Below are positions 1 to 64,000 of a stretch of 64,000 nucleotides of DNA, one piece after another. Location of the stretch: NCBI GenBank assembly GCA_016793095.1, contig JAEUJQ010000050.1, positions 310,001 through 374,000 on the forward strand. Direction: 5' to 3'. The notes beneath the pieces were generated by a model. The model searched no databases. It was not told the origin of the DNA and worked only from the letters and a program-made list of their open reading frames with translations. How positions within the stretch are numbered: the first letter of the stretch is position 1; every line of letters begins with the position of its first letter. Origin of the DNA: Myxococcaceae bacterium (GTDB lineage Bacteria > Myxococcota > Myxococcia > Myxococcales > Myxococcaceae). The position numbers were made by a program, and so were the translations under genes.

Positions 1-1126
1 CGCCGCCGTCGCGGTACAGCTTGAGCCAGTCGGACGTCGCGGTCGAGGCGAGGACGGCGCCGATGACAGGCCGAACGAAGGGAAGGTGAATGATGAAGTC
101 TGGCGTGTCGCAGAGCGCGGCGCCGCTCGAGCCGGTCACCCTGCAGTAGACGTCGCCGCTCAACGGCACCTCACCCTCACCCGTCGTCGCCCAGGCTGCC
201 CGGAGCCGCCCCAGGCGGCAGTCACTCTCTTTCAGCATCGTCGTGAAGGTGGCGTATCGGGACGGCAGCACAGGGCCCGCGAACGGGCGGATGAAGAGCG
301 GCGCGGCGAGCTCTGCGAGGGCGGCGCAGCGGCCCACCAGCGGGAACGCGGGGTCGAGGGGTTCGTCCGGCGCGAGGAGGGAGGTCGCGTGCGGCACGGC
401 CCACAACGCGCGCTTGAGCGAGCGGGTGTCTTCTTCCGACGGCACCGGGAAGCCGCCGAGGTCGAGGCCGCGCGAGCCAGCCTCCGCGGCGGCCTTCCGC
501 TCGAGCTCGAGGAGCCCCACCGCCACCATGCTCCCGACGAGGGACTCGGTCGTCAGGCACAGCCTCGCCAGCTCGTGCACCTCGTCGAGCGCAGGGCGAA
601 CCTCCCCAGACGCGAGCCCGCGAAGCAGCCGCAGCTTCGCCAGCACCAGGACGTCACGGAACGAGAGCGCCGGGTCCGCTGGGCCACCGTATGGGGTGCC
701 GTGGAGCGGCGAGCCGGGCCCCTCGAGGTCCCAGAAGCCGGCATCACCCAGCGTCGAGAAGAACGACAGGTCCACCCCGGTGGTGTCGAGCGCTGCGCGC
801 GGCCAGTCGGCGCCGGCGTCGGCGAGCCCGGCGGTGAGCGAGGCTGGGAGCGCAGCCAGTGCCGGTCGGTCGCTCCAGCCCACCCGCTCTCTCAGCAGGG
901 GCCACGCGTCACCACCGTCGCGGCGCGCGAAGAGCGCGTCGTGCTGCCAGCGCTGGTGGTCGGCCATCACCTGGGCAGAGCAGGCCCGCTGCGCTGCCGA
1001 CGCCTGCGCCTGCCCCTCGCGCAGCGCGGCGTTCGCCTTCGTGAGGGCGTACCCGGCGGCCACGCCATAGACGACGAGCGTGAAGGCGATGACGACGCCG
1101 AGCACAGTGAGCAGCCGTCGAACCAT
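1..1126 (-). CDS. Membrane-anchored protein of unknown function, C-terminus outside the window
   Basis: A continuous open frame runs from an ATG at 1126 to the left edge without a stop, so about 375 residues are visible and the C-terminus is missing. It begins MVRRLLTVLGVVIAFTLVVYG, a short basic head followed by one hydrophobic segment, and continues as a soluble extracytoplasmic region with scattered Cys. Codon use has strong G/C third positions, as expected for a real gene in this genome; open frames on the opposite strand here have Arg-rich shadow compositions. I recognise no family. It lies head to tail with the deoxyribosyltransferase-like gene upstream on the same strand, with about 50 bp between them. 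Confidence 0.7.
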   Translation of the reverse strand, partial: MVRRLLTVLGVVIAFTLVVYGVAAGYALTKANAALREGQAQASAAQRACSAQVMADHQRWQHDALFARRDGGDAWPLLRERVGWSDRPALAALPASLTAGLADAGADWPRAALDTTGVDLSFFSTLGDAGFWDLEGPGSPLHGTPYGGPADPALSFRDVLVLAKLRLLRGLASGEVRPALDEVHELARLCLTTESLVGSMVAVGLLELERKAAAEAGSRGLDLGGFPVPSEEDTRSLKRALWAVPHATSLLAPDEPLDPAFPLVGRCAALAELAAPLFIRPFAGPVLPSRYATFTTMLKESDCRLGRLRAAWATTGEGEVPLSGDVYCRVTGSSGAALCDTPDFIIHLPFVRPVIGAVLASTATSDWLKLYRDGG

Positions 1127-1176
1127 CTGCGCCAGCCTCGCATGGCCCGATGGTCGCGCGACAGCGGGTCGGTCCG

Positions 1177-1650
1177 TCAGCAGGGCCCCAGCTTCACGCG
1201 CAGCCGGGCCAGCGCGGCGTCGAGGTCAGGCAGCAGGGGAATGCCGAAGCGCGCGCAGACGACCTCGACGTTGCCCTTGCGCCAGTAGCCATCGGGGCAC
1301 GAGACGATGAGCTTCCCGCTCGACGCCAGGAGCCCGAGCTCGAGCAACGTCACCGGCGCGCGGGTCGTGGGGACGAAGTGCATCAGCACCAGGTCGGCCC
1401 GCGCGAGCGCGTCGAGCTCCCACTCCACCTGCTCGCGAAACGGCGCGAAGCGAAGGCGCTGCTCCCAGCTCGCGTCCCACGCTTCCCGGCGCGGGTTCAA
1501 CACGACGACGCCCAGCGGCGCCAGGACCGCCGCGACGCGCGCCTGCCAGTCCTCGGCCTCGCCGAGCTCGATGCTGCCCGCGAGGAACACCGTCGGTCGG
1601 TCGAAGGCAGTCGGGAGCGGTGTCGGGGGGCGCAGCTGCACTGACGTCAC
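1177..1650 (-). CDS. Nucleoside 2-deoxyribosyltransferase-like protein
   Basis: About 157 residues from a GTG at 1650, whose GTGA overlaps the stop of the preceding gene (stop 1649-1647); this overlap decided the start, because the frame stays open further upstream inside that gene. The fold signature is that of the nucleoside 2-deoxyribosyltransferase-like family: an early strand ending TVFLAGSIELG, then DWQARVAAVL, VVLNPRREAWD, and a later acidic helix (FREQVEWELDALARADLVLMHF) in which the Glu would correspond to the family's catalytic carboxylate. Members exchange bases on deoxyribonucleosides or hydrolyse nucleotides. The true substrate cannot be told from sequence, and some relatives are only predicted enzymes. 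Confidence 0.7.
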   Translation of the reverse strand: MTSVQLRPPTPLPTAFDRPTVFLAGSIELGEAEDWQARVAAVLAPLGVVVLNPRREAWDASWEQRLRFAPFREQVEWELDALARADLVLMHFVPTTRAPVTLLELGLLASSGKLIVSCPDGYWRKGNVEVVCARFGIPLLPDLDAALARLRVKLGPC

Positions 1651-2129
1651 CGGCACACGCCGTTGCCGGCGTACGGACACCTCAGGTCGAACGCGCCCGT
1701 GTAGCGCTTGCCGGTGTTCGTCTTGAACGAGAACGTTCCGGCGACGTGCGCCGTGTCCCACGCAGAGATGACGAGCTCGCCCTCAGCCGAGAAGAAGCCG
1801 CTGCCCCGCACACCGAAGGCGCCCTTCTTCGGCTTCTTCGTGTCGATGGCATAGCGACCGGGCGCCATCTTCACGTCGTCGACGGACGACCTGCCGACGG
1901 TGTCGATGTTGAGCTGAGCGCCAGCGCCGCAGTTGATGAGGAGCGGCGTGGCGATCGAGCGCCCGACCTGGGTCGGACCCATCCAGTGCAGCGACATGAC
2001 GTTGCTGGGCCCGCCGGAGCCGCGGTTGGTGGCCTCGCCTTCGACCGTGTACTCGCAGAAGTCCCGGGGAGGCTCCGCGGCCGACGAAATAGGAGCGACG
2101 AGACAGGCGAAGAGCATCAGGGTGCGCAT
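1647..2129 (-). CDS. Small secreted protein of unknown function
   Basis: About 160 residues starting MRTLMLFACLVAPISSAAEPP, a typical Sec signal peptide with likely cleavage after SSA. A GGAG lies about 14 nt before the ATG at 2129. The mature part is a compact beta-rich-looking domain with four Cys (DFCEY, LINCGAG, LRCPYAGNGVC), which suggests two disulphides in the periplasm or outside the cell. I recognise no family. It sits 11 nt after the stop of the long GGSA-repeat lipoprotein gene and overlaps the next gene by 4 nt, so the three are probably one transcript. Confidence 0.65.
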   Translation of the reverse strand: MRTLMLFACLVAPISSAAEPPRDFCEYTVEGEATNRGSGGPSNVMSLHWMGPTQVGRSIATPLLINCGAGAQLNIDTVGRSSVDDVKMAPGRYAIDTKKPKKGAFGVRGSGFFSAEGELVISAWDTAHVAGTFSFKTNTGKRYTGAFDLRCPYAGNGVCR

Positions 2130-2140
2130 GGCGGCGTCAC

Positions 2141-3799
2141 TCACTCCAACAGGTGAATGGTGCTGATGTTGGGGGTCGGACGGTCGATGAGGAACGTTGG
2201 CGTCGTCAGCGCCTGCGCGAACACCGAGACGCTGTTGCCGTCGAGGACATAGAGCGTTCCGTCCGCGCCCAGAATCGACCGCCTCATGGTCGCGCCGAGC
2301 GTGGGCCCCGACACGATGGAGGCAGGCGTCGCTCCCATCATCAGCGACGCCGCGTTCGCGTACAGGAAGACGGCGCCGGTCGTGGAGTTGATCTGCACGG
2401 TGACGACGAGCGTCCCGTGGAAGACGCCGTGGTGGCGAATGCTCGGGCTCGTCCCCGCTCCGCCGTCCACCGTGACCGAGAAGTCCACCGCCCGCGGCGC
2501 CGACAGCATCGACACCTGGTTCCACACGCCGATGCTGGACGTGAAGAACGAGCTGAAGAGCCGGTCTCCGCCGATGACGAGCGGCCCGGCGTTGGGCATC
2601 GTCGCGAGGACGAAGTCGTGCATGCCCGCGTCACCCGTGCGGGTGTCGGCGGAGTTCCACACGAGCAGACCCGCGCCGCTCACCTGGCCACCGAAGAGCC
2701 GGCGGCTGGTCGAGTCGAAGGCGAAGCCGAAGATCTGCTCGAAGGGGTGGGTGAACTCGGCCGTCGCGCCGGTGGTCGCGGTCGCCGCGGCCGCGCTCGT
2801 GAGCAGCTTCACGCGGCCCGGCGAGTTGTTGTTGAACCAGAGGTTGCCGAGCGCGTCGAGCCGGGTCTCGGTGATGCCAGAGAGAGGCAGCACGTTGCCT
2901 GGAATCGCGACCGCCGGGGTCGAGGTCGCCGTCACGCTCGCGGGCCCAGCGAAACGCTTCAGCGTCCGCGCGGTCGAGGAGCTGCCGTTCGCGATGACGT
3001 AGAGGTTCGCCGAATCACCTGCCAACGCGACGGGCGCGTCAGTGCCCGGGTCCACCCCACCAGTGGGGATGAGGCCGGCGTCAGGCAGGTTCGCCCGGTC
3101 GTAGAAGACCACCGCCGGCGTCGGCGCCGTGATGGCGATGAAGAGCCGAGGCAGCACACCCGCGGAGCCACCTGCGCTCCCGCCCGCGGAGCCACCTGCG
3201 CTCCCGCCCGCGGAGCCGCCTGCGCTGCCGCCCGCGGAGCCACCTGCGCTCCCGCCCGCGGAGCCACCTGCGCTGCCGCCTGCGGAGCCACCTGCGCTGC
3301 CGCCCGCGGAGCCACCTGCGCTCCCGCCTGCGGAGCCACCTGCGCTGCCGCCCGCGGAGCCAGCTGCGCTCCCGCCTGCGGAGCCACCTGCGCTCCCGCC
3401 CGCGGAGCCACCTGCGCTGCCGCCCGCGGAGCCACCTGCACTCCCGCCTGCGGAGCCACCAGCGCTGCCGCCTGCGGAGCCACCTGCGCTCCCGCCCGCG
3501 GAGCCACCAGCGCTGCCGCCTGCGGAGCCACCAGCACTCCCGCCTGCGGAGCCACCTGCACTCCCGCCCGCGGAGCCACCAGCAGCACTGCCGCCTGCAG
3601 AGCCACCTGCACTGCCGCCCGCGGAGCCACCAGCACTGCCGCCCGCGGAGCCACCTGCACTCCCGCCCGCGGAGCCACCTGCGCGTCCACCGGCCGAGCC
3701 TCCTCCGCCTCCATCCGGGCCTGCAGGCATCTCTCCACAGTTGCAGCCCATGGCTGCGGCCAGCGTCACGGCGATGAGCGCCTTCTGTACGAGCGTCAC
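2141..3799 (-). CDS. Lipoprotein with a long Gly-Gly-Ser-Ala linker and a propeller-like domain
   Basis: About 552 residues from a GTG at 3799 preceded by GAGGGGGG on the coding strand. The N-terminus VTLVQKALIAVTLAAAMGC reads as a lipoprotein signal with Cys as the acylated residue. Residues of roughly 35-215 are about 45 near-perfect copies of GGSA, then a C-terminal half of about 335 residues begins LPRLFIAITAPTPAVVFYDR and has repeated beta-strand units (ALAGDSANLYVIANG, RLDALGNLWFNNN, LFGGQVSGAGLLVWN) like NHL/YncE-type propellers. Such lipoproteins are typical of myxobacteria; the linker probably spaces the domain from the membrane. The binding partner is unknown. Confidence 0.75.
   Translation of the reverse strand: MTLVQKALIAVTLAAAMGCNCGEMPAGPDGGGGGSAGGRAGGSAGGSAGGSAGGSAGGSAGGSAGGSAGGSAAGGSAGGSAGGSAGGSAGGSAGGSAGGSAGGSAGGSAGGSAGGSAGGSAGGSAGGSAGGSAGGSAGGSAGGSAAGSAGGSAGGSAGGSAGGSAGGSAGGSAGGSAGGSAGGSAGGSAGGSAGGSAGGSAGGSAGGSAGGSAGVLPRLFIAITAPTPAVVFYDRANLPDAGLIPTGGVDPGTDAPVALAGDSANLYVIANGSSSTARTLKRFAGPASVTATSTPAVAIPGNVLPLSGITETRLDALGNLWFNNNSPGRVKLLTSAAAATATTGATAEFTHPFEQIFGFAFDSTSRRLFGGQVSGAGLLVWNSADTRTGDAGMHDFVLATMPNAGPLVIGGDRLFSSFFTSSIGVWNQVSMLSAPRAVDFSVTVDGGAGTSPSIRHHGVFHGTLVVTVQINSTTGAVFLYANAASLMMGATPASIVSGPTLGATMRRSILGADGTLYVLDGNSVSVFAQALTTPTFLIDRPTPNISTIHLLE
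3158..3690. repeat. 24-bp tandem repeat coding for the GGSA linker
   Basis: About 22 imperfect copies of a 24-bp unit lie inside the lipoprotein gene. Each encodes two GGSA tetrapeptides with different synonymous codons for the two halves. Copies differ mostly by C/T and C/G changes that leave the protein unchanged, so protein sequence is kept while DNA varies. Length variation between strains would change linker length in steps of four or eight residues without a frameshift. Confidence 0.9.
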
Positions 3800-3935
3800 G
3801 GTGTTCCCCCCTCGAAGAAGTCCTGCGACCAACACGAGCCGTGGAGTCTGCCAGAAACGACGCCGGGGCCTCGCGCTCTTTCGGGCTCCAGCGCTTGACG
3901 GTCCCGACCCGACCCCATACGAGCGTCGTCGCTGT

Positions 3936-4150
3936 CAGGTGCCCACGTCGGGCATCATGAAAGGGAAGCCGGTGAGAATCCGGCGCGGTCGCGCCACTGT
4001 GACCGGGAACGCCCCGCATCGATGATGGGGCACCTGTCGTCTCGAGGTCGGGGAGCAGTCCACCCCACGTCACGCCGCGAAGTCGCGGGGGAAGACGGGA
4101 GACGGCGGTTGGCATCCCGGCGAGCCAGGAGACCTGCCTGACGGTGCGGA
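3936..4150 (+). promoter_or_regulatory. Cobalamin riboswitch (B12 element)
   Basis: The conserved cobalamin-riboswitch core is visible: AAAGGGAAGCCGGTGAGAAT at about 3959, then GCGCCACTGT and CGGGAAC, and the B12 box GAGCCAGGAGACCTGCC at 4122-4138. It lies on the plus strand 60-270 nt upstream of the BtuB-like receptor gene, the usual position for repressing uptake when cobalamin is plentiful. The outer boundaries are approximate. It could control the overlapping beta-propeller lipoprotein gene as well, since both appear to share one message. Confidence 0.93.
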
Positions 4151-4207
4151 GACCTCCGGGTCCCCGCGTGGCCTTCTCTCTTCGCGGAAGAGAGCAGAGG
4201 GCGTCGA

Positions 4208-6148
4208 ATGCGGCTGGCCGTCTTCGCCATGGTGGGCTTGAGCGCGACGCACGCGCTCGCCGACGCCACCGACGCCGGCCTCATTCCGCTGCCTCCAGTG
4301 GTGGTGCCGCTCCCGCCCGCCGCTGCGCCCTCCGCGTCCTCGCCAACGCAGCGCGACCCGTCGGCCGTCACCACCATCATCGAGACGAAGTCGCGCACGG
4401 CCGAGGCGAAGGACGCCACCGACCTCGTGGCCGCCACGCCCGGCGCCGTCGTCGTCGACCAGGGCGGCGCGGGCCAACGGAAGACGCTCTCGCTGCGCGG
4501 GGCGGCGCCCAACGGCGTGCTGGTGCTGCTCGACGGCGTGCCGCTCAACGGGCCGGGCAACGCGGTAGACCTCTCACGCGTGCCGCTCGCGATGCTGGAG
4601 CGCGTCGAGGTGATGCGCGGCGCCGGCAGCCGCTACGGCCCTGGCGCGATGGGGGGAGTCGTCAACCTGGTGTCGAAGGCGCCTGGTGGCGCGCGCGTCT
4701 TCGCCGACGTCTCGCAGGGCAGCTTCTGGACGACGATGGCGTCGGCGGGCGGCGCGACGTCACTGCTGGGCGGCGAAGGCCTGGCGCTCGTGCACGGCCT
4801 GCGCAGCGACGGCGACTTCACCTACCGCTGGGACGACAAGCCTGCGCTCGCGGGCAACGAATGGGCGCCGGCGGTGCGGCGGAACAACCAGGCGCTGGGC
4901 GGCGGAGGGCTCGCTCGCTGGCGGCGCGAGCTCGGCGGCGGCTCCCGCCTCGACGTCCTGGGCGAGGGCCTCTACGAGACGCGCGGCCTCGCCGGCCCGG
5001 TGCAGAACCCGACGGCCGACGCGAGCCAGGCGACGGGCCGGGGAACGGTCTCGGCGCGGCTCACCTCCGCCTTCGCCAACGGCGGCGAGCTGCAGGTGCT
5101 GGGCTGGGGGCGGCTCGACTCGACGGTGCTCCGCGGGAGCGCGTTCGGCGGCGCGGCGGGCTACGCCCAGCTCGAGTCGTCCTTCGGCGCCGAGGCCGTG
5201 TATTCCCAGCGAGCCCTCGGCCGGCATCGCTTCACGGGCCTGCTGGGCGCGGGAGCCGACCTGCTGCGCGAGCCCTCGGGACGCAACCCGGCATGGGGCC
5301 GCGCGAGCGCGATGGTGGGCGACGAGGTGTCCTTCTTCGACGGCCGGCTGGTGGTGGACGCCACGGCGCGGGTGGACGTGGCCGGGCGCTTCGTCGTCCT
5401 GTCTCCCAAGGCGAGCGCGACGGTGTTCCTCCCGAAGGGCTTCGAGCTGCGCGCCTCGGGCGGACAGGCGTCGCGGCCTCCAGGCTTCCAGGAGCTGTAC
5501 GTCATGCAGGGCACCCTGCTGCCCAACCCCGACCTCGCGCCTGAGCGCGGGCTCCTCGCCGACGTGAGCGCGGCGTGGAGGCACGAGAAGGCGACGGTGC
5601 AGGTGACGGGCTTCTCGGGCCTCTACGAGAACCTCATCGCCTACGAGTACTACCCGCCGGTGCTGGCGAAGCCGTACAACTTCGCCGCGGCGCTGGCGGC
5701 AGGGCTCGAGGTCGAAGGCGCGGTGGCTCCGGCGGCGTGGCTCGAGGCGCAGGCGAGCTACACGTTCCTCTCCACGCAGAACCTGAAGGACGACCCCCGC
5801 TACTACCTCAAGGCCCTGCCCTACCGTCCGCGCCACCGCGTGACGGGGCGCCTCGTCGCGGGCCCCGACTTCGTGAAGGCGCGCGCCGAGGTGTTGTTCC
5901 AATCCGAGCAGTTCATCAACCGCACCGAAGGCGTCTCGCTGCCGGCGCGGGCGTTCGTGAGTCTGGGCATCGCCGCCACGCCGTGGAAGAACCCACGCGT
6001 GACGGTGGCCTTCGACGTGAAGAACGTACTCGACGTGCAGACCCAGGACCTCGACGGCTACCCGCTGCCTCCGCGCGCGGCGTTCCTGTCGGTGGCGCTC
6101 GCCTGGGAGCCCGTCGCGACGACCAGCAGAGACCAGGGAGCGAACTGA
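4208..6148 (+). CDS. btuB: TonB-dependent outer-membrane cobalamin receptor (BtuB-type)
   Basis: 646 residues with a signal peptide (MRLAVFAMVGLSATHALADA). A TonB-dependent plug follows at about residues 55-160 (TPGAVVVDQGGAGQRKTLSLRG, VLVLLDGVPLNGPG, LERVEVMRGAGSRYGPGAMGGVVNLV), then a barrel ending FLSVALAWEP. Residues 630-646 trail past the last strand. No clear TonB box was found before the plug. The cobalamin assignment comes from the riboswitch directly upstream; by sequence alone only the receptor class is certain. A GAGGG lies about 10 nt before the ATG. The stop codon overlaps the ATG of the next gene (TGATG). Confidence 0.9.
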   Translation: MRLAVFAMVGLSATHALADATDAGLIPLPPVVVPLPPAAAPSASSPTQRDPSAVTTIIETKSRTAEAKDATDLVAATPGAVVVDQGGAGQRKTLSLRGAAPNGVLVLLDGVPLNGPGNAVDLSRVPLAMLERVEVMRGAGSRYGPGAMGGVVNLVSKAPGGARVFADVSQGSFWTTMASAGGATSLLGGEGLALVHGLRSDGDFTYRWDDKPALAGNEWAPAVRRNNQALGGGGLARWRRELGGGSRLDVLGEGLYETRGLAGPVQNPTADASQATGRGTVSARLTSAFANGGELQVLGWGRLDSTVLRGSAFGGAAGYAQLESSFGAEAVYSQRALGRHRFTGLLGAGADLLREPSGRNPAWGRASAMVGDEVSFFDGRLVVDATARVDVAGRFVVLSPKASATVFLPKGFELRASGGQASRPPGFQELYVMQGTLLPNPDLAPERGLLADVSAAWRHEKATVQVTGFSGLYENLIAYEYYPPVLAKPYNFAAALAAGLEVEGAVAPAAWLEAQASYTFLSTQNLKDDPRYYLKALPYRPRHRVTGRLVAGPDFVKARAEVLFQSEQFINRTEGVSLPARAFVSLGIAATPWKNPRVTVAFDVKNVLDVQTQDLDGYPLPPRAAFLSVALAWEPVATTSRDQGAN

Positions 6149-7746
6149 TGTTCTCGAAGCAAGTGACGATGAGGGCTCTGGTGGCGGCGTACGCCGTCGC
6201 GTTCTGCTCGGCGTGTCCCGACACCGGCATCGTCTGCCGCATGGGCACCAACCGCTGCGGCGCTGGCTGCGCCGACTACACCTCGGACCGGCGCAACTGC
6301 GGCGGCTGTGGCCAGGCGTGCGCGGCCGGGCAGGTGTGCGCCGCGAGCGTGTGCGTCTGTCAGGCCGGCACCGAGCTGTGCGACGGCCGCTGCGTGGCGA
6401 CGGCGAGCGACCCGAACGCGTGTGGCGGCTGCGGCCGCGCGTGCGCCAGCGGGCAGGTCTGCGAGCTGGGCCAGTGCAAGGCCTCGTGCACCCTCGGCGT
6501 CAGCACGCGCTGCGGCGCGTCCTGCGTGGACACCACGTCGGACCCCTCGAACTGCGGCGGCTGCGCGCGCGCCTGTCAGGGCGGGCAGCGCTGCGTCGCC
6601 GGCGGCTGCACGTCGGACCTCGTCGTGGCGTGCTTCTCGTCGGGCCAGGTGGCGGGCCTCTCGGCAGCGACGCTCCAGCGCACCCCGCTGGGAGACCTGG
6701 GGACGGCGCCGGCCGCGCTGGCCACCTCGAGCGGGGTGTTGCTCGCTGCCGACGGCTTCGACCGCAAGCTGAACCAGGCCGACCTCCCGCCGAGCGAGGC
6801 GGCGTACCGCGAGCTGCCGGGGCGCTCCGTCACCACCGGGGCGGTGCCCAACCAGGTGCTCGTCGATGGCGAGTGGGTCTACGTCGTCAACGCTCAGAGC
6901 GGCACGCTGCAGGTGCTGAGGCGCGGCGCGACCGACGGTGACGCGGGCCTTCCGCTCACCACCGTGCAGGAGCTCGTCTTCGGCCCCAACACCTTCCCGC
7001 AAGGGGCGGCGAAGGTGGGCAGCTCGCTCTGGGTGCCACTGTACGGCGGCTATGGCGCGGCGACGGTGGACGCCGGGCAGCGCGTCATCGAGGTGAGCGT
7101 GGCAGACCCGGCCAACCCGCGCGCCGTCGGTGAGGTGTCGCTCTCATCGCTGGACTTGAAGCCCTTCGACGGCGGCACGCCGGTGCCCCGGCCCTTCGCC
7201 GTCACGGCGCACCACGGGGCCGTCTACGTCGCCCTCAACAACTTCAACGCCGACTGCAACCCGCTGTGTGTCCCCGGCGGACCCGGGCTGCTGGCGAAGG
7301 TGGACCCGGCCTCGAAGACCGCGTCCGTCATCGACCTCGGCGCCGACGCGTGCCTCAACCCGCAGTGGGTCGCGCCGCTGGGTGACGGGCTGGCGGTGTC
7401 GTGCGGCGGTCAGGCGACGTACACCGGCCAGGACTTCGTGCTGACGAGCCTCGAGCGCGCGGGCGTGGTGGTGCTCGACGCGAACGACCGTCGTGTCGCG
7501 ACGTGGGCGCCGGCAGCTCCGACGTGCGGTGATGCGGGGGTCTGTCCGCTCTTCCTGCCTGGCCGCTTCGGCGTGAAGGGCTCGTCCCTCTTCGTTGGCG
7601 ACCAGAACGCGGGGCGGCTCGTGGTGCTGGACTACGCCGACGGCGGCCTCGTGGAGCGCCGCGGCCCGGCCCGCAACGACGGCGTGCAAGCCTGTCCCGT
7701 CAGCTCGTCGGGCATCGCCAACATCGCGGATGTGCTGGCGCCGTGA
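6148..7746 (+). CDS. Cys-rich repeat and beta-propeller surface lipoprotein linked to BtuB
   Basis: 532 residues. The start is the ATG overlapping the btuB stop by 1 nt. The N-terminus ends in a lipobox-like VAFCSAC. Residues of about 35-150 hold three Cys-rich repeats of the form NCGGCGxxC...G..C, common in myxobacterial surface proteins. From about residue 155 a YncE-like beta-propeller follows, with strands such as WVYVVNAQSGTLQVL, GAVYVALNNFN and FVGDQNAGRLVVLDYADGG. The tight coupling to btuB under a B12 riboswitch suggests a cell-surface partner that binds cobalamin for the receptor, comparable to the propeller lipoprotein BtuG of Bacteroides. That function is inference; homology to BtuG has not been tested. 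Confidence 0.75.
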   Translation: MFSKQVTMRALVAAYAVAFCSACPDTGIVCRMGTNRCGAGCADYTSDRRNCGGCGQACAAGQVCAASVCVCQAGTELCDGRCVATASDPNACGGCGRACASGQVCELGQCKASCTLGVSTRCGASCVDTTSDPSNCGGCARACQGGQRCVAGGCTSDLVVACFSSGQVAGLSAATLQRTPLGDLGTAPAALATSSGVLLAADGFDRKLNQADLPPSEAAYRELPGRSVTTGAVPNQVLVDGEWVYVVNAQSGTLQVLRRGATDGDAGLPLTTVQELVFGPNTFPQGAAKVGSSLWVPLYGGYGAATVDAGQRVIEVSVADPANPRAVGEVSLSSLDLKPFDGGTPVPRPFAVTAHHGAVYVALNNFNADCNPLCVPGGPGLLAKVDPASKTASVIDLGADACLNPQWVAPLGDGLAVSCGGQATYTGQDFVLTSLERAGVVVLDANDRRVATWAPAAPTCGDAGVCPLFLPGRFGVKGSSLFVGDQNAGRLVVLDYADGGLVERRGPARNDGVQACPVSSSGIANIADVLAP

Positions 7747-7810
7747 GCTGAGCCTCTCGCACGGGCGCGCGCGCTGCGCTGCTGTACCTTCAAGGTGCAG
7801 GAGGCTGCGA

Positions 7811-8548
7811 ATGAACCGCCTTGGACTCGCACTGGGATTGATGCCGGTCACCGCCGCGACGACGGCCGAGGCGGGGCCACCGGCGAAGGCGACGGTGCAG
7901 GCGCCCCGGCAGTGGCGTGCGGCCTTCGAGCGCATCGGCGTCACGGACGAGCGGGTCCTCGCCGCGGTGGAGGCGGTCCCACGCGAGGCGTTCCTCGAAC
8001 CCGACATGCGCCCGTTCGCCTGGGAGGACCGGCCGCTGTCCATCGGCTACGGCCAGACGACGAGCCAGCCCTCGCTCATCGCGTTCACGCTCCAGGCGGC
8101 ACGGCCCGGGCCGAAGTGCCGGGCGCTCGAGGTGGGGACGGGCTGTGGCTACCAGACGGCGCTGCTCGCGAAGCTGTGCCCCGAGGTCTACAGCATCGAC
8201 ATCGTCGCGCCGTTGGCCGAGCGGGCGAAGAGGTCGCTCGCGAAGCTGGGCTTCACCAACGCGTCGGTGAAGGCTGGCGATGGGTACCTCGGCTGGCCCG
8301 AGGCGGCGCCGTTCGACGTCATCATCGTCGCGGCCGGCGCGGCGCGGGTGCCCCAGCCGCTCATCGACCAGCTCGCCGTGGGCGGACGCCTCATCATCCC
8401 GGTCGGAGAGACGTCGGCCGAGCTGTCGCTCGACGTGCTGACGAAGCAGAAGGACGGCACGGTGAGACGGGAGCAGTTGCTGCCGGTGCGCTTCGTCCCG
8501 CTGACGGGGAGTCACGCCGACCGCGACCGCGCCGACGCGGGCTGGTGA
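7811..8548 (+). CDS. pcm: Protein-L-isoaspartate O-methyltransferase, exported form
   Basis: 245 residues from the ATG at 7811, with AGGAGG about 9 nt upstream. Methyltransferase signatures include LSIGYGQTTSQPSLIAFTLQ, ALEVGTGCGYQTALLAKL (SAM-binding glycine motif), a strand ending VYSIDI and DVIIVAAGAARVPQPLIDQLAVGGRLIIPVG, which are the standard PCMT motifs in order. The enzyme methylates L-isoaspartyl residues so that damaged proteins can be repaired. Unlike the cytosolic enzyme, it starts MNRLGLALGLMPVTAATTAEA, which looks like a signal peptide, so it may act in the periplasm. It appears monocistronic. Confidence 0.88.
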   Translation: MNRLGLALGLMPVTAATTAEAGPPAKATVQAPRQWRAAFERIGVTDERVLAAVEAVPREAFLEPDMRPFAWEDRPLSIGYGQTTSQPSLIAFTLQAARPGPKCRALEVGTGCGYQTALLAKLCPEVYSIDIVAPLAERAKRSLAKLGFTNASVKAGDGYLGWPEAAPFDVIIVAAGAARVPQPLIDQLAVGGRLIIPVGETSAELSLDVLTKQKDGTVRREQLLPVRFVPLTGSHADRDRADAGW

Positions 8549-8845
8549 AGAGGCCGTCCGATGCGCTCGCTCAACGCCAGACAGGCCCGCCACCGGGTGC
8601 TGAGGGTGCGGGTCCCGGCTCATTGAGAGGAAGCACGCAGCACCGGCGGTCGGCTGACGCGACTGGTGCCTGGGGCTGCTTCGGCGGCGATGATGGCGGA
8701 GCTTCGAGCGCTCGGGTTCGGAGCCGCGCATGCCTTGGGGGCTCGCGACAACACCGAGCTCAACACACGGCGAACCGGGACTCGTGCTGCTCGACGCTCC
8801 TACTTCGCGCGCGGCCGCGGGCGAGCGTCTGGTACCGTCCGGCCC

Positions 8846-10063
8846 ATGCGCGTCGTCTTCCTTGCACCGACCTTCCCTCCCGAGATGATTCAATACACCC
8901 GCGGCCTCGCCGAGGTCGGCGCGAAGGTCTACGGCGTCGCCGACACGCCGCGTGAAGGGCTCCCGAGGGAGCTCAAGCCGTACCTGCACGACTACCTGCA
9001 GGTGCCGCGCATCATGGACGAAGACGACGTCATCGAACGGGTGACGACGTGGCTTCGCGGCGTGTCGGTGGACCGGGTGCTCGCGAACTGGGAGCCCCTC
9101 GTCATTCTCGCCGCGCGCATCCGCGAGCGCTGGGGCATGCCGGGCATGAGCGCCGACACCGTCCGCGGCTTCCGCGACAAGCAGCTCATGAAGGAGCGGG
9201 TGAAGGCGGCGGGCTTGCGCGTGCCGAAGTCGCAGCGCTGCACCTCGGAGCGCGAAATCCGCGCGGCCGTCGAAGACATCGGCTTCCCCGCCATCATCAA
9301 GCCCATCGCCGGCGCCGGCAGCGCCGACACCTACCGCGTCGCCAGCCAGAAGGAGCTCGAGTCGACGCTGCAGCTCGTCCGCCACGTGCCCGAGGTCTCG
9401 TGCGAGGAGTACGTCACCGGCGAGGAGTTCACCTTCGACACCGTCTGCATCGACGGCAAGCCGGCCTACGAGAACATCGCCGCGTACCTGCCCAAGCCGC
9501 TCGAGGCCCGCTCGAACGAGTGGATCAGCCCCGTCATCATCACCGTGCGCGACATGTACCAGCAGCGGCTGAAGCCCGGCGTCGAGCTGGGCCGCAACGT
9601 GCTCAAGGCGCTCGGCATGGGCGACGGCTTCACCCACATGGAGTGGTTCCTCACGCCGAAGGGCGAGGCGGTGTTCGGCGAAATCGGCTGCCGACCTGGC
9701 GGCGCGCACCTCGTGGACCAGATGAACTACACGAGCGACATCGACCTCTTCCGCGAGTGGGCGCGGGTGGCGACGTTCAAGACGTTCGAGGCGCACGTGC
9801 CGCGGAAGTACAACGTCGGCATCGTCTTCAAGCGCGCCATGGGCCAGGGGCGCATCACGCGCATCGAGGGGCTGGGGCAGTGGCTGCGCGAGGCAGGGCC
9901 GTGGTGCGTCGAGGACAAGTTGTTCCGCCCGGGCATGCAGCGGCGCAACTGGAAGCACACGCTCTTGTCGGACGGCCATGTCGTGGTGCGGCACCCGGAC
10001 TGGCATGAGGCGTACCGGCTGTCGTTCGCAGCGGCGACGGGCATCAAGCTGTACGCGCAGTGA
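8846..10063 (+). CDS. ATP-grasp family ligase (paralogue of 21903-23132)
   Basis: 405 residues from the ATG at 8846, beginning MRVVFLAPTFPPEMIQYTRG. The frame is open upstream but with a shadow-like composition. ATP-grasp features in order: a pre-ATP-grasp domain (residues 1 to about 110), FRDKQLMKERVKAAGLRVP, FPAIIKPIAGAGSADTYRV, SCEEYVTGEEFTFDTVCIDG, and the metal-binding segment MEWFLTPKGEAVFGEIGCRPGGAHLVDQMN. Such enzymes join a carboxylate to an amine or thiol through an acyl phosphate, often making dipeptides or modified amino acids. The substrate is not predictable. A second copy of the family is on the other strand 12 kb away. Confidence 0.8.
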   Translation: MRVVFLAPTFPPEMIQYTRGLAEVGAKVYGVADTPREGLPRELKPYLHDYLQVPRIMDEDDVIERVTTWLRGVSVDRVLANWEPLVILAARIRERWGMPGMSADTVRGFRDKQLMKERVKAAGLRVPKSQRCTSEREIRAAVEDIGFPAIIKPIAGAGSADTYRVASQKELESTLQLVRHVPEVSCEEYVTGEEFTFDTVCIDGKPAYENIAAYLPKPLEARSNEWISPVIITVRDMYQQRLKPGVELGRNVLKALGMGDGFTHMEWFLTPKGEAVFGEIGCRPGGAHLVDQMNYTSDIDLFREWARVATFKTFEAHVPRKYNVGIVFKRAMGQGRITRIEGLGQWLREAGPWCVEDKLFRPGMQRRNWKHTLLSDGHVVVRHPDWHEAYRLSFAAATGIKLYAQ

Positions 10064-10098
10064 GCGCCGCGGCGGCGGGTGGGGCACACTGCAGGGGA

Positions 10099-11403
10099 AT
10101 GCGGTGCGCACTCACCCTCTGCCTCGCGCTCGCGGCGTGCAACGCTGACGAGCCGCGAGACGCCGCGCGCTCACGGTCGGAGCTGGTGGTCTTCAGCGGG
10201 GGCTCCCCGAGTCGTCGGATGGGCGCGCTCACCCAGCCGGGCACGACGCTCGCGGTGCGGCGGGCAGGCCAGGGAGTCCTCGTCGCAGCCGGGGCGCCGG
10301 GGCACGGGTGCGCGAGCGGCGGGTGCCTGGGCGGTCTGCAGGTGTGGCTCCTCACGTCCGTGCCCCGCCGGGTGTGGGAGCTCACCAACGCGCCGGGGCT
10401 GTCGCTGGGAGAAGAGCTCGGCCGCGGGGTGGCGTTTGGCGTGACTGACGGCGGCTTCGTCGTCGGCGTGGGGTCGCAGCGCGGGTTCGCGGTGTTCGAT
10501 GTGGACTCCCAGGGCCTCGAACGAACGGACGGAGGCGCCACCACCTCGGTCTCGTTCGGCACCTTCTCGTTCGGTCACGCTTTCGTGCTCGGCCAGCCCG
10601 CGCTGTCGCGAGTGGCGCTCGTCGACCCTGCCAACCCCGGCACCGTCCTGATGCCCATCACCTGCGCGGCGGACGCGGGCCTGGGCGCGGTCGTCACGGC
10701 CTTCGACTGGGACGGTGACCAGCTCAGCGACGTGGTGATGAGCAACCCGGCGACGAACCACGTCGAAGTCGCTTTGAGCCGGCGCCGCTACCTGTGCGAG
10801 CGGCTCCCGGTCCCTGTCGGCGGGGGACAAGCCTTGACGTCGTTCGGACAATCCCTCGCCGGGGCAATGGGCTCGAGTGGGCCGGTGCTCGCGGTCGGTG
10901 CGCCATCCTCGTCGCTCAACTTCCAGCCGATCGCGGGCGCGGTGGCGGTCTTCGAGCTGTGCGACCTTTCCAGCCAGCGGTGCGCCGACGCAGGGGACGA
11001 TGATGGAGGCCCGGGTGATGCGGGCCCGGACGGCGGCCGGGATGCAGGGCCCGACGCGGGAATGGACGCAGGCACGCTCGTCGACGGAGGCATCGTCGGC
11101 GACGGAGGCATTGGCGACGGTGGAGTCATCAGCGACGGAGGCATCGACGACGGTGGAGTCATCGACGACGGTGGCATCGAGGACGGCGGAGTCATTGGCG
11201 ACGGAGGCATCGACGGCGGTGGAGGGACCGACGACGGCGGTGTTCGGGACGCGGGCGTCGTCATCTCCGACGTGACGTTCGTGCCCGTGTCCTGCGGCTG
11301 CACCGCTGGCCCACAGTTGCTGCTGGCGCTCACGATGACCGTGTTCCTGCGCCGGCGTGCGCGCGCTGAGCTGCGGGCCGGTTCACCACGGCCACTCGCA
11401 TGA
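10099..11403 (+). CDS. Lipoprotein with FG-GAP-like domain, DGG linker and MYXO-CTERM-like tail
   Basis: 434 residues. Start is the ATG at 10099 (preceded by CAGGGGA) giving MRCALTLCLALAACNADEP, a lipoprotein signal. Residues of about 35-300 resemble repeat-type propeller units (FDWDGDQLSDVVMSNPATNHVEVAL, GSSGPVLAVGAPSSSLN). A linker of repeated DGGI/DGGV tetrapeptides follows. The last 45 residues, FVPVSCGCTAGP, a hydrophobic segment and FLRRRARAE, match the layout of a MYXO-CTERM sorting signal (Cys motif, transmembrane stretch, Arg cluster). Having both a lipobox and a C-terminal sorting signal is odd, and it is unclear which decides the final location. Confidence 0.78.
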   Translation: MRCALTLCLALAACNADEPRDAARSRSELVVFSGGSPSRRMGALTQPGTTLAVRRAGQGVLVAAGAPGHGCASGGCLGGLQVWLLTSVPRRVWELTNAPGLSLGEELGRGVAFGVTDGGFVVGVGSQRGFAVFDVDSQGLERTDGGATTSVSFGTFSFGHAFVLGQPALSRVALVDPANPGTVLMPITCAADAGLGAVVTAFDWDGDQLSDVVMSNPATNHVEVALSRRRYLCERLPVPVGGGQALTSFGQSLAGAMGSSGPVLAVGAPSSSLNFQPIAGAVAVFELCDLSSQRCADAGDDDGGPGDAGPDGGRDAGPDAGMDAGTLVDGGIVGDGGIGDGGVISDGGIDDGGVIDDGGIEDGGVIGDGGIDGGGGTDDGGVRDAGVVISDVTFVPVSCGCTAGPQLLLALTMTVFLRRRARAELRAGSPRPLA

Positions 11404-11683
11404 CCGCCCGAGCTGACTTCACCCGCTCGACGAGCGGCCGACCTCGAGACGGCGCGTTCCACTCTGGAGCACGTGCCTTCGCGCCTGCAGGAGCTCGAGC
11501 GAGGCTGCGTACGCGCCACGCCAGCGTCGTGCCGCGTCTACGAACAGTGAAGCCCGGGTCTTCGCGCTCCGGGTCGAAGAGCTGCGTCGGGGACGCCGTG
11601 GAGAGCCCGGCCTCGGGTGGGCTGGGCTGCGACACGCAGGAAGTGGTGGACGCGGCCCCCATCTGACGAGGCAGACTCGCTGC

Positions 11684-12562
11684 GTGGAACACCGCATCCG
11701 TCGAGGCGACACGCTCTGGGCGCTGGCGAAGCAGTACAACACCACCGTCGAGAAGCTCGCTCGAGCCAACAACATCGCCGACCCCGACCGCATCGTTGCC
11801 GGCCAGACGCTGCGCATCCCCGACGCGTTCACGCAGGACGAGGCGCTCGACGCGGATCAGCTCTCTCCGCCGCCGATGTGGGCGCCGCCGGTCGCCTTCG
11901 GCCCACGGCCGCCGCCGCCTCCGCCCGGAGGGCCCACCGACATCTCAGGGCTCGGCTCGCTGTCGGCGAAGTACGAGTCCAACGGGGACCCCGGCTCGGT
12001 GTCGGGAGGACGCGGAGACCCGGGCGGCGTCAGCTATGGCGCGTACCAGTTCTCGACGAACGCCGGCTCGGCGCGGGCCTTCTCGGCGTGGTTGCAGCGC
12101 ACGGACCCGCAGTTGGGCCGGTACCTCGCGGGCATGACACCGGGCACCACGGCCTTCTCGAACGCGTGGCGGCAGCTCGCGCAGGCAGCGCCCGACGCCT
12201 TTCACGCGGCGCAGCATCAGTTCGTCGGCGAGCGCTACTACGAGGTCTCACGCAGCCAACTGCAGTCACGCCTGCCCGGGCTCGACCTCTCGCAGCGCAG
12301 CGTGGCGCTCAACGACGTGTTGTGGAGCGCCGCCGTGCAGCACGGTCCGGCTGGCGCCGTCACGGTCTTCACGCGCGCACTCGCCGGGAGGGACATGGCC
12401 CAGCTCAGCGACACCGACATCATCAACGCCGTCTACGCCGAGCGGGGCAAGCGCGACCGGAATGGCGAGCTCGCGTACTTCTCGTCCAGCTCGCGAGAGG
12501 TGCAGCGGGGCGTCGCGCAGCGCTTCGTGTCCGAGCGCGCTGATGCGCTCGCGTCCGTTTGA
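11684..12562 (+). CDS. LysM-domain protein with a lysozyme-like C-terminal domain
   Basis: 292 residues from a GTG at 11684. Residues 1-48 are a LysM motif (MEHRIRRGDTLWALAKQYN, IVAGQTLRIP), which binds peptidoglycan or chitin-like glycans. A Pro-rich linker (residues 60-85) leads to a domain starting at about residue 90 with LSAKYESNGDPGSVSGG, GVSYGAYQFSTNAGSARAF and later YYEVSRSQLQSR; Glu in KYESNGDP and the GAYQF segment resemble phage-type transglycosylase or muramidase folds. There is no signal peptide, so export could be by a phage-like or type VI device, or the protein acts after lysis. The catalytic assignment is tentative. Confidence 0.72.
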   Translation: MEHRIRRGDTLWALAKQYNTTVEKLARANNIADPDRIVAGQTLRIPDAFTQDEALDADQLSPPPMWAPPVAFGPRPPPPPPGGPTDISGLGSLSAKYESNGDPGSVSGGRGDPGGVSYGAYQFSTNAGSARAFSAWLQRTDPQLGRYLAGMTPGTTAFSNAWRQLAQAAPDAFHAAQHQFVGERYYEVSRSQLQSRLPGLDLSQRSVALNDVLWSAAVQHGPAGAVTVFTRALAGRDMAQLSDTDIINAVYAERGKRDRNGELAYFSSSSREVQRGVAQRFVSERADALASV

Positions 12563-13044
12563 CAGGCGGTGCTCCGTGAGCGCTGGGCGTCTCGTTCTGT
12601 CAGCTCCATCGCGAACTGAGAGAGGGCATTGGCGCGCGCCAACGGCGCCAACTCCTCACCGATGACGAACAGACCTCCATCGACAAGAGCGAAAGACCTG
12701 CGCCACGTCGCCGAGCGTGATGATCAGCGAGTCGATGATCAGCTCGGCGCGGGTCGTTTCTGGCGAGCAGACCCGGGACAATGGCGATCGTCGAAGCGGT
12801 GGCAGACAGTTCGCCGGTTACGCATGTCTTTCGACCGGCCCCTGGCGCTCGCGCCCGACACGGGAGGAGGCCTGCCCGTCAGTGTGCTGCGCGTGCCCTC
12901 AGGACGGGACGGGGTGGCAGCACCGCTGTGGTGCTCGCGCCCAGCACGGGACCGCTCACTGTCAGTTGCTCTGCCCGGACCTGGCCGCGCGTGTCCTTCG
13001 ACCGGCCGTGGTGTGAGTTCCGGAGGTCTCACCGCACCGGTGGC
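12563..13044. other. 482-bp gap without a supported gene
   Basis: No intact coding region was found between the LysM gene and the convergent proline-rich gene. Two things stand out. A short stretch on the minus strand at about 12660-12770 reads with good codon use (TRAELIIDSLIITLGDVAQV) before a stop, and may be a gene remnant. A partly repeated text containing TTCGACCGGCC occurs at about 12830 and 12990. Neither is enough for a gene call. Confidence 0.4.
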
Positions 13045-13779
13045 TCAATGGAGCGGCCTGGTGTTCGTCACCCGCAGGGACGACTCCTGCGCGAAGACGA
13101 AGACCTCGGTGTTCGCCGGCACCTCGACGCTGGCCGAGGCGCTGCCGCCGAGGAACCTTACCAGCACCTGGCGGGTGCCGGGAGGGACGTTCGAGATGGT
13201 GAGCTGCCCCATCTGGTTCTCACCGGTCCGCCGCTGTCCATCGACCATGACGGTGCAGGGCTTCTGGCAGGAGAGGCGCAGGATGCCGACGGCGTCGGAG
13301 ACGGGCTTCGCCGGCTGCGCTGCGCGGGGCGTGACGGTGCCGAGCGCGAGGCGCCCGCGCGAGACGAGCACCTCGACGTCGCTCGAGGCGGGGAGGTCGA
13401 GGTAGCCGGAGGCAAGCTGCATGCTCGCGAACCCGTCGATGTCGAAGCGCGTCTGCCCGGCCGGCACGTCGGAGAACTCCCACAACTGTGAGGTGACGCG
13501 ACGCCCGATGCCACCGGCGACGCGCACCGAACAGTCCGAGGGGCACTTCACCCGGACGAAGCTGGGCGCGCTGCCCGCGGCTCGAGCGGACGGGGGTGGC
13601 GGGGGCGGCGGCAACGGCGGTGGGCTCAGCCCATCCTTCGTGGCCGGCGTGGGCGGAGCGGAGGGTGGCGGAGGCGGCGTCGGGGGCTGCGCCGCGGGCG
13701 CCTGCTGGCTGCGCACCGGGAGGGGCGGCGGCTGGTCTCCGGCCTGGCTCAGGATGACGGTGATGGCGATGACGAGCAT
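13045..13779 (-). CDS. Proline-rich PEGA-like envelope protein
   Basis: 244 residues starting MLVIAITVILSQAGDQPPP, a short hydrophobic head that is either a signal peptide or an anchor. Residues 15-70 are a Pro-rich tract. Two similar beta domains follow: SFVRVKCPSDCSVRVAGG...SDVPAGQTRFDI and GILRLSCQKPCTVMVDGQ...SNVPPGTRQVLVRF. Each has the Cys-Pro-x-x-Cys-type pair plus a PEGA-like 'xVPPGxxxVxV' pattern. PEGA domains are common in surface proteins of myxobacteria. The paired Cys in each copy likely form disulphides. Its partner and role are unknown. Confidence 0.7.
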   Translation of the reverse strand: MLVIAITVILSQAGDQPPPLPVRSQQAPAAQPPTPPPPPSAPPTPATKDGLSPPPLPPPPPPPSARAAGSAPSFVRVKCPSDCSVRVAGGIGRRVTSQLWEFSDVPAGQTRFDIDGFASMQLASGYLDLPASSDVEVLVSRGRLALGTVTPRAAQPAKPVSDAVGILRLSCQKPCTVMVDGQRRTGENQMGQLTISNVPPGTRQVLVRFLGGSASASVEVPANTEVFVFAQESSLRVTNTRPLH

Positions 13780-13836
13780 GCGCGGCTCCGGGTGGGACCG
13801 GTCGCGCAGACTGCCACGCCAGACGGAATCTTCACT

Positions 13837-14163
13837 TCAGAAGCGGCGACGCAGACGAGGCCGGCCGGTGCTGACCCGCGACGGGCCGGTGAGCGGCACA
13901 GCGACCGGCTCGTCGTCTCCCGGCTCCCGGACGGGGTAGTTGCTGCGGTACAGCCAGGCGCCGAGCACCCCTGCCACGACGCCCATGCCGATGGTGAACG
14001 GCGGGTAGCAGAGCACGCGACACGCGCCGCCCATCACGGACAAGGAGCGGACGAGCCACGCGACGCCGACGGAGAAGACGACCCCGAAGACGTAGGGCGC
14101 GACGCGGTGGGCAAGGCGGGTCACCATGCCGTCAGGAGCCGGTCGCGCAGGTGCAGGGTTCAT
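13837..14163 (-). CDS. Small two-helix membrane protein
   Basis: 108 residues from the ATG at 14163; an internal ATG (MVTRLAHRV, residue 13) is an equally good start. Two hydrophobic segments (YVFGVVFSVGVAWLV and FTIGMGVVAGVLGAWLY) are separated by a short loop with two Cys (GGACRVLC), and the C-terminus is basic. No family is recognised. It is about 70 nt downstream of the btuF-like gene on the same strand and may be cotranscribed with it, but nothing in it suggests a role in cobalamin uptake. Confidence 0.55.
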   Translation of the reverse strand: MNPAPARPAPDGMVTRLAHRVAPYVFGVVFSVGVAWLVRSLSVMGGACRVLCYPPFTIGMGVVAGVLGAWLYRSNYPVREPGDDEPVAVPLTGPSRVSTGRPRLRRRF

Positions 14164-14230
14164 CGACCGCCAGTATGCCTCGATTGCCCACGTGGTTACG
14201 AGGGACGCCGAGGCGTCGCGGGCGAATCGG

Positions 14231-15070
14231 TCAGGGCCCGCGGAGCGAGGCGCAGAGCGGTCCGAGCGCGCGGGTGAGGGCCGGGCCCGGGTGCAGCAGG
14301 TCCTTGTTGGTGAGCGTCACCCAGCGTGACCTCGAGGCGAGCGCCTTGACGGCGTCGCGGCCCTCCCCCACGTCAGAGGCGTCAACCACGATGTCGGGCG
14401 GCGCGGCGAGCAGCTGCTCCTTCGACCAGACCGGGTACGCGGTGGGCGCGCGCTTCACCACGTTCTGCGCACCACAGTCCGCGAGCAGCTCATCAACGAA
14501 GCTGCCCGGCCCGGCGACGACGAGCGGTGAGAACCCGTAGACGACGAGCACGCGCGCTGGCGTCTTCGGAGCGAGTTTCCGTTCGGCGGCGCGCGCGGCG
14601 GCGAGCTCCTCGACGAGCGCCTGGGCGCGTGGCTCCGTCTTCAGCACCCGCCCGAGCTCACGCATGGCGTCGGCCGCATCAGCCACCGTGGTGAGCGGCA
14701 GCGCCAGCACCGGCACGCCGAGCGACGCCAGCTTCTCGATGGGCCTCTGATTGCCAGGCGACTTCTGCACCACCACCAGGTCGGGCTTCAGCGTCAGCAC
14801 CGTCTCGATGGACGGGTCGACGAAGCCTCCGACGCGCGGCAGCCCCTTCACCTCGGGCGCCTCGTCGAAGCGGCTGACCCCCACGAGCCGCTCCAGCGCG
14901 CCGAGGGCCGCGACCGTCTCGGTGAGCGAGGGCGCGATGGTGATGACCCGACGCACCTCTCCTGGCGGAGGCGGCCCCAGCCACTGAGCGCCAGCGTGCA
15001 GCACGAGCGACAGAAGGAGCGTCACCGTCCCCGCATCGCACAGGGCGCTGCGCGTGAAAAGCGACGCCAT
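14231..15070 (-). CDS. btuF: Periplasmic cobalamin-binding protein, BtuF-type
   Basis: 279 residues from the ATG at 15070; the open frame extends upstream into the photolyase gene but with unlikely composition. The N-terminus (MASLFTRSALCDAGTVTLLLSLVLHAGA) is a plausible signal peptide. The rest follows the class III solute-binding protein pattern: RRVITIAPSLTETVAALGALERLVGVSRFDE, LPRVGGFVDPSIETVLTLKPDLVVVQKS, a long backbone helix, then RVLVVYGFSPLVVAGPGSFVDELL and PDIVVDASD. Homologues bind vitamin B12 or iron complexes and deliver them to an ABC importer. The importer genes are not in the window. The BtuF rather than iron assignment rests on family pattern and on the BtuB locus nearby. Confidence 0.78.
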   Translation of the reverse strand: MASLFTRSALCDAGTVTLLLSLVLHAGAQWLGPPPPGEVRRVITIAPSLTETVAALGALERLVGVSRFDEAPEVKGLPRVGGFVDPSIETVLTLKPDLVVVQKSPGNQRPIEKLASLGVPVLALPLTTVADAADAMRELGRVLKTEPRAQALVEELAAARAAERKLAPKTPARVLVVYGFSPLVVAGPGSFVDELLADCGAQNVVKRAPTAYPVWSKEQLLAAPPDIVVDASDVGEGRDAVKALASRSRWVTLTNKDLLHPGPALTRALGPLCASLRGP

Positions 15071-15088
15071 GTCGCCATTGGTCACATC

Positions 15089-15109
15089 AAAGTTACCGCC
15101 GGCAACTTT
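15089..15109. repeat. 21-bp inverted repeat between photolyase and btuF genes
   Basis: Arms AAAGTTRCCG and CGGYAACTTT surround one central base, with a single mismatch. The repeat covers the photolyase stop codon (TAA, 15110-15108 on the minus strand) and lies about 19 nt upstream of the btuF start. It could be an operator for btuF or a short hairpin that ends or attenuates the photolyase message. The near absence of a loop favours a protein-binding site. No matching copy was seen near the B12 riboswitch. Confidence 0.55.
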
Positions 15110-17552
15110 ATACCAACCGGAGCTGTGAGGCGTTCCTGGCGTGAGGCGGGGCGACGGGCTCGACGACGAGCGACGGCGGAATCGCGTTGAGGCGACCAGC
15201 CGCCGCGGTGCCCGAGAGGAAGGCGGCCTCGAGGCGCGGGCCCCGACACCAGTCTCCGCACGCGATGACGCGCCCCGACTCATGCACCACGCAGTCCACG
15301 TCGAGCGCCCTCGCCACCAACGCGTGCCGCCAGCGGTGGGCCTTCATGAACGTCGGCTCGGACTTCGGCGCGCCGGTGGTGGCGAAGAAGGCCTCGACCA
15401 GCATGGGCGCGACGGCTTCGGGGGTGGCTTCGAGGTGCGTCCGGCTCCACTCGGCCGAGGCGTGCACCACCCACCGCTCGCCTTCCCGACGCCCGGGCTT
15501 CGACGAGTCCTTCGCGAGCCAGGAGAGCGGCCCGACGTTCACCAGCGCCGCGTCCACGTCGAGGGCGAGGGGCTGCGCGAAGGCCATCATCACCGCCCAC
15601 GTCGGCGCGAGCTGGGCTTCCCGAACGCGGGAGGCCATCGCGAACGACAGCGGGTCCACCAGGTCGGCCGCCTGCGGCGCGGGCAGCGCGACGACGACGG
15701 CGTCGTATTCCCCCATCGGCTCACCCTGCGCGCCAGTGAGGCCGACGTGGTCGTCACGGCGGACCAGGCCGTGCACCTGACGCTCGAAGCGCACATCGAC
15801 CCCTTCCAGCATGCGCTCGAGCAGGGCGCTCATGCCCGGCGTCGCGACGAGGCGGACCGGAGCCCTTCCCTCCTTCGCGGCGTCGAGGTCGAGGCGCTGC
15901 TTCGTCGGGCCAAAGGTGGCGAGGCGCGGCTTCCACTCGGCGACGACGCGCTCCTGCCACCACGCGCGGGCGTAGCGTGCGAAGCGCTCGTCGCTGACGG
16001 TGAAGCAGGGCGCGCCGTGGTCGAAGGACAGGTCGCCTTCCCTGCGCGTGGAGACCCGACCTCCCGGCCCGCGCCCCTTGTCGAAGACGGTGACGGTGTG
16101 GCCCGCGTCGAGCAGCGCGCGCGCGCAGGCCGCACCAGCGACCCCCGCGCCCACCACCGCGATGGCCAGCGGCTGGCCCCGCGCCGGTCGGTGCACCCGG
16201 CGCTCGTACTCGGCGACGTCGAAGCGCCGGGCCTGCTCGTCGAGGTCCCTCGGCCGCACCGCCCCGAACCACTTCACCTCTGGCGAGAAGGGCCGGTCGA
16301 GCGCGCCGAGGCACCAGAGGACGCCGCCGTACGAGGCAGGGTCGCGCCCATCGAGCGCGTAGCGGTGGTTCAGGTCGAGGAGGACGGAGAGCGCCTCCTT
16401 CGCGTTGCGCGTCCAGGGGATGAGCGCCTTCCCCCAGGTCATCCGCGCGGCGTTGTGCAGCTCGCCGTGCGTGAGGAGCGAGCGCTGGCAGGCGTCCCAC
16501 AAGGGGTGGCCCGTCTGCGCGCGTGCCAGTTGCTCCCACGACGGCAGGAACTCGCGGCCGTCACGCTCGTGCTTCGCCAGCGTCTCGCGGGCCCACGCGG
16601 GCAGTGCGTCCACCGTCTCGTGCTCCGGGTGCAGCCTGCAGAAGTGCCAGGCCAGCTCTCTCCAGGTGAGCAGCTCGTCGAGGAACTGCTCGGCCGAGTC
16701 GGTGCGGTGCGCTGCGCAGTCCCGCGCGACGCGGAAGGGCGAGAGGTGCCCGAAGTGCAGGTACGCGGAGAGGCGGCTGTTCGCGCCACGCAGCGGGTCG
16801 CTCCGGTCCTGCGCGTAGCGCTGCAGCGTCGTCTCGAGGTACCGCGTCCAGCGGGCGAGGCCGGCGTCTGTGCCGCCCTTCGTGTCGTGCACAGGCCCGA
16901 CGCCGTGGTCGATGTCGCAGCTGGCGACGAGCGCGGCGAGGTCGGCCGTCGAGAGGTCGAGCGAGTCGAAGTCAGGGGTGAAGGGTGGCCCGGCCGGCTC
17001 GACGTCGCTCCATGCGGCAGTCACGCGCGTCTTCCAGAACGGCTCGGCGGCCTTGCGGAACTCGAAGGCGCGCTCGAGCGGCCTCGGGAAGGCCCAGAGC
17101 GGCGCGACACACGACGCGTCCACGCGCCACAGCGGCGCGACCGCAGAGACCGCTTCGTCCCACCGGAGCATCGGCTGCACCGGCATGAAGTCGGTGACGA
17201 CGAGGGCGGCCTGCTTCGCGAGCTCGAGGAGGTGTGGCTGTCGATGCCCTTCGCGCTCGAGGTGGAAGACGGAGCCGACGCCCCGCGCCTTCAGGTCGCG
17301 CTGCAGGTCCCTCGCGCCCTCGAGGATGAAGGTGTGCAGCCGGTCCGACGCATAGCGGTAGCGCTCGGACAGCGCGTGGTACACGAAGCAGGGCAGGCCC
17401 AGCGCCTTCGCCGCCAGCAGCGCGACGTCGAGCGCCGGGTTCTCGGTCGCGCGCGCGGCGACGCGGGTCCAGTACACGACGTAGCGGCCGGCTCGCGGGG
17501 GAGGAGCAGAGGGCTCCACACGCTCAGCGAGGTGTGGGGGCAGCGGCGGCAT
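15108..17552 (-). CDS. DNA photolyase/cryptochrome fused to a renalase-like FAD oxidoreductase
   Basis: 814 residues. Residues 20 to about 450 are a photolyase/cryptochrome: an antenna-like N-terminal Rossmann part (AGRYVVYWTRVAARATENPALD, VFHLEREGH) and an FAD-binding helical part with SRLSAYLHFGHLSP, FLDELLTWRELAWHFC, TGHPLWDACQRSLLTHGELHNAARMTW (as two segments) and YALDGRDPASYGGVLWCLG. From residue 463 a second enzyme begins with the dinucleotide-binding motif AVVGAGVAGAACARALL and VFDKGRGPGGRVSTRR, typical of renalase-like amine-oxidase-fold flavoproteins, and ends IACGDWCRGPRLEAAFLSGTAAAGRL. The first part should repair UV pyrimidine dimers; the second may reduce or regenerate flavin or act separately. 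The join is inside one continuous frame. Confidence 0.85.
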   Translation of the reverse strand: MPPLPPHLAERVEPSAPPPRAGRYVVYWTRVAARATENPALDVALLAAKALGLPCFVYHALSERYRYASDRLHTFILEGARDLQRDLKARGVGSVFHLEREGHRQPHLLELAKQAALVVTDFMPVQPMLRWDEAVSAVAPLWRVDASCVAPLWAFPRPLERAFEFRKAAEPFWKTRVTAAWSDVEPAGPPFTPDFDSLDLSTADLAALVASCDIDHGVGPVHDTKGGTDAGLARWTRYLETTLQRYAQDRSDPLRGANSRLSAYLHFGHLSPFRVARDCAAHRTDSAEQFLDELLTWRELAWHFCRLHPEHETVDALPAWARETLAKHERDGREFLPSWEQLARAQTGHPLWDACQRSLLTHGELHNAARMTWGKALIPWTRNAKEALSVLLDLNHRYALDGRDPASYGGVLWCLGALDRPFSPEVKWFGAVRPRDLDEQARRFDVAEYERRVHRPARGQPLAIAVVGAGVAGAACARALLDAGHTVTVFDKGRGPGGRVSTRREGDLSFDHGAPCFTVSDERFARYARAWWQERVVAEWKPRLATFGPTKQRLDLDAAKEGRAPVRLVATPGMSALLERMLEGVDVRFERQVHGLVRRDDHVGLTGAQGEPMGEYDAVVVALPAPQAADLVDPLSFAMASRVREAQLAPTWAVMMAFAQPLALDVDAALVNVGPLSWLAKDSSKPGRREGERWVVHASAEWSRTHLEATPEAVAPMLVEAFFATTGAPKSEPTFMKAHRWRHALVARALDVDCVVHESGRVIACGDWCRGPRLEAAFLSGTAAAGRLNAIPPSLVVEPVAPPHARNASQLRLV

Positions 17553-17651
17553 TGGTGGCTGGGCGCTCCCGGGTGGGACTCCTCATACGACAGGCACGGC
17601 TTCGGGGACCGCACCATAGTCGCGAACGTCGGCGAGAGAGCGGGCGCAGCT

Positions 17652-18572
17652 CTACACGAAGCGGACGTGGTCGACGGGCTGGCGGCCGACGAAGCCGCCG
17701 CTGGGGCCGATGAAGCCGTAGCGCCCGCCGGCGAGCGGGTCGACGTAGAAGGGGTCGCTGATGTCCGACGCCATGCGCTTGACGCCTCGCCTGGTCTTCA
17801 CGTCGTAGCTGATGGCGATGCGGCGGCCGTTTCCGGCGCCATTCTCGAACTGGCCGTAGTTGGCGACGTAGTCGACCTTCAGGTTGGTGATGTCGGCCGC
17901 GGTGACGCCGGCGAGCTCCGGGTACCAGGTGGCGTCGGTCTTGATGTGCTGCAGCACCTGCGGCATCAGTTGATTCATCATCGCGTCGAGGAAGGGCTTG
18001 TTGTCGGGCGCGTGCAGGAGCGAGACCGAGCCGTTCTTCGCCCAGTCGGGCACCGCTGAGCGCGCCACGCCCGCCTCCACCGCCGCGACGGCGTTGTTGG
18101 GCCTCACGGAATCGGCCCCGAGACGGAACATCGCCTTGTCGATGGGGTAGTCGCGGCCGGCGTGCTTGACGAGGTGCTGGGGGCTGATGGCCATGCCCCG
18201 GCTGAAGAAGCCGTAGACCGGCTCGCCGTTGGCGTTCTTGCGGCCAGTCTGCACGCCGTACCAGCTCGCTTGATTCGGGTAGAAGGGGTTCGTGCTCGCC
18301 GGGAGCTCGACCTGCACTGGAGCGGCGCCGGCCGGCGCGGGCGTGACGGGAGCCACCGGCGCGCCAGGCTCGAGGAAGGCGGCCAGGCTCTTCTTCGCGC
18401 CCGCAGTGAAGAGGGAGGCCTGGGTGGCGAGCAGCGTCTTCAGCTCGCGCTTCTCGGCCGCTGAGACCACGCCGTTCGCTCTGGCCGTCTGGAGGAGCGT
18501 GTCGACCTCGCGCTGGGTGATGCGTCGGTCGGCGGTCGCCTGGAGGATCTGCTGGCGGATTCGGGTGGCCAT
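17652..18572 (-). CDS. Conserved-looking protein of unknown function
   Basis: 306 residues from the ATG at 18572 (MATRIRQQILQATADRRITQ); the frame is open far upstream but with shadow composition. Residues 1-65 form a helical region with an EF-hand-like spacing (ITQREVDTLLQTARANGVVSAAEKRELKTLL), followed by a Pro/Ala linker (about residues 80-110). A C-terminal domain of about 190 residues begins FYPNQASWYGVQTGRKNANGEP and contains IDKAMFRLGADSV and VDYVANYGQFENGAG. There is no signal peptide. No known family is recognised. It is divergent from 18750-19697 with a 177-bp gap that should hold both promoters. Confidence 0.62.
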   Translation of the reverse strand: MATRIRQQILQATADRRITQREVDTLLQTARANGVVSAAEKRELKTLLATQASLFTAGAKKSLAAFLEPGAPVAPVTPAPAGAAPVQVELPASTNPFYPNQASWYGVQTGRKNANGEPVYGFFSRGMAISPQHLVKHAGRDYPIDKAMFRLGADSVRPNNAVAAVEAGVARSAVPDWAKNGSVSLLHAPDNKPFLDAMMNQLMPQVLQHIKTDATWYPELAGVTAADITNLKVDYVANYGQFENGAGNGRRIAISYDVKTRRGVKRMASDISDPFYVDPLAGGRYGFIGPSGGFVGRQPVDHVRFV

Positions 18573-18749
18573 TCCGCGCAGAATGCGAAGCCGACCCGGG
18601 GAGATTCGAGCGCCGTCATCAGGGTCAACAGCGTGGGTCATGCAATCGAGAAGTGGTCGTGGCTGCGGCCGCCACGAGTGACCGCGCGGCTGGCGAGCGC
18701 AACGCCCGGGGAGGCGGAACTGACGGCGCCGTGATGGAGTCTGGAGACC

Positions 18750-19697
18750 ATGCTCCTCGCCCTGTTGCTGGCCGCGACGCCCTCGGCGCCTGTCGAGCTC
18801 CAGGTGGTGTCCGCCGGTCTGTTGGCGCCGATGACGAGGACGCCGGTCGGCTCGATGCGCGACGTGCCCATCTCCGCAGTGCGGTGGCTCAGCCCGACGG
18901 TGTTGAGCGCGCGCCACGAGAGCGCGACCATTCAGCTCGAGGCGCTCCTCGACCTCTCCCGCGACGGTACGGCGGTCGAGGCCCTCGCGACCCGCGCCAC
19001 CACCCTCAGCGGCACCGGCGCGTGGACGGCCGTCCTCAAGGAGCAGGCGCGCGTCCCCCTGCTCGGTCGGCTGGCGGACGGGTTGCGCATCGGCTTCCTC
19101 CCGGACCAGCTCACGCCGCTCGCGATGGCGACGGTGCCAGACGAGGAGCGCCCGGTTCCAGCCGCGGCCGGTCCTGCAGAGCGCTGCGTCGTCCGCGCGC
19201 TGCACGCCAGGGCCGAGCGGAGCGCTCCCCGCTGGGACCTGCCCTCGTCCACGGCGACGGTGCACCGCGGCCCTTCGAAGGGAGGGTGGGCGAGCGCCTG
19301 GGCCGAGGGCTCCGCCGTCATCATCCACGGCTTCGTGCACGAGGACGACGTGGACTGCCACGCAGGCGCCGGCGGCGGGCTCGGCCTCTCGGGCGTCGGC
19401 ACCGGCGCGTCGGACGGCGTAGTGAATGCGCGCGCCGCGACGTTGCCTGCGGGGACGAAGCTCTTCGCTTCACCGAAGGAGCTCACGCCGTTCGCCACGT
19501 TGAAGACGGCGACGCGCGGGCTGCTGCTCGACGACGGCACCTGGCGCCTCGACCACGTGAAGAGCGGCGCTGGCGAAGTGTCCCTGCGGGGCGTCTTCGT
19601 CGCGCGTGAGACGCCGCTCACCCTCGAGCCAGCCCGGAGTCATGGTGTCGGCTCGGTGGTGAGCCGCCCGTCGGACTGGCCGCGGCTGCGGCGATGA
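18750..19697 (+). CDS. Secreted protein of unknown function
   Basis: 315 residues from the ATG at 18750, with GGAG 6 nt upstream. MLLALLLAATPSAPVELQ is a short signal peptide. The mature protein has beta-strand-rich sequence, with two Cys (AERCVVRAL and VDCHAGAGG) that could pair. The C-terminal half includes AWAEGSAVIIHGFVHEDDVDCHAG and a Gly-rich stretch GGGLGLSGVGTGAS. No family is recognised. The gene is convergent with 19699-20118, only one base apart, with no visible terminator between them. Confidence 0.65.
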   Translation: MLLALLLAATPSAPVELQVVSAGLLAPMTRTPVGSMRDVPISAVRWLSPTVLSARHESATIQLEALLDLSRDGTAVEALATRATTLSGTGAWTAVLKEQARVPLLGRLADGLRIGFLPDQLTPLAMATVPDEERPVPAAAGPAERCVVRALHARAERSAPRWDLPSSTATVHRGPSKGGWASAWAEGSAVIIHGFVHEDDVDCHAGAGGGLGLSGVGTGASDGVVNARAATLPAGTKLFASPKELTPFATLKTATRGLLLDDGTWRLDHVKSGAGEVSLRGVFVARETPLTLEPARSHGVGSVVSRPSDWPRLRR

Positions 19698-19698
19698 C

Positions 19699-20118
19699 TC
19701 ACTTCGCGCGAAGGCGGTTGTTCTTCGGCTGGTGCTCGAGCTCCACGAGGCCGAGCGCCTCGAGCACGGGCGGTACGTAGACGCCGAAGCGGCCGCGGAG
19801 ACCCTTCTTGAGGCCGTACCAGCCCTTCACCGGGTTCTTCGGTGAGCGGCCCCAGGCCTCGAAGGTGCCGTCCGCTGCGGGCTTCTGCTCGTCCGCTCCG
19901 CCGAGCGGCAGCCAGTCGCCGTGCTTCTTCAGCATCGCCACCGCGTCGTCGAGGCACCGCAGGTGGTAGCGCAGCTCGGTCTTGCCGACGCGCACCACGA
20001 GGGCGGGCGGCTCTGCCGTCTCGTCTCGGAACGCGATGAACTCGCTCGTGCCCGGCGGCGTCTTCAGCGTCCACGGGCTCCCGGCGGTTCCGTCAGCGGT
20101 CTTCTTCTTCGCAGCCAT
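19699..20118 (-). CDS. Small conserved-looking protein of unknown function
   Basis: 139 residues from an ATG at 20118 with GGAG about 10 nt upstream. It starts with a basic AAKKKTADG head and is likely cytosolic. The body has WTLKTPPGTSEFIAFRDE, VVRVGKTELRYHLRCLDDAVAMLKKHGDWLPLGGADE and a C-terminal winged-helix-like stretch (FGVYVPPVLEALGLVELEHQPKNNRLRAK). This domain layout (small beta part plus a Lys-rich end) resembles unnamed DUF proteins in Myxococcota. It lies 18 nt after the SRPBCC gene on the same strand, so the two are probably one operon. Confidence 0.68.
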   Translation of the reverse strand: MAAKKKTADGTAGSPWTLKTPPGTSEFIAFRDETAEPPALVVRVGKTELRYHLRCLDDAVAMLKKHGDWLPLGGADEQKPAADGTFEAWGRSPKNPVKGWYGLKKGLRGRFGVYVPPVLEALGLVELEHQPKNNRLRAK

Positions 20119-20136
20119 GTCGTCTCCTGGGGTGAT

Positions 20137-20634
20137 TCAGCGGGGGTTCTCGACTTCCTTCTTCAGGTCCTTCGCGAACTGCTCGAACGAGGCGCGCTGG
20201 TCGGGCAGGCTCTTCGCGATCATGCCGAGCATGACACCCGAGAAGACCTCGCACATCGCGAACACACAGCGCCCTTCCCCGGCCGCCGTCGCGCGGTAGG
20301 TGCGCACGCCACGGAACAGCCCGAGCGGCATGCCGTCTTCGAACACCATCGAGTCGTTCCCGACCTGCGACACCTTCAGGCGAAACGCGCGCCCGGGAGA
20401 GAGCGTCGACTCGAGCGTGACGCGGCCGCCCTGCTTCACCTCGCCCTCGAAGCGCGTCAGCGTCGACGTCCACTTCGTCCACCCGCCGCGGGTCAGCGTC
20501 GCCATCACGCGCTCGGCCGGGGCGTTCACCTCGACCGCGACCTGGTACGCGAGGGAGCCGGGGTCCTTGCGCTCGGTCGCGCGGCCATCGGGCGTGAGCG
20601 TGTGGAAGTCGGGGGTCTGACGAACGATGGGCAT
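20137..20634 (-). CDS. SRPBCC (START-like) domain protein
   Basis: 165 residues from the ATG at 20634 (MPIVRQTPDFHTLTPDGRA). The SRPBCC fold is suggested by an early strand (AYQVAVEVNAPAERVMATLTRGGWTKW), then RVTLESTLSPGRAFRLKVSQVG and a long C-terminal helix (SLPDQRASFEQFAKDLKKEVE). Such domains bind hydrophobic ligands, and the AHSA1-like subset is often encoded beside an ECF sigma factor. Here the gene is divergent from one, with 199 bp between the two start codons. A role as ligand sensor or sigma-dependent target is inference. Confidence 0.75.
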   Translation of the reverse strand: MPIVRQTPDFHTLTPDGRATERKDPGSLAYQVAVEVNAPAERVMATLTRGGWTKWTSTLTRFEGEVKQGGRVTLESTLSPGRAFRLKVSQVGNDSMVFEDGMPLGLFRGVRTYRATAAGEGRCVFAMCEVFSGVMLGMIAKSLPDQRASFEQFAKDLKKEVENPR

Positions 20635-20833
20635 TGCGGGCTCCTCACCTTCGGGTTCGACGCAGAGACGGATGACCTGCACGAAAGGATGCGGTGCTCG
20701 GTATTTCTCTCTTTCAGGCCCGTAACCCAGCGGACTCAAGAGAGAACTCAGCGACCGGGCCCGCGCGAGACCGAATGACCGGCCCGGGCCGATGCGCGAT
20801 GGTCGCAACGTGGTTCATCGAGGGGTTGACCGC

Positions 20834-21706
20834 ATGCCTGAGCTGAAGCTGGAGCAGTTGTCAGGAGGACGAGAGGCGTTCCTCCTGTGGGTGGACGAGT
20901 TCCGGCCGTCGCTGCACCGCTACTGCGCCCGCATGATGGGCTCGACCATCGAGGGCGAAGACATCGTGCAGGAGACGCTGGCGAAGGCCTTCTACCAGTT
21001 GAGCCAGAGCGTCTCGACGCCGCCGCTGAAGCCCTGGCTGTTGCGCATCGCCCACAACACCGCCATCGACCACCTGCGGCGCTCGGAGCGCGCGCTGACG
21101 GACTCCCTGGACACGCTCGACACCGACGTGCCCGATGACCGCCCTGACCCGGCGACGGTGCGCGCGGCGCTGGCAGCCTTCCTCGAGCTTCCGCCGCTGC
21201 AGCGCAGCAGCGTCATCTTGAAGGACGTGCTGAGCCTGTCGAACGAGGACGTCGCCGCGACGCTGGCGACGACGGTGCCAGCGGTGAAGGCGGCGCTGGT
21301 GCGTGGGCGGCGGGCGCTGGCGGCGGCGAAGACGGGCGACGCGACCGGCGCTCCGCTCTCGGCCGAACTTCGGGCCACGCTCGAGCGCTACGCCGAGCGC
21401 TTCAACGCGCGGGACTGGGACGGGCTGCGCGCGCTGCTGGCGAAGGACGTGGAGCTCGACCTCGTGTCGAAGGCCCGCCGTCGCGGCCCCGAGGTGGGTC
21501 AGTACTTCGGCAACTACGCGAAGCTCGACTTCACGCTTCGGCCCGGCCGCGTCGACGGGCGGCCGGTGCTGGGCGTCTTTCCGCCGGGCGCGTCGGCGCC
21601 GGCCTACTTCCTCACCCTCGAAGCGAACGACGACGGCGTGCGCTTCATCCGCGACTACCGGTACGTCGGCAGTCTCGCGAACGAGTTCGTCTTCGTGCCG
21701 GGGTGA
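20834..21706 (+). CDS. ECF sigma factor with SnoaL-like C-terminal domain
   Basis: 290 residues from the ATG at 20834. Region 2 is seen at residues of about 20-90 (YCARMMGSTIEGEDIVQETLAKAF, PWLLRIAHNTAIDHLRRSER), region 4 at about 115-175 (LPPLQRSSVILKDVLSLSNEDVAATLATTVPAVKAALVRGRRAL), and a SnoaL-like/NTF2-fold domain from about 185 (LERYAERFNARDWDGLRALLAKDVELD). ECF factors of this type usually have no separate membrane anti-sigma factor; the C-terminal domain regulates them in cis. None is visible next door, which agrees. The probable target is the divergent SRPBCC gene. Its C-terminus (LANEFVFVPG) sits in a DNA repeat shared with the region downstream. Confidence 0.87.
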   Translation: MPELKLEQLSGGREAFLLWVDEFRPSLHRYCARMMGSTIEGEDIVQETLAKAFYQLSQSVSTPPLKPWLLRIAHNTAIDHLRRSERALTDSLDTLDTDVPDDRPDPATVRAALAAFLELPPLQRSSVILKDVLSLSNEDVAATLATTVPAVKAALVRGRRALAAAKTGDATGAPLSAELRATLERYAERFNARDWDGLRALLAKDVELDLVSKARRRGPEVGQYFGNYAKLDFTLRPGRVDGRPVLGVFPPGASAPAYFLTLEANDDGVRFIRDYRYVGSLANEFVFVPG

Positions 21707-21925
21707 AGCGTTCACGCCCCGACGTCGGCGGGCTCGCGAACGACTTCGTCATCGTGCCGGGGTGAAGCGCTCACGCCCCGGCGGCAGGGCTCCCGCATCT
21801 CGCCGCACCTCAGGAGCTGGTCCTGGTGTCGTGGTGAACCGCCTCACGCCTCGACGTCGGCAGGCTCGCCGCGCAGCTGGTCCTGGTGCCCGGTGAAACG
21901 CCTCACGCCTCGACGTCGACGTACT
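21670..21925. repeat. Degenerate tandem repeats bridging two convergent gene ends
   Basis: About four degraded copies of a 55-60-bp text occur, marked by GTGCCGGGGTGAAGCGYTCACGC or GGTGAAnCGCCTCACGCCTC and by CGACGTCGGC. The first copy is the 3' end of the sigma-factor gene and the last is the 3' end of the convergent ATP-grasp gene, so both protein tails come partly from repeat DNA. The GTGAAgcg-ctcaCgC core is itself a partial inverted repeat and may act as a bidirectional terminator. Confidence 0.65.
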
Positions 21926-23132
21926 GCACGCGCACGGTGTCGATGATCCGCTTCAGGACCCTCTTCACCACCTCGGTGTCCGGGTCACGCACGACGATGT
22001 AGCCATCACCTTCGTACGAGTCGCTCTTCACCGCGCCGATGGTGGGCAGCTTCGCCTCGGCGATGTAGCGGCCGACTGCCTCGTGGGTCTCGCGAATGCC
22101 CGTCACCTGAGCGACGCGGCCGCGCCCCATGCCACGCAGGAAGGCGGACCCGACGGCGTACTTGCGGTCGGTCTTCGCCTCGAAGACCCCGTCCACCACC
22201 GCGCGCGCCCAGGCCCGGTACGGGTCGAAGTCGTGCGCCAGGCCCGTCATGAGGCTGATGTTGGCGCCCGGTGGCCGTTGGGCGATTTCGCCGATGGCGA
22301 GGCTGCCGTCGGGGCGCTGGAACCACTCCATGTGGGTCATGCCGTCCTTGAGACCCAGCGCCTTGATGGCGCCCCAGCCGATGCGGCGGGCGCCGTCGTA
22401 CTCGGGCCCCGACACGTCGCGCGGCAACAGGCACGTCCACTGAATCCACGGGTTCTCGACCGCCTCGAGGCAGGTGGGCAGGTAGTGCGAGATGGAGTGC
22501 AGCTTCACCTCGCCATTGACGGTGAGCGTCTCGAAGGAGAACTCGCGCCCGCGGAGGAACTCCTCGGCGAGCACCTCGGAGCCGTGGCCGACGCCGAGGC
22601 TGCGCGCGGTCTGCATCAACTGCCCCATGTTGCGGATACGGAAGGTGGACTTCGCGCCCATACCCTGGACCGGCTTGAGCACCATCGGGAAGCCCACGCG
22701 GTCGGCGAACAGCTTCGCGTCGGCGAGCGAGCGGAGGATGGCGTTTCGCGCGACGGGCAGGCCGGCCTGGGCGAGCGCGGCCTTCATGCGTGACTTGTCC
22801 CGGAAGAGCTCGGCCACCGCGGGCGGAGTGCCTTCGACGCCGAAGTGCGCGCGCAGCTCGGCCAGCTGCACCATCGCCGCCTCGAGGATGCCGACGATGC
22901 GGAACGGCTGCCCGTGCCGGCGCTTCAGCTCGGCGACGCCCTCGATGAGGGCCTTCGTGTCGAGCGGGCTCTCGATGCGCACGAGGTCGTCGTAGACGCG
23001 GGCGTCCGGACCGGCGGGCGGCGTGTGGACGACACCGAGGAGGCGCACGTCGGACAGCTTCGCGACGGCGCGCACGAAGCGCTGGGTGACTTCGGCGGGA
23101 AACGGGGCGACGAAGACGATGTTCCTTGGCAC
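21903..23132 (-). CDS. ATP-grasp family ligase (paralogue of 8846-10063)
   Basis: 409 residues from the ATG at 23132. Order of motifs: MPRNIVFVAPFPAEVTQRFVR (pre-ATP-grasp), FRDKSRMKAALAQAGLPVARN, FPMVLKPVQGMGAKSTFRIR, VLAEEFLRGREFSFETLTVNG and MEWFQRPDGSLAIGEIAQRPPGANI, the last being the metal-binding and catalytic loop. It shares the layout and several phrases (FRDK, MEWF) with the gene at 8.8 kb, so the two are ancient paralogues with probably different substrates. The last residues (RVQYVDVEA) overlap the repeat zone. No biosynthetic neighbours are present to suggest a product. Confidence 0.8.
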   Translation of the reverse strand: MPRNIVFVAPFPAEVTQRFVRAVAKLSDVRLLGVVHTPPAGPDARVYDDLVRIESPLDTKALIEGVAELKRRHGQPFRIVGILEAAMVQLAELRAHFGVEGTPPAVAELFRDKSRMKAALAQAGLPVARNAILRSLADAKLFADRVGFPMVLKPVQGMGAKSTFRIRNMGQLMQTARSLGVGHGSEVLAEEFLRGREFSFETLTVNGEVKLHSISHYLPTCLEAVENPWIQWTCLLPRDVSGPEYDGARRIGWGAIKALGLKDGMTHMEWFQRPDGSLAIGEIAQRPPGANISLMTGLAHDFDPYRAWARAVVDGVFEAKTDRKYAVGSAFLRGMGRGRVAQVTGIRETHEAVGRYIAEAKLPTIGAVKSDSYEGDGYIVVRDPDTEVVKRVLKRIIDTVRVQYVDVEA

Positions 23133-23246
23133 AGCGACACCCTACCGCGAGGGAACTCGGCGGGCGGTTCTTTCAGCCGCACGACCGACGGCGCCGCGAG
23201 ATGTGACATGCGGACCTTCTTCATCCACTCGAGGAAGCACGACACC

Positions 23247-24194
23247 TCAGCCATCTCGGCGCGCGCCGCGGGCGTCGAAGACGAGGGCCAACGTGTGCGC
23301 CGGGTCGTCTCCTTCGAGGCGAACATCGGCCGCATACGCGCGCGCGGCGTCGAGGGTGTCGGTGTCGTGCACGCTGGAGCGACCGGCGACGTCCACCACC
23401 ACCCGGAACGGAGACGTCAGCGGGCGCTCCTTCAAGGTCGCGGCGAGCAGCGGGTGAGTCCGCTCGTCGAGGAAGCGCTCGACCGCGTGCCACCAGGCGG
23501 GGTCGAGCAGCACGTCGTTGTGGCCGCGCCCCGGCAACGCCACCAGCGTGCGCGACGCCGCGGAGCACGCTCCGGCAACACGGACCGCCTCCTCGAGAGG
23601 AATGAGCGAGTCGTCCTCGCCGTGCAGCACCAGCACGGGCACCGGACAGCGCGCAGCCTTCGGGAGCGGGTCGAGGACACGACGCTCGTCCGCCAACATC
23701 TGCGCGGGCGCGAGGCCCCGGCGGCGGGCGAAGGCATCGAGGTCCGAGAAGCCGCTGTCGATGACGACGCCTGCGAGGTGGGCGCTGCGCTCCTGCACGA
23801 GATGCCAGACGGGTGCGCTGCCCAGTGAGCGACCCATCACCACCGGAGCCAGCGGCGCGAGCGGCCGGACCGCGTCGAACACGGCCACCGCGTCGTCGAA
23901 GAGGCGTTGGAGCGTCGGGCGGCCGGTGCTCTCGCCATAGCCGCGGTAGTCCGTCACCGCGAGCTGGACTCGGCCGGTCAATCGCGCAGCCACGTCGTCG
24001 TAGTCGGCCACCGTCTCGGCGTTGCCGTGGAAGAAGAGCACCAGCGGCCGCCACGGCTCGCCGTGGACTCGGACGTGCAGGCGCGCGCCCTCGACGTCGA
24101 CGAAGAGGTCTCTCGCGTCGCGGGGCGGCGGCGAGCGCACCGGCTGTGGGAAGAACAGCGAGCCCACCAGGTCCTCGCGCGTCAGCAGGCTCAT
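23247..24194 (-). CDS. Alpha/beta hydrolase
   Basis: 315 residues from the ATG at 24194. Alpha/beta-hydrolase features are clear: LVLFFHGNAETVADYDDVA (oxyanion region HGN), TDYRGYGESTG, the nucleophile elbow GRSLGS with Ser at about residue 123, PVLVLHGEDDSLIP for the acid, and a late His in LPGRGHNDVLL. This resembles the BEM46/YqiA-type 'HGN' hydrolases, which act on acyl esters or lipids. The last 50 residues (RVVVDVAGRSSVHDTDTLDAAR) add a small extra domain not usual for the family. It is likely cytosolic, since no signal peptide is seen. Confidence 0.82.
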   Translation of the reverse strand: MSLLTREDLVGSLFFPQPVRSPPPRDARDLFVDVEGARLHVRVHGEPWRPLVLFFHGNAETVADYDDVAARLTGRVQLAVTDYRGYGESTGRPTLQRLFDDAVAVFDAVRPLAPLAPVVMGRSLGSAPVWHLVQERSAHLAGVVIDSGFSDLDAFARRRGLAPAQMLADERRVLDPLPKAARCPVPVLVLHGEDDSLIPLEEAVRVAGACSAASRTLVALPGRGHNDVLLDPAWWHAVERFLDERTHPLLAATLKERPLTSPFRVVVDVAGRSSVHDTDTLDAARAYAADVRLEGDDPAHTLALVFDARGARRDG

Positions 24195-24268
24195 GCGGCT
24201 GAGCTTCTTTCATCATCGACGCGATGACTACGTCGGGCGGGCGCGTTCCTTCGTAGCGTCGCGACCCC

Positions 24269-24568
24269 ATGACGCCACAACCGCCGCCGGGACCGGCGAG
24301 CTCGCCAACGAAGAGGACGCCGCTGTTCTGGGGGCTTCTCATCGGAGGGAGCGTCGCCGCGCTGTGTTGTCTCTGCGGCGGCGCGGCGATGCTGGTGGGT
24401 GTGGCGCAGCAACGCGGCGGCGGCGGCGGCGGGCGGAGCGCCGAGTGCCAGGGCTGCGTGCGTGACGGGGACGACTGCGTCTGGGTCAGCCAGGGAAACT
24501 GGGGCTCGGGACCCAACAACCCCTACTCGGGCGCGGTGTCCTCGTGCGACCCGGCCTGTTGCCAGTAG
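24269..24568 (+). CDS. Small Cys-rich membrane protein
   Basis: 99 residues. A Pro-rich head (MTPQPPPGPASSPTKRTP) is followed by one hydrophobic segment rich in Cys (FWGLLIGGSVAALCCLCGGAAMLVGVA), a Gly run, then a short exterior-like tail with several Cys (AECQGCVRDGDDCVW, SSCDPACCQ). The Cys spacing suggests disulphides or metal binding outside the membrane. No family is recognised. The Shine-Dalgarno is weak. The gene is followed directly by the direct-repeat array. Confidence 0.6.
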   Translation: MTPQPPPGPASSPTKRTPLFWGLLIGGSVAALCCLCGGAAMLVGVAQQRGGGGGGRSAECQGCVRDGDDCVWVSQGNWGSGPNNPYSGAVSSCDPACCQ

Positions 24569-24584
24569 CGGCCAGGGCACCACG

Positions 24585-24916
24585 GCGACACCCGATGTCG
24601 CGCTTGTGCCACGCGCAAAGGTGACGCTGTTCACCAGGTGCGGCCCCGCGCGGCAGCCCACGGGCGGCGGCTCGTTCGGCACCACGACGACACCCGATGT
24701 CGCGCTTGTGCCACGCGCAAAGGTGACGCTCCCCACCAGGTGCCGCGCGGGCGGCGGCTCGCTCGGCACCACGACGACACCCGATGTCGCGCTTGTGCCA
24801 CGCGCAAAAATGACGCTGTTCACCAGGTGCGGCCCCGCGCGGCAGCCCACGGGCGGCGCTCGTTCGGCACCACGACGACACCCGATGTCGCGCTTGTGCC
24901 ACGCGCAAAGGTGACG
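24585..24916. repeat. Four-copy direct repeat with 41-bp core
   Basis: The core beginning CGACACCCGATGTCG and ending at GTGACG occurs at 24585-24626, 24688-24728, 24775-24815 and 24876-24916, almost unchanged (one copy has AAATGACG). Units are about 90-100 bp long, and the intervening text is itself repeated (GGCGGCTCGNTCGGCACCACGA). Each core starts with the hairpin CGACA-CCCGA-TGTCG. Because the spacers are also repeats and vary in length, this is not a CRISPR array. It may be a repeat-type regulatory or recombination element. Confidence 0.85.
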
Positions 24917-24980
24917 AGCCGTCCCGACCGGAGGACAGGACTCGGCGGCCAGTCGCGCGGCCATGAGGTAAGGACGCGGA

Positions 24981-26297
24981 ATGCGACTCCGCCTGGCGCT
25001 CGTCCTCCTGTTCGTCGGGTGTCGACCGGGGCCCAGGCCCCTCACCGCCGCCGAGGTGTACGCGCGCCTCTCTCCGTCCATCGCGCACCTGTCGACCGGC
25101 CTCTCCGGCGGCAGCGGCGTGCTGCTCGAGAAGGGCCTCGTTCTCACCAACGCCCACGTGGTGTGGCCGCATGACAAGGTGCGGGTGACCTTCCCGCCTC
25201 ACCTCGAGTTCCTCGATGTGCCGGTGCGCGCCATCGACGTCGACTCGGACCTCGCGCTCGTCGGGCCGCTGCCGCAGCCGCTCAACCGCACGCCGCTCGC
25301 GCTCGTCTCCCCCGACAGCCTGTCCATCGGCAGCGAGGTGTTCCTCATCGGCTACCCCGGTGAGGTCGAGAAGTTCCCCCAGCCCGCCATCACCCGGGGC
25401 GTGCTGTCGCGCGTGCGCGAGGCGCGCTTCCAGAACCTCACCTTCCTGCAGAGCGACGCCACCATCGTCGGCGGGCAGTCCGGCGGCGCGCTCGTCTCGT
25501 CCACTGGCGACGTCATCGGCATCTCGGGCCTCATCGGCATCGAGCGCTTCGCCCTCGCGTTGTCAGCCACTGACGTGCTCGCGCGCCTTCCCGCCATCAA
25601 GACGCCGCCCGGACCCTTCACCCGCAGCACGGGCCCGGCAGATGGGGGCACGCGGCACTCCGTCACCTTCGACGCCGCCCACGCCCGGGTCGCCTGGTAC
25701 TTCGCCGCGCAAGACGGAGAGCAGGTGCGCCTCGAGAGCCGGAACGCCGTGCTCGACGTGTTCGACTCCGACCTCGCGCCCGTCGAGCCCATCGACCTCG
25801 ACACCTGGCGGTTCGACGTCAGCGGACCTCATGTGGTGGTGGCGACGGTCGACGGGCCCTCGACCGCCGAGGTGGAGAGCGACCGCGAGCTCATTCCCTT
25901 TCGCGACCCGGACGATGGGCGCGTCGTCACCATCGGCGAGGACCTGCACGGCGTCATCGACTTCCCCACCGACGAGGACCGCTACGTGCTGCCGCTCGAG
26001 CATGGGCAGCGCGTCTACCTCCGGGTGGACGGCGTCTTCGACGCGCTCTGCTCGGTGCTGGACGAAGAGGGCGACGAGGAGCTGCTCGCGGCGCGCGTCG
26101 CGGAGGGCGGCCTCGGCATGTCCGCAGACCTCACCTTCGAGGCGCCGTCCACCGGCCGCTTCATCGTCGTCGTGGCCGAGTCGTCGCCCGAAGGCCCGGC
26201 GGGCTACCTGCTGCGCGTCTCGTTCGCGGACAAGGCCACCAGGCCGACCCGCAGGCCGGTCGTCATCGACGGTGGAACCCAGCGCGGAAAGCGTTGA
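24981..26297 (+). CDS. Trypsin-like serine protease lipoprotein
   Basis: 438 residues from the ATG at 24981, with a lipoprotein signal (MRLRLALVLLFVGC, Cys14). Residues 30-205 form a trypsin-like protease: GGSGVLLEKGLVLTNAHVV (His59), DVDSDLALVG (Asp90) and TIVGGQSGGALVSS (Ser167), so the triad is complete and the domain resembles DegP/HtrA. There is no PDZ domain. Instead about 220 residues of a beta-sandwich-like region follow, including DEDRYVLPLEHGQRVYLRVDG and FIVVVAESSPEGPAGYLLRV, which resembles pre-peptidase C-terminal domains. It probably acts in the periplasm or at the surface; the substrate is unknown. Confidence 0.82.
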   Translation: MRLRLALVLLFVGCRPGPRPLTAAEVYARLSPSIAHLSTGLSGGSGVLLEKGLVLTNAHVVWPHDKVRVTFPPHLEFLDVPVRAIDVDSDLALVGPLPQPLNRTPLALVSPDSLSIGSEVFLIGYPGEVEKFPQPAITRGVLSRVREARFQNLTFLQSDATIVGGQSGGALVSSTGDVIGISGLIGIERFALALSATDVLARLPAIKTPPGPFTRSTGPADGGTRHSVTFDAAHARVAWYFAAQDGEQVRLESRNAVLDVFDSDLAPVEPIDLDTWRFDVSGPHVVVATVDGPSTAEVESDRELIPFRDPDDGRVVTIGEDLHGVIDFPTDEDRYVLPLEHGQRVYLRVDGVFDALCSVLDEEGDEELLAARVAEGGLGMSADLTFEAPSTGRFIVVVAESSPEGPAGYLLRVSFADKATRPTRRPVVIDGGTQRGKR

Positions 26298-26394
26298 CGT
26301 TGGGGAGTGATGCACTTGGCGCGACAGATCGTGCGGCGGAGGTGAGCCCATGTGAACAGGCAGTGAAGGATGTATAGTGACCACCGGAGGGGAC

Positions 26395-27408
26395 ATGGAC
26401 CCGAGCCTTCAGGCGCTGCTGCCTCGGATTAGAGAGGCCGTCGGCGCTGACACTCCGACGCGAGAGCCAACTGAGGCCGAGGCGCGCGCCGAGGCAATCG
26501 ACAAGTCGAAGCTTTTCGGGGCGGTTCGCGATGCGCTCAAAGCGGACGACCGGCTGTTCGCGAGCGAGGACGCGCTCATTGCCAGCCAAGTATCGAGCGC
26601 CATCCCCCGAATCGTTGCGGCTGTTACTTCGGCCATTGAGTCGGCTCGACAGCGAATGGAGGCGGAGGCTCCATGGGCCCTCTTCGCGCTGGAATCCGAA
26701 CTGGACCTCTTGTCACCCCTGAAGAAGGAACGTCAGGAAACCGCTCACACACTCTACCTTGCGTACTTTCTCGACTCTCGGAAGCCACATGGTCTTGGAA
26801 CACGCGTTCTTCGCGAACTGTGCTCACTCATCGGACAGACCATTCCGGGCGAGGACACGTTTGAGGCACTCGGAAGGCCAGGGGAAGACAACGAGCGGAG
26901 GCTTCGTGGGATTCGTGTATCTGCCGAGGAAGTCGTAGGGGTAGGTCACGCAGAATCTGGTGGCCCCGATTCGCGGCGCTGCGACGTGTGGATGGAGCTC
27001 TTCGAGGAAGCTCGCTCTCTGATCGTCGTCATTGAGAACAAGGTCGATGCGGGCGAACACGGCGATCAACTCAGCGCCTACGAGAGCGCCGTTTGGGAAC
27101 GTGCGCGGCTCAGGCGACATCTCAACTTCGAGGCGAGACTCATCTTCCTCACTCCCGATGGTCGACCCCCTGGCGACGTTGCGGACAAGAGACTCTGGAC
27201 TCCGCTCAGCTATCGTCAACTCGCGGTCGCCCTCGCTCGTGCATCACGCGATGCTCCTGAGCCGGGTCGCAGCATGCTGACCCTCTATATTGCGACAATT
27301 CTGAGACATGTTCTCAAGATCCCAAGCGGTGGCTTGGGATTGGAGCGGATCGGGCAACTCAAGTACATGAGCGACGTCTTGAACTCACTTCCCGGAGCAC
27401 CTTCGTGA
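26395..27408 (+). CDS. PD-(D/E)XK superfamily nuclease (PDDEXK_4-like)
   Basis: 337 residues from the ATG at 26395, chosen over a GTG at 26377 because GGAGG precedes it. A helical N-terminus (1-105) leads to KERQETAHTLYLAYFLDSRKPHGLGTRVL, matching the start of PDDEXK_4 domains, with Glu115 in the expected helix. Catalytic residues are Asp197 (RRCDVWMEL) and Glu214-Asn-Lys216 (VVIENKVDAG), then Gln225 (DQLSAYE). Relatives include restriction-like and phage-defence nucleases. The stop overlaps the next start (GTGA), so the two genes are translationally coupled. Base composition is visibly AT-richer than in the neighbours, suggesting horizontal gain. Confidence 0.8.
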   Translation: MDPSLQALLPRIREAVGADTPTREPTEAEARAEAIDKSKLFGAVRDALKADDRLFASEDALIASQVSSAIPRIVAAVTSAIESARQRMEAEAPWALFALESELDLLSPLKKERQETAHTLYLAYFLDSRKPHGLGTRVLRELCSLIGQTIPGEDTFEALGRPGEDNERRLRGIRVSAEEVVGVGHAESGGPDSRRCDVWMELFEEARSLIVVIENKVDAGEHGDQLSAYESAVWERARLRRHLNFEARLIFLTPDGRPPGDVADKRLWTPLSYRQLAVALARASRDAPEPGRSMLTLYIATILRHVLKIPSGGLGLERIGQLKYMSDVLNSLPGAPS

Positions 27409-28025
27409 ACGACCAGAAATTGGGCAATTGCCTTCCGCTCTACCTGAAGAATCGGCTTGTACTCTCTGCGCTTGAGGATGGTGACGACATTCCCGGGGTT
27501 GAGAGCGAGGATCAGAAACTTCTCGCGAGCTTTCGTGAGCGTTCCTCTGATCAGGCCGTTACCCTGCTTGAAGAACTGTATGCGGCGCTTCTCGCGGCCA
27601 CCGGGCCAGTTCCATATCGGCTCGACCGACGGAGCCAGCGACGGACCGTCCGCGACTATTGGTACATGGAAGGGCGTATTTATCGGCCAAGGGAACGGAC
27701 AGCGCGAGCGTTTTGGAATCTCTTTCTGGGTTGCCTCAAGGACCTTGGTCCAGCGGTGGTTTTCATCCTCGGTCCCCAGGATTTCGCTTCTCCGGTAGCA
27801 ATGGATGATCTCGCTGCGGCAGCTTCATCAACTCTCGGCGTCGAGTCCGCAAATCCGCGACACTGTTTCACTCACAAGACCGCATATGAAGCTGGAGTGG
27901 TCGCGGCTCAATTTTCACTCAACCCAGCCGTCACGCATTCTGAGGTAATACGAGGTCTTAAGTCAGGTATTGAATTATTCTTCAACAAGCACAAGGCACA
28001 GTTCGAGGCAGCCCTCGAAAGCTGA
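27405..28025 (+). CDS. Unknown partner of the PD-(D/E)XK nuclease
   Basis: 206 residues from a GTG at 27405 overlapping the nuclease stop by 4 nt. No known domain is recognised. Visible features are an acidic stretch (EDGDDIPGVESEDQKLLASFRE), RRTVRDYWYMEGRIYRPRERTARAFWNLFLGC and a C-terminal charged helix (HSEVIRGLKSGIELFFNKHKAQFEAAL). It has no signal peptide or membrane segment. It shares the lower GC and mixed codon use of the nuclease gene, so the pair arrived together. It could be an antitoxin, a substrate-recognition subunit or a second effector; nothing in the sequence decides. Confidence 0.7.
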   Translation: MNDQKLGNCLPLYLKNRLVLSALEDGDDIPGVESEDQKLLASFRERSSDQAVTLLEELYAALLAATGPVPYRLDRRSQRRTVRDYWYMEGRIYRPRERTARAFWNLFLGCLKDLGPAVVFILGPQDFASPVAMDDLAAAASSTLGVESANPRHCFTHKTAYEAGVVAAQFSLNPAVTHSEVIRGLKSGIELFFNKHKAQFEAALES

Positions 28026-28156
28026 AGGCAAGGTGGCGTGTGGAGGATCGCGCCGGGTCTCTGGTCTCAGACTGTCGGAGCGCTCGCTGAGTTTGTGGAC
28101 ACTGTGCTCAGGGCTGGGACAGCCGTGCGACTGCGCTCTACAGGGGTCGCAGAACA

Positions 28157-29260
28157 TCAACTAACCCACTCGGCTCCCTCTGTACTCGACGAGGACGGTG
28201 GCCGCGCAGCGGGCTGCCACAAGGTGCGCACGTCGATCTTCCGCTCGGGCCGCTCGAGGTCCACCAGCGTCACCGCGTCGGCGTACACGCGCGGCGTCGT
28301 GTAGAGCAGCCTCACGGCCTTCCAGTGCGGCGGGCAGACGAAGCGGTTGGGCACGTTCGCCTGGAGCCACGCCCTCACGCGCGGGGCGCGGTGCATCGGC
28401 ATCGTCGGGAACAGGTGGTGCTCGACGTGGTGGCTGAAGCGGAAGTGCAGGGGGTCGAGCCAGCGCGGCTTCAGCACGCTCATCGAGTTGTCGAGCGGGT
28501 TGTTCGACACCGCCATGGGCCGCAGGAAGTGGTTCGTCATGATGTACGACTGCACCAACGTGTTCGCGACGACGAGCGGCACGATGACGGTGAAGACGAA
28601 CGCAGGGCCCGAGGCGATGCCGAGCGCCACCCAGGCGACCGCACAGGCGAACGACTGGAGGATGGCGACGCGGCGGTCGAAGCCGTCGAACTCACGGCGG
28701 CGCTTCGTCTGCAGCCACAGCACCACCTGGGCGTGGAAGACGAAGGAGTACGTGAAGAAGAACCAGCTCGCGACGGTGCCCGAGCCCGGCGCCAGCCTGA
28801 GGAACTTCGCTGCGCCCGGGTTCTTCTGGTAGCGCTTGAGCGTTCCGAAGTTGTCCGGGTCCTGGTCGCCGTGGTTCGTCTGCCCGTGGTGCGCCACGTT
28901 GTGCCAGCGCGCCCAGAAGGCAGGCGGCACGAGGAACGGCCCGAAGCCGAGCCAGCCGACGAGCGTCCACAACCAGCGCGGCCCACCCAGCGCGCCGTGC
29001 AGCGCCTCGTGCGCGAGGAAGCCCTGGACGCCCAGCGTGTGCCCCATCACCGCGCCCAGCAGCAGGTTCGCCCACCAGGGCAGGCCGGCGAACACGATGA
29101 GGGCGAGGCAGCTCCACAGCACCGCCTGCAAGACGAGGAACCAGGTGAACCGCGCTGGCGCAGGAAGGAAGGTGTCCCGCGGGAGCGCGTCGCGCATCGC
29201 CGCGCGCAGGGTCGCCTCGTCCGCCGTGCCGAACGTCACCACGCTGGGCTGAGCTGTCAT
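28157..29260 (-). CDS. Membrane fatty acid desaturase
   Basis: 367 residues from the ATG at 29260, with AGGTAAGGG upstream. Histidine boxes of the membrane di-iron desaturase family are present: HEALHGALG, HNVAHHGQTNH and HHVEHHLF, with about four membrane segments (WFLVLQAVLWSCLALIVFAG, ANLLLGAVMGHTLGVQGFLA, AFVFTVIVPLVVANTLVQS). The enzyme introduces a double bond into a membrane acyl chain using O2, affecting membrane fluidity, or may hydroxylate a related lipid. It needs an electron donor not encoded nearby. It appears to be a single-gene unit. Confidence 0.83.
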   Translation of the reverse strand: MTAQPSVVTFGTADEATLRAAMRDALPRDTFLPAPARFTWFLVLQAVLWSCLALIVFAGLPWWANLLLGAVMGHTLGVQGFLAHEALHGALGGPRWLWTLVGWLGFGPFLVPPAFWARWHNVAHHGQTNHGDQDPDNFGTLKRYQKNPGAAKFLRLAPGSGTVASWFFFTYSFVFHAQVVLWLQTKRRREFDGFDRRVAILQSFACAVAWVALGIASGPAFVFTVIVPLVVANTLVQSYIMTNHFLRPMAVSNNPLDNSMSVLKPRWLDPLHFRFSHHVEHHLFPTMPMHRAPRVRAWLQANVPNRFVCPPHWKAVRLLYTTPRVYADAVTLVDLERPERKIDVRTLWQPAARPPSSSSTEGAEWVS

Positions 29261-29482
29261 GGCGCCGCCCTTACCTGGCGCCGTGGCTCCTGGACTGACG
29301 TCGCGCACGGCGCTGATGGAGCGATGACAGGAGAGGCCCGTTCGATGACAGGGCGGTGACACGGGTCTCGGCTCCGGAGGTCCGCGCGACGGAACGGTGC
29401 GTCGGGTGCAACGGCCTGCGCACCACGGCTGCCGGTGACGCGGTGATGTCGCCCGGCCGTCTTGAGCCCTCGAGGCCGCGAC

Positions 29483-30016
29483 TCACTTCGCCGGCGGGTG
29501 CTTCTGCAGCTTCCGCTGGAGCGACCTGCGGTGCAGTCCCAGCCGCCGCGCCGCCTCCGAGATGTTGTTGTCCACGTCGGCCAGCACCCGCTGAATGTAC
29601 TCCCACTCGGCGCGGGCGAGGCTCGGCGTCTCGGCCGGCTCCGCGGGCATCGCTCCGCCCATCAAGGCCTGCACCACCGCGTCGGCGTCGGTGGGCTTCG
29701 AGAGGTACGCGACCGCGCCCAGCTTCGTCGCCTGCACCGCCGTCGGAATCGAGCCGTACCCCGTCAGCATCACCGCGCGCGTGCCCGGGTCCTTCGCGTG
29801 CAGCGCCTCGAGCAGCACGAGCCCCGACGCGCCGCCCATGCGCAGGTCCACCACCGCGTACTCGGGGGCCTCGGTCATCAGCGCGAGCGTCTCCTCCACC
29901 GACGCGAACGTCGTCACCGCGAAGCCGCGCTCCTGCAGGGCCCGGCCGAGCCGCGTGCGGAAGGCCTCGTCGTCGTCCACGAGGAAGAGGGTGGGCTGCT
30001 GCTCCTGTTGCGTCAT
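29483..30016 (-). CDS. regA: Response regulator of the RegA/PrrA type
   Basis: 177 residues from the ATG at 30016, overlapping the sensor's stop by 4 nt. Receiver features: acidic cluster FLVDDDEAFRTRL (Asp13-15), phospho-acceptor Asp56 (AVVDLRMGG), VMLTGYGS and LSKP (Lys). A short Pro-Ala linker leads to a Fis-type helix-turn-helix, NNISEAARRLGLHRRSLQRKLQKHPPAK, the layout of the RegA/PrrA/ActR family with the conserved 'RRSLQRKL'. Such regulators control respiration and nitrogen-oxide genes according to redox state, which fits the adjacent denitrification genes. Targets are not proven. Confidence 0.85.
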   Translation of the reverse strand: MTQQEQQPTLFLVDDDEAFRTRLGRALQERGFAVTTFASVEETLALMTEAPEYAVVDLRMGGASGLVLLEALHAKDPGTRAVMLTGYGSIPTAVQATKLGAVAYLSKPTDADAVVQALMGGAMPAEPAETPSLARAEWEYIQRVLADVDNNISEAARRLGLHRRSLQRKLQKHPPAK

Positions 30017-31263
30017 GACGACTCCTGCGCCTGGGGAATGGTGAAGCTGGCCACCGTTCCAGCGCCGGGCTTCGACTCGAAGGTGAGCGAGCCGCCGAGC
30101 TGGTGCGCCAGCGTGCGCGCGAGGAAGACGCCGAGCCCCAGGCCCTTCCCGACGGGCTTGGTGGTGAAGAACGGCTCTCCCAGTCGCTTCACCGCCTGCG
30201 CGTCGATGCCGGGGCCGTGGTCTCTCACCGAGAGCGTGACGGTGGCGCCCTGTGCGACGGCGCTCAGCTCGACGGGGCCGGTGGACGCCTCGAGCGCGTT
30301 CTTCACCAGGTTCCGGAGCGCCTGCGCGAGCGCGACGCGGGGGCCGGTGACGTCCAGGGCGAGGTGCGCCGGAAGCACCACGCGCGCCCTCGCCGTGAGC
30401 CCCGAGACGGCCTCCTCGAGCCAGGCGTCGAGGGGGAAGGTGGTGAGGGCCTCGCCAGCGAGCTCGCCCGAGCGCGTGGACATGCTCTGCAGAATGGCCC
30501 GGCAGCGCTCGACCTGCTCGCGCACCAGGCGCGCGTCGTCCTTGAGGGCGTCGGGCACGGGGAGCTTCTCGAGCGCGCGCGACATCTCGCTCGAGGCGAC
30601 CGCGATGGTGCCCAGCGGCGTGGCGAGCTCGTGCGCCGCGCCGGCCGCGAGAGTGGTGAGGGCCGCGAGCTTCTCGTGCTGGGCCGACAGCCGACGCGCC
30701 TCGGCCAGCTGCGCCTCCTGGGCCCGGAGAGAGTCGAGCACCCGCTGCACGAAGTAGACGATGAAGCCCGCCGCCACCACGAAGGCGAGCCACATGCCGG
30801 TGAGGTGCAGGCGCATCAGCTCCTGGTGGTTGGGCAGTCGCCACGCGGCCGGCGCCACCTTGTCCACGAGGAAGAGCGACGCGAAGGCGAGCAGCGTCGC
30901 GCCGAGCTGCAGCCACTGCCTCAGGCGAGACAGCACCAGCGCGCCCAGCACGATGTTGACGAGGTAGAGCGCCGTGAAGGGGTTGAACGGCCCGCCGCTC
31001 AACGCGAACACCCCCGTGTGGAGCGCGGTGTCGAGCAGCATGAGCGCGAGCAGCCGGTTCTCCGAGACGCCCCGGCGCTGCCACCACCACGCGAGCCCGT
31101 CGGACGCGAAGCCCACGCCGACGAGCATCAGCACCCACGTCACCTGCAGGTGAATGCCCAGGCCCCGGGACGCCCAGAGCAGCAGCGCGAGCTGGCAGAC
31201 CCAGACCGCCCGCCGCACCCAGCGGAACCAGGGCAGCGAGATGTCGAGCGCGCCGGAGTGCAT
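30013..31263 (-). CDS. regB: Redox-sensing histidine kinase of the RegB/PrrB type
   Basis: 416 residues from the ATG at 31263 (AGAGGACG upstream). Five to six membrane helices in residues 20-175 include GGPFNPF at 90-96, the quinone-binding signature of RegB. The H-box is LAAGAAHELATPLGTI with His211, followed by N (NLVKNAL), G1 (DHGPGID), F (EPFFTT) and G2 (GKGLGLGV) boxes, so a kinase core is complete. The redox-active Cys known from the RegB H-box linker is not visible here. It is transcribed with regA and away from the hemerythrin gene. It should sense quinone redox state and phosphorylate RegA. Confidence 0.85.
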   Translation of the reverse strand: MHSGALDISLPWFRWVRRAVWVCQLALLLWASRGLGIHLQVTWVLMLVGVGFASDGLAWWWQRRGVSENRLLALMLLDTALHTGVFALSGGPFNPFTALYLVNIVLGALVLSRLRQWLQLGATLLAFASLFLVDKVAPAAWRLPNHQELMRLHLTGMWLAFVVAAGFIVYFVQRVLDSLRAQEAQLAEARRLSAQHEKLAALTTLAAGAAHELATPLGTIAVASSEMSRALEKLPVPDALKDDARLVREQVERCRAILQSMSTRSGELAGEALTTFPLDAWLEEAVSGLTARARVVLPAHLALDVTGPRVALAQALRNLVKNALEASTGPVELSAVAQGATVTLSVRDHGPGIDAQAVKRLGEPFFTTKPVGKGLGLGVFLARTLAHQLGGSLTFESKPGAGTVASFTIPQAQESS

Positions 31264-31305
31264 CGAGCGTCCTCTTACCACCACACGACGGAGCGGCTCC
31301 GACGG

Positions 31306-31322
31306 TGGGCACGCGCCCTGCA
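31306..31322 (+). promoter_or_regulatory. Sigma-54-type promoter of the hemerythrin-like gene
   Basis: TGGGCACGCGCCCTGCA shows the -24 GG (31308-31309) and -12 GC (31320-31321) with the required 10-bp spacing, and agrees with the consensus YTGGCACGN4TTGCW at 11 of 13 defined positions. The -12 C is 14 nt before the ATG, so the leader would be about 2 nt and there is no Shine-Dalgarno. Confidence 0.65.
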
Positions 31323-31334
31323 CAAAGCGCGCTC

Positions 31335-31829
31335 ATGGGGCGGACCGTCGCCGGGTTCTTGAGAGAGCAGCACCGCGCGCTGGCCGTCTCGCTGCGTCGC
31401 GCGCTCACGCCCGACGGCGGCGTCGATGTCGACGCCTTCGACGAGTTCCGCCACGCGCTGCTCTGGCATGTCAGCGTCGAGGAGCGGGTGGTGATGCCGG
31501 CCATCGTCCGCGCGCTCGGCCGGGCCCCGGACGACCGCAGGAGTCTTCGAAAGGACCACGCGGGCATCGTCGCCCTCTGCGTGCCCCTGCCTGAGCGGGA
31601 GTGGGTCGAGAACCTCAGAGACCTGCTCGACGAGCACTACCGCGTCGAAGAGGAGCCCGGCGGCTTCCTGGCCCGCTGCGATGAGGTGCTCGTCAGCAGC
31701 CTGAATGACCGGGTGCTCGCCGACATCGACGCCCACCCGCCCATCAAGGTGGCGACCTTCCGGAAGGGCCCGTCGGTGCGCGCCCAGCTCGCTCACCTGC
31801 TCAAGGCGACCGGCCTCGACGGGCGCTGA
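31335..31829 (+). CDS. Hemerythrin-like protein
   Basis: 164 residues from the ATG at 31335. Hemerythrin-type ligands are visible in the expected helices: [10 protein letters not shown] (His), [20 protein letters not shown] (His...Glu), [11 protein letters not shown] (His) and [15 protein letters not shown] (His...Glu). This di-iron fold binds O2 or NO, and in bacteria is found in NO-responsive or iron-repair proteins. There is no signal peptide, so it is cytosolic. The gene is divergent from regB and directly upstream of the sigma-54 activator, and has its own sigma-54-type promoter. Confidence 0.8.
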
Positions 31830-31837
31830 TTCCTGTT

Positions 31838-31869
31838 CTGTTCCGTTCCGGAACGTGCCAGAACGGAAC
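31838..31869. promoter_or_regulatory. Candidate operator (repeated inverted half-sites) before the activator gene
   Basis: A run of half-sites GTTC-x-GTTC-x then GGAAC and GAACGGAAC forms a near-symmetric element directly before the ATG at 31871. It contains the perfect palindrome CGTTCCGGAACG (31844-31855) and the arms GTTCCGTTC (31840-31848) / GAACGGAAC (31861-31869). Its core CTGTTCCGTTCCGGAACGT matches elements at 46698-46716 and 61213-61231. Autoregulation is likely but inferred. Confidence 0.6.
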
Positions 31870-31870
31870 C

Positions 31871-32902
31871 ATGTCGTGCGAGACGCCGTTCGAGTCGGGT
31901 GGGCAGCTGTGTCGGGTGTGTCGTGGGAACAAGCCCATCGGCGGGGCCCGCTTCTGCTCGCGGCTGGTGGTGAAGAGCGCTCCGATGCAGGCGTTGCTCC
32001 CGCGGATGGCGACGGTGGCGAACACCGACGCCTCGGTGGTGCTGCGCGGCGAGAGCGGCTCGGGGAAAGAAGTCATCGCCCGCGCCATTCACGCCAACAG
32101 CGCCCGGCGCGCGAAGCCGTTCGTGGCGGTGAACTGCGCGGCGCTCCCCTCGGAGCTGCTCGAGTCAGAGCTGTTCGGTCACGCGCGCGGGGCCTTCACC
32201 GGCGCGAACTCGGCGCGCAAGGGCCTGTTCGAGACGGCCGACGGCGGCACGCTGTTCCTCGATGAGATTGCCGAGATGCCGCTGGCGCTGCAGGCGAAGC
32301 TCTTGCGCGCCCTGCAGGACGGGGAGATTCGGCGCGTCGGTGAGAGCCAGCCGTTTCAGGTGGACGTGCGCCTCTTGTGCGCGACCCACCAGCACCTGCA
32401 GACGTCGGTGCAGGAGGGCCGGTTCCGCGAGGACCTCTACTTCCGGCTCAAGGTGTTCACGCTCGTCGTGCCGCCGCTCCGGGAGCGCCGTGAGGACATT
32501 CCCCTGCTGGCCGACATCTTCCTCGAGCTCGAGAACCACGCGACCCGACGCATCACGCCCCTGGCGATGAAGGCGCTGCTCGCCTACCAGTGGCCGGGGA
32601 ACGTGCGTGAGCTCGCGAACGCGATGAAGCACGGCGCCGTGCTGTCGGGCCAGTCGGACGTGGACCTCGAGCACCTGCCCGAGGAGCTCGCGGAGCGGAT
32701 GCCGTCGGTCGCGCCGATTCGTGCCCCTGCCCTGTCGTCGAGCCCCGCCTTGCTCGAGTCGCTCGCGCAGGTGGAGCGCCGCCACATCACCGACGTGCTC
32801 CGGGCGTGCGGGGGCAAGTCGAGCGACGCCGCCCGGGTGCTCGGCATCGGCCGCACCACGCTGTGGCGGAAGATGAAGGAATACGGCCTCGCGGAGGGAT
32901 GA
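31871..32902 (+). CDS. Sigma-54-dependent activator with an N-terminal four-Cys module
   Basis: 343 residues from the ATG at 31871. The AAA+ domain is complete: Walker A GESGSGKE (60-67), GAFTGA (107-112, the sigma-54 contact loop), Walker [13 protein letters not shown] (125-136), arginine-rich FREDLYFRL and [10 protein letters not shown] Fis-type helix-turn-helix ends it ([23 protein letters not shown]). There is no GAF, PAS or receiver domain; the 38-residue N-terminus carries Cys3, Cys14, Cys17 and Cys29. These could bind a metal or Fe-S cluster and act as the sensor. Position before nosZ and the operator-like sites near nitrogen-oxide genes suggest an NO-linked role comparable to NorR, which is inference. 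Confidence 0.82.
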
Positions 32903-33080
32903 GTCGTTCTCCCGAAAAGCCCGCGTTTCCTTGCGCCTCGTCAATTCAGGCGCGCAGACCTTGCGTTCCAATCTGAGACGGTGGGTCGCGTGCCTCTGAT
33001 CCGCCGCGGGTACGCCACATGCACACGGGCTGCGACGAAACGCCGCACGCTTGCGGCCTTCATGACCAAGGGAGGTCACC

Positions 33081-35357
33081 ATGCAGTTTGGAAAGAAGCG
33101 GCTTCTGGCCGTCGGGCTGGCGGTCGTCGCGGCGACGGCGTGGGCCGGCGAGTCGCTCCAGGACGTGCTCAAGCGGCGCGGGCTCACTCAGCAGGACCTG
33201 TTGGCAGCGGCGAAGACGTACGTGCCGACGGGGAAGCGCGACGACTTCATCGCCTTCTCCTCAGGCGGGCAGTCGGGACAGGTCATCGTCTACGGCATCC
33301 CCTCGATGCGCATCTTGAAGTACCTCGCGGTCTTCACGCCCGAGCCGTGGCAGGGCTACGGCTTCGATGAGGAGTCGAAGAAGATCCTGAAGGACGGCGC
33401 CATCGGCGGCAAGGACATCACCTGGGGCGACACGCACCACCCGGCCATCTCCGAGACGAACGGCGACTACGACGGCCAGTTCCTCTTCATCAACGACAAG
33501 GCGAACCCGCGCATCGCGGTCATCGACCTCAAGGACTTCGAGACGAAGCAGATCGTCACCAACCCCGTGTACAAGAATGAGCACGGCGGCGCGTTCGTGA
33601 CGCCGAACAGCGAGTACGTGCTCGAGGCCGCGCAGTACGCGGCGCCGCTCGAGAACGGCTACGTGCCCCTCGACCAGTTCAACGAGAAGTACCGCGGCGG
33701 CCTCACCTACTGGAAGTTCGACCGCACGAAGGGCCGCATCAACCCGGCCGAGTCGTTCTCGTTCGAGCTGCCGCCGTACAGCCAGGACCTGTCGGACTCG
33801 GGCAAGGGTCCGTCGGACGGCTGGGGCTTCACCAACTCGTTCTGCTCCGAGCGCTACGTCGGCGGCATCGAGCTCGGCCGCCCGCCGTTCGAGGCCGGCT
33901 GCTCGGCGAAGGACACGGACTTCCTGCACATCACCAACTGGAAGAAGGCCGCCGAGCTGGTGAAGGCGGGCAAGGCGAAGAAGATCAACGGGCACAACGT
34001 CATCCCCATCGACGTGGCGGTGAAGGAAGGCATCCTCTTCCTCGTGCCTGAGCCGAAGAGCCCGCACGGCTGCGACGTCACGCCCGACGGCAAGTACATC
34101 ATCGTCTCAGGCAAGCTCGACACGCACACGATGGTCTACTCGTTCGACAAGATTCAGGAGGCCATCAAGGCGAACAAGTTCGAGGGCAAGGACCCGTACG
34201 GCATTCCCATCATCGGGATGAAGGACGCGCTCCACAAGCAGGTCGAGCTCGGCCTCGGGCCCCTGCACACGCAGTACGACTCGAAGCCGTGCATCGGCTA
34301 CACCTCGATGTACGTCGATTCGCAGGTCGCCAAGTGGGACTACTGCGAGGGCAAGGTGCTCGACAAGCTGTCGGTGCACTACAACATCGGCCACCTGATG
34401 ACGATGGAGGGCGACTCCACCAAGCCGAAGGGCCGCTACCTGGTCGCGCTGAACAAGCTGGCCATCGACCGCTTCAACCCGGTGGGCCCGCTGCACCCGC
34501 AGAACCACCAGCTCATCGACATCTCGAACGACAAGATGCAGCTGCTCTACGACATGCCGCTGCCGCTGGGTGAGCCGCACTACGCGGTGGCCATCAGCGC
34601 GAGCACCCTGAAGCCGGGCGTTCGGTACAAGGTGGGCACCAACAGCCGCACCGACGAGAAGCACCCGGGCGCGGTCCGTGCCGGCGAAGAGAAGATCGTT
34701 CGCTCGCCGGGCAAGGTCGAGGTCTTCGGCACCCTCATCCGCTCGCACATCACCCCGGAGATCATCGAGGTCGAGAAGGGCGACGAGGTGACCATCAACC
34801 TCACCAACCTCGAGCGCGCGCAGGACGAGACGCACGGCTTCACCATCAGCGCGATGAACGTGCACGCCTCGGTCGAGCCCGGCAAGACGGTCTCGGTGAA
34901 GTTCAAGGCCGACCGCGAGGGCGTGTTCCCGTACTACTGCACCGAGTTCTGCTCGGCGCTGCACCTCGAGATGCAGGGCTACTTCCTGGTGAAGCCGAAG
35001 GGCTACAAGGCGACCGCCGCGGCCGCTGCGAAGGCCGAGTACACGAAGGCCGACTACGACAAGCAGTACAAGTCGTGCGTGGACACGCAGGCCGTCATCG
35101 ACAGCGTGGTGGCGTGGATCACCTCGACCAACTTCAAGGACTTCCCCGACGCGGTCGCGCTCGTCGAAGACGCCACCGACCAGCTCAAGGCCGCCGAGGA
35201 CCCGAAGAAGAAGATGGAAGAGGCCGCCAAGAAAGAAGACTGGCAGAACGCGACGCTGTGGGCTGGCCAGTGGTGGCAGTACCAGGTGAAGGCCGCCGAC
35301 ATCGGTCTGCGCGCGAAGACGTACCTCGAGCAGAAGGGCGCGAAGAAGCTCAAGTAA
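33081..35357 (+). CDS. nosZ: Nitrous oxide reductase, clade II (Sec-exported)
   Basis: 758 residues from the ATG at 33081 with AAGGGAGG upstream. The signal peptide MQFGKKRLLAVGLAVVAATAWA lacks twin Arg, a clade II trait. The propeller shows the CuZ histidines (DTHHPAISETNGDYDG, PKSPHGCDVTPDG, GPLHTQYDSK, HYNIGHLMTMEGD, GPLHPQNHQLID, EPHYAVAI). The CuA site is CTEFCSALHLEM with Cys620, Cys624, His628 and Met631, plus His in ETHGFTI. About 115 residues extend past the usual end (TAAAAAKAEYTKADYDKQYKSC onwards); no CxxCH haem motif is in it. It reduces N2O to N2 in the periplasm. Confidence 0.96.
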   Translation: MQFGKKRLLAVGLAVVAATAWAGESLQDVLKRRGLTQQDLLAAAKTYVPTGKRDDFIAFSSGGQSGQVIVYGIPSMRILKYLAVFTPEPWQGYGFDEESKKILKDGAIGGKDITWGDTHHPAISETNGDYDGQFLFINDKANPRIAVIDLKDFETKQIVTNPVYKNEHGGAFVTPNSEYVLEAAQYAAPLENGYVPLDQFNEKYRGGLTYWKFDRTKGRINPAESFSFELPPYSQDLSDSGKGPSDGWGFTNSFCSERYVGGIELGRPPFEAGCSAKDTDFLHITNWKKAAELVKAGKAKKINGHNVIPIDVAVKEGILFLVPEPKSPHGCDVTPDGKYIIVSGKLDTHTMVYSFDKIQEAIKANKFEGKDPYGIPIIGMKDALHKQVELGLGPLHTQYDSKPCIGYTSMYVDSQVAKWDYCEGKVLDKLSVHYNIGHLMTMEGDSTKPKGRYLVALNKLAIDRFNPVGPLHPQNHQLIDISNDKMQLLYDMPLPLGEPHYAVAISASTLKPGVRYKVGTNSRTDEKHPGAVRAGEEKIVRSPGKVEVFGTLIRSHITPEIIEVEKGDEVTINLTNLERAQDETHGFTISAMNVHASVEPGKTVSVKFKADREGVFPYYCTEFCSALHLEMQGYFLVKPKGYKATAAAAAKAEYTKADYDKQYKSCVDTQAVIDSVVAWITSTNFKDFPDAVALVEDATDQLKAAEDPKKKMEEAAKKEDWQNATLWAGQWWQYQVKAADIGLRAKTYLEQKGAKKLK

Positions 35358-35368
35358 CGCCATCGGGG

Positions 35369-35396
35369 AGCGCGGCGCGCAGGCAGGCGCCGCGCT
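35369..35396. terminator. Hairpin after nosZ
   Basis: Perfect 10-bp arms AGCGCGGCGC and GCGCCGCGCT enclose an 8-base loop, starting 12 nt after the nosZ stop. There is no U-rich tail, so it is either a non-canonical terminator or an mRNA-stabilising stem that lowers or protects the downstream part of the cluster. Confidence 0.55.
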
Positions 35397-35464
35397 GAAG
35401 TCCAGCATCGCCGGTGCGTCACAGCAGGGCCGCGGTCGGGGGAGTGGTTCCACCGATGCGCGGC

Positions 35465-35497
35465 CCTGTGCACTTGCAGGCATGTGGAGTGCACAGG
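35465..35497. promoter_or_regulatory. Inverted repeat upstream of the nos cytochrome gene
   Basis: Perfect 9-bp arms CCTGTGCAC and GTGCACAGG are 15 bp apart, about 65 nt before the ATG at 35561. The spacing of arms suits a dimeric repressor or activator rather than an RNA stem. It lies in the 200-bp gap between nosZ and the rest of the cluster, where a second promoter is expected. No sigma-54-like promoter was found beside it. Confidence 0.45.
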
Positions 35498-35560
35498 CGT
35501 CCTCAACCCGCGGTTCACCCCTGCGCCGCGCACCACCTCGTCGTTCACAGGAGTTTCAAA

Positions 35561-35932
35561 ATGAAAACGTTTCTGCTCGCCCTGCTCATCGCTCCCGGTC
35601 TGGCTCTCGCGGCGGATCCCCCGAAGAAGGACGCAAAGAAGGACGCGAAGGCCGCCGTCGCGGCTCCCGACCCTGCGGTCGTGGCTGAAGGCGCCAAGCT
35701 GTTCCAGGACCGGACCTGCTGGAGCTGCCACGGCAAGGACGCGAAGACGCCAATCATGCCGGCGTACCCGAAGCTCGCCGGACAGAACGCAGAGTATGCG
35801 GAGCGGCAGATGCTCGACATCAAGTCGGGCGCGCGCGCCAACGCCAACGCCGCTGCCATGAAGGGCGTGATGGGCCTCGTGAACGACGCCGAAATCAAGA
35901 CCATCTCCATCTACCTCTCGACGCTCCAGTGA
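35561..35932 (+). CDS. nosC1: Mono-haem cytochrome c of the nos cluster (NosC-like)
   Basis: 123 residues from an ATG with AGGAG about 9 nt upstream. A signal peptide (MKTFLLALLIAPGLALAADP) and a Lys/Ala/Asp-rich spacer precede one haem site, CWSCH (Cys53, Cys56, His57). The likely distal ligand Met is in the AKTPIMPAYPKL stretch or the later MKGVMG. It ends YLSTLQ, a normal class I cytochrome c length. Clade II nos clusters usually carry two small cytochromes c that feed electrons to NosZ, and this is the first of the two here. Confidence 0.85.
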   Translation: MKTFLLALLIAPGLALAADPPKKDAKKDAKAAVAAPDPAVVAEGAKLFQDRTCWSCHGKDAKTPIMPAYPKLAGQNAEYAERQMLDIKSGARANANAAAMKGVMGLVNDAEIKTISIYLSTLQ

Positions 35933-35979
35933 GCGGGGCACGAATCTTGATTTCAGTCACTCAAACGAGGAAGCCAGCC

Positions 35980-36678
35980 ATGAACCGTCTCATCGCCGTC
36001 GTCGTCACTGCCATCAGCCTCGCCGCGTTCGCGGGCCCGCCCGCACCGAAGAAGGAGGGCATCGAAGCGAAGGGCTACAAGTGGAACGCCCAGGAGGGAG
36101 AGAAGATCGAAGCCCTCAAGCTCAAGGGCGACGCGAAGCGTGGAGAGGAGGCCTACGAGGTCTGCTCGGCGTGCCACCTGCCCAGCGGAGCAGGTCGCCC
36201 AGACGGCACGTTCCCTCAGCTCGCCGGCCAGCACTCGACGGTGCTCATCAAGCAGATCGCCGACATTCGCGCGGGCCTGCGCGACAACCCCATCATGTAC
36301 CCGTTCGCGGCGACGCTGACGGATCCGCAGGAGCTCGCCGACGTCTCGGCGTACATCGAGACGCTGAAGATCCCCCACGACAACGGCAAGGGAGCGGGCA
36401 CCGACCTCGAGACGGGCAAGAAGCTGTACGTGCGCGACTGCCAGAGCTGCCACATGGCCAACGGCGAGGGCGAACGCGCGAAGTTCTACCCGGTGCTCGC
36501 GGGCCAGCACTACAAGTACATGCTGCGTCAGGCGACCGAGATTCGTGACGGCAAGCGCCGCAACGCCAACCCCGACATGGTGAAGGTCATCAAGACGTAC
36601 AGCGACAAGGAGATCGACGCCATCGTCGACTACATGTCGCGGCTCGAGATGCCGGACCCGTCGAAGAAGAAGAAGTAA
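35980..36678 (+). CDS. nosC2: Di-haem cytochrome c of the nos cluster (NosC-like)
   Basis: 232 residues from the ATG at 35980. The signal peptide MNRLIAVVVTAISLAAFA is followed by two cytochrome c domains with CSACH (Cys62-His66) and CQSCH (Cys154-His158). Each has FPQLAGQHS.../YPVLAGQHYKYM, the same structural phrase, so the two halves arose by duplication. It ends DPSKKKK. It is probably an electron carrier from the quinone/ferredoxin-type proteins NosG and NosH to NosZ. It follows the first cytochrome by 47 nt. Confidence 0.86.
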   Translation: MNRLIAVVVTAISLAAFAGPPAPKKEGIEAKGYKWNAQEGEKIEALKLKGDAKRGEEAYEVCSACHLPSGAGRPDGTFPQLAGQHSTVLIKQIADIRAGLRDNPIMYPFAATLTDPQELADVSAYIETLKIPHDNGKGAGTDLETGKKLYVRDCQSCHMANGEGERAKFYPVLAGQHYKYMLRQATEIRDGKRRNANPDMVKVIKTYSDKEIDAIVDYMSRLEMPDPSKKKK

Positions 36679-36757
36679 CTCCGCGTGCGCTGCGTGGCTC
36701 TCACGGGCCACCACCATGCACACCCGCGGCGGTGACGCGCGGGTGAAAGGAACGTTC

Positions 36758-37795
36758 ATGTCTGCCGCCAGCCCCGCACTCGACACCAAGCCCGCTCCTG
36801 CCCCCGTCCCCGACGCTCCGGTGAGGTCAACCGCGGTCAAGCAGTCGGTCGTCGTGAGCGGGCTCGCGGTGGTGGCGCTGGGGTTGATGGTGACGTCGTA
36901 CTTCCTGCCGATGTGGTGGGTGTCATTGACGGCGCCGAACTACCCGCCCGACGCCTTTCCCGATGGCATTCGCATCATGTTCGGCTTCACCGGCGTGTCG
37001 AACGGCTGCACGACGCCGCCGAAGACGAGCCGCATCGCCCAGGAGACGCAGCAGGAGGAGATCGGCTGGCGCAGCGAAGAGGGCCTCGAGAAGAAGCCGG
37101 GCGAGAAGAAGCCCGAGTCCTCGCTCGACTGCATGCACGAGATGAACACCATCAACCACTACGTGGGCATGCACCCCATCGGGGTCGGCGCGCCGGTCGA
37201 GCGCTTCATGTCGCCGTGGCTGCTGGGCATGTTGGGCGTGGGGCTGGCCGGGTTCGCCGTGGGCGCGCGGAGGGCGCGCGTCGTGGTGCTGGGCGTGGGC
37301 TACGCCGCCGTCACAGGGTGGATGGCGTACGAGCTCTGGGGCGCCGGTCGCCTCCAGGCGCACGTCGCCTCGTACATGGAAGACGCCGGGAAGTACTTTC
37401 GTGAGGCCGAGCGCATCGCCCAGTGGGGTGAGTCGCTCACCAACGTCATCACCATCGTCTTCGTCGTCATGGTGGTGCTGATGGTGGTGATGACGGCCGC
37501 CGCGGCGAAGTGGGAGAAGTTTCAGCTCGTGCTGGGCACGCTGCCTGCGCTCCTCCCTGCCTTCTTCGTGGGGGCCTACGCGGCCTGGCTGTACTTCTTC
37601 GGCCACAACCTGCACCCGTGGGGGGCCTTCACGGTGAAGCCCTTCATGCCCACGGTGTTCGGCGACGGCAAGGTGGCCCAGTTCTCGACGCACTCGTACC
37701 CGACGGCCGGGTTCGCGGTGCTGCTGGCCGTCGCGGTGCTGAGCCTCATCGCCGTGCTGCGCCGCCGCCTCGAGCTCGCCGAGGGAGGCAAGTGA
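36758..37795 (+). CDS. nosB: NosB-like integral membrane protein
   Basis: 345 residues from the ATG at 36758 with AAAGGAACG upstream. An Ala/Pro-rich cytosolic head (residues 1-30) is followed by five to six membrane segments (VVVSGLAVVALGLMVTSYFL, WLLGMLGVGLAGFAVGA, VITIVFVVMVVLMVVMTA, LPALLPAFFVGAYAAWLYFF, AGFAVLLAVAVLSLIAVL). A large loop at 55-155 holds NCTTPP-like Cys and the phrase MNTINHYVGMHPIG. Its position before nosD matches NosB in clade II clusters, a protein of unproven function required for N2O reduction. Assignment rests on position and topology. Confidence 0.72.
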   Translation: MSAASPALDTKPAPAPVPDAPVRSTAVKQSVVVSGLAVVALGLMVTSYFLPMWWVSLTAPNYPPDAFPDGIRIMFGFTGVSNGCTTPPKTSRIAQETQQEEIGWRSEEGLEKKPGEKKPESSLDCMHEMNTINHYVGMHPIGVGAPVERFMSPWLLGMLGVGLAGFAVGARRARVVVLGVGYAAVTGWMAYELWGAGRLQAHVASYMEDAGKYFREAERIAQWGESLTNVITIVFVVMVVLMVVMTAAAAKWEKFQLVLGTLPALLPAFFVGAYAAWLYFFGHNLHPWGAFTVKPFMPTVFGDGKVAQFSTHSYPTAGFAVLLAVAVLSLIAVLRRRLELAEGGK

Positions 37796-37799
37796 CGAG

Positions 37800-39134
37800 A
37801 TGGGCTGGCGGCTCGCCATCGTCGCGGCGCTGGTGGCGGGGCTCGCGTTCGCGCAGCTCGACGCCGACGAGAAGGCTCCGGCCGACGGCATGGCGCTGCC
37901 CGACAAGGGCAACTGGGGCGCCTCGTGGGAGCCGACGCCGAAGCCCACCGCCCCCGCGGTGAAGGGCCTCCCCTGGCTGCAGGACCTCGTCGACGCCGCC
38001 CCGGAGGGCGGCCTGCTGGTGCTCGAGCCGGGGCGCTACTCCGGGCCGGTGGTGGTGACGAAGAGGCTGCTCATCGACGGCGGGGGCAAGGCCATCATCG
38101 ACGGCGGCGGCAAGGGCACCGTCTTCACCCTCGAGGCGAGCGGCGCGACGCTGCGGGGGCTCACCTTCACGGGCTCTGGCGACTCGCACAACTCCGACGA
38201 CACCTGCCTCAACGTGCGCGGCCACCAGAACCGCATCGAGGACAACCGCTTCGAGGACTGCCTGTTCGGCATCGACCTCAAGCAGTCGAACGAGAACGTC
38301 GTGCGGAAGAACCACGTGCGCTCGCTCGACCTGCCGCTGGGCCTGCGCGGCGACGGCATTCGGCTGTGGTACTCGATGAAGAACGTCGTCGAAGAGAACG
38401 TGGTGGAGGACTCCCGCGACGTCGTCGTCTGGTACTCGAACGGCAACCACATCAGGAAGAACGTCGGGCGCCGCGGCCGCTACTCGCTGCACTTCATGTA
38501 CGCGCAGCACAACGTCGTCGAAGACAACCAGTACTTCGAGAACTCCGTCGGCATCTACGTGATGTACACCGACGGCGTCGAGATTCGCCGCAACCTCATC
38601 TCCCACTCGCTGGGCGCGACGGGCATGGGCATCGGCTTCAAGGAGGCGTCCGACTCCGTCGTCGAAGGGAACCAGGTCGTCTACTGCGCGGTGGGCATCG
38701 GGTCGGACCTGTCGCCGTACCAGCCCGACTCCACCATCAGCATCAAGGACAACCGCATCGCCTACAACGGCGTCGGCCTGTCGTTCCTCGGGGACAAGGA
38801 GGGCACCACCGTCGAGGGCAACGTCTTCGAGGGCAACCTCGACCCGGTGGCGCGCAACAGCTCCGGGGCCACCCTGCACAACCTCTTCCGCGACAACTAC
38901 TGGGACGACTACCAGGGCTTCGACCGCGACGGCGACGCGGTGGGCGACACGCCGTACGAGCTGTACGCCTACTCCGACCGGCTGTGGATGGAGGAGCCCA
39001 CCGCGCGCTTCTTCAAGAACGCGCCGCTGATGGAGGCCATCGACTTCCTCGAGCGGCTCGCGCCCTTCTCGTCGCCCGAGCTCATCGTGCGCGACGAGGC
39101 CCCCCGCTTCGTGAAGCCGAAGGAGGCTCCATGA
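37800..39134 (+). CDS. nosD: NosD, periplasmic copper-site maturation factor
   Basis: 444 residues starting 5 nt after the previous stop. A signal peptide (MGWRLAIVAALVAGLAFAQ) is followed by right-handed parallel beta-helix repeats: GGGKAIIDGGGKGTVFTL, NRIEDNRFEDCLFGIDL, NVVRKNHVRSLDL, HNVVEDNQYFENSVGIYVMYTD, matching the carbohydrate-binding/NosD family. It ends with the conserved YWDDYQGFDRDGDAVGDTPYELY. NosD works with the ABC transporter NosFY to supply sulphur for the CuZ centre of NosZ. A second copy, shorter in loops, occurs at 43622-44959. Confidence 0.93.
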   Translation: MGWRLAIVAALVAGLAFAQLDADEKAPADGMALPDKGNWGASWEPTPKPTAPAVKGLPWLQDLVDAAPEGGLLVLEPGRYSGPVVVTKRLLIDGGGKAIIDGGGKGTVFTLEASGATLRGLTFTGSGDSHNSDDTCLNVRGHQNRIEDNRFEDCLFGIDLKQSNENVVRKNHVRSLDLPLGLRGDGIRLWYSMKNVVEENVVEDSRDVVVWYSNGNHIRKNVGRRGRYSLHFMYAQHNVVEDNQYFENSVGIYVMYTDGVEIRRNLISHSLGATGMGIGFKEASDSVVEGNQVVYCAVGIGSDLSPYQPDSTISIKDNRIAYNGVGLSFLGDKEGTTVEGNVFEGNLDPVARNSSGATLHNLFRDNYWDDYQGFDRDGDAVGDTPYELYAYSDRLWMEEPTARFFKNAPLMEAIDFLERLAPFSSPELIVRDEAPRFVKPKEAP

Positions 39135-39970
39135 GCTCCGACGTGAAGGCGCCCGCGGCTCCGAAGGCCGAGGTGAGCGACGCGCGGAAGCAGGAGCAGC
39201 GCCGCAAGCTGCTGCAGGCCGCGGCCGTCGGCTGCGGCGTCGTCGGGCTGTCGATGACGGGCCTGCTGCCGGTGCTGCTGCGCAAGGAGCAGCGCCTGCG
39301 GCCACCCGGCGCGCTGGAGGAGAAGGACTTCCTCGCCTCGTGCATCAAGTGCGGGCAGTGCGTGCAGGTGTGCCCGGTGAGCGCGCTGAAGCCGGCGGAC
39401 CTCGTCGACGGGTTCGGCGTCGGCGTGCCCTACCTCGAGCCGCGCAAGCAGGCCTGCGACTTCTCGTGCGACGTGGCCCAGTGCATCCTCGCCTGCCCCA
39501 CCGGCGCGCTCGTGTACCACAAGCCGGACTTCCTCCCGACGCGCGAGGGCATGACGCTGACCGCGAAGCCGGTGCTGCTCGCGAAGCAGCACGAGCCCGA
39601 GCCGACGCTCAACCTGAACGAGCGCATGGGCGTCGCGCGCCTCGCGCTCCCCGAGGCGTGCCTGTCGGTGAAGGGCGAGGGCGTGAAGGGGCCGGCGCGG
39701 GGCGAGTCGTTCAAGGGCAAGAAGCGCTGGACCGAGGTGGACCGCTGGGCCCCGCAGCCCGTGAAGGAGCATGCCTACGAGCTCGAGCGCTGCGACCTCT
39801 GTGTCCGTGAGTGTCCCCTCCAGGGCGCCATCAGCATCGAGGACGTCGGCGGCAAGCCCACGCCCGTCGTGCACGACGCCTGCATCGGGTGTGGCGTGTG
39901 CGAGATGATGTGCCCGGCCGAGCCCGCCGCCATCGTCATCGACGCCCGCGCGCCATGGAGGTCGTCGTGA
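39131..39970 (+). CDS. nosG: NosG, periplasmic-side ferredoxin (NapG-like)
   Basis: 279 residues from the ATG overlapping the nosD stop. A membrane anchor or signal (LLQAAAVGCGVVGLSMTGLLPVLL) is followed by four Fe-S motifs: CIKCGQCVQVCP, CDFSCDVAQCILACPTGA (partly altered), CDLCVRECPLQGA and CIGCGVCEMMCPAEP. This equals NapG, which takes electrons from menaquinol through NapH. It lacks the twin-Arg typical of NapG. Together with NosH it forms the putative quinol dehydrogenase for clade II N2O reduction. The next start overlaps by 4 nt. Confidence 0.9.
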   Translation: MSSDVKAPAAPKAEVSDARKQEQRRKLLQAAAVGCGVVGLSMTGLLPVLLRKEQRLRPPGALEEKDFLASCIKCGQCVQVCPVSALKPADLVDGFGVGVPYLEPRKQACDFSCDVAQCILACPTGALVYHKPDFLPTREGMTLTAKPVLLAKQHEPEPTLNLNERMGVARLALPEACLSVKGEGVKGPARGESFKGKKRWTEVDRWAPQPVKEHAYELERCDLCVRECPLQGAISIEDVGGKPTPVVHDACIGCGVCEMMCPAEPAAIVIDARAPWRSS

Positions 39971-41004
39971 ATCGCACGCTCGACCAGCTCCGCATCTTGT
40001 TCGGTGGAGAACCCAGGAAGCCCGCGCCCGACGAGTTCACCGCCGGCGCCCGCCGCATCCACGACACCAAGAAGCTCACCAAGCAGTACTTCCTCGACCT
40101 GGCCGAGCGCGAGGCCGCGGCGCGGAAGAAGCAGGCGTGGAAGAAGCGCCGCTGGGCAGTGCTGCTCACGGTCAACCTGCTCTTCGTGCTGTCGTACTGG
40201 GTGGACGTGCAGCTCGTCGAGGGGTCGCTCACCGGCAGCCGGGCCCTCGGCTTCCACCTGATCGACCTGAACGCCGCGCTCGGGTTGATGCTCGCGCACA
40301 AGCACCTCATCGTGAACCTGCTCATCGGCACCGCGACGGTGGGCGTGATGTGGTTCCTGCTCGGGGGCCGCAGCTTCTGCTCGTGGGTCTGCCCGTACCA
40401 CTTCGTGTCCGAGTGGGCGGAGAAGCTGCACCTCTTCCTCGCCGAGAAGAAGCTGGTGAAGGACCACCCGCTGCACCGCGGCCTGCGCACGGTCGTGTGG
40501 GCGACCTTCGCGCTGCTGGCGTACGCGACGGGCTACACGGTGTACGAGACCATCTCGCCGACCGGCATCCTCTCTCGCGCGCTCATCTACGGGCCGGGGC
40601 TCGCGCTGTTGTGGGTCGTCGCGCTGCTCGCCTTCGAGGTGCTGTACTCGCGGCGCGCCTGGTGCCGGTACCTCTGCCCCATCGGGCTCACCTACGGCGT
40701 CGTCGGCACGTTCTCGCCGGTGAAGGTCCACTACGACCTGTCCCGCTGCGCGCACGAGGGCGAGTGCCGCAAGGTGTGCCTGGTGCCGCACGTGCTCGAC
40801 CACATCACGAAGGGTCGGGCGACCTCCGAGCACCTCGACGTCGGGCCCGACTGCACGCGCTGCGGCGCCTGCGTCGATGTCTGCCCTGGCGGGGCGCTCT
40901 CATTCTCGGTCGTCGGCGTCACCCGGAAGCTGCCTGAGTACCCGTTCCCGACGAAGCCGCCGCCCGCTGTGCCAGACCCGAAGCCGCCCGAAGGGACCGC
41001 CTGA
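39967..41004 (+). CDS. nosH: NosH, membrane ferredoxin/quinol dehydrogenase (NapH-like)
   Basis: 345 residues from the GTG overlapping the nosG stop (an ATG 12 nt earlier is possible). Four membrane helices are visible (WAVLLTVNLLFVLSYWVDVQL, LIVNLLIGTATVGVMWFLLGG, VVWATFALLAYATGYTVYE, LLWVVALLAFEVLY). The family motifs CSWVCPY and CRYLCPIG face the cytoplasm. Two ferredoxin motifs follow at the C-terminus (CAHEGECRKVC and CTRCGACVDVCPGGAL). The protein ends in a Pro-rich tail. It should oxidise menaquinol and pass electrons to NosG. The stop overlaps the nosF start (TGATG). Confidence 0.9.
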   Translation: MNRTLDQLRILFGGEPRKPAPDEFTAGARRIHDTKKLTKQYFLDLAEREAAARKKQAWKKRRWAVLLTVNLLFVLSYWVDVQLVEGSLTGSRALGFHLIDLNAALGLMLAHKHLIVNLLIGTATVGVMWFLLGGRSFCSWVCPYHFVSEWAEKLHLFLAEKKLVKDHPLHRGLRTVVWATFALLAYATGYTVYETISPTGILSRALIYGPGLALLWVVALLAFEVLYSRRAWCRYLCPIGLTYGVVGTFSPVKVHYDLSRCAHEGECRKVCLVPHVLDHITKGRATSEHLDVGPDCTRCGACVDVCPGGALSFSVVGVTRKLPEYPFPTKPPPAVPDPKPPEGTA

Positions 41005-41879
41005 TGATTCGCCTCAAAGCGCTCACCAAGGTGTTCAAGAAGCTCAAGGTCCTCGACGCCCTCGAGCTGAGCGTCGAGCAGGGCGAGCGCATCGCGCTGG
41101 TCGGCTCCAACGGCGCCGGCAAGACGACGATGATCCGCTGCATCCTCGGCGAGTACACCTTCGGCGGGGCGGTGGAGATCGCCGGCAAGAGCCCGCGCGC
41201 AGCCCGCAGCGAGGTGCTCAAGAAGGTGGGCTTCGTGCCGCAGCTGCCGCCGCCGCTGAAGATGCCGGTGAAGGAGCTGCTGCGCTTCTCGGCCGCCGTC
41301 TCGGGGACGAAGGTGGCCGCCATCGAGGCCATCGCCACGCGCCTGGGCCTCGACGTGAAGGCCTTCGCGCACCAGCCCTTCTTCAAGCTGTCGGGCGGCC
41401 AGAAGCAGAAGCTGCTCATCGCCATCGCGTTGGGGCGCGACGCCGAGCTGCTCATCATGGACGAGCCGGCCGCGAACCTCGACCCCGAGGCGCGGCACGT
41501 CTTCTTCTCGCTGCTGTCCGAGCGCGCGGCGAAGGCGACGATGATCATCTCGAGCCATCGCCTCGACGAGGTGGCCGCGCTGGTGAACCGCGTCATCGAG
41601 CTCGACCGCGGCAAGGTGGTGCTGGACGACCGGGTGGCCGACGCGCCGCTCTCGACGTCGCTCGCGTGCAAGGTGGCGCTGCGCCGCGCCGACCCGGCCA
41701 TCGCGAAGGCGCTGCGCGAGTGGGGCTTCACGGACGTGGGCGGCGGGCTCGAGTGGACGGGCCTCGTCGCCGGCGCCGACCGGCTGCGCTTCATGGGCAT
41801 GCTGTCGCGGTACGTCGGTCTGCTGGTGCGCGTCGGCATGGAGGAGCAGGAAGGCCCCGCGCTGAGGGTGGTGTCATGA
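41004..41879 (+). CDS. nosF: NosF, ABC transporter ATPase
   Basis: 291 residues from the ATG overlapping the nosH stop. ABC ATPase motifs are complete: Walker A VGSNGAGKTTM, Q-loop FVPQLP, signature KLSGGQKQKLLIAIALG, Walker B LLIMDEPAANLD and H-switch ISSHRLDEV. It powers the NosY permease in delivering sulphur-containing precursor for the CuZ centre. The C-terminal 80 residues are unremarkable. About 200 nt separate it from the lipoprotein nosL, an unusually loose spacing for a cluster otherwise packed by overlaps. Confidence 0.93.
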   Translation: MIRLKALTKVFKKLKVLDALELSVEQGERIALVGSNGAGKTTMIRCILGEYTFGGAVEIAGKSPRAARSEVLKKVGFVPQLPPPLKMPVKELLRFSAAVSGTKVAAIEAIATRLGLDVKAFAHQPFFKLSGGQKQKLLIAIALGRDAELLIMDEPAANLDPEARHVFFSLLSERAAKATMIISSHRLDEVAALVNRVIELDRGKVVLDDRVADAPLSTSLACKVALRRADPAIAKALREWGFTDVGGGLEWTGLVAGADRLRFMGMLSRYVGLLVRVGMEEQEGPALRVVS

Positions 41880-42082
41880 CGAGCCGGCCAGCCGGCGCGC
41901 TCACGATGACGAGCGCTGCCTCTGCGCGGGATGAACAGCCGCGGCGTGCCGGGGCTCGAGACGTGCGCGGCCAGGGCCAGCACGAGAGCACGAGCGCGAG
42001 CCGACCCGGGCAGGAGCGCGCTGCCCACGGCGGCGCTCAGGCGTGGGTGCGCGGGGTGCCACGAGTCGGCGCCGACGCCAGC

Positions 42083-42520
42083 GTGAAGGCGCCCGGCGCC
42101 GCGGTGAGGCGCGTCACGGCGGCGGCGCTGCTCTGCCTCGTCGCCTGCACGCAGGATGGCGACGGCCCCGCGCGGGTGGTGTGGGACCGCGACGTCTGCA
42201 AGGCGTGCAGCATGGTCATCTCGGACCGGCACTTCGCGGCGCAGGTGCGGGGCGGGCCGAAGAACGCGGTGGCGAAGTTCGACGACCTCGGCTGCATGAT
42301 GAAGTGGCTCGACCAGCAGCCCTGGGCCGACGAGCCGGCGACGAGGATCTGGGTCACCCGGCAGCAGGACGGCGAGTGGCTCGACGGCCGAACGGCCCGG
42401 TACGTGAGCGGCAGGACCTCGCCGATGGGCTTCAACTTCGGCGCGGTGGACCCGGGCGCCGAGGGCAACGACTTCGCGGCCCAGCGCGCCGCGGTGCGGG
42501 CGTTCGCGACGAAGCGATGA
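42083..42520 (+). CDS. nosL: NosL, copper-binding lipoprotein chaperone
   Basis: 145 residues if a GTG at 42083 is used (a GTG at 42104 would also give a signal; the frame is open to 41876). The signal VKAPGAAVRRVTAAALLCLVAC ends in a lipobox. The copper motif is CKACSMVISDRHFAAQV, i.e. Cys-x-Met as in NosL, with AVAKFDDLGCMMKWL and MGFNFGA typical of the family. NosL delivers Cu(I) to apo-NosZ. The 200 nt before it read as an unlikely Arg/Ser-rich stretch without sign of a gene. Confidence 0.86.
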   Translation: MKAPGAAVRRVTAAALLCLVACTQDGDGPARVVWDRDVCKACSMVISDRHFAAQVRGGPKNAVAKFDDLGCMMKWLDQQPWADEPATRIWVTRQQDGEWLDGRTARYVSGRTSPMGFNFGAVDPGAEGNDFAAQRAAVRAFATKR

Positions 42521-42530
42521 GGAGGACGTG

Positions 42531-43358
42531 ATGGGACACCTGGCGATGACGGCGCGGCTCGACGTGGCGGAGTCCGTGCGCGCGAAGTGGTTCTTCGTCT
42601 ACTCGCTCATCTTCGGCGGCATCGTGGCGGCCTTCTTCGCCTTCGGCGTCACCGAGTCGCGCGTGCTGGGCTTCATGGGCCTCTCGCGCCTGCTGGTGAC
42701 GTACATCCAGCTCGCGATGGCCATCATGCCCATCTTCATCCTGCTCACCACGGTGCGCAGCGTGGCCGGGGACCGCGAAGCTGGCGTGTTCGAGTATTTG
42801 CTCTCGCTGCCGGTGTCGTTGTCGAGCTGGTACTGGGGCCGGCTGCTGGGCCGCTTCCTCACCGTCTTCCTGCCGGTGTTCCTCGCGATGCTGGGCGCGG
42901 CGCTGTGGGCCACCTTCAAGGAGATCGAGGTGCCGTGGCGCATGTTCGGCATCTACACGGGCCAGCTCGCGGCGATGTCGTGGTGCTTCCTCGGGCTCGG
43001 CATGTTGCTGTCCACCTTCGCGCGCTCCACCGACGTGGCGCAGGGCTCGGCCTTCATCGTCTGGCTCACCTGCCTCCTCTTCCTCGACCTCATCCTCCTC
43101 GGGGTCCTCATCCAGGGGCGCATGCCGGCGGAGTCGGTGGTGGCCATCGCCCTCATCAACCCGCTGCAGGTGTTCCGCACCGGCGCGCTGATGCTGTTCG
43201 ACCCGCAGCTCGTCGTCTTCGGGCCGGCGGCGTTCGTCATCTACGACTGGTTCGGCGGCGCCAACTTCATCGCCTACTCGATGGCGTACCCGGTGGTGCT
43301 CGGGACGGTCTGCGCAGCCATCGGGTACTTCAACTTCCGGCGCGGCGACCTGGTGTGA
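42531..43358 (+). CDS. nosY: NosY, ABC transporter permease
   Basis: 275 residues from the ATG at 42531, preceded by GGAGG at a good spacing (a GTG 3 nt earlier is possible). Six membrane segments are visible (FFVYSLIFGGIVAAFFAFG, LAMAIMPIFILLTTV, FLTVFLPVFLAMLGAALWA, LAAMSWCFLGLGMLLSTFA, AFIVWLTCLLFLDLILLGVL, SMAYPVVLGTVCAAIGYF), including the conserved DREAGVFEYLLSLPVS after helix 2. It forms the NosFY transporter with NosF. It ends within 7 nt of the repeat region before the second nosD-like gene. Confidence 0.92.
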   Translation: MGHLAMTARLDVAESVRAKWFFVYSLIFGGIVAAFFAFGVTESRVLGFMGLSRLLVTYIQLAMAIMPIFILLTTVRSVAGDREAGVFEYLLSLPVSLSSWYWGRLLGRFLTVFLPVFLAMLGAALWATFKEIEVPWRMFGIYTGQLAAMSWCFLGLGMLLSTFARSTDVAQGSAFIVWLTCLLFLDLILLGVLIQGRMPAESVVAIALINPLQVFRTGALMLFDPQLVVFGPAAFVIYDWFGGANFIAYSMAYPVVLGTVCAAIGYFNFRRGDLV

Positions 43359-43429
43359 GCGCTCCGAGGGCGCCGGCAACGTCGCTGCACCGGGGGCGGG
43401 GCGACGCTCCGGTCGCGGCGTGCTGGTTT

Positions 43430-43666
43430 GACGCGATGCCGCGGACCGCTCGCCTCACGCCCGTCGCGCCGGGTGCGCAGGACGCGATGCCGCGAACCGC
43501 TCCGCTCACTCCCGTCGCGCCGGGTGCCCAGGACGCGATGCCGCGGGTCGCTGCCGCTCGCATCACGGCGCCGGGTGCGCAGGACACGATGTCGCGTGCC
43601 CGTGCTCTCCCGCAGCACACGATGCCGCGGGTCGCTGCCGCTCGCATCACAGCGTCGGGTGCGTTC
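43430..43666. repeat. 51-bp tandem repeat carrying in-frame ATG codons before the second nosD
   Basis: Three full 51-bp copies (43430-43480, 43481-43531, 43532-43582) begin GACGCGATGCCGCG, followed by a 33-bp partial copy and a further related copy that ends where the lipoprotein gene begins. The unit length equals 17 codons, so every copy holds an ATG in frame with the following gene at 43436, 43487, 43538, 43589 and 43622. The encoded phrase is MPRTARLTPVAPGAQDA. Copy number could alter the start or N-terminal length without a frameshift. Confidence 0.85.
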
Positions 43667-44959
43667 GACTCGACCGCCGGGAGGCGACTCGTCCTCTTCG
43701 GCGCGCTGCTCCTCGGCTGTGGAGCCCCGCCCACTGCGCTCGCGCCCCTGTCGAGCGCCCGGCCGTTGCAGCCCCTGGTCGACGCTGCGCCAGCGGGCTC
43801 GACGCTGGTGGTGCCCGAGGGCGTCTGGGCCGGGCCGGTGGAGCTCTCGCGGCCGATGACAGTGGATGGACGAGGCGCCGCGGTGGTGACGGGGAACGGG
43901 AGAGGGACCGTCATCACCGTGCGCGCCGCGTCGGTGACGGTGAAGAGCCTGCGCATCACCGGCAGCGGCAGCAGCCACGACGCGATGGACGCGGCCATTC
44001 TCGTCGAGGCCGACGACGCCCGCATCGAAGACAACGCGCTCGACGACGTGCTCTTCGGCGTCTTCGTCAAGGCCGCGAGCCGCGCCACCATCTGCGGCAA
44101 CACCATCACCTCGAAGCGCGAGGACCACAGCCTGCGAGGCGACGGGGTGCGCGTCTGGAACGGCAGCGGCAATGTCGTGTGGGGCAACGACGTGCTGGCG
44201 GCGCGCGACGTCACCCTGGCCAACACCCGCGACAACCGCCTGGTGCACAACCGCATTCGCGACGGGCGCTATGGCGTGCAGCTCGTGTTCGCGCCGAGGA
44301 ACGCGCTCGAAGACAACTTCCTCGACGGGAACCTCACGGGCGTCGCCGTGCTGTACTCGAACGACGTGGTGGTGCGACGCAACGTCGTGCAGCACTCGCG
44401 GGGCAACGCAGGAGCGGGCCTGGCCTTCAAGGAGAGCGGTCAGTGCATCGTGCAGGACAACGACGTCATCCACTGCGCGGTGGGCGCGAAGACGAACGCG
44501 CCGACGTCGCCCGAGGCCATCATCACCTTCGAGCGCAACCGCTTCGCGCACAACATCGCCGGCATGGACTTCTACGGAGAGAACGGCGGCCACGTGATTC
44601 GCCACAACCGCTTCGAGCGCAACCTGGTGCACGTGTCGGTGAGCGCGCCGATGAGCGCCCGGGGGAACGAGTGGCGTGACAACGCGTGGGACGACTACGA
44701 GGGCTTCGACCGCGACGGCGATGGCATCGGCGACACGCCGCACGACGTGTACGCCTTCGCCGACCGCATCTGGCAGGAGACGCCTCAGGCCACCTTCTTC
44801 CGCAACGCCCCTGCGCTCGAGCTGCTCGACTTCCTCGAGCGGCTCGCGCCCTTTGCGTCGCCCGAGCTCACCTTGTCCGACCCGACCCCGCGTATGGTGG
44901 CGGCCACGAGCGTCGCCCCCGCCGCAGTCACCCGCGAGTTCCACCCGTCGTGCCCCTGA
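43622..44959 (+). CDS. Second NosD-like beta-helix lipoprotein
   Basis: 445 residues if the ATG at 43622 is used; earlier in-frame ATGs lie in the repeat. A lipobox RRLVLFGALLLGC follows about 33 residues in, so the real start may be close to it. The rest repeats the NosD layout: PMTVDGRGAAVVTGNGRGTV, DARIEDNALDDVLFGVFV, NVVWGNDVLAARDVTLANT, NALEDNFLDGNLTGVAVLYS, ending NAWDDYEGFDRDGDGIGDTP, clearly paralogous to the nosD at 37.8 kb. It is lipid-anchored where the first is soluble. It could mature a second target or assist NosZ assembly at the membrane. Confidence 0.88.
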   Translation: MPRVAAARITASGAFDSTAGRRLVLFGALLLGCGAPPTALAPLSSARPLQPLVDAAPAGSTLVVPEGVWAGPVELSRPMTVDGRGAAVVTGNGRGTVITVRAASVTVKSLRITGSGSSHDAMDAAILVEADDARIEDNALDDVLFGVFVKAASRATICGNTITSKREDHSLRGDGVRVWNGSGNVVWGNDVLAARDVTLANTRDNRLVHNRIRDGRYGVQLVFAPRNALEDNFLDGNLTGVAVLYSNDVVVRRNVVQHSRGNAGAGLAFKESGQCIVQDNDVIHCAVGAKTNAPTSPEAIITFERNRFAHNIAGMDFYGENGGHVIRHNRFERNLVHVSVSAPMSARGNEWRDNAWDDYEGFDRDGDGIGDTPHDVYAFADRIWQETPQATFFRNAPALELLDFLERLAPFASPELTLSDPTPRMVAATSVAPAAVTREFHPSCP

Positions 44960-44975
44960 AGAGAAGGAGCCTCCG

Positions 44976-45509
44976 ATGCACCGAGTCCTCGTCGCCGTCG
45001 CCGTCGCCGTCACCTCCTCCGCCGCCGTCCTCGCGCAGAACATGCCGCCCGCCGAGGTGACGCAGGGAAACCAGCTCATCCACGACGTCGCCAAGACGGG
45101 CTCCGGCGCGACGCTGAAGGCGCTGCTGCAGAAGGAGCCCCTGCTGCTCAACGTGAAGAACGTGCGTGGCTCCACGCCGCTGCACCTCGCCGCCATCAAC
45201 CCCGACCCGAGCGCCGTCGAGGTGCTGCTCGCCGCGGGCGCCGACGTCAACGCCGCTGACGAGGAGGGCTTCACGCCGCTCCACATGGCCGCCTTCCACC
45301 GGCAGGCCGACTACACGCTGCTGCTGCTCGAGGCCGGCGCCGACGTGAACGCGAAGACGGCCTCCGGCCGCACGCCGCTGTCCATGGCCGAGAAGGCCCG
45401 GGCCGATGAGACGAGCGGCGTCCTCTCGTTGTGGATTCTGAAGGGCTGCAAGCCGAAGCAGGGCTGCGGCATCGGCACCCCGCGCGCCGTGAAGAAGCTG
45501 GTGAAGTGA
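44976..45509 (+). CDS. Ankyrin-repeat protein of the nos cluster
   Basis: 177 residues from the ATG at 44976 (AAGGAGC upstream). A signal peptide (MHRVLVAVAVAVTSSAAVLAQ) precedes three to four ankyrin repeats: RGSTPLHLAAINPDPSAVEVLLAAGADVNA, GFTPLHMAAFHRQADYTLLLLEAGADVNA and GRTPLSMAEKARAD. It probably binds a protein partner in the periplasm. Ankyrin proteins occur beside nos genes in other bacteria, but the role is not known. A Cys pair (GCKPKQGCG) is near the C-terminus. It lies 16 nt after the second nosD and is likely the last gene of the cluster. Confidence 0.78.
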   Translation: MHRVLVAVAVAVTSSAAVLAQNMPPAEVTQGNQLIHDVAKTGSGATLKALLQKEPLLLNVKNVRGSTPLHLAAINPDPSAVEVLLAAGADVNAADEEGFTPLHMAAFHRQADYTLLLLEAGADVNAKTASGRTPLSMAEKARADETSGVLSLWILKGCKPKQGCGIGTPRAVKKLVK

Positions 45510-45516
45510 TGCCGGC

Positions 45517-45815
45517 TCAGGCCCTCGCGCCGCCGTACCGGGCCCGGAGCTGCGCCTCGCGCTTCTCGCCGCGGGCCTTCGCGCGCTCGGCTCTTCTTCG
45601 CGCGTGTGGGGCGGGCCGTGCGCCTCGAGCTTGTCGAAGAGGTCCTTCGTCACCTTCACCACCTGCTTCACCGCGCGCTCGAACGCGGCCTCGTTGTGCT
45701 TCGACGGCTTCTGCATGCCGGTCAGCTTGCGGACGAACTGCAGGGCCGAGGCGTGCAGCTCCTCCTCGGTGGCGGGGGGCTCGAAGTGATGGAGGCGGCG
45801 GATGTTGCGGCACAT
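45517..45815 (-). pseudogene. DUF2277-family gene with a frameshift
   Basis: The coding strand from 45815 reads MCRNIRRLHHFEPPATEEELHASALQFVRKL...HGPPHTREEE, the beginning of DUF2277. The expected end of the family (ERAKARGEKREAQLRARYGG) is found in the next frame, ending at 45517. A single-base shift near 45600-45607, in the text GAAGAAGAGC, joins them. The frame of the start otherwise runs on as unlikely sequence into the ankyrin gene. This is either a genuine disrupted gene or a sequencing error at the short purine run. It is convergent with the nos cluster. Confidence 0.72.
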
Positions 45816-45917
45816 GGGCGGGCTCCTCGGTGTGGGGGGCTGATCAACCGGGAACCGGCGGCTGCGTCAACGGGCCCCTCCTCGGCGCGGCGGCGGGGCG
45901 GGTACGCTCAAAGCCTC

Positions 45918-46631
45918 GTGCGGTCCGCCGTCGTCACCTTCAGCGTCGCCCTCGCCTCGGCGTGCGGCCCACCCGCGCCCCCGGTGACGCCCGACGCTGG
46001 CCAGTGGTTCGACGAGGCGCTCGCGCCGTGCCGCATCGGAGGCGCCGCTCCTCAGACGGTCGATGACGTCATCGCCCGCATCAACCTGCTGCCGATGCCG
46101 ATGACGGTGCCGTGCTTCACAGCCAGCCTGCCACGCCCGCTGCCGGTGGTGACCACCACCAGCCGCTTCAGCGCCCAACCCGCCGGCGGTCCAGAAGACC
46201 CACGCGTCTTCCTCTTCCTGGGCGGCGTCATCGCGAGCGTGGTGACGAGCGGCGACGGCAGCACGTTGCTCGAGCTCGGCGAGCTGGTGACGTCGAGCCG
46301 CACCCTGAAGGCCGAGCTCAAGTTCCCTGTCACCAGACCCGTGACCCGCGACGACGCCTACGCGCACCTCGACTACGTGCCGGCGAGCACCACCTGCGGC
46401 CTCTGCCACAGCGGTGAGGAGCGCCACCCGGCCCACGCGCTGGCCCGCGTCTCGCTCGCGTTGAGACCGCCGGCTCGCACGGTGATGCCGCTCAGCAGGG
46501 CGCGCGCGCTCAGCGAGGCGTGCGACCCGACGGCGCAGCGCGAACGGTGCCTGGCCTTCGCCAGCGTGTTCGGCTTCGGTGAGGTTGTCGAAGGCGTCTT
46601 CCCCTCGTCCTTCGGCGACTTCATCAAGTGA
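45918..46631 (+). CDS. Lipoprotein with one CxxCH motif
   Basis: 237 residues from a GTG at 45918 (VRSAVVTFSVALASAC, a lipobox). The mature protein has GPPAPPVTPDAG, DVIARINLLPMPMTVPCFTASLPRPLPVVTT and FLFLGGVIASVVTSGDGSTLLELGE. One CGLCH (TTCGLCHSGEERHP) could carry a single c-type haem. The family is not recognised; the repeated phrase VTRDDAYAHLDY and downstream Pro-rich region look like an extracytoplasmic cytochrome-like protein. It precedes the sigma-54-type promoter at 46754 and is not part of the downstream operon. Confidence 0.65.
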   Translation: MRSAVVTFSVALASACGPPAPPVTPDAGQWFDEALAPCRIGGAAPQTVDDVIARINLLPMPMTVPCFTASLPRPLPVVTTTSRFSAQPAGGPEDPRVFLFLGGVIASVVTSGDGSTLLELGELVTSSRTLKAELKFPVTRPVTRDDAYAHLDYVPASTTCGLCHSGEERHPAHALARVSLALRPPARTVMPLSRARALSEACDPTAQRERCLAFASVFGFGEVVEGVFPSSFGDFIK

Positions 46632-46687
46632 GCTGAGGGCGAGCTGCACGCCGCGGGCGAGCTGCACGCCGCGCTCTGATTCGCGGT

Positions 46688-46716
46688 GGAACAGAGTCTG
46701 TTTCAACCAGGAACAA
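46688..46716. promoter_or_regulatory. Candidate activator binding sites upstream of the molybdoenzyme operon
   Basis: Two overlapping inverted repeats share the half-site CTGTTTC: GGAACAG-AGT-CTGTTTC (46688-46704) and CTGTTTC-AACCA-GGAACAA (46698-46716). The second agrees at 15 of 19 positions with the element at 61213-61231. They lie about 40 bp before the -24 GG of the promoter at 46754, close for an enhancer but on the right side of it. Confidence 0.6.
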
Positions 46717-46753
46717 GGTTGGCGGCGCGCGCTGGCGCTCAGAGGGGCGTCTT

Positions 46754-46770
46754 CTGGATCGCTGGTTGCA
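46754..46770 (+). promoter_or_regulatory. Sigma-54-type promoter of the molybdoenzyme operon
   Basis: CTGGATCGCTGGTTGCA has GG (46756-46757), 10 bases and GC (46768-46769), with the full -12 box TTGCA, and matches 11 of 13 consensus positions. The -12 C is 17 nt before the ATG at 46786, predicting a leader of about 5 nt. Only a weak GAAG precedes the start, not a proper Shine-Dalgarno. Confidence 0.65.
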
Positions 46771-46785
46771 CGGCGAAGCGTCCCG

Positions 46786-47544
46786 ATGACCTCAGCGGGG
46801 GCGCTCGAAGACCTCGGGGAGCGATGGGCGCGAGCCCGCCGGGCGGCGCTGCGGTCGGTCGCCGGAGAACGCAAAGGGGAAGAGGACGACGCCCTCGCGG
46901 CGCGGGCCTTCGAGGTGGACGCGCTCGAGGCCGCGCGGGTGATGTTCGACAACAGCCTCCTGCTGGGCAAGGGCTTCCGCCGCCACCACGGCCCGGTCCC
47001 CTTCGCCGAGCTCGGCCGGGCGCTCGAGGCGCTGGGCGGCCCCTGTCTGCGCGGGCGGTGGCAGGCGCACCCTCGCGAGGCCGCGTTCGTGCTCGAGCGC
47101 GGGCCATGTCACGGCGGCTGCGAGGCGGTCTGCGACGCCTGGCGCGAAGCGCTCGACGGGCTGGTGCTGGGCGTCTCGGGTGAAGGCCGCGCCACCCGCC
47201 ACCGCAGCGGCGGCCACGGCGACGGCGCCTGCGTCGACGTCATCTACCTCGACCCCGAGAGCCTCCTGCGCTTCGGCTTCATCCCCGACGAGCTGCGCGA
47301 GGGCCTCGACGCGGTCGCGCGCTTCCTCAACGGCCTCAAGGGCACCCGCGTGCGCTTCCTCGGCGTGTCCGAAGGCGTGCTCGCCTACGAGCTCGAGGTC
47401 GATGGCTGCGGCGGCACCGAGGCCGTGACGGCGCTCCTCACCCGCGCCGTGGCCGCGCGCTGGCCTGCGCTGCGCGTGCGCGACGTCTCGCCCCGCTCTC
47501 CCTTCGAACGCCCTGAGTCCCCACCTGTGCTGGAGGTCCCATGA
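46786..47544 (+). CDS. Cys-containing protein of unknown function, first gene of the molybdoenzyme operon
   Basis: 252 residues from the ATG at 46786. No family is recognised. It is cytosolic in appearance. Sequence features include MFDNSLLLGKGFRRHHGPVPFAELG, then ERGPCHGGCEAVCDAWREALDG with three close Cys, and RSGGHGDGACVDVIYLDP with one more. This CxxxC-xxx-C plus Cys pattern could bind a metal or cluster, as in some 4-vinyl-reductase-type (V4R) sensors, though that link is weak. The stop overlaps the ATG of the molybdoenzyme alpha-subunit gene, so translation is coupled; a role in its assembly or NO sensing is a guess. Confidence 0.65.
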   Translation: MTSAGALEDLGERWARARRAALRSVAGERKGEEDDALAARAFEVDALEAARVMFDNSLLLGKGFRRHHGPVPFAELGRALEALGGPCLRGRWQAHPREAAFVLERGPCHGGCEAVCDAWREALDGLVLGVSGEGRATRHRSGGHGDGACVDVIYLDPESLLRFGFIPDELREGLDAVARFLNGLKGTRVRFLGVSEGVLAYELEVDGCGGTEAVTALLTRAVAARWPALRVRDVSPRSPFERPESPPVLEVP

Positions 47545-50500
47545 GTGAAGACAACCGCATGAAGCGCCGCGCCGTGCTGCAGGGCCTGCTCGGGCTCGGC
47601 GCCGTGAGCGCCGCGAACGTCGAAGCCGCGCCGCTGCGCTTCCTCAAGCCCGTCAGCGTGGACAACCCGCTCGCCGCGTACCCGAACCGCTCGTGGGAGC
47701 GCGTGTACCGCAACATCTTCAACGCCGACTCGTCGTTCGTCTTCCTCTGCGCGCCCAACGACACCCACAACTGCCTGCTGCGCGGCTACGTGAAGAACGG
47801 TGTCGTCACCCGCATCGGCCCCACCTTCGGCTACGGCAAGGCCGAGGACTCGCTCGGCAACCGCGCCTCGGCCCGGTGGGACCCGCGCATCTGCCAGAAG
47901 GGCCTCGCGCTCGTGCGCCGCATCTACGGCGACCGCCGCGTGAAGTCGCCGATGGTGCGCACCGGCTTCAAGCAGTGGGCCGACGCCGGCTTCCCCCGCG
48001 ACCCGAAGACCGGCGCGGTGGACCCGAAGTTCATGCAGCGCGGCAAGGACACGTGGCAGCGCATCGGGTGGGACGAGGCGTACGCGCTGTCGGCGAAGGC
48101 GCTCGACAACATCGCGCGCACGTACTCGGGCGAGAAGGGCGCGGGCTTCATGAAGGCGCAGGGCTACGACCCGGCGATGGTCGAGGCCTGCGAGCACTCG
48201 GGCATGGAGACCATCAAGCTGCGCGGCGGCATGGCCTTCCTCGGCGCCACGCGCATCTTCGGCCTCTACCGCTTCGCCAACATGATGGCGCTCGCCGACG
48301 CGGCGATTCGCAACGTGAAGCCCGACGAGGCGCACGGCGCGCGCGGCTGGGACAGCTACTCGTGGCACACCGACCTGCCGCCAGGGCACCCGATGGTGAC
48401 GGGCGCGCAGACGAACGACTTCGACCTCTTCTCCGTGGACCACTCGAAGCTCTGCCTCGTCTGGGGCATGAACTGGATTACGACGAAGATGCCCGACTCG
48501 CACTGGCTCACCGAGGCCAGGCTCAAGGGCACGAAGACGGTCGCCATCACCGTCGAGTACTCGGCCACCGCCAGCAAGTGCGACGAGGTCATCGTCATCC
48601 GCCCCGGCACCGACCCGGCCTTCGCGCTCGGCCTCGCGCAGGTCATCATCTCGAAGAAGAAGTACGACGAGGCGTGGGTGGCGGCGAACACCGACCTGCC
48701 CTTCCTTGTGCGCATGGACACGCTCCAGCCGCTGCGCCCAGAGGAGGTGCTCAAGGGCTACGCCGCGCCAGCCCACCAGCACCTCGACCTGCTCGCGAAG
48801 GGCGTGAAGCCGCCGCCGGTGACGCAGCAGAAGAAGCAGGTGGCCCCCGAGGGCATGGCCGCCGACTTCAAGGGCCACGTCGTGTGGAACGCGGCGAAGA
48901 AGGCCATCGCGCCCGTCACCCGTGACGAGTTCGGCAAGACCTTCACGAAGGCGGGCGTGAAGCCCGACCTCCGCTACAAGGGCAGCCTCACCTTGACGAG
49001 CGGTGAGACGGTCGAGGTGCGCACGCAGTTCGACCTGCTGGCCGAGTACCTCGACGCCAACCTCACGCCCGAGCAGACCGAGCGCATCACCGGCGCGCCC
49101 GCGAAGGCCATCATCTCGCTCGCCGAGGACATCGCGAAGAACCCCGAGAAGACCCTCATCCCCGTGGGTATGGGGCCCAACCAGTTCTTCAACGCCGACC
49201 TGAAGGACCGCGCCATCTTCCTCGTCGCGGCGCTCACGCGGAACCTGGGCTTCCCGGGCGGCAACGTCGGCAGCTACGCGGGCAACTACCGCGCCGCCAT
49301 CTTCGGGGGCATGCCCTCGTACGTCGTCGAAGACCCGTTCAACCCGACGACCGACGCCAACGCGAAGCCGAAGCTGCGCAAGTACCTGCATTACGAATCG
49401 CTGCACTACTTCAACTACGGCGACCGCCCGCTGCGCGTCGGCAACACGCTCTTCACCGGCAAGGGGCACCTGCCCACGCCGACGAAGGCCATGTGGCTGA
49501 ACAACTCGAACAGCGTCATCGGCAACGTGAAGTGGCACTACGACGTCGTCAACAACACGCTGCCGCGCATCGAGTTCATCGCCTTCGCGGACTGGTGGTG
49601 GACGGGCTCGTGCGAGTACGCCGACCTCGTCTTCGCGTGCGACTCGTGGGCCGAGTTCAAGCACCCCGACATGACGGCGTCGTGCACCAACCCCTTCGTG
49701 CAGATGTACCCGAAGAGCACCATCAAGCGCGTCTTCGACACGAAGAGCGACATGGAGATCATCGCCGGGGTCTCGAAGGCGCTGGGCGCGCTCTACAAGG
49801 ACGAGCGCTTCGCGAAGATGTGGAAGTTCGTCGACGACGACAACGTCGAGGCGTACCTGCAGCGCATCATCGACGAGACGCCGGGGCTCAAGGGCTACCG
49901 GGTCGAGGTGCTGCTGCAGAAGGCGATGCAGGGCATCCCCGCGCTGGTGAACAACCGCACCTACCCGCGCATCTCGTCGTACGAGCAGGCGAAGGGCGAG
50001 CAGCCGTGGCACACGAAGTCGGGGCGCCTCGAGTTCTACCGGCCCGAGCAGGACTTCCTGGACGCCGGGGAGAACCTGGTCGTCTACCGCGAGCCGGTGG
50101 ACTCGACGTTCTACGAGCCCAACGTCATCCTCGCGCGGCCGCACCCGGCCATCCGCCCCAGGGCGCCCGAGTCGTACGGCCTGGGGAGGGACGACCAGTC
50201 GGTCGAGACGCGCCAGGTGCGCAACGTCTTGAAGAGCACCGACGAGCTGCTCGCCTCGAAGCACCCGCTGACGAGCAAGGACTACCGCTACATCTACCAC
50301 ACGCCCAAGTACCGCCACGGCGCGCACACCACGCCGGTGGACACGGACTTCACCGGCGTGCTCTTCGGCCCCTTCGGTGACGTCTACCGGCGCGACAAGC
50401 GCATGGCGTCGGTGACCGAGGCCTACGTTGACATCAACCCGCTCGACGCGAAGGAGCTTGGCCTCGAGGACGGCGACTACGTCTACGTCGACGCCGACCC

Positions 50501-51005
50501 GAGCGACCGGCCGTACCGTAACTGGAAGGCGGGCACCGAGGCGTACCAGGTCGCCCGGCTGCTGTTGCGCGTGCGCTACTACCCCGGCACGCCCCGCCGC
50601 GTCACCCGCACCTGGCACAACATGTACGGCGCGTCGTTCGGCTCCGTCAAAGGCTCACAGACGCGGCCAGACGGGCTCGCGAAGAACCCCATCACCAACT
50701 ACCAGGCCATGTACCGGACTGGCAGCCACCAATCGGCCACCCGCGCGTGGCTGCGGCCGACGCTGATGACCGAGACGCTCGTCCACAAGGACATGTTCGG
50801 CCAGGTGCTGATGAAGGGCTTCGCGCCCGACATCCACTGCCCGGTCGGCGCGCCCCGCGAGGCGTTCGTGAAGTTCACGAAGGTGGAGGAGGGCGGGCTC
50901 AACGGCAAGGGCCTGTGGCGGCCGGCCGCGCTGGGTCTGCGGCCCACGTACGAGCGCGAGGGTATGAAGACGTACCTCGCGGGACAGTTCGTCAAGACCA
51001 GCTGA
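47541..51005 (+). CDS. NarG/NxrA-like molybdopterin oxidoreductase, alpha subunit (type II DMSO reductase family)
   Basis: 1154 residues starting [20 protein letters not shown], with a Tat signal (KRRAVLQG), so it is periplasmic. The FS0 motif reads C-x3-D-x3-C-x39-C (Cys70, Asp74, Cys78, Cys118); most relatives have H/C-x3-C-x3-C. The Mo ligand Asp278 is in [11 protein letters not shown], the Nar/NXR pattern. [26 protein letters not shown] is a further conserved segment. Length matches NarG and NxrA rather than the roughly 900-residue selenate or chlorate reductases. With Fe-S, haem-b and chaperone genes following, the enzyme likely reduces nitrate or oxidises nitrite; direction and substrate are not decided by sequence. 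Confidence 0.85.
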   Translation: [1154 protein letters not shown]

Positions 51006-51075
51006 GCTGAACAACCACCCCAGCGGAGCGGCCCGGAGCCGGAGGCGAAGTGGGGGCTGCAGCGGAGCGAATGAC

Positions 51076-52209
51076 ATGAGCACGGTGAAGAACTGGCAGC
51101 TGAAGCGCGACATGGCGTACGCCTACGACGAGGCCCGGCCGAAGCGGCAGTGGGCCATCGTCTTCGACCTGAACAAGTGCATCGCGTGTCAGACCTGTAC
51201 GCTCGCATGCAAGACGACCTGGACCAGCGGCAAGGGCCAGGAGTACATGTTCTGGAATAACGTCGAGACGAAGCCCTTCGGCAGCTACCCGCTGGGCTGG
51301 GACGTCAACGTGCTCGAGAAGCTCGGGCAGCAGGACTGGGCGAAGAACGGCGCCTACCAGGGCAAGACCATCTTCGAGGCGGCGCCGGCGGAAGAGCGCG
51401 CGGTGCACTTCAACCCCGCCGACGAAGACTGGATGTACCCGAACCACGGGGAAGACGACTGCGTGGGCGCCCAGAACGGCGGCGGGCACGTCGGCTCGCT
51501 GCCGCACGACAAGTGGTTCTTCTACCTGCCGCGCACCTGCGCGCACTGCACCTACCCTGCGTGCCTGGCGGCCTGCCCGCGCAAGGCCATCTACAAGCGT
51601 GAGGAGGACGGCATCGTCCTCATCGACCAGTCCCGCTGCAAGGGCTACGGCGAGTGCGTGCGGGCCTGCCCGTACAAGAAGTCGATGTACAACCCATACA
51701 CCCGCGTGTCCGAGAAGTGCGTCGGCTGCTACCCGGCCGTCGAGCAGGGCATTCAGCCGCAGTGTGTCGTCAACTGCATCGGCAAGATTCGCGTGATGGG
51801 CTTCATCAGCCCGCCCTGGAAGGCGCGCAAAGACAACCCCATCGACTACCTCGTGCACACGAAGGGCGTCGCGCTGCCGTACTACCCGCAGCTCGGCCTC
51901 GAGCCGAACATCTATTACATCCCTCCCATCCACGCCGACCGCGCGTACCTGCGGCAGATGTTCGGGCCGCTCGTCGACGGCGCCATCGAGCGCTACCGCA
52001 CCCTCGCGAAGGACCCGACCACCGCGGGGCTGCTCACGCTCATCGGCTCCACCGACCGCATCATGCACAGGTTCACCGTCGACAAGGGCATGGCCACCGG
52101 CTTCGACGACCGCGACGCCGAGTTGGTGAAGGTGCCCGTCATCGAGCCCGTCATCGAGCGGCCCGCGTACGACGAGAAGCTCGAGACCATTCGCAACAAC
52201 ACGCCGTGA
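51076..52209 (+). CDS. Molybdoenzyme beta subunit with four Fe-S clusters (NarH/NxrB-like)
   Basis: 377 residues from the ATG at 51076 (GGAGCGAATGAC upstream). Four Cys groups are visible: KCIACQTCTLACKTTW, CAHCTYPACLAACPRKA, CKGYGECVRACPYKK and CVGCYPAVEQGIQPQCVVNCIG. In the third, Tyr stands where NarH has Trp and most ferredoxins Cys, so a [3Fe-4S] cluster is likely, as in the family. It has no signal peptide and should travel with the alpha subunit by Tat. It passes electrons between the Mo site and the haem-b subunit. Confidence 0.9.
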   Translation: MSTVKNWQLKRDMAYAYDEARPKRQWAIVFDLNKCIACQTCTLACKTTWTSGKGQEYMFWNNVETKPFGSYPLGWDVNVLEKLGQQDWAKNGAYQGKTIFEAAPAEERAVHFNPADEDWMYPNHGEDDCVGAQNGGGHVGSLPHDKWFFYLPRTCAHCTYPACLAACPRKAIYKREEDGIVLIDQSRCKGYGECVRACPYKKSMYNPYTRVSEKCVGCYPAVEQGIQPQCVVNCIGKIRVMGFISPPWKARKDNPIDYLVHTKGVALPYYPQLGLEPNIYYIPPIHADRAYLRQMFGPLVDGAIERYRTLAKDPTTAGLLTLIGSTDRIMHRFTVDKGMATGFDDRDAELVKVPVIEPVIERPAYDEKLETIRNNTP

Positions 52210-52223
52210 CCTCCGGAGCCCCC

Positions 52224-53069
52224 ATGCGCCTGGCCCTCCTCCCGCTGTGCTTCGTCGCCACCGCCGCCCTCGCGCAGGACCTCGAGGTGCGCGCGGTGAA
52301 GGCCGACCTCTCGAAAGACGACCCCGCCGCCGCCTACTGGGCCGGCGCTCCCGAGGTGAACGTGTCGCTCATCGGGCAGCCCATGGTGGTGCCACGCCCC
52401 TCGACCACCACCACCGCCAACCTCACCGTGCAGGCCGTGCACGACGGCAAGCGCGTCGCCTTCCGCCTGCGCTGGAGCGACAAGGACAAGAGCGAGGCCG
52501 GCCCGCTCGGGAAGTTCTCCGACGCCGCCGCCATTCAGTTCCCCGCTGGCAACCCCGAGTTCCCTCCGCCGGTGATGATGGGCGCGAAGGGCCTGCCGGT
52601 GCACCTCTTCCACTGGCGCGCGCAGTACCAGCGCGACCGCGAGAAGGGGAAGCCGACGATGAAGGACCTGTACCCGAACGGCTCCGTGGACATCTACCCG
52701 ATGGAGTTCCCCACGGAGGAGGCGAACAAGGGCCTCTCGGAGAAGGACCAGGAGAAGTTCTCGCCCGCCCGCGCCGAGGGCAACCCGCAGGCGTACTCGA
52801 AGACGGGGGTGGATGAGATCATCGCCGAGGGCTTCAGCACCTCGCAGGTGCAGGAGGGCCACACGAGCTCGGGCACCGGGGTGTGGAAGGACGGCGCGTG
52901 GACGCTCGTCATCTCACGGCCGCTCGCCATCGAGGGCGGCTCCATGCTCAAGCCCGGCGGCAAGAGCTTCGCCGCCTTCGCCATCTGGCAGGGCGACGAG
53001 GGTGAGGTGGGCAGCCGCAAGTGCCTCACCATGGCGTGGAGCAACCTGCTGGTGAAGGAGGGCCCGTGA
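52224..53069 (+). CDS. Haem-b binding gamma subunit (EBDH/selenate-reductase type)
   Basis: 281 residues from the ATG at 52224. A signal peptide (MRLALLPLCFVATAALAQ) shows it is exported separately by Sec. The mature part matches the ethylbenzene-dehydrogenase/DMS-dehydrogenase gamma domain: VRAVKADLSKDDPAAAYWAGAPEVNVSLIGQ, GKRVAFRLRWSDKDKSE, SGTGVWKDGAWTLVISRPL and FAAFAIWQGDEGEVG. These proteins bind one b haem with Met and Lys as ligands and pass electrons to cytochromes c. The stop overlaps the chaperone start by 4 nt. Confidence 0.86.
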   Translation: MRLALLPLCFVATAALAQDLEVRAVKADLSKDDPAAAYWAGAPEVNVSLIGQPMVVPRPSTTTTANLTVQAVHDGKRVAFRLRWSDKDKSEAGPLGKFSDAAAIQFPAGNPEFPPPVMMGAKGLPVHLFHWRAQYQRDREKGKPTMKDLYPNGSVDIYPMEFPTEEANKGLSEKDQEKFSPARAEGNPQAYSKTGVDEIIAEGFSTSQVQEGHTSSGTGVWKDGAWTLVISRPLAIEGGSMLKPGGKSFAAFAIWQGDEGEVGSRKCLTMAWSNLLVKEGP

Positions 53070-53761
53070 GCGTCGAGGCCCTCGAGGACCGGGCGCTGGA
53101 CTTCGCGCTCGCCGCGGCGGTGTCGGGCTACCCGGCCGCGACGTTCCACCAGCGGCTCGCCACGGTGCTCGAGGTGAAGCCCGCCGACTGGGCCGCTCCG
53201 CTGCTGCACGCCTCGGCCAGCACCGCGGGGCTCGCGCAGTTGCAGGCGTCGTTCCTCGCGGCCTTCGAGGTCGGCGCTGGTCGGGTGCCGCTCCACGAGA
53301 CCGAGTACGGGCGCTCGGCGGGCATGTCGAAGGGCAACGACCTTGCCGACCTCGCCGGCTTCTACAAGGCGTACGCGCTCGAGCTGAACGCCGACGAGGG
53401 CGACCACGAGCTGTACGACCACCTGAGCGTCGAGCTCGAGTTCTACACCTCGCTGCTCGCGCGGCAGGCGCTCCTCACGCAGCAGGGCGACGCCGAGGGC
53501 CTCGAGGTAGTGGAGGCGACCCGCAAGAGCTTCCTCCGCGACCACCTCGGCCGGCTGGCGCTCGCGCTCCAGGCCCACGCGCGGCTCGACCCGGAGTCTG
53601 CCTGGGCGCCCGCCTTGAGAGCCACCCTCGACCTCGTCGCTGCCGAGTGCGCGTCGCTCGGGGTTGCGCCGGCGCCGCTCGACCTCTCCCTCGCGCCCGA
53701 GGCCCCTGAGGTGTCCTGCGCGGTGAACCTCAACCCACCGGGAGGGCGGGCCGAGCGCTGA
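53066..53761 (+). CDS. Molybdoenzyme-specific chaperone (TorD/DmsD/NarJ-like)
   Basis: 231 residues from a GTG overlapping the gamma subunit stop. It is helical, with the usual chaperone phrase HETEYGRSAGMSKGNDLADLAGFYKAYALE (the Ebd/Ser delta subfamily has 'YE...F...DLAGFY.AFG') and DHLSVELEFYTSLLARQALL. There is no signal peptide, so it is cytosolic. It would bind the alpha-subunit Tat signal and hold the protein until the Mo cofactor is inserted. Its C-terminal 40 residues are variable. Confidence 0.84.
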   Translation: MSVEALEDRALDFALAAAVSGYPAATFHQRLATVLEVKPADWAAPLLHASASTAGLAQLQASFLAAFEVGAGRVPLHETEYGRSAGMSKGNDLADLAGFYKAYALELNADEGDHELYDHLSVELEFYTSLLARQALLTQQGDAEGLEVVEATRKSFLRDHLGRLALALQAHARLDPESAWAPALRATLDLVAAECASLGVAPAPLDLSLAPEAPEVSCAVNLNPPGGRAER

Positions 53762-53787
53762 CTCGCGAGCGAGCCGCTCCGTCACCC

Positions 53788-53804
53788 GTGGCACGCGGCG
53801 TGCT
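53788..53804 (+). promoter_or_regulatory. Sigma-54-type promoter of the RIC gene
   Basis: GTGGCACGCGGCGTGCT contains a perfect TGGCACG -24 box (GG at 53790-53791), 10 bases and GC at 53802-53803, matching 11 of 13 consensus positions. The -12 C is 16 nt before the RIC ATG, so the leader would be about 4 nt; no Shine-Dalgarno is seen. No CTGTTTC-type element was found in the preceding 250 bp. Confidence 0.7.
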
Positions 53805-53818
53805 TCATTCCGCGGCGC

Positions 53819-54478
53819 ATGGTGTCTCCGACAGTGCCCCTCGCGACGCTGGTGCTCGACCACCCATCGGTCGCGCAGGTCTTGCAGCGGTACCGTCTCG
53901 ACTTCTGCTGTGACGGCCATCAGACGCTCGAGGAGGCCGCCCGCCGGCGCGCGCTCGACCTCGAGCTGGTGACGAGCGCGCTGGAGGAGGCCAGCGCCCA
54001 ACCGGACCTCGAAGCGCTCGACCTGCGGACGCTGACGACGCGCGAGCTCGTCCACCGCGCCACCTCGCTCCATCACCTTCCGCTGCGCCGCACCGTGCCG
54101 CTCGTCCAGGCCCTCGCCGACCAGGTGAAGGCGCAGCACCCTCGGCTCGCGGAGGCCGTCGAGGCGCTCGGGGCGGCGTTGCTGCCGCACCTCGAGGACG
54201 AGTCGCAGGTGATGTTCCCGGCGCTGCTCTCCTCGTCCGACCGCGCGCGAACGCTCCAGCTCATCGAGCTCGCTGACCGGGACCACCGCGTCATCGTCGA
54301 GCAGGTGTTGGCCCTGCGCGACCTCGCGGCGGACTACGTGACGCCCGCCGGCGCCTGCGCCAGCACCAGGAGCCTCTTCAACGAGCTGCGCTGGCTCGAG
54401 ACCGACGTGCTCGCCCTCATTCACCTCGAGACCCACGTGCTGCAGGCGCGCTTCCGGCACCAGGAGCAGCCGCCATGA
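53819..54478 (+). CDS. ric: RIC/YtfE/ScdA-type iron-sulphur cluster repair protein
   Basis: 219 residues from the ATG at 53819. The N-terminal DUF542 domain has LVLDHPSVAQVLQRYRLDFCCDG with the conserved Cys pair. The hemerythrin domain follows (LVHRATSLHHLPLRR, LLPHLEDESQVMFPAL, DRDHRVIVEQV and LIHLETHVLQ), giving the His and Glu ligands of a di-iron site. RIC proteins restore Fe-S clusters damaged by NO or peroxide. Placement behind a nitrogen-oxide operon with its own strong sigma-54-type promoter agrees with an NO-response role. The stop overlaps the next start. Confidence 0.9.
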   Translation: MVSPTVPLATLVLDHPSVAQVLQRYRLDFCCDGHQTLEEAARRRALDLELVTSALEEASAQPDLEALDLRTLTTRELVHRATSLHHLPLRRTVPLVQALADQVKAQHPRLAEAVEALGAALLPHLEDESQVMFPALLSSSDRARTLQLIELADRDHRVIVEQVLALRDLAADYVTPAGACASTRSLFNELRWLETDVLALIHLETHVLQARFRHQEQPP

Positions 54479-54777
54479 GCGACGACCTTCGCGCCCAGGC
54501 GCTCGCCGCCCTCAGGAACGTCATCGACCCCGAGGTGGGGCTCAACGTCGTCGACCTCGGGCTCGTCTACGACGTGGCGGTCTCGGGCGCCGACGTGACG
54601 GTGAAGCTGACGATGACGACGGCGGCATGCCCGCTCGGGGAGCACCTGCGACACCAGTCAGAGGAGGCGCTGCGGGGGTTGCCTGACATCGGGCGGGCGA
54701 CCGTGGACCTCGTGTGGGACCCGCCGTGGACCGCCGAGCGCATCTCCCCCGAAGGACGCCTGGCGCTGGGATGGTGA
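54475..54777 (+). CDS. MIP18/SufT-family (DUF59) protein
   Basis: 100 residues from the ATG overlapping the RIC stop (ATGA). The DUF59 pattern is complete: LRNVIDPEVGLNVVDLGLVYDVAVSG, VTVKLTMTTAACPLGEHL (conserved Cys), DIGRATVDLVWDPPWTAERIS. These proteins assist Fe-S cluster assembly or transfer (SufT, PaaD). Coupled to RIC, it fits repair of nitrosatively damaged Fe-S proteins. The C-terminus (RLALGW) overlaps the start of the next gene by 7 nt. Confidence 0.88.
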   Translation: MSDDLRAQALAALRNVIDPEVGLNVVDLGLVYDVAVSGADVTVKLTMTTAACPLGEHLRHQSEEALRGLPDIGRATVDLVWDPPWTAERISPEGRLALGW

Positions 54778-55850
54778 ACGTCCTCGCGCGCCGCGTCCTG
54801 CTCGTCCTCGCTGGTGCGGGCGCGGTGCTGGCCGTGCTCGGCGGGCTTGCGCGCCTCGGGGTGTGGTCGATGGGCGCGAGCGTGGCCCCACACCATGGGC
54901 CGCTGCTCGCCGTGGGCGTCTTCGGCGCCGTCATCGGCCTCGAGCGGGCCGTGGCGCTGGCGCACCCTGCCGCGCTCGCGCCACCGGTGCTGAACCTTCT
55001 GGGAGCCGCGGCCCTGCTCGCCGGCTTTCCTTTCGCGCCGTGGGTGCTCGTCGGCGGGGTCGCGCTGCTGGTCGTCGTGAACGGCGTCATCGTGCGGCGC
55101 CAGCGCGAGGCCTTCACGTGGTTGATGTTGGCCGGCTCTGCGGTGCTGCTCGCGGGGACTGTGGGCTGGGCGCTGGGGCAACCCGTCTACGCCGCCACGC
55201 CGGCCTGGCTGGGCTTCTTCGTCCTCACCATCGCCGCCGAGCGCCTCGAGCTGTCGAGGCTCATCCCGACGCCCGCGTGGGCGCCGAAGGTGCTGCTCGC
55301 GGTGGCGCTGGTGCTCGTGGTGACCGCCGGCGTCGAGGTGGTGGAGCCGCTGAGCGCCGGGCGCCCGTTCGGCGTCGGGCTCACGCTGGTGGGGCTGTGG
55401 CAGCTCCGCTTCGACCTCGCGCGGCGGACGGTGCGTGGGCACGGCCTGCCGAAGTTCACCGCTGTCGGCGTGCTGGGCGCGGCGCTGTGGCTCACCGTCA
55501 CCGGAGTGCTGTGGGTGACTGTCGACCGTGTGCCGGCCGGACCCCGCGCCGACGCCCTGCTGCACGGCGTCTTCGTCGGCTACGTGCTTTCGATGGTGTT
55601 CGCCCACGCGCCCATCATCCTCCCCGCGGTCGCGCGCGTCCCCGTGCCCTTCCACGCGGTGTTGTACGCGCCGCTGGCGCTGCTCCACGTCGGCCTCCTG
55701 CTGCGCGTGGTTGGCGACCTCGCGGTCGAAGCGGTGAGGGGTGCCGGCGGGGTCCTCACGGCGTTGGCGTTGCCGCTCTTCGCCGTCGCCGTGCTCGTCG
55801 CGCGCTGGCAGGTGGGTGCGCCCACGGAGCGCGTGGCAACCGCGCCTTGA
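54771..55850 (+). CDS. Polytopic membrane protein of unknown function
   Basis: 359 residues from an ATG inside the end of the MIP18 gene (54771; a GTG 3 nt later is possible). Ten or eleven hydrophobic segments are separated by short loops, including LLVLAGAGAVLAVLGGLARLG, HHGPLLAVGVFGAVIGLERAVALAH, LLAVALVLVVTAGVEVVEPL and VLYAPLALLHVGLLLRVVGDL. Several helices carry His near the membrane face (APHHGPLL, LLHGVF, FAHAPII, LLHVGL), so haem or metal binding is possible, as in NnrS or oxidase-like proteins. I do not recognise a named family. It is the last gene of the RIC operon. A protein of similar type lies at 60130-61194. Confidence 0.75.
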   Translation: MVNVLARRVLLVLAGAGAVLAVLGGLARLGVWSMGASVAPHHGPLLAVGVFGAVIGLERAVALAHPAALAPPVLNLLGAAALLAGFPFAPWVLVGGVALLVVVNGVIVRRQREAFTWLMLAGSAVLLAGTVGWALGQPVYAATPAWLGFFVLTIAAERLELSRLIPTPAWAPKVLLAVALVLVVTAGVEVVEPLSAGRPFGVGLTLVGLWQLRFDLARRTVRGHGLPKFTAVGVLGAALWLTVTGVLWVTVDRVPAGPRADALLHGVFVGYVLSMVFAHAPIILPAVARVPVPFHAVLYAPLALLHVGLLLRVVGDLAVEAVRGAGGVLTALALPLFAVAVLVARWQVGAPTERVATAP

Positions 55851-55969
55851 GCGATTCCGGCGTCGGGGCTCTGGCGCGCGCGGGCGGGCGTGTCCGGGTG
55901 CGCGAGGCGAGGGACGATCGGCACGTGGTGCGCATCGGCGTCGCGCAGGAGCGAGCTCGAAGAGGAAGG

Positions 55970-55991
55970 GACCGACGGGTGAGCGTCGGTC
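55970..55991. terminator. Hairpin between convergent genes
   Basis: Perfect 8-bp arms GACCGACG and CGTCGGTC with a 6-base loop lie in the 185-bp gap between two genes that converge. A bidirectional terminator is plausible but there is no T tract on either side. Confidence 0.45.
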
Positions 55992-56035
55992 GCGTCGGTG
56001 GCGATGCACCTTGACCGTGTCTCGAGCCCGGGGAG

Positions 56036-57589
56036 TCACCCGCCGTCACGAGTCGAGGGGCGTCCGGCGATGGCCGAGCCGCCGTCGGGCAGCGGTCGCC
56101 CATGGCCGGGACCCAGCACCGCGCGCAGCCACGGCTCGTAGTCGAAGTGCGGGGAGTTCTCGGGGTCGTGGCACGTGGTGCACGTCTTCGCCTCGCGTCC
56201 CAGGGAGATGGTCTCTCGCCCCGGCAGTTGCGTGTGTCGCCAACCGGGGCCGTGACAGGACTCGCAGCCGACCTCCGCGCGGCCCTCGACGTCGTCGAGG
56301 CGGCACACGCCTCCGGGCTGGCGCCAGCCGGTGACGTGACAGGTGATGCAGTCGAGGTGGTACTGCTTTCCCTTCGCGACGAGCCGCTCATAGGACCTCA
56401 CGTGCTTCGAGGCCTTCCACACCGTCGCGGCGTCAGGGTGGCAGCCCACGCACGCCTCGGAGCCGACGAAGCCTGCGCGCGCGAGGTCCGCGGGCTCGCA
56501 CGTCTCACCGTGCGCCTCGGCCCAGGCGAGGTTGATGAGGCCGACGTCCCGGTCATAGGCGGCCTCGATGGCCCGCACCGCCGGCGCCTCGGGAAGCCGG
56601 GGCTCGAGCGGCACAAACCGGGCGATGGCCACGTTGCGTCCCTCGGGGATGACGGTGCGGGTCGAGGCCGCCGCCTCACGCCGCGCGGCGACCTCTTCCA
56701 GCTTGGCCTTCTTGAGGGCCTTCAGCTCAGCGGCCAGCCACGGGGCGTTCACCTCGGCGCGGAGCAGCTCGATGCGCGCGTCGAGGCCAGCGAGCAGGCG
56801 GTCGCGCTCGTCGTCACCGTCGAGCCATGCCGTGTCACCGCTCGCCGGGAACCAGAGGTCCACGCGCAGCAGCGAGCGCCCCCGGTCCTGCACCTGGGCC
56901 ACCTTCGTCGCGCCGCCAGCGAGCCGGTTCGTGTCCGACGACGGGCCCTCCTTCGGGCTGGCCGCCACGACGAGGTCGATGGCGCTCGACGCCGGCAGCT
57001 CGCGAAGCGCGACGTCGATGGAGGTCGCCGCGAACGCCAGGACGAACACGCTCCCGGCCGCGCGGGCGCGCTGGGCCGCCGCTTCACAGACAGGCAGCGT
57101 CGCGCACGAGACGACCGCGAAGCGCTGCGCGGCGACGGTGAGCAGGCGCTCGCGACCGGGCGCGAGCTCAGGGAGGCCGAGGCTCTGTCGGAACCCGGCC
57201 CCCCGGACGTCATCGAGCTCGCCGGGCGCCCTCGCGACGAGGCCCATCGCCCGAAGCCCCTCGGCCAGCGCCCGGGCCTTGCGCTCCTGCTGGGGCACGG
57301 CGTCTTCGGTGAGCTCGCGCGCCCCGAAGAGGGTGTCACCCGCGTCGAAGTAGAAGACGTCGTCACCGGCTGCGCGGGCGCTGTCCAGCGCTCCCGCGGT
57401 GCGCGCCAGCCCGCCCCGCATCGCCTCACTGCAGCCGCAGGGCGCGATGGCGCCTCTCAGCGCCGCCGAGACGAAGACGACCGCATGAGAGGACCGGGCC
57501 GGGCTCCGCGGCCTCGCTGAAGGACACCCGGTGACGGCGAGCGCCATCACGAGCAGGACGACTGCGCTGCGTTCAGCCGGGGCCCTCAT
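56036..57589 (-). CDS. Tetrahaem cytochrome c lipoprotein with a nucleotidase-like N-terminal domain
   Basis: 517 residues. The signal MRAPAERSAVVLLVMALAVTGC ends in a lipobox. Residues 35-250 resemble a metallophosphoesterase/5'-nucleotidase fold by phrases such as APCGCSEAMRGGLARTAG and FYFDAGDTLFGA, though the full metal set is not seen. The C-terminal 160 residues have four haem motifs (CVGCH, CITCH, CESCH, CTTCH) with interspersed His (SKHVRSYE, GPGWRHTQ, GPGHG), similar to cytochrome c554-type tetrahaem domains. It faces away from the nitrogen-oxide operon but could be part of its electron transfer. The fusion suggests sulphur- or nitrogen-compound chemistry; substrate unknown. Confidence 0.82.
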   Translation of the reverse strand: MRAPAERSAVVLLVMALAVTGCPSARPRSPARSSHAVVFVSAALRGAIAPCGCSEAMRGGLARTAGALDSARAAGDDVFYFDAGDTLFGARELTEDAVPQQERKARALAEGLRAMGLVARAPGELDDVRGAGFRQSLGLPELAPGRERLLTVAAQRFAVVSCATLPVCEAAAQRARAAGSVFVLAFAATSIDVALRELPASSAIDLVVAASPKEGPSSDTNRLAGGATKVAQVQDRGRSLLRVDLWFPASGDTAWLDGDDERDRLLAGLDARIELLRAEVNAPWLAAELKALKKAKLEEVAARREAAASTRTVIPEGRNVAIARFVPLEPRLPEAPAVRAIEAAYDRDVGLINLAWAEAHGETCEPADLARAGFVGSEACVGCHPDAATVWKASKHVRSYERLVAKGKQYHLDCITCHVTGWRQPGGVCRLDDVEGRAEVGCESCHGPGWRHTQLPGRETISLGREAKTCTTCHDPENSPHFDYEPWLRAVLGPGHGRPLPDGGSAIAGRPSTRDGG

Positions 57590-57689
57590 CGGAGCGACTG
57601 TCGCATGACTCCAGCGCCTGCCGGAGTCCGTCGGGGCCGTGAACGATCAGGTCGCCAGGGCGCGAGGCACCTGAAATAGGCTGCACGCG

Positions 57690-58634
57690 ATGCTGCTCCT
57701 CGTCGCCGCGCTCCTCGCGCAGGTTCCCACCGGACCGGTGCTCGTCGAGGCAGAGCGGCTCTTCACGGAGGGCGACGCCCGGTTCCGCGCCGGCGACCTC
57801 GACGAGGCAGAGCGGTCCTTCGCGAAGAGCTATGCGCTGCTGCCGCTGGGCGCCACGGCGTGGAACCTCGCCCGCTGCACCGAGCAGGCGCGCAAACACG
57901 CCTCGGCGATCGGCTGGTACCGGCGGTACCTGCGGCTCGAGCCAACGGCGAAGGACAGGAAGCAGGTCGAGGCCGCGGTGCGCACCCTCGAGAAGCGGCT
58001 CGCCGCGCGTGGCGTGCAGGCGTTGACGGTCTTCATCACGCCCCCCGACGCCCAGGCGAGCGTCGATGCTGGCGCGGTGGCGGGCGACGGCGCGACCTTC
58101 GAGCTGACGGCGGGGCCGCACGCGCTCGAGGTGTTCGCCCCCACCTTCGTCACCGCGCAGCTCGAGGTGGTGGTCTCCCTCAGCGCATCGCAGGAGGTCG
58201 CCGTCACCCTCACCCCCAAGCCGCCGGCGGCCCTCGACGAGGGCTTCGTCCTGCCGCCAGCGCTCGACGCGCCCACCACCCGGCCTCCACCCCCTCCGCC
58301 GGTCGTCGTGCTCGCACCGTCGCCCATGCCCCACGTCACGCCCGGGAGTCCGGGGCTCGAGCTGAAGCCGGCGGTCCCGCGCGTCGAGCGTCGCCTCCGG
58401 TTCACCTGGCTCGGGGCGGGCCTGACGGTGGCCGCGAGCGTCACGGGCCTCGTCGCCGGGCTCGTCGCTGCAGACGCGTCGACGCAGCTCCGCGACGGCA
58501 CCGTGCGAAGCCGCGAGCAGAACACGGGGCTCAAGGGCACCATCGAGACGGGGGCGCTGGTCTCCAACGTCGGGTGGGTCGCCGCCGCCGTGCTCGCCGC
58601 CAGCACCGCGGTCGCGCTCGGAGTCGAGTGGTGA
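57690..58634 (+). CDS. TPR and PEGA domain membrane protein
   Basis: 314 residues from the ATG at 57690. A signal peptide (MLLLVAALLAQVPTGP) is followed by TPR-like helices (FTEGDARFRAGDLDEAERSFAKSYALLP, ASAIGWYRRYLRLEPTAKD) at residues 20-100, a PEGA domain (ALTVFITPPDAQASVDAGAV...LTAGPHALEVFAP) to about 180, a Pro-rich linker and two C-terminal membrane helices (LGAGLTVAASVTGLVAGLVA, VGWVAAAVLAASTAVAL). This architecture is common in Myxococcota and is often annotated only by domains. The stop overlaps the next start (GTGA). Confidence 0.78.
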   Translation: MLLLVAALLAQVPTGPVLVEAERLFTEGDARFRAGDLDEAERSFAKSYALLPLGATAWNLARCTEQARKHASAIGWYRRYLRLEPTAKDRKQVEAAVRTLEKRLAARGVQALTVFITPPDAQASVDAGAVAGDGATFELTAGPHALEVFAPTFVTAQLEVVVSLSASQEVAVTLTPKPPAALDEGFVLPPALDAPTTRPPPPPPVVVLAPSPMPHVTPGSPGLELKPAVPRVERRLRFTWLGAGLTVAASVTGLVAGLVAADASTQLRDGTVRSREQNTGLKGTIETGALVSNVGWVAAAVLAASTAVALGVEW

Positions 58635-59647
58635 GGCTGCTCTCCTCCGCCGCCGCGCTGCTGGTGGCGTGTGCCCCACCGGTCGAGGGCGCGGCGTGCA
58701 CGTCTGACGACAACTGCCCGGGAAGCCAGCGGTGCTCGACGAGCTGCCGCTGCGAGAGCAGCCCGCCCGCGGGCGGCTGCCCGGGGTACACCCGAGAGGC
58801 GAGCCTCCCCCTCGATGCGGCGTCGGCCTCAGCGGTGGTGCAGCTCTCCGGTCGGGGCGAGGTGGCCGCCGTCTACGCCACCGACTCGAGGGGCCGTCCC
58901 ACCACGCGCCTCTTCGTCCCTGACGGCGGCGCGTGGACGCGGCTCGGTGAGCTCGAAGCAGACGGTCCGAGCGCGTCGCCGATGGGGCTGTCGCCGACCG
59001 GCAACGGCCTGGCCCTGCGCGGGCTCCTCGGCACGGTGACGCACTATCGGCTGCCGGGGCTCGAGAGCTTCACGCCCCTCTGGACGAGCTCCGCCAGGGC
59101 CGTGGCGCTCGCGGGAGAGACCGTGGTCGCGTCATTCGACGGCGCCGGCACGCGCCGCAAACGAGTCGGCGACTCGTTGAGCGCTCTGGGAACCGCCATC
59201 GACACCGGGAGCGCCGACGAGCTTCAGCTCTCGAACGACGGGGTCGTGGCGGCGCGCTTCGGGAGCGAGGTGCGGCTGTACGACTCGGACGGAGGGAGGG
59301 GGAGTGTGTACAGCGACGTCAAGGCCATCGACCTGTCTGCCGATGGGCGTTCGGTGGCCCTCGTTCGCGATACCGGCGTGGAGGTGGCCGTGGGCGCACG
59401 ACGCGCGTCCGTGCCGCTCGGCGGGGCCGCCCAGGCTGCGCTCGACGGCAGCGGTCGAACGCTGGTGGCCCTGAGCGGCGGAGCCCCCGCAGTCTTCGCG
59501 CTCGACGGCGGCGCCTGGGCCAGGGTCGGCGCGCTGCCCATCGATGAGGGGGTCGCTCGCGGTGCAGCGCTGACCGACGACGGAGAGCTGCTGCTCATCG
59601 GCGTGCCTTCCCAGCGGCAGGTGCTCGTCTTCCGCCGGCTCCGCTGA
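58631..59647 (+). CDS. Lipoprotein with Cys-rich head and propeller-like body
   Basis: 338 residues from a GTG overlapping the previous stop (a GTG 3 nt earlier is also possible). The signal VRLLSSAAALLVAC is a lipobox. A Cys-rich head (CTSDDNCPGSQRCSTSCRCESSPPAGGC) resembles EGF-like or DUF heads of myxobacterial surface proteins. The body contains six or so beta units (GRGEVAAVYATDSRG, NGLALRGLLGTVTHY, DELQLSNDGVVAARFG, ADGRSVALVRDTGVEVAVG, GRTLVALSGGAPAVFALDGG), probably a propeller. It likely forms a pair with the TPR/PEGA protein. Function unknown. Confidence 0.75.
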   Translation: MRLLSSAAALLVACAPPVEGAACTSDDNCPGSQRCSTSCRCESSPPAGGCPGYTREASLPLDAASASAVVQLSGRGEVAAVYATDSRGRPTTRLFVPDGGAWTRLGELEADGPSASPMGLSPTGNGLALRGLLGTVTHYRLPGLESFTPLWTSSARAVALAGETVVASFDGAGTRRKRVGDSLSALGTAIDTGSADELQLSNDGVVAARFGSEVRLYDSDGGRGSVYSDVKAIDLSADGRSVALVRDTGVEVAVGARRASVPLGGAAQAALDGSGRTLVALSGGAPAVFALDGGAWARVGALPIDEGVARGAALTDDGELLLIGVPSQRQVLVFRRLR

Positions 59648-60129
59648 GCCCAGCTGAGCACCGCACACGACGCGCTCGCTGGCTCGACCGGCGGCGCGCG
59701 CGCCTTCTCCCACGCGGAGGAGGCCCGCGCCCGGTCGCCGCTCGCCAGCGATGTGACGTCGCTCACCGCGAGCGAGACGCGCATGCCTATTGGAGCAACC
59801 CGACGGACCGGAGCGTGAAGCTTCCACAGGAAGGAGGCGTGGGAGCGCTGCCGGGAGAGCCGGTGAGGGGGTGGCGCTTGCTGGCCCGGCCACCGTGCCG
59901 ACACCTCCCGCGAGAGCTGGCCATGGTGATGACGGCACGCCTGCGGAACGGACGGCCGCCAGCAAGTGCCGACACGTCCCGCGAGAGCTGGCCATGGTGT
60001 GATGGCGTCGGCGGGGCCTGGCGCAGAACGGGGACCAGGAGCGCGGCGGAGGGTCCTCTCAACCGGCGCCAGAGGAGGAGCGACGATTCAGCGCGCTGAT
60101 GGGCTATGCGTCCTCGCGACACCTGACTC
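59648..60129. other. 482-bp gap with a two-copy direct repeat
   Basis: No gene is supported here. A 36-37-bp direct repeat occurs twice, 71 bp apart: 59895-59930 and 59966-60002, beginning GTGCCGACAC and ending CTGGCCATGGTG, with 1-2 changes. The rest is non-coding by composition. The repeat may be a regulatory or recombination element before the membrane-protein gene. Confidence 0.55.
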
Positions 60130-61194
60130 ATGAAGCCGCGCCCCAATCGTTCACGCCCGCGAACCGCTGGAGCTCTCGAGCCCGCGCCCGTGAGCACGGC
60201 GCACGTCCTGACGACGGTGGCCGTGCTCGTCACGCTCGCCCTCGGAGCCGTGATGCGGCTGTCCCTCGCGGGCCTCCTGACGCTGCCGCTCGACTTTCAC
60301 CACCTGCGCCACGCGCACTCCCACCTCGGCGCGTACGGCGTGCTGTTCCCGCTCGCGTTCCTCGCCTGGCGCGCCCGTGGAGCGCCTGTTCCGGGCGCGC
60401 GCGAGTCCCTCGCCTATGCGCTGGCCACCACGCTCGCCTTCGCTGGCTTCCTGCGCGCAGGCTACGGACCGGAGGCCATCGTCGGCAGCACCATCGTCGG
60501 CGCCTCGTGGCTCGCGAGCGCCTTCCGCCTCCGCGCCGCCGTGAGGCGCTTCGATGACCCGCTCGCGCTCGTGCCGCCCGGCATCGTCGCGGCGATGGCG
60601 TGCGTGCCCTTCATCGCGCTCACGCTGAGGCGAGACCCGGCGCTCGCACAGCAGCTGGTCGCCACCTTCCTCGGCGCGTTGCTGCTCGTGGTCGTCACCC
60701 CGTCGGCGCTCGCGTCGCTCGGCGTGCGAGCCTGGCCCACACCACTCCTGACGGTGGCCGGCCTCGCGGGCGCGGCGGCGCTGGGGGTGTGGCCGTCGCC
60801 CGTCGCGCGCCTCGGCCTCGCGCTCTACGCCCTGTGGCTCGCGTCCGCCGCGAGGGAGCGGTCGCTCGGCTGGTCGATCCGCCTCTCCTGGCTCCTCGTC
60901 GGCCTGGGCCTGCTCGCGATGGCCGCCGGGGTGGTGCCCAACGCCCGCCCCGCCGTCATCGGCGCCATTCACTTCCTCGTGCTGGGGCCGGTGCTGCTCA
61001 GCCTCGCGCCCCGCAGGTGGCCCATCGTCACCCGCCTCGCGACCCCACCGCTCCTCGTCGCGCTCTCCCTCCACTCGGGCGCGCTCGTGCTGCAGGCGTT
61101 CGAGGCCGCTCCCTGGAGCCTGGCGGCCGCGGCTCTCGGCGGCCTCCTCGCCGTCGCGTGGTGGGCCATCGCCGCGCTCTGGCCGGAGCGCTGA
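60130..61194 (+). CDS. Polytopic membrane protein related in style to 54771-55850
   Basis: 354 residues from the ATG at 60130. About ten membrane helices, with a His-rich entrance between helices 1 and 2 (FHHLRHAHSHLGAYGVLFPLAF). Other segments include IVAAMACVPFIALTLRRD, LLVVVTPSALASLGV and VIGAIHFLVLGPVLLSLAPRRWP. The HHLRHAHSHLG phrase could ligate a haem or copper. A family name is not recognised; NnrS-like or haem-copper-oxidase-subunit-like proteins have comparable layouts. A sigma-54-type site was looked for upstream without success. Confidence 0.72.
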   Translation: MKPRPNRSRPRTAGALEPAPVSTAHVLTTVAVLVTLALGAVMRLSLAGLLTLPLDFHHLRHAHSHLGAYGVLFPLAFLAWRARGAPVPGARESLAYALATTLAFAGFLRAGYGPEAIVGSTIVGASWLASAFRLRAAVRRFDDPLALVPPGIVAAMACVPFIALTLRRDPALAQQLVATFLGALLLVVVTPSALASLGVRAWPTPLLTVAGLAGAAALGVWPSPVARLGLALYALWLASAARERSLGWSIRLSWLLVGLGLLAMAAGVVPNARPAVIGAIHFLVLGPVLLSLAPRRWPIVTRLATPPLLVALSLHSGALVLQAFEAAPWSLAAAALGGLLAVAWWAIAALWPER

Positions 61195-61212
61195 GCGGCG
61201 TTTCGTTTCGCC

Positions 61213-61231
61213 CTGTTTCAGTCCGGAACAG
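61213..61231. promoter_or_regulatory. Candidate activator binding site upstream of the outer-membrane barrel operon
   Basis: CTGTTTC-AGTCC-GGAACAG is an inverted repeat with one arm mismatch. It matches 46698-46716 at 15 of 19 positions and the element before the activator gene at 14 of 19. It lies about 137 bp upstream of the -24 GG at 61368, a typical enhancer distance for sigma-54 systems. Confidence 0.62.
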
Positions 61232-61365
61232 CATCGACCCGACCCCTTGCAGGGCCTGCAGCCCCGCGGCGCTCGAACCGGCCTCTCGCGCACAAGCTGC
61301 ACCATCGGCCCTTCAGGACCTGAGAAGCGCGTTCGTCACCTGCGACATCGTGTCGCAGCGCTCGC

Positions 61366-61382
61366 ACGGCGCGCTGGGTGCA
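61366..61382 (+). promoter_or_regulatory. Sigma-54-type promoter of the outer-membrane barrel operon
   Basis: ACGGCGCGCTGGGTGCA has GG (61368-61369), 10 bases and GC (61380-61381), but only 9 of 13 consensus positions match, so it is the weakest of the four. The -12 C is 14 nt before the ATG at 61395, as in the hemerythrin gene. Confidence 0.5.
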
Positions 61383-61394
61383 CAGTGCCGCGGC

Positions 61395-62315
61395 ATGACG
61401 GTGCGCGGGCTCCTCGTGGTGCTGGTGGTGCTGGCGATGACGCCGGCCCGGGCGCGCGCGGCAGCGTGTTGCGTGTCCGCGACGGCCTTCGGGGTCGGCC
61501 GCCTGCTGGCCTGGGAGGACTTCGCGCTGGGCGTGCAGGTGGGCCACACCCGCGTGCTGGGGCAGTACGACGCGAACCGCTCGCTGCGCCTGTTCCAGCC
61601 GGGAGAGTTCGCTGATGGCCTCACGCGCGTCGAGCCGTGGGCCATCGTGCGCCTCGCGGAGCGCGTGCAGGTGCAGGCCCGCGTGCCGGTGGTGGTGAAC
61701 GACCGCGCCGCGGGCGGTCTGTCGCAGCTCGCCAGTGGGCTGGGAGACGTTGGCGCGGCGGTGCGCGTCGAGGCCATCTCGCTCGGAGAGTACGAGCGGC
61801 TTCCCTCGCTTGGCTTCACCCTGGGCGTGCTGGCGCCGACGGGCCGGCGGGCCGAGCAGGCGTTTCTGCCCCTCGGCGCAGGCGTCACCGGCCGCGGCGC
61901 GTGGGGCGCCTCGCTCGCGTTGGAGAGCGAGTACACGTGGCTGCCCTGGTACGTGCGGCTCGACGCCGGCGTCACCGTCTACGCCCCGTTCCGTCGCGCC
62001 GACACGGGCGCCTCGCAGTGGTACGGGCCCATCGTGCAGGCGGCGCTCTCGAGCGGCCGTGAGCTGGTTCCCGACAAGCTGGTGCTCGCCCTGTCGGCGC
62101 AGCTCGAGTGGGAAGCGCCGCTGCGGCTCGACGGCGAGGTGGTGGGGACGTCGAGCGCGCTGCTCCCTTCGCTGCTCGCCTCTCTGTCGTGGCGGGTGCA
62201 CCCCCACTGGACCCTCGTCACCAGCGTCGCCGCCAGTGTGTGGCCCGGCGGGCTGGCGCAGAACCGCGACGCCCGCCTCGGCGTCCTCATCGGAGGTCGC
62301 TATGGCCACTTCTGA
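61395..62315 (+). CDS. Outer-membrane beta-barrel protein
   Basis: 306 residues from the ATG at 61395. Signal peptide MTVRGLLVVLVVLAMTPARARA. The mature protein shows alternating hydrophobic strands typical of a small barrel (WAIVRLAERVQVQARVPVVV, LGFTLGVLAPTGRR, WGASLALESEYTWLPWYVRLDAGVTVY, LVLALSAQLEWEAPLR), ending RLGVLIGGRYGHF with the aromatic terminal residue usual for outer-membrane proteins. It has a close Cys pair (AACCVS) after the signal. The next gene starts 14 nt before its stop, so they are translated together. Confidence 0.8.
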   Translation: MTVRGLLVVLVVLAMTPARARAAACCVSATAFGVGRLLAWEDFALGVQVGHTRVLGQYDANRSLRLFQPGEFADGLTRVEPWAIVRLAERVQVQARVPVVVNDRAAGGLSQLASGLGDVGAAVRVEAISLGEYERLPSLGFTLGVLAPTGRRAEQAFLPLGAGVTGRGAWGASLALESEYTWLPWYVRLDAGVTVYAPFRRADTGASQWYGPIVQAALSSGRELVPDKLVLALSAQLEWEAPLRLDGEVVGTSSALLPSLLASLSWRVHPHWTLVTSVAASVWPGGLAQNRDARLGVLIGGRYGHF

Positions 62316-62937
62316 GGCGCTGGCCACGTCCAGGGCGCTGCTCCTCTCAGCCGCCGTCCTGGCCGGGTGCGCGGGGACGAGCGGCGCGACGCGCACGGCC
62401 GAGAGCTCCGCGGTGGTGCTGCGGGCTCCCGTGGGTGCGGAGTCCACCACCCTCGCGGCGCTCACCTCGTCACGGCAGGCCACGGTGCTCGTCTTCTGGA
62501 GCAGCGGCTGCCCGTGTGTCCGGCGCTACCAGGCGCGCGTCGAGGCCTTCGCCGAGCGCTACGCCTCGCGGGACGTGCAGGTGCTCGCCGTCTCGAGCAA
62601 CGCGGGCGAGCCGTTCGAAGAGGCGCTCTCGGTGGCCAGGGAGCGCGGCGTCCGGGTGCCCCTGTTGCGTGACGACGGGGGCGAGGTGGCGAAGCTGGTC
62701 GGCGCGCGCAGTACCCCCACCGTCGCGCTGCTCGACCGCTCCGGCGCCGTGCGCTTCGTCGGCTGGCTGGACAACGAGCGTGAGCCGGGCGTGGAGGGTC
62801 GTGAGGCGTGGCTCGAGCAGGCAGTCGAAGGCGTGCTGGGCGGCGGCTCCTTCGCGAAGCGCACCCCGACGTGGGGCTGCCCCATCACCCGTTCGCTGTC
62901 GTCCGTCGAACCCAGGCGCTGTGAAGCAGCGCATTGA
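62302..62937 (+). CDS. Thioredoxin-like redoxin lipoprotein
   Basis: 211 residues from an ATG within the last 14 nt of the barrel gene. Signal MATSEALATSRALLLSAAVLAGC ends in a lipobox. The thioredoxin fold contains ATVLVFWSSGCPCVRRYQARVEAF, in which the redox motif is CPC rather than the CxxC of TlpA; VQVLAVSSNAG and ARSTPTVALLDRSGAVRFVGWLD are typical of AhpC/TSA-TlpA types. The cis-Pro (STPT) is present. It probably works in disulphide or copper chemistry in the periplasm. The C-terminus has a lone Cys (TWGCPIT). Confidence 0.82.
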   Translation: MATSEALATSRALLLSAAVLAGCAGTSGATRTAESSAVVLRAPVGAESTTLAALTSSRQATVLVFWSSGCPCVRRYQARVEAFAERYASRDVQVLAVSSNAGEPFEEALSVARERGVRVPLLRDDGGEVAKLVGARSTPTVALLDRSGAVRFVGWLDNEREPGVEGREAWLEQAVEGVLGGGSFAKRTPTWGCPITRSLSSVEPRRCEAAH

Positions 62938-62951
62938 CTCAGGGAGAAGCC

Positions 62952-63728
62952 ATGCACCGTCTGTCGTCGCTGTTCCTCGTCCTCGTCCTCGCAGCCTGTG
63001 GGCCCGCCCCCTCGACTCCAGCGCCTCGCACCGTGCTCGGCACGGCCACGGTGGACACGTTGAGCGGTGAGCTCTCGACGAGCGCCCGGCTCTCGATGGG
63101 GCTCTCCACCGTGTGGATGAAGCTCACGGACAACGGCGCCCCGGTGACCGACGCCGCCGTGATGTTGATGCCGGTGATGACGATGCCGACGAAGTCGCAC
63201 GCGTGCCCCGTGGTGGGCGAGGTGGTGCACCAGGGCGGCGGCGTCTACCGCGGCCAGCTCGTCTTCCAGATGGCGAGCGCCGACATGGGCACCTGGACGC
63301 TCGGCGTGAAGGTGACGCGCGGCGGAGTCGAGAAGAAGCTGTCGTTCGACGTCGTCGTGGGCGACGGCTCGTCCGTGCACAGCTTCACGGTCGCGGACCC
63401 GAACAACGCGGCGATGATGAAGCGCTACGTGATGAGCGTCTCGTTCCCCGAGGGCGCGAAGGTGGGCCTCAACAAGGTGCTCGTCACCCTGCACCGCATG
63501 CAGGACATGATGACGTTCCCCGCGTTCGACGACGCGTCCTTCGAGATGGTGCCCGAGATGCCGGCGCATGGGCACGGCTCACCCAACAACGTCGCCCCCA
63601 CGCTGGTCGCGCCAGGCCGGTACGAGGGCACGGTGAACTTCACGATGCCCGGCGAGTGGAAGACGACCTTCACCGTGAAGGCGGCCGGCGCGGTGATGAC
63701 GTCGAAGGCGTTCGACACCACCCTCTGA
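62952..63728 (+). CDS. YtkA/FixH-like lipoprotein
   Basis: 258 residues from the ATG at 62952 (GGGAGAAG upstream). Signal MHRLSSLFLVLVLAAC. Two Ig-like YtkA-type domains are seen: VWMKLTDNGAPVTDAAVMLMPVMTMPTKSHACP...VYRGQLVFQMASADMGTWTLGVKV and MSVSFPEGAKVGLNKVLVTLHRMQDM...RYEGTVNFTMPGEWKTTFTV. The Met- and His-rich text (MLMPVMTMPTKSH, MVPEMPAHGHG) suggests copper binding. With the barrel and redoxin this looks like a metal-handling or assembly module for a periplasmic copper enzyme. The role is inferred from composition and neighbours. Confidence 0.78.
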   Translation: MHRLSSLFLVLVLAACGPAPSTPAPRTVLGTATVDTLSGELSTSARLSMGLSTVWMKLTDNGAPVTDAAVMLMPVMTMPTKSHACPVVGEVVHQGGGVYRGQLVFQMASADMGTWTLGVKVTRGGVEKKLSFDVVVGDGSSVHSFTVADPNNAAMMKRYVMSVSFPEGAKVGLNKVLVTLHRMQDMMTFPAFDDASFEMVPEMPAHGHGSPNNVAPTLVAPGRYEGTVNFTMPGEWKTTFTVKAAGAVMTSKAFDTTL

Positions 63729-63735
63729 AGGCGCC

Positions 63736-64000
63736 TCAGCGAACGAAGCGCATGCCCAGCAGCCCGCGCTGGGCGTCGTCGGGGAAGTGGAAGGTGAACT
63801 CGGACGGCCGGAAGACGCCGTCGGCCTGCGGCCAGAACGTCGCCTCCTCGAAGACCTCGGCGATGCACGCCTCGACCAGCGGGTCGTCCCAGGAGCTCGT
63901 CACGGTGACGCCCGGGGCGAAGGTGCCGGCGCGACCCGGCGTGAAGCGAATGCTGACGTCGATGGGCCCGCGGTCGCGCTCCAGCCAGTGCGGGACGCAG
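63736..64000 (-). CDS. Partial gene, possible AgmX/PglI-type C-terminal domain
   Basis: The minus strand is open from the right edge to a TGA at 63738-63736, about 87 codons, so only the C-terminus is seen. It reads CVPHWLERDRGPIDVSIRFTPGRAG, then VTVTSSWDDPLVEACIAEVFEEATFWPQADGVFRPSEFTFHFPDD. The layout (Cys, beta strands, Cys helix 'VEACIAEVFEEATFWP', final FPSEF strand) resembles the AgmX/PglI C-terminal domain found in myxobacterial motility and TonB-like proteins. That match is from memory of the pattern only. It converges with the YtkA-like gene, 7 nt apart. Confidence 0.6.
   Translation of the reverse strand, partial: CVPHWLERDRGPIDVSIRFTPGRAGTFAPGVTVTSSWDDPLVEACIAEVFEEATFWPQADGVFRPSEFTFHFPDDAQRGLLGMRFVR

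Follow-up and report, generated by a model that had tools for sequence, protein, structure and literature searches.

Does BtuB of a myxobacterium capture vitamin B12 together with a surface propeller lipoprotein, and if it does, is that lipoprotein a relative of BtuG of Bacteroides or a propeller recruited separately? BtuG has been described as exclusive to Bacteroidetes and explained by gut crowding and competition with the host (PMC6143338). The question is raised by a locus of a Myxococcaceae bacterium, which we analyzed within a 64-kb stretch of DNA (hereafter the window, to which all coordinates refer). The original prediction described a cobalamin riboswitch, btuB, and an overlapping gene for a Cys-rich propeller lipoprotein, the latter being proposed as an independent or divergent version of BtuG.

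A search with cmscan located the riboswitch aptamer (RF00174) at positions 3920-4155 of the + strand, where btuB, the gene that overlaps it, and their parts also lie. The match covers the full model (1-189), exceeds the gathering score of 31.5 with 66.5 bits, and is the only Rfam match within the window. The aptamer ends 52 nt upstream of the ATG of btuB, which extends from 4208 to 6148 and encodes a TonB-dependent outer-membrane transporter of 646 aa. The gene for the predicted 532-aa lipoprotein (6148-7746) has its ATG at 6148, inside the btuB TGA (6146-6148), so that the two genes overlap by exactly 1 nt; riboswitch and overlap are thus as first described. RNAfold of 4140-4225 (-44.2 kcal/mol, z of -2.4 relative to shuffled sequences) placed at 4171-4202 a hairpin that lacks a U-run and base-pairs with the purine-rich stretch for ribosome binding ahead of btuB; it is a candidate expression platform for control at the level of translation. 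We infer that the riboswitch permits joint translation of btuB and the overlapping gene when cobalamin is scarce inside the cell, probably because this hairpin otherwise hides the ribosome-binding site. A downstream PCMT gene (7811-8548) was considered as a further member of the operon and dropped; in Myxococcus and Corallococcus, a gene pair under a second riboswitch (see below) comes next instead.

The btuB product contains the Pfam domains Plug (PF07715, 73.8 bits) and TonB_dep_Rec_b-barrel (PF00593, 70.7 bits), and its top-scoring NCBIfam TonB model is TIGR01779, specific for TonB-B12, with 103.6 bits. Because this score is far below the equivalog cut-off of 599.7, the transporter might carry another cobamide, a corrinoid precursor, or a cobalt chelate, which the propeller would then bind. 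We regard such a change of ligand as quite improbable, given that the AlphaFold2 (AF2) model retrieved only BtuBs at ranks 1-6 with Foldseek and 1-11 with VIA-align. The closest solved folds (BtuB3G3, E. coli BtuB, and BtuB1G1) are cobalamin transporters from two phyla and precede other receptors, and the adjacency of the riboswitch is phylum-wide. The protein would serve as a TonB-driven outer-membrane channel.

The second gene product was examined with Pfam, NCBIfam, AF2, and structure comparison. A survey of lipoboxes and the conservation of C23 (over 90% among relatives) delimit a signal peptide of residues 1-22 (6148-6213), with Cys23 as the predicted site of lipidation. Of 72 relatives, 63 carry a canonical lipobox, but that of the window copy is degenerate (F-C-S-A-C23). 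Residues 23-155 (6214-6612) form a stalk of three Cys-rich repeats of about 42 aa, as anticipated, whose CGGC cores lie at residues 51, 92, and 136. Three stretches match Pfam Stig1 (PF04885) above its cut-off, and residues 13-155 match positions 4-145 of the 145 of NF041328 (MXAN_6577-like Cys-rich protein) with 117.7 bits, against a cut-off of 100. In the AF2 model (pLDDT 89.1, pTM 0.87), the stalk reaches a pLDDT of about 90 from residue 31 onward. The remainder of the protein (residues 156-532; 6613-7743) is a propeller, as proposed, with seven blades according to AF2 and DSSP, of which blade 1 is closed by a C-terminal strand (526-530). Gly, Pro, Cys, and Asn account for most of its invariant residues, and four invariant cysteines (C162, C402, C419, and C516) constitute a family-specific signature. 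Among loop positions with a conservation of at least 0.7, 25 of 26 lie on one face, that of the D-A/B-C loops, and every one of the 72 members has an acidic propeller, the median charge being -10; both traits are widespread among propellers. BtuG2 has likewise been reported as acidic (PMC6143338, PMC10404256).

The pairing of btuB with the propeller gene is no accident, because it is maintained throughout Myxococcota. Among 40 orthologous loci, 39 have btuB directly upstream of the propeller gene, with -29 to +127 nt between stop and start and an overlap in 25 of these 39; linkage extends to 19 of 20 remote loci, the sole exception being truncated at the end of its contig. Of 36 testable loci (the window included), 32 have a riboswitch ahead of btuB, at a median distance of 58 nt; the same holds for 16 of 17 remote loci and for all 11 named loci of Myxococcus, Corallococcus, and Pyxidicoccus. 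At the outer Myxococcota loci, a search for the B12-box pattern gave no more than a suggestion of riboswitches. The profile of the propeller is present in 148 of 195 Myxococcota genomes. Where a Myxococcus species carries two pairs, as three do, the btuB and propeller paralogues sort into the same two clades, and the distances of the two proteins correlate with r = 0.97 (37 pairs), a value inflated by the shared descent of linked genes. M. xanthus, which is genetically tractable, also has the pair, with the propeller orthologue at L093:5518-7131.

We then asked whether the propeller is related to BtuG by descent. Structure comparison with VIA-align gave Z scores of 33.3 to 1l0q, 30.4 to BtuG2 (8bn0), and 29.6 to 3dsm; BtuG is therefore among the close folds, yet no nearer than lactonase-like and YVTN propellers. 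DUF5074 (PF16819), the Pfam family of BtuG, was absent from the protein and from its locus in the genome, and individual members of the stalked family reached at best an E value of 0.12 with it. A phmmer search of the protein against the PDB gave no match, and the profile of the stalked family gave only generic repeat matches there, with BtuG (E 0.04-0.26) behind NHL proteins. Together with the restriction of the four-cysteine signature to the stalked family, these results initially suggested that the myxobacterial protein was drawn independently from the pool of YVTN/lactonase propellers and came to pair with btuB by convergence on a BtuG-like function. That reading was weakened by the btuB-linked propellers of outer Myxococcota. 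These stalkless proteins match the stalked family (hhalign E 4.8e-25 and 1.4e-13), and one group of them (A7), whose members were picked solely for btuB adjacency and which shows relatedness to the stalked family as well, has BtuG sequences as its nine best PDB matches (E 2.7e-6 to 2.7e-4, over only about 90 residues), with YncE and lactonases behind. Another btuB-linked propeller from a different Myxococcota family (L221:3551-4786) scores 21.5 bits to DUF5074, below the cut-off of 27.2. For another group (A9), the best match is 1l0q, a generic propeller, which ranks ahead of BtuG. A separate origin thus retains some plausibility, although we consider it the less probable course. Since the stalkless proteins provide a profile link between the stalked family and BtuG, the stalked propeller is probably a far-diverged BtuG relative that gained its stalk within Myxococcota. 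Of the two versions of BtuG first envisaged, the evidence leans toward the divergent one, even though the protein itself has no BtuG Pfam match and its fold is not specific to BtuG.

From the fold, the linkage to btuB, the regulation, and the conservation, we consider it likely that the locus is a two-gene B12 uptake operon in which the propeller protein captures B12 for BtuB. The second protein would be a surface lipoprotein whose Cys-rich stalk, stiffened by disulfides, bears the propeller over the mouth of BtuB. By analogy with the BtuG lid of Bacteroides, the conserved face of the propeller may catch B12 or other cobamides and pass them on to the channel. It might instead be a partner that does not bind B12, either a structural lid or a surface enzyme acting on cobamides, as the presence of 6-phosphogluconolactonase-like enzymes among the close folds could suggest. 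This seems unlikely, as we recognized no catalytic set among the invariant residues, and the sole precedent, a propeller lipoprotein likewise linked to btuB, acts by binding. Propeller-lipoprotein-assisted B12 capture, hitherto reported only from Bacteroidetes, thus probably occurs in Myxococcota too. In a phylum with many soil-dwelling members, this would make such capture wider and older, and no gut adaptation.

The only other cobalamin riboswitch of the genome drives two lipoproteins of undescribed families, with 424 and 237 aa. In Myxococcus, Corallococcus, and Archangium, this pair adjoins the btuB pair under its own riboswitch, and the four genes may sometimes form a single operon. Comparison of the 424-aa protein with propellers (hhalign) revealed no relation, leaving its propeller-like look unproven, and the 237-aa protein gave only a weak hint of an LIC_13355 lipoprotein and marginal F5/8 type C matches. 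Several lipoproteins probably take part in the surface B12 system of myxobacteria. More tentatively, and with doubt slightly outweighing confidence, we propose a multi-lipoprotein apparatus for cobamide capture, in which a Cys-stalked BtuG-like lid on BtuB is joined by the 424-aa and 237-aa families, which have no known relative. The riboswitches mark both unannotated families as candidate B12 binders; if each binds B12, a second phylum would possess a parallel to BtuG, BtuH, and BtuJ, with two new B12-binding protein families.

Compared with known systems, E. coli BtuB (PDB 2guf, 1nqh) is the top VIA-align match of the transporter (Z 38.8, rmsd 2.5 over 521 residues); both have a plug, a barrel, and an upstream riboswitch, at an identity of 18%. 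To our knowledge, the E. coli protein is without any such lipoprotein partner. The MXAN_6577-like/STIG1 repeats are common in many other myxobacterial proteins, whereas here they are fused to a btuB-tied propeller. Propellers of the YVTN/6-phosphogluconolactonase type (1l0q, 3fgb, 1ri6, and YncE 3vgz) share the fold (Z 26.8-33.3), but they lack the Cys-rich stalk and the linkage to B12 transport. BtuH and BtuJ (DUF4465) of Bacteroides are B12-binding, riboswitch-controlled surface lipoproteins encoded beside btuB (PMC8941943, PMC13398666); the 424-aa and 237-aa families resemble them as further riboswitch-controlled lipoproteins near btuB and differ in having no Pfam or PDB match to them. The closest known system is BtuB-BtuG of Bacteroides thetaiotaomicron (BtuG1-3; PDB 8blw, 8bmx, 8p97, and 3dsm), likewise a cobalamin-riboswitch operon of btuB and a seven-bladed acidic propeller lipoprotein (PMC6143338, PMC10404256). 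Relative to BtuG, the stalked family has no PF16819 match and four invariant propeller cysteines, and where BtuG has a short linker, the myxobacterial protein carries its three-repeat Cys-rich stalk.

The window contains one Rfam match, a full-length cobalamin riboswitch (RF00174) at 3920-4155 (+) with 66.5 bits (gathering score 31.5). The btuB gene (4208-6148, +; 646 aa) starts 52 nt past it and is followed by the propeller gene (6148-7746, +; 532 aa), the ATG of which, at 6148, lies within the btuB TGA stop; both the riboswitch ahead of btuB and this 1-nt overlap had been read correctly in the original prediction. Between the aptamer and the btuB ATG, a hairpin without a U-run (4171-4202, +) engages the purine-rich ribosome-binding region in base pairing, so control at the level of translation appears more likely. 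A gene for protein-L-isoaspartate O-methyltransferase (7811-8548) begins 64 nt past the propeller gene on the same strand, but is probably unconnected with the pair, since other genes take its place in Myxococcus and Corallococcus. On the other side, the divergent ORF 2141-3835 (-), for which no Pfam family was found, includes 21.8 copies of a 24-bp tandem repeat (3159-3684) that would translate as Gly/Ser/Ala-rich repeats.

Full-length propeller orthologues occur across the whole taxonomic family of the window genome, and in 39 of 40 extended loci a btuB homolog lies immediately upstream on the same strand, with -29 to +127 nt from btuB stop to propeller start and overlapping genes in 25 of the 39. 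Of the 36 loci with sufficient upstream sequence (window counted), 32 have a riboswitch above the gathering score ahead of btuB; where it stands immediately 5' of btuB, the median distance is 58 nt. In remote loci from other families, btuB adjoins the propeller gene in 19 of 20, the exception being truncated by the contig end, and 16 of 17 testable loci carry the riboswitch, as do all 11 named Myxococcus, Pyxidicoccus, and Corallococcus loci, including M. xanthus AM003. Pair and riboswitch are therefore conserved across Myxococcota, the check that had been proposed for them. The propeller profile matches 148 of 195 Myxococcota genomes (E 1e-6). Among 20 examined genomes without such a match, 14 possess a BtuB-like gene, next to which we found an ORF matching the propeller HMM (9 cases) or a further lipoprotein-like ORF (5 cases); two of the latter align with A7, a group of 7 stalkless btuB-linked propellers from outer Myxococcota, and one gives a hit below the cut-off to DUF5074 (E 1.4e-4), the Pfam family of BtuG.

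The transporter of the window has Plug and barrel domains, and its top NCBIfam model is TIGR01779 (TonB-B12), with a score of 103.6 that is far under the equivalog cut-off of 599.7; therefore, the sequence alone is insufficient to call it BtuB. More telling is its AlphaFold2 model (27-row alignment, pLDDT 84), for which cobalamin BtuBs of E. coli and B. theta fill Foldseek ranks 1-6 and VIA ranks 1-11 (best match: Z 38.8, rmsd 2.5, 521 residues).

The propeller protein carries the three predicted Cys-rich repeats at residues 23-155 (CGGC cores at 51, 92, and 136), a region exceeding the cut-offs of Stig1 and NF041328, whereas residues 156-532 matched no Pfam family. Because some outer families lack the stalk, the propeller is the constant part of the protein and the stalk an add-on. 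A canonical lipobox, mostly with Pro next, is found in 63 of 72 relatives, which supports the predicted lipoprotein nature for the family; the window copy reads F-C-S-A-C, leaving its lipidation slightly uncertain. The expected propeller fold was recovered in the AlphaFold2 model (pLDDT 89.1, pTM 0.87), with seven blades and a C-terminal strand closing blade 1. The modeled fold is that of BtuG, but BtuG is not singled out among PDB propellers, since 1l0q (Z 33.3), lactonase-like proteins (Z 30-32), and BtuG2/BtuG3/BtuG1 (8bn0 30.4, 3dsm 29.6, 8okv 29.5, 8blw_B 28.5, 8p97_B 27.6) are nearly tied.

Conservation mapped on the blades from 70 sequences (effective number 28) places 25 positions scoring at least 0.7 in the D-A and B-C loops of one face and 1 on the other. 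The four invariant propeller cysteines (C162, C402, C419, and C516) may be paired in two disulfides. All 72 members have an acidic propeller (median net charge -10). BtuG2 takes B12 in the central cavity of a negatively charged face turned toward BtuB (PMC10404256); the one-face conservation and acidity fit this arrangement, yet both are widespread among propellers generally.

Myxococcus eversor, M. llanfairpwll..., and M. qinghaiensis each have two btuB-propeller pairs (L084/L085, L096/L087, and L108/L089). Both gene trees separate the Myxococcus copies into two matching clades (support 0.999-1.0); btuB and propeller distances correlate with r = 0.97 over 37 pairs, for which shared descent accounts in part. 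Even so, each paralog has retained its partner. A Myxococcus-like btuB-propeller locus positioned within Myxococcus in the tree was also found in an assembly titled Comamonas sp. KCTC 72670 (L109, BNCN01000012.1), which is probably mislabeled or contaminated.

Only one further cobalamin riboswitch exists in the genome (G000:C87:19279-19448, -), downstream of which lie genes for a 424-aa and a 237-aa lipoprotein (L167 12835-14109 and 12125-12838, overlapping by 4 nt); both proteins belong to undescribed families, with no match in Pfam and no relative in the PDB. This pair stands immediately 3' of btuB-propeller under its own riboswitch in Myxococcus, Corallococcus, Pyxidicoccus, and Archangium-type genomes; several Corallococcus carry it in two copies, and in genome G024 (L037/L082, C77) all four genes follow a single riboswitch in the order 424-237-btuB-propeller. 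Outer families, too, can have a 237-like gene in the neighborhood of btuB (L211, L212, L217, and L218). Position and riboswitches tie both families to B12 uptake, and their recurrence beside btuB-propeller points to a surface apparatus that probably includes several lipoproteins. At L211, L212, L213, L216, L217, L218, L220, and L221 of outer Myxococcota, stalkless propeller lipoproteins, frequently starting VVTTDYxTGS, adjoin divergent BtuB-like transporters.

BtuG was described as exclusive to Bacteroidetes (Wexler et al. 2018, PMC6143338), and structures of BtuBG lids have been solved (Abellon-Ruiz et al. 2023, PMC10404256). The literature searched, which excludes bioRxiv preprints and most subscription papers, describes no BtuG-like partner for Myxococcota and includes no paper on MXAN_6577. 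The conserved BtuG-like pair of Myxococcota, with putative B12 capture, is real and undescribed in that literature.

The original prediction left open an independent or a divergent version of BtuG. Convergent recruitment, the main rival, draws on the stalked family (orthologs with stalk and propeller), which did not match DUF5074 by its sequence criterion. Among outer-Myxococcota propellers chosen by position only, however, the nine best PDB matches of the A7 profile are BtuG (8okv 2.7e-6, 8p97 3.1e-6, 8bmy 1.6e-4, and 3dsm 2.7e-4 among them), with YncE (5.6e-4) and lactonase-like proteins (0.07) ranked lower, and A7 aligns with the stalked family at hhalign probability 98 (E 1.4e-13). A second group, A9, is closer to the stalked family (E 4.8e-25) and finds the generic 1l0q first (4e-13) and BtuG1 second (3e-9). 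Because these profiles relate both to the stalked family and to BtuG, we lean, with some reserve, toward a far-diverged common ancestry. The functional prediction is identical under common ancestry and under convergence.

Follow-up and report, generated by a model that had tools for sequence, protein, structure and literature searches.

Nitrous-oxide reductase (NosZ) removes the greenhouse gas N2O and needs copper, and two sources, in their available parts, leave unsettled both how this copper passes the outer membrane and which protein builds the CuA site of the enzyme (PMC8610252, PMC6530538). The outer-membrane copper transporter NosA/OprC has been proposed to feed NosZ, a role described as disputed in the accessible text of PMC8610252, where a nosA knockout without effect is cited, and the lipoprotein NosL supplies NosZ as the copper chaperone for CuZ (PMC6530538, available part). 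In Bacillus subtilis, the YtkA protein CtaK works with Sco in CuA assembly, as given in the excerpts of PMC13344008 and PMC9145763; beyond the YtkA proteins of Bacillus, none had been studied by experiment according to the accessible portion of a 2025 paper (PMC12362106), which mentions nitrous oxide solely among its references. A literature search that reached a minority of subscription papers found no paper joining YtkA to NosZ. Among two-component systems, RegR of Bradyrhizobium binds the nosR promoter, for which two RegR boxes are given, and controls a regulon that includes nos and copCAB genes (PMC4064962), and the RegA regulon of Rhodobacter capsulatus lists nos genes (PMC5359404), in each case as found in the available part of the paper.

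Here we analyze a 64,000-nucleotide stretch of DNA (the window), which spans positions 310001-374000 of contig C90 in genome G000 (assembly 8.8 Mb; window GC 70%) and carries genes for an outer-membrane barrel, a CPC redoxin, and a double-YtkA lipoprotein arranged head to tail. This module is a new combination of known parts. It is like CtaK/Sco of B. subtilis in joining a YtkA lipoprotein to a thioredoxin-fold lipoprotein, there on a CuA site, and NosZ also has a CuA-type site; it differs in having two YtkA domains, an outer-membrane barrel, and a CPC redoxin whose Pfam matches up to E 0.1 do not include SCO1-SenC (PF02630). Compared with NosA/OprC, likewise an outer-membrane protein proposed for NosZ copper supply, the barrel has 306 aa and a modeled fold like FapF and a COG4313 channel rather than that of a TonB-dependent receptor with a plug domain, and no TonB-dependent receptor is present among the 50 fold matches listed for the model. 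NosL is also a lipoprotein copper supply to NosZ but is encoded by a separate gene; we rejected the idea that the module replaces NosL, because nosL itself is present in the window and ends at 42520. Finally, a kinase/regulator pair related to RegB/RegA, PrrB/PrrA, and RegS/RegR lies beside nos in the window, and differs from those systems in that the putative binding site is a tight 17-bp palindrome with few sites per genome and that the pair falls below the curated family cut-offs.

Results

The three genes of the module

The original prediction described a small outer-membrane barrel overlapping a lipoprotein with a CPC thioredoxin motif and followed by a YtkA-like protein, and all three open reading frames lie where it placed them (61395-62315, 62302-62937, and 62952-63728). 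The features of this region are as follows.

60130..61194, plus strand: multi-pass membrane protein upstream of the barrel gene, NnrS-like by eye
61395..62315, plus strand: 306-aa outer-membrane beta-barrel with AACC after the signal peptide, ATG at 61395
62302..62937, plus strand: 211-aa lipoprotein redoxin with a GCPC motif and with C193 and C207 conserved (Redoxin/AhpC-TSA match and alignment)
62952..63728, plus strand: lipoprotein with two YtkA domains, 258 aa (Pfam YtkA)

The membrane protein encoded at 60130..61194 is without a Pfam or NCBIfam match, and a similar protein also precedes the barrel in genomes G006 and G004. The barrel sits at the predicted position and overlaps the lipoprotein gene: the redoxin ATG at 62302 gives a 14 bp overlap, with a GGAGG within the last barrel codons, and the overlap recurs in seven of seven loci compared. 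Two vicinal cysteines, C25 and C26 in the barrel of the window, follow the signal peptide in all 30 barrels that reach this part of the protein; the 31st is truncated at the edge of its contig. The best PDB fold matches of the barrel model (pLDDT 74, moderate confidence, with five models that disagree and range from 74 to 39) are FapF and a COG4313 channel, the latter (4rl8) with E 1.6e-11 and a TM of 0.61 and ranking below FapF. Against Phenol_MetA_deg (PF13557) the barrel scores 17.1 bits, under the Pfam cut-off of 22, and the barrel relative of G050 is without a Pfam match. Spread of the barrel on plasmids was considered and rejected, as 72,556 plasmid records gave no tblastn match at E 1e-3.

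The CPC lipoprotein of the prediction is borne out by a GCPC motif (C70 and C72) and a lipobox cysteine at position 23, with further cysteines at 193 and 207. The protein passes the Pfam cut-offs for Redoxin (47.5 bits, cut-off 26.6) and AhpC-TSA (44.6 bits, cut-off 26) and is similar to PDB chains 3u5r, 2ywi, and 2cvb; the alignments to 3u5r and 2ywi take in the C-terminal GC-I motif. C70, P71, C72, C193, and C207 are invariant in an alignment of 12 sequences, and in a wider set of 20, C70 and C193 are found in every sequence and C72 in 17.

The third gene does encode a YtkA-like protein, with a match to YtkA (PF13115) of 63.1 bits (cut-off 25.9) and two stretches that each exceed the cut-off. 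We prefer ATG 62952 over TTG 62934 as its start because all aligned relatives start there. The protein had been called rich in Met and His; the first half of this description holds, with 18 Met in the 243 residues of the mature part, and the second is weak, with 6 His. It carries a lipobox and the motifs M-x-M...H-x-CPV and PEMPxHGHGS, and M76, M78, H83, C85, M203, P204, G207, and G209 are invariant over 11 sequences. Its structure model consists of two Ig-like domains (pLDDT 86.5).

Conservation of the module and its layouts

We annotated 31 loci with profiles built from the triad. The YtkA gene adjoins the barrel gene in 30 of these (the exception is L115) and the redoxin gene does so in 20, counts that speak to linkage and not to frequency, since the loci were picked for holding a barrel or a redoxin. 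The barrel, redoxin, and YtkA genes thus form a conserved module, which occurs in two layouts: barrel-(redoxin)-YtkA, with a YtkA protein mostly of ~260 aa, and a YtkA protein of ~140 aa followed by barrel-(redoxin). Relatives of the redoxin come from 13 named loci. The labels are Myxococcales, Myxococcaceae, Archangiaceae, Archangium, or Myxococcus for 11 of them, Glaciihabitans for one, and UBP1 for another, which places the window in Myxococcota. In the metagenome-assembled genome (MAG) labeled Glaciihabitans (L028), the module lies on a contig of 3.8 kb and may be misbinned; the record of a further carrier, Myxococcus sp. RHSTA-1-4, has no MAG label.

This partnership bears on a reading without any metal, in which the module would serve redox or nitrosative stress in the envelope, the redoxin detoxifying peroxide or NO products and the barrel moving a small molecule in or out. 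We regard this as quite improbable. The redoxin is similar to Redoxin/AhpC-TSA, the barrel fold is FapF-like, and an ScdA/hemerythrin-type neighbor and membrane proteins that are NnrS-like by eye would suit such a role; the near-constant partner in 30 of the 31 loci, however, is a YtkA protein, and those members of this domain that have been studied function in copper handling according to the available text of PMC12362106, and the operator described below is common to MbnP and YcnI-like genes in relatives.

The nos genes and candidate regulators in the window

The window also holds nos genes and a two-component pair.

29483..30016, minus strand: RegA/PrrA-like response regulator, a candidate to control the operator (best NCBIfam model NF033791, ActR/PrrA/RegA, 192.4 bits, below the cut-off of 250)
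30013..31263, minus strand: RegB/PrrB-like histidine kinase (best NCBIfam model NF033792, 225.5 bits, below the cut-off of 350)
31871..32902, plus strand: sigma-54 activator directly upstream of nosZ (Pfam Sigma54_activat, 240.6 bits)
33081..35357, plus strand: nosZ, clade II Sec-type nitrous-oxide reductase (TIGR04246, 909.7 bits, above the cut-off of 625)
41876..42520, plus strand: nosL, copper chaperone known for NosZ, with an uncertain start (24.5 bits to Pfam NosL against a cut-off of 24)

The NosZ of the window has a CTEFC motif, which we take to be of the CuA type. The end of nosL was taken from the open frame 40877..42520. A second NosD-like beta-helix protein follows nosY at 43355-44680 (the stretch chosen within the open frame 42587-44959). 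Directly before nosZ, 31305-32902 encodes a hemerythrin-like protein and the sigma-54 activator, which is short and has a Cys-rich start; activators of like kind are also found by nosZ in G006, G021, G043, and G050.

Three further features of the neighborhood are recorded here. A type II DMSO-reductase-family operon at 47541-53761 encodes a molybdoenzyme, an Fe-S subunit, an ethylbenzene-dehydrogenase-like heme b subunit, and a chaperone; it is nitrate-reductase-like, and none of its first three proteins reaches the cut-off of the NCBIfam models listed. The repeat GACACCCGATGTC is present in four copies at 24587-24889, spaced by 87 to 102 bp. A regulator that is Crp/Fnr-like by eye and has a Cys-rich start lies just beyond the end of the window (L012:8457-9236), ~2.7 kb downstream of the YtkA gene.

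A rare palindrome precedes the barrel gene and nosZ

An operator-like site shared with the molybdoenzyme operon had been proposed for the module. The site is present, but the partner with which it is shared is the nosZ promoter.

61341..61357, no strand assigned: operator TGCGACA-TCG-TGTCGCA, placed 37 bp upstream of the barrel ATG (pattern and matrix)
33031..33047, no strand assigned: matching operator TGCGACG-AAA-CGCCGCA, placed 33 bp upstream of the nosZ ATG (pattern and matrix)

The barrel operator is a perfect palindrome, CTGCGACA-TCG-TGTCGCAG, with a full extent of 61340-61358. Using a matrix built solely from sites of other genomes, which are orthologous promoters, we obtained scores of 23.2 for the site at 61341 and 22.4 for that at 33031, whereas the best scores in 20 Markov-shuffled windows run from 10.5 to 18.3. 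The third-ranking site of the window, 46521-46537, is the best match near the molybdoenzyme operon and scores 11.2, within this chance range, and sharing with that operon, examined by pattern as well as by matrix, was rejected. The operator GCGRC-N5-GYCGC resembles the RegA-type box GCGNC-Nx-GNCGC, and the loose form GCGNC-N5-GNCGC is uninformative in the window, with 17 matches against 26 expected.

Similar sites stand at similar distances upstream of the barrel in relatives and yield the consensus TGCGRCR-N3-YGYCGCA. Among 31 barrel upstream regions (two almost without upstream sequence and one of only 152 bp), a perfect site is found in six loci (G000, G001, G003, G004, G006, and G007) and a one-mismatch site in three more (G056, G151, and G183), nine of 31 in all, where 0.00 to 0.16 sites with up to two mismatches are expected per region; the perfect barrel matches arise partly by construction, because the consensus was widened after the barrel promoters of relatives and the 33031 site had been viewed, and orthologous promoters are non-independent samples. 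Once fixed, the pattern also picked up the nosZ sites of G001, G004, G006, G007, and G056. Over 20 nosZ loci, including that of the window and located by tblastn, six have a perfect site (G000 and these five) and G021 has a one-mismatch site, giving seven of 20, with no clear site in the other 13. Five genomes, G000, G001, G004, G006, and G007, carry a perfect site before both genes, and the 7.7 Mb of G001 contain no perfect sites other than those before the barrel and before nosZ.

Across ten genomes we counted 30 perfect sites: G000 contains eight, and the nine relatives have between 0 and 4 each. Since the reversed control pattern gives 84, there is no overall enrichment; the sites are instead concentrated. 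Eighteen of the 30 lie within ~75 bp of listed gene starts, six at nosZ, six at the barrel, two at a CPTC-motif barrel (G004 and G021), and one each at MbnP (G021), a YcnI-like gene (G056), a DUF4920 gene (G000), and the gap in G006 between a RegB-like kinase and the hemerythrin-activator-nosZ row. For seven of the other 12, an ORF of 100 codons or more begins no farther than 150 bp away, with no common theme visible.

The additional targets were inspected individually. The YcnI-like (DUF1775) gene of G056 stands with a divergent gene for a cytochrome-like lipoprotein. In G000, a perfect operator lies 57 bp before a gene for a Cys/His-rich, apparently secreted DUF4920 protein (L020:1501-2099, contig C15). 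A gene row headed by the palindrome occurs in G021 (L159:4532-9950) and G004 (L158:2-4379) and includes the CPTC-motif barrel and MbnP (249 and 266 bits). In G021 the row runs on one strand through the CPTC-barrel, MbnP, a di-heme cytochrome that is MauG-like by eye, and a RegB/RegA-like pair, with an operator before the first gene and another before the second; of this pair, the G004 sequence covered includes no more than the beginning of the kinase. MbnP exceeds its cut-off in three of the ten genomes (G003, G004, and G021), only two of which have a perfect site at MbnP; the G003 copy is without one, and no MbnP above the cut-off was found in G000. The CPTC-barrel/MbnP row of G021 and G004 may be a second unit of a copper regulon.

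We infer that the RegB/RegA-like pair is the candidate regulator of the palindrome. The breadth of targets also suits a general copper-acquisition system within a RegB/RegA-like, low-oxygen, or copper-starvation regulon, of which NosZ would be a fellow member that profits indirectly. The operator stands before CPTC-barrel, MbnP, YcnI-like, and DUF4920 genes, and the G021 row brings several of these parts together with the RegB/RegA-like pair. The distribution of the barrel across genomes bears on this reading from both sides.

The barrel tracks NosZ across Myxococcota

We searched 195 Myxococcota genomes for the close barrel family and for NosZ, each at E up to 1e-40. The barrel is found in 18 genomes (a fragment in G126) and clade II NosZ in 39; NosZ is present in 17 of the 18 barrel genomes, the exception being G015 (Fisher p 6.9e-13), and at the level of genera nine of 10 barrel genera have NosZ against 20 of 90 overall (p 2.1e-6), both being tests that correct only partly for descent. 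In the genus of the window, the module genomes G000, G001, G003, G004, and G006 all have NosZ, which in G003 is a fragment; both are missing from G002 and G005. Nine genomes have distant barrels only (E 1e-40 to 1e-15) and just one of these has NosZ, so the wider barrel family appears to serve something else.

The module is dispensable for NosZ in general, because 22 of the 39 NosZ genomes, including all six of genus g36, are without the close barrel family. Barrel and nosZ share a contig in six of 17 genomes (G000, G006, G021, G043, G050, and G111); they lie 26 kb apart in G000 and in one gene row in G006, and in G111 the contig-mate of nosZ is a third, more distant barrel paralog (E 2.1e-35). 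In the other 11 they lie on separate contigs. Both this separation and the 22 NosZ genomes are in keeping with a general copper regulon; against it, the barrel follows NosZ closely (17 of 18), while COX2 is present in 157 of 195 genomes. We judge the general regulon to be rather unlikely, and retain NosZ as the preferred recipient.

The same survey addresses whether the YtkA protein and redoxin might instead build the CuA site of cytochrome c oxidase, in the manner of CtaK and Sco from Bacillus. Such a role is known for YtkA/CtaK from the available parts of PMC13344008 and PMC9145763, and COX2 (PF00116) occurs in all 18 barrel genomes. Most of the 157 COX2 genomes, however, are without the module, and no oxidase gene was seen in three module flanks read by eye (L012, L023, and L026). 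A search of 11 genomes detected Sco in 10, and in G000 its gene lies ~2 kb from the COX2 gene (contig C7), for which reason the oxidase seems to have an assembly factor of its own. Given the spread of COX2 and the Sco gene beside it, the oxidase fits the pattern less well; it is disfavored as the target of the module, and we consider this reading very improbable.

Discussion

The original prediction proposed copper handling, perhaps for NosZ, and the computational evidence supports it, namely the co-occurrence of barrel and NosZ, the operator before both nosZ and the module, and the same operator before MbnP and YcnI-like genes. On balance, and with appreciable room for doubt, we think it likely from these patterns that the module supplies NosZ with copper, as an envelope route that would help to load nitrous-oxide reductase. 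The CuA center is probably the target within NosZ, and it is the most likely one because NosL, alongside which the module would act, serves CuZ.

Copper would pass from barrel to YtkA protein to redoxin to NosZ. The barrel may be a small outer-membrane channel whose vicinal cysteines after the signal peptide take up Cu(I) or gate its passage. The likely copper carrier is the double-YtkA lipoprotein, with its M-x-M...H-x-CPV and PEMPxHGHGS motifs, and the CPC redoxin could keep acceptor cysteines reduced or hand on copper, in the manner of TlpA- and Sco-type proteins at CuA sites. The module would act beside NosL, with NosL directed to CuZ and the module to CuA. We infer copper binding, the direction of transport, the CuA target, and RegB/RegA-like control from sequence and gene context. 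The complete line, in which a dicysteine barrel takes in copper, the double-YtkA protein carries it, and the redoxin prepares CuA, all co-induced with nosZ by way of a RegB/RegA-like palindrome that responds to copper or redox state and likewise controls MbnP and YcnI-like genes, is a possible but tentative proposal.

A module that tracks NosZ across Myxococcota and has a rare operator in common with it gives named candidate genes for steps of copper supply. If the proposal is true, a copper route to NosZ would extend the known roles of the YtkA domain, and Myxococcota would possess an undescribed copper line from the outer membrane to NosZ.
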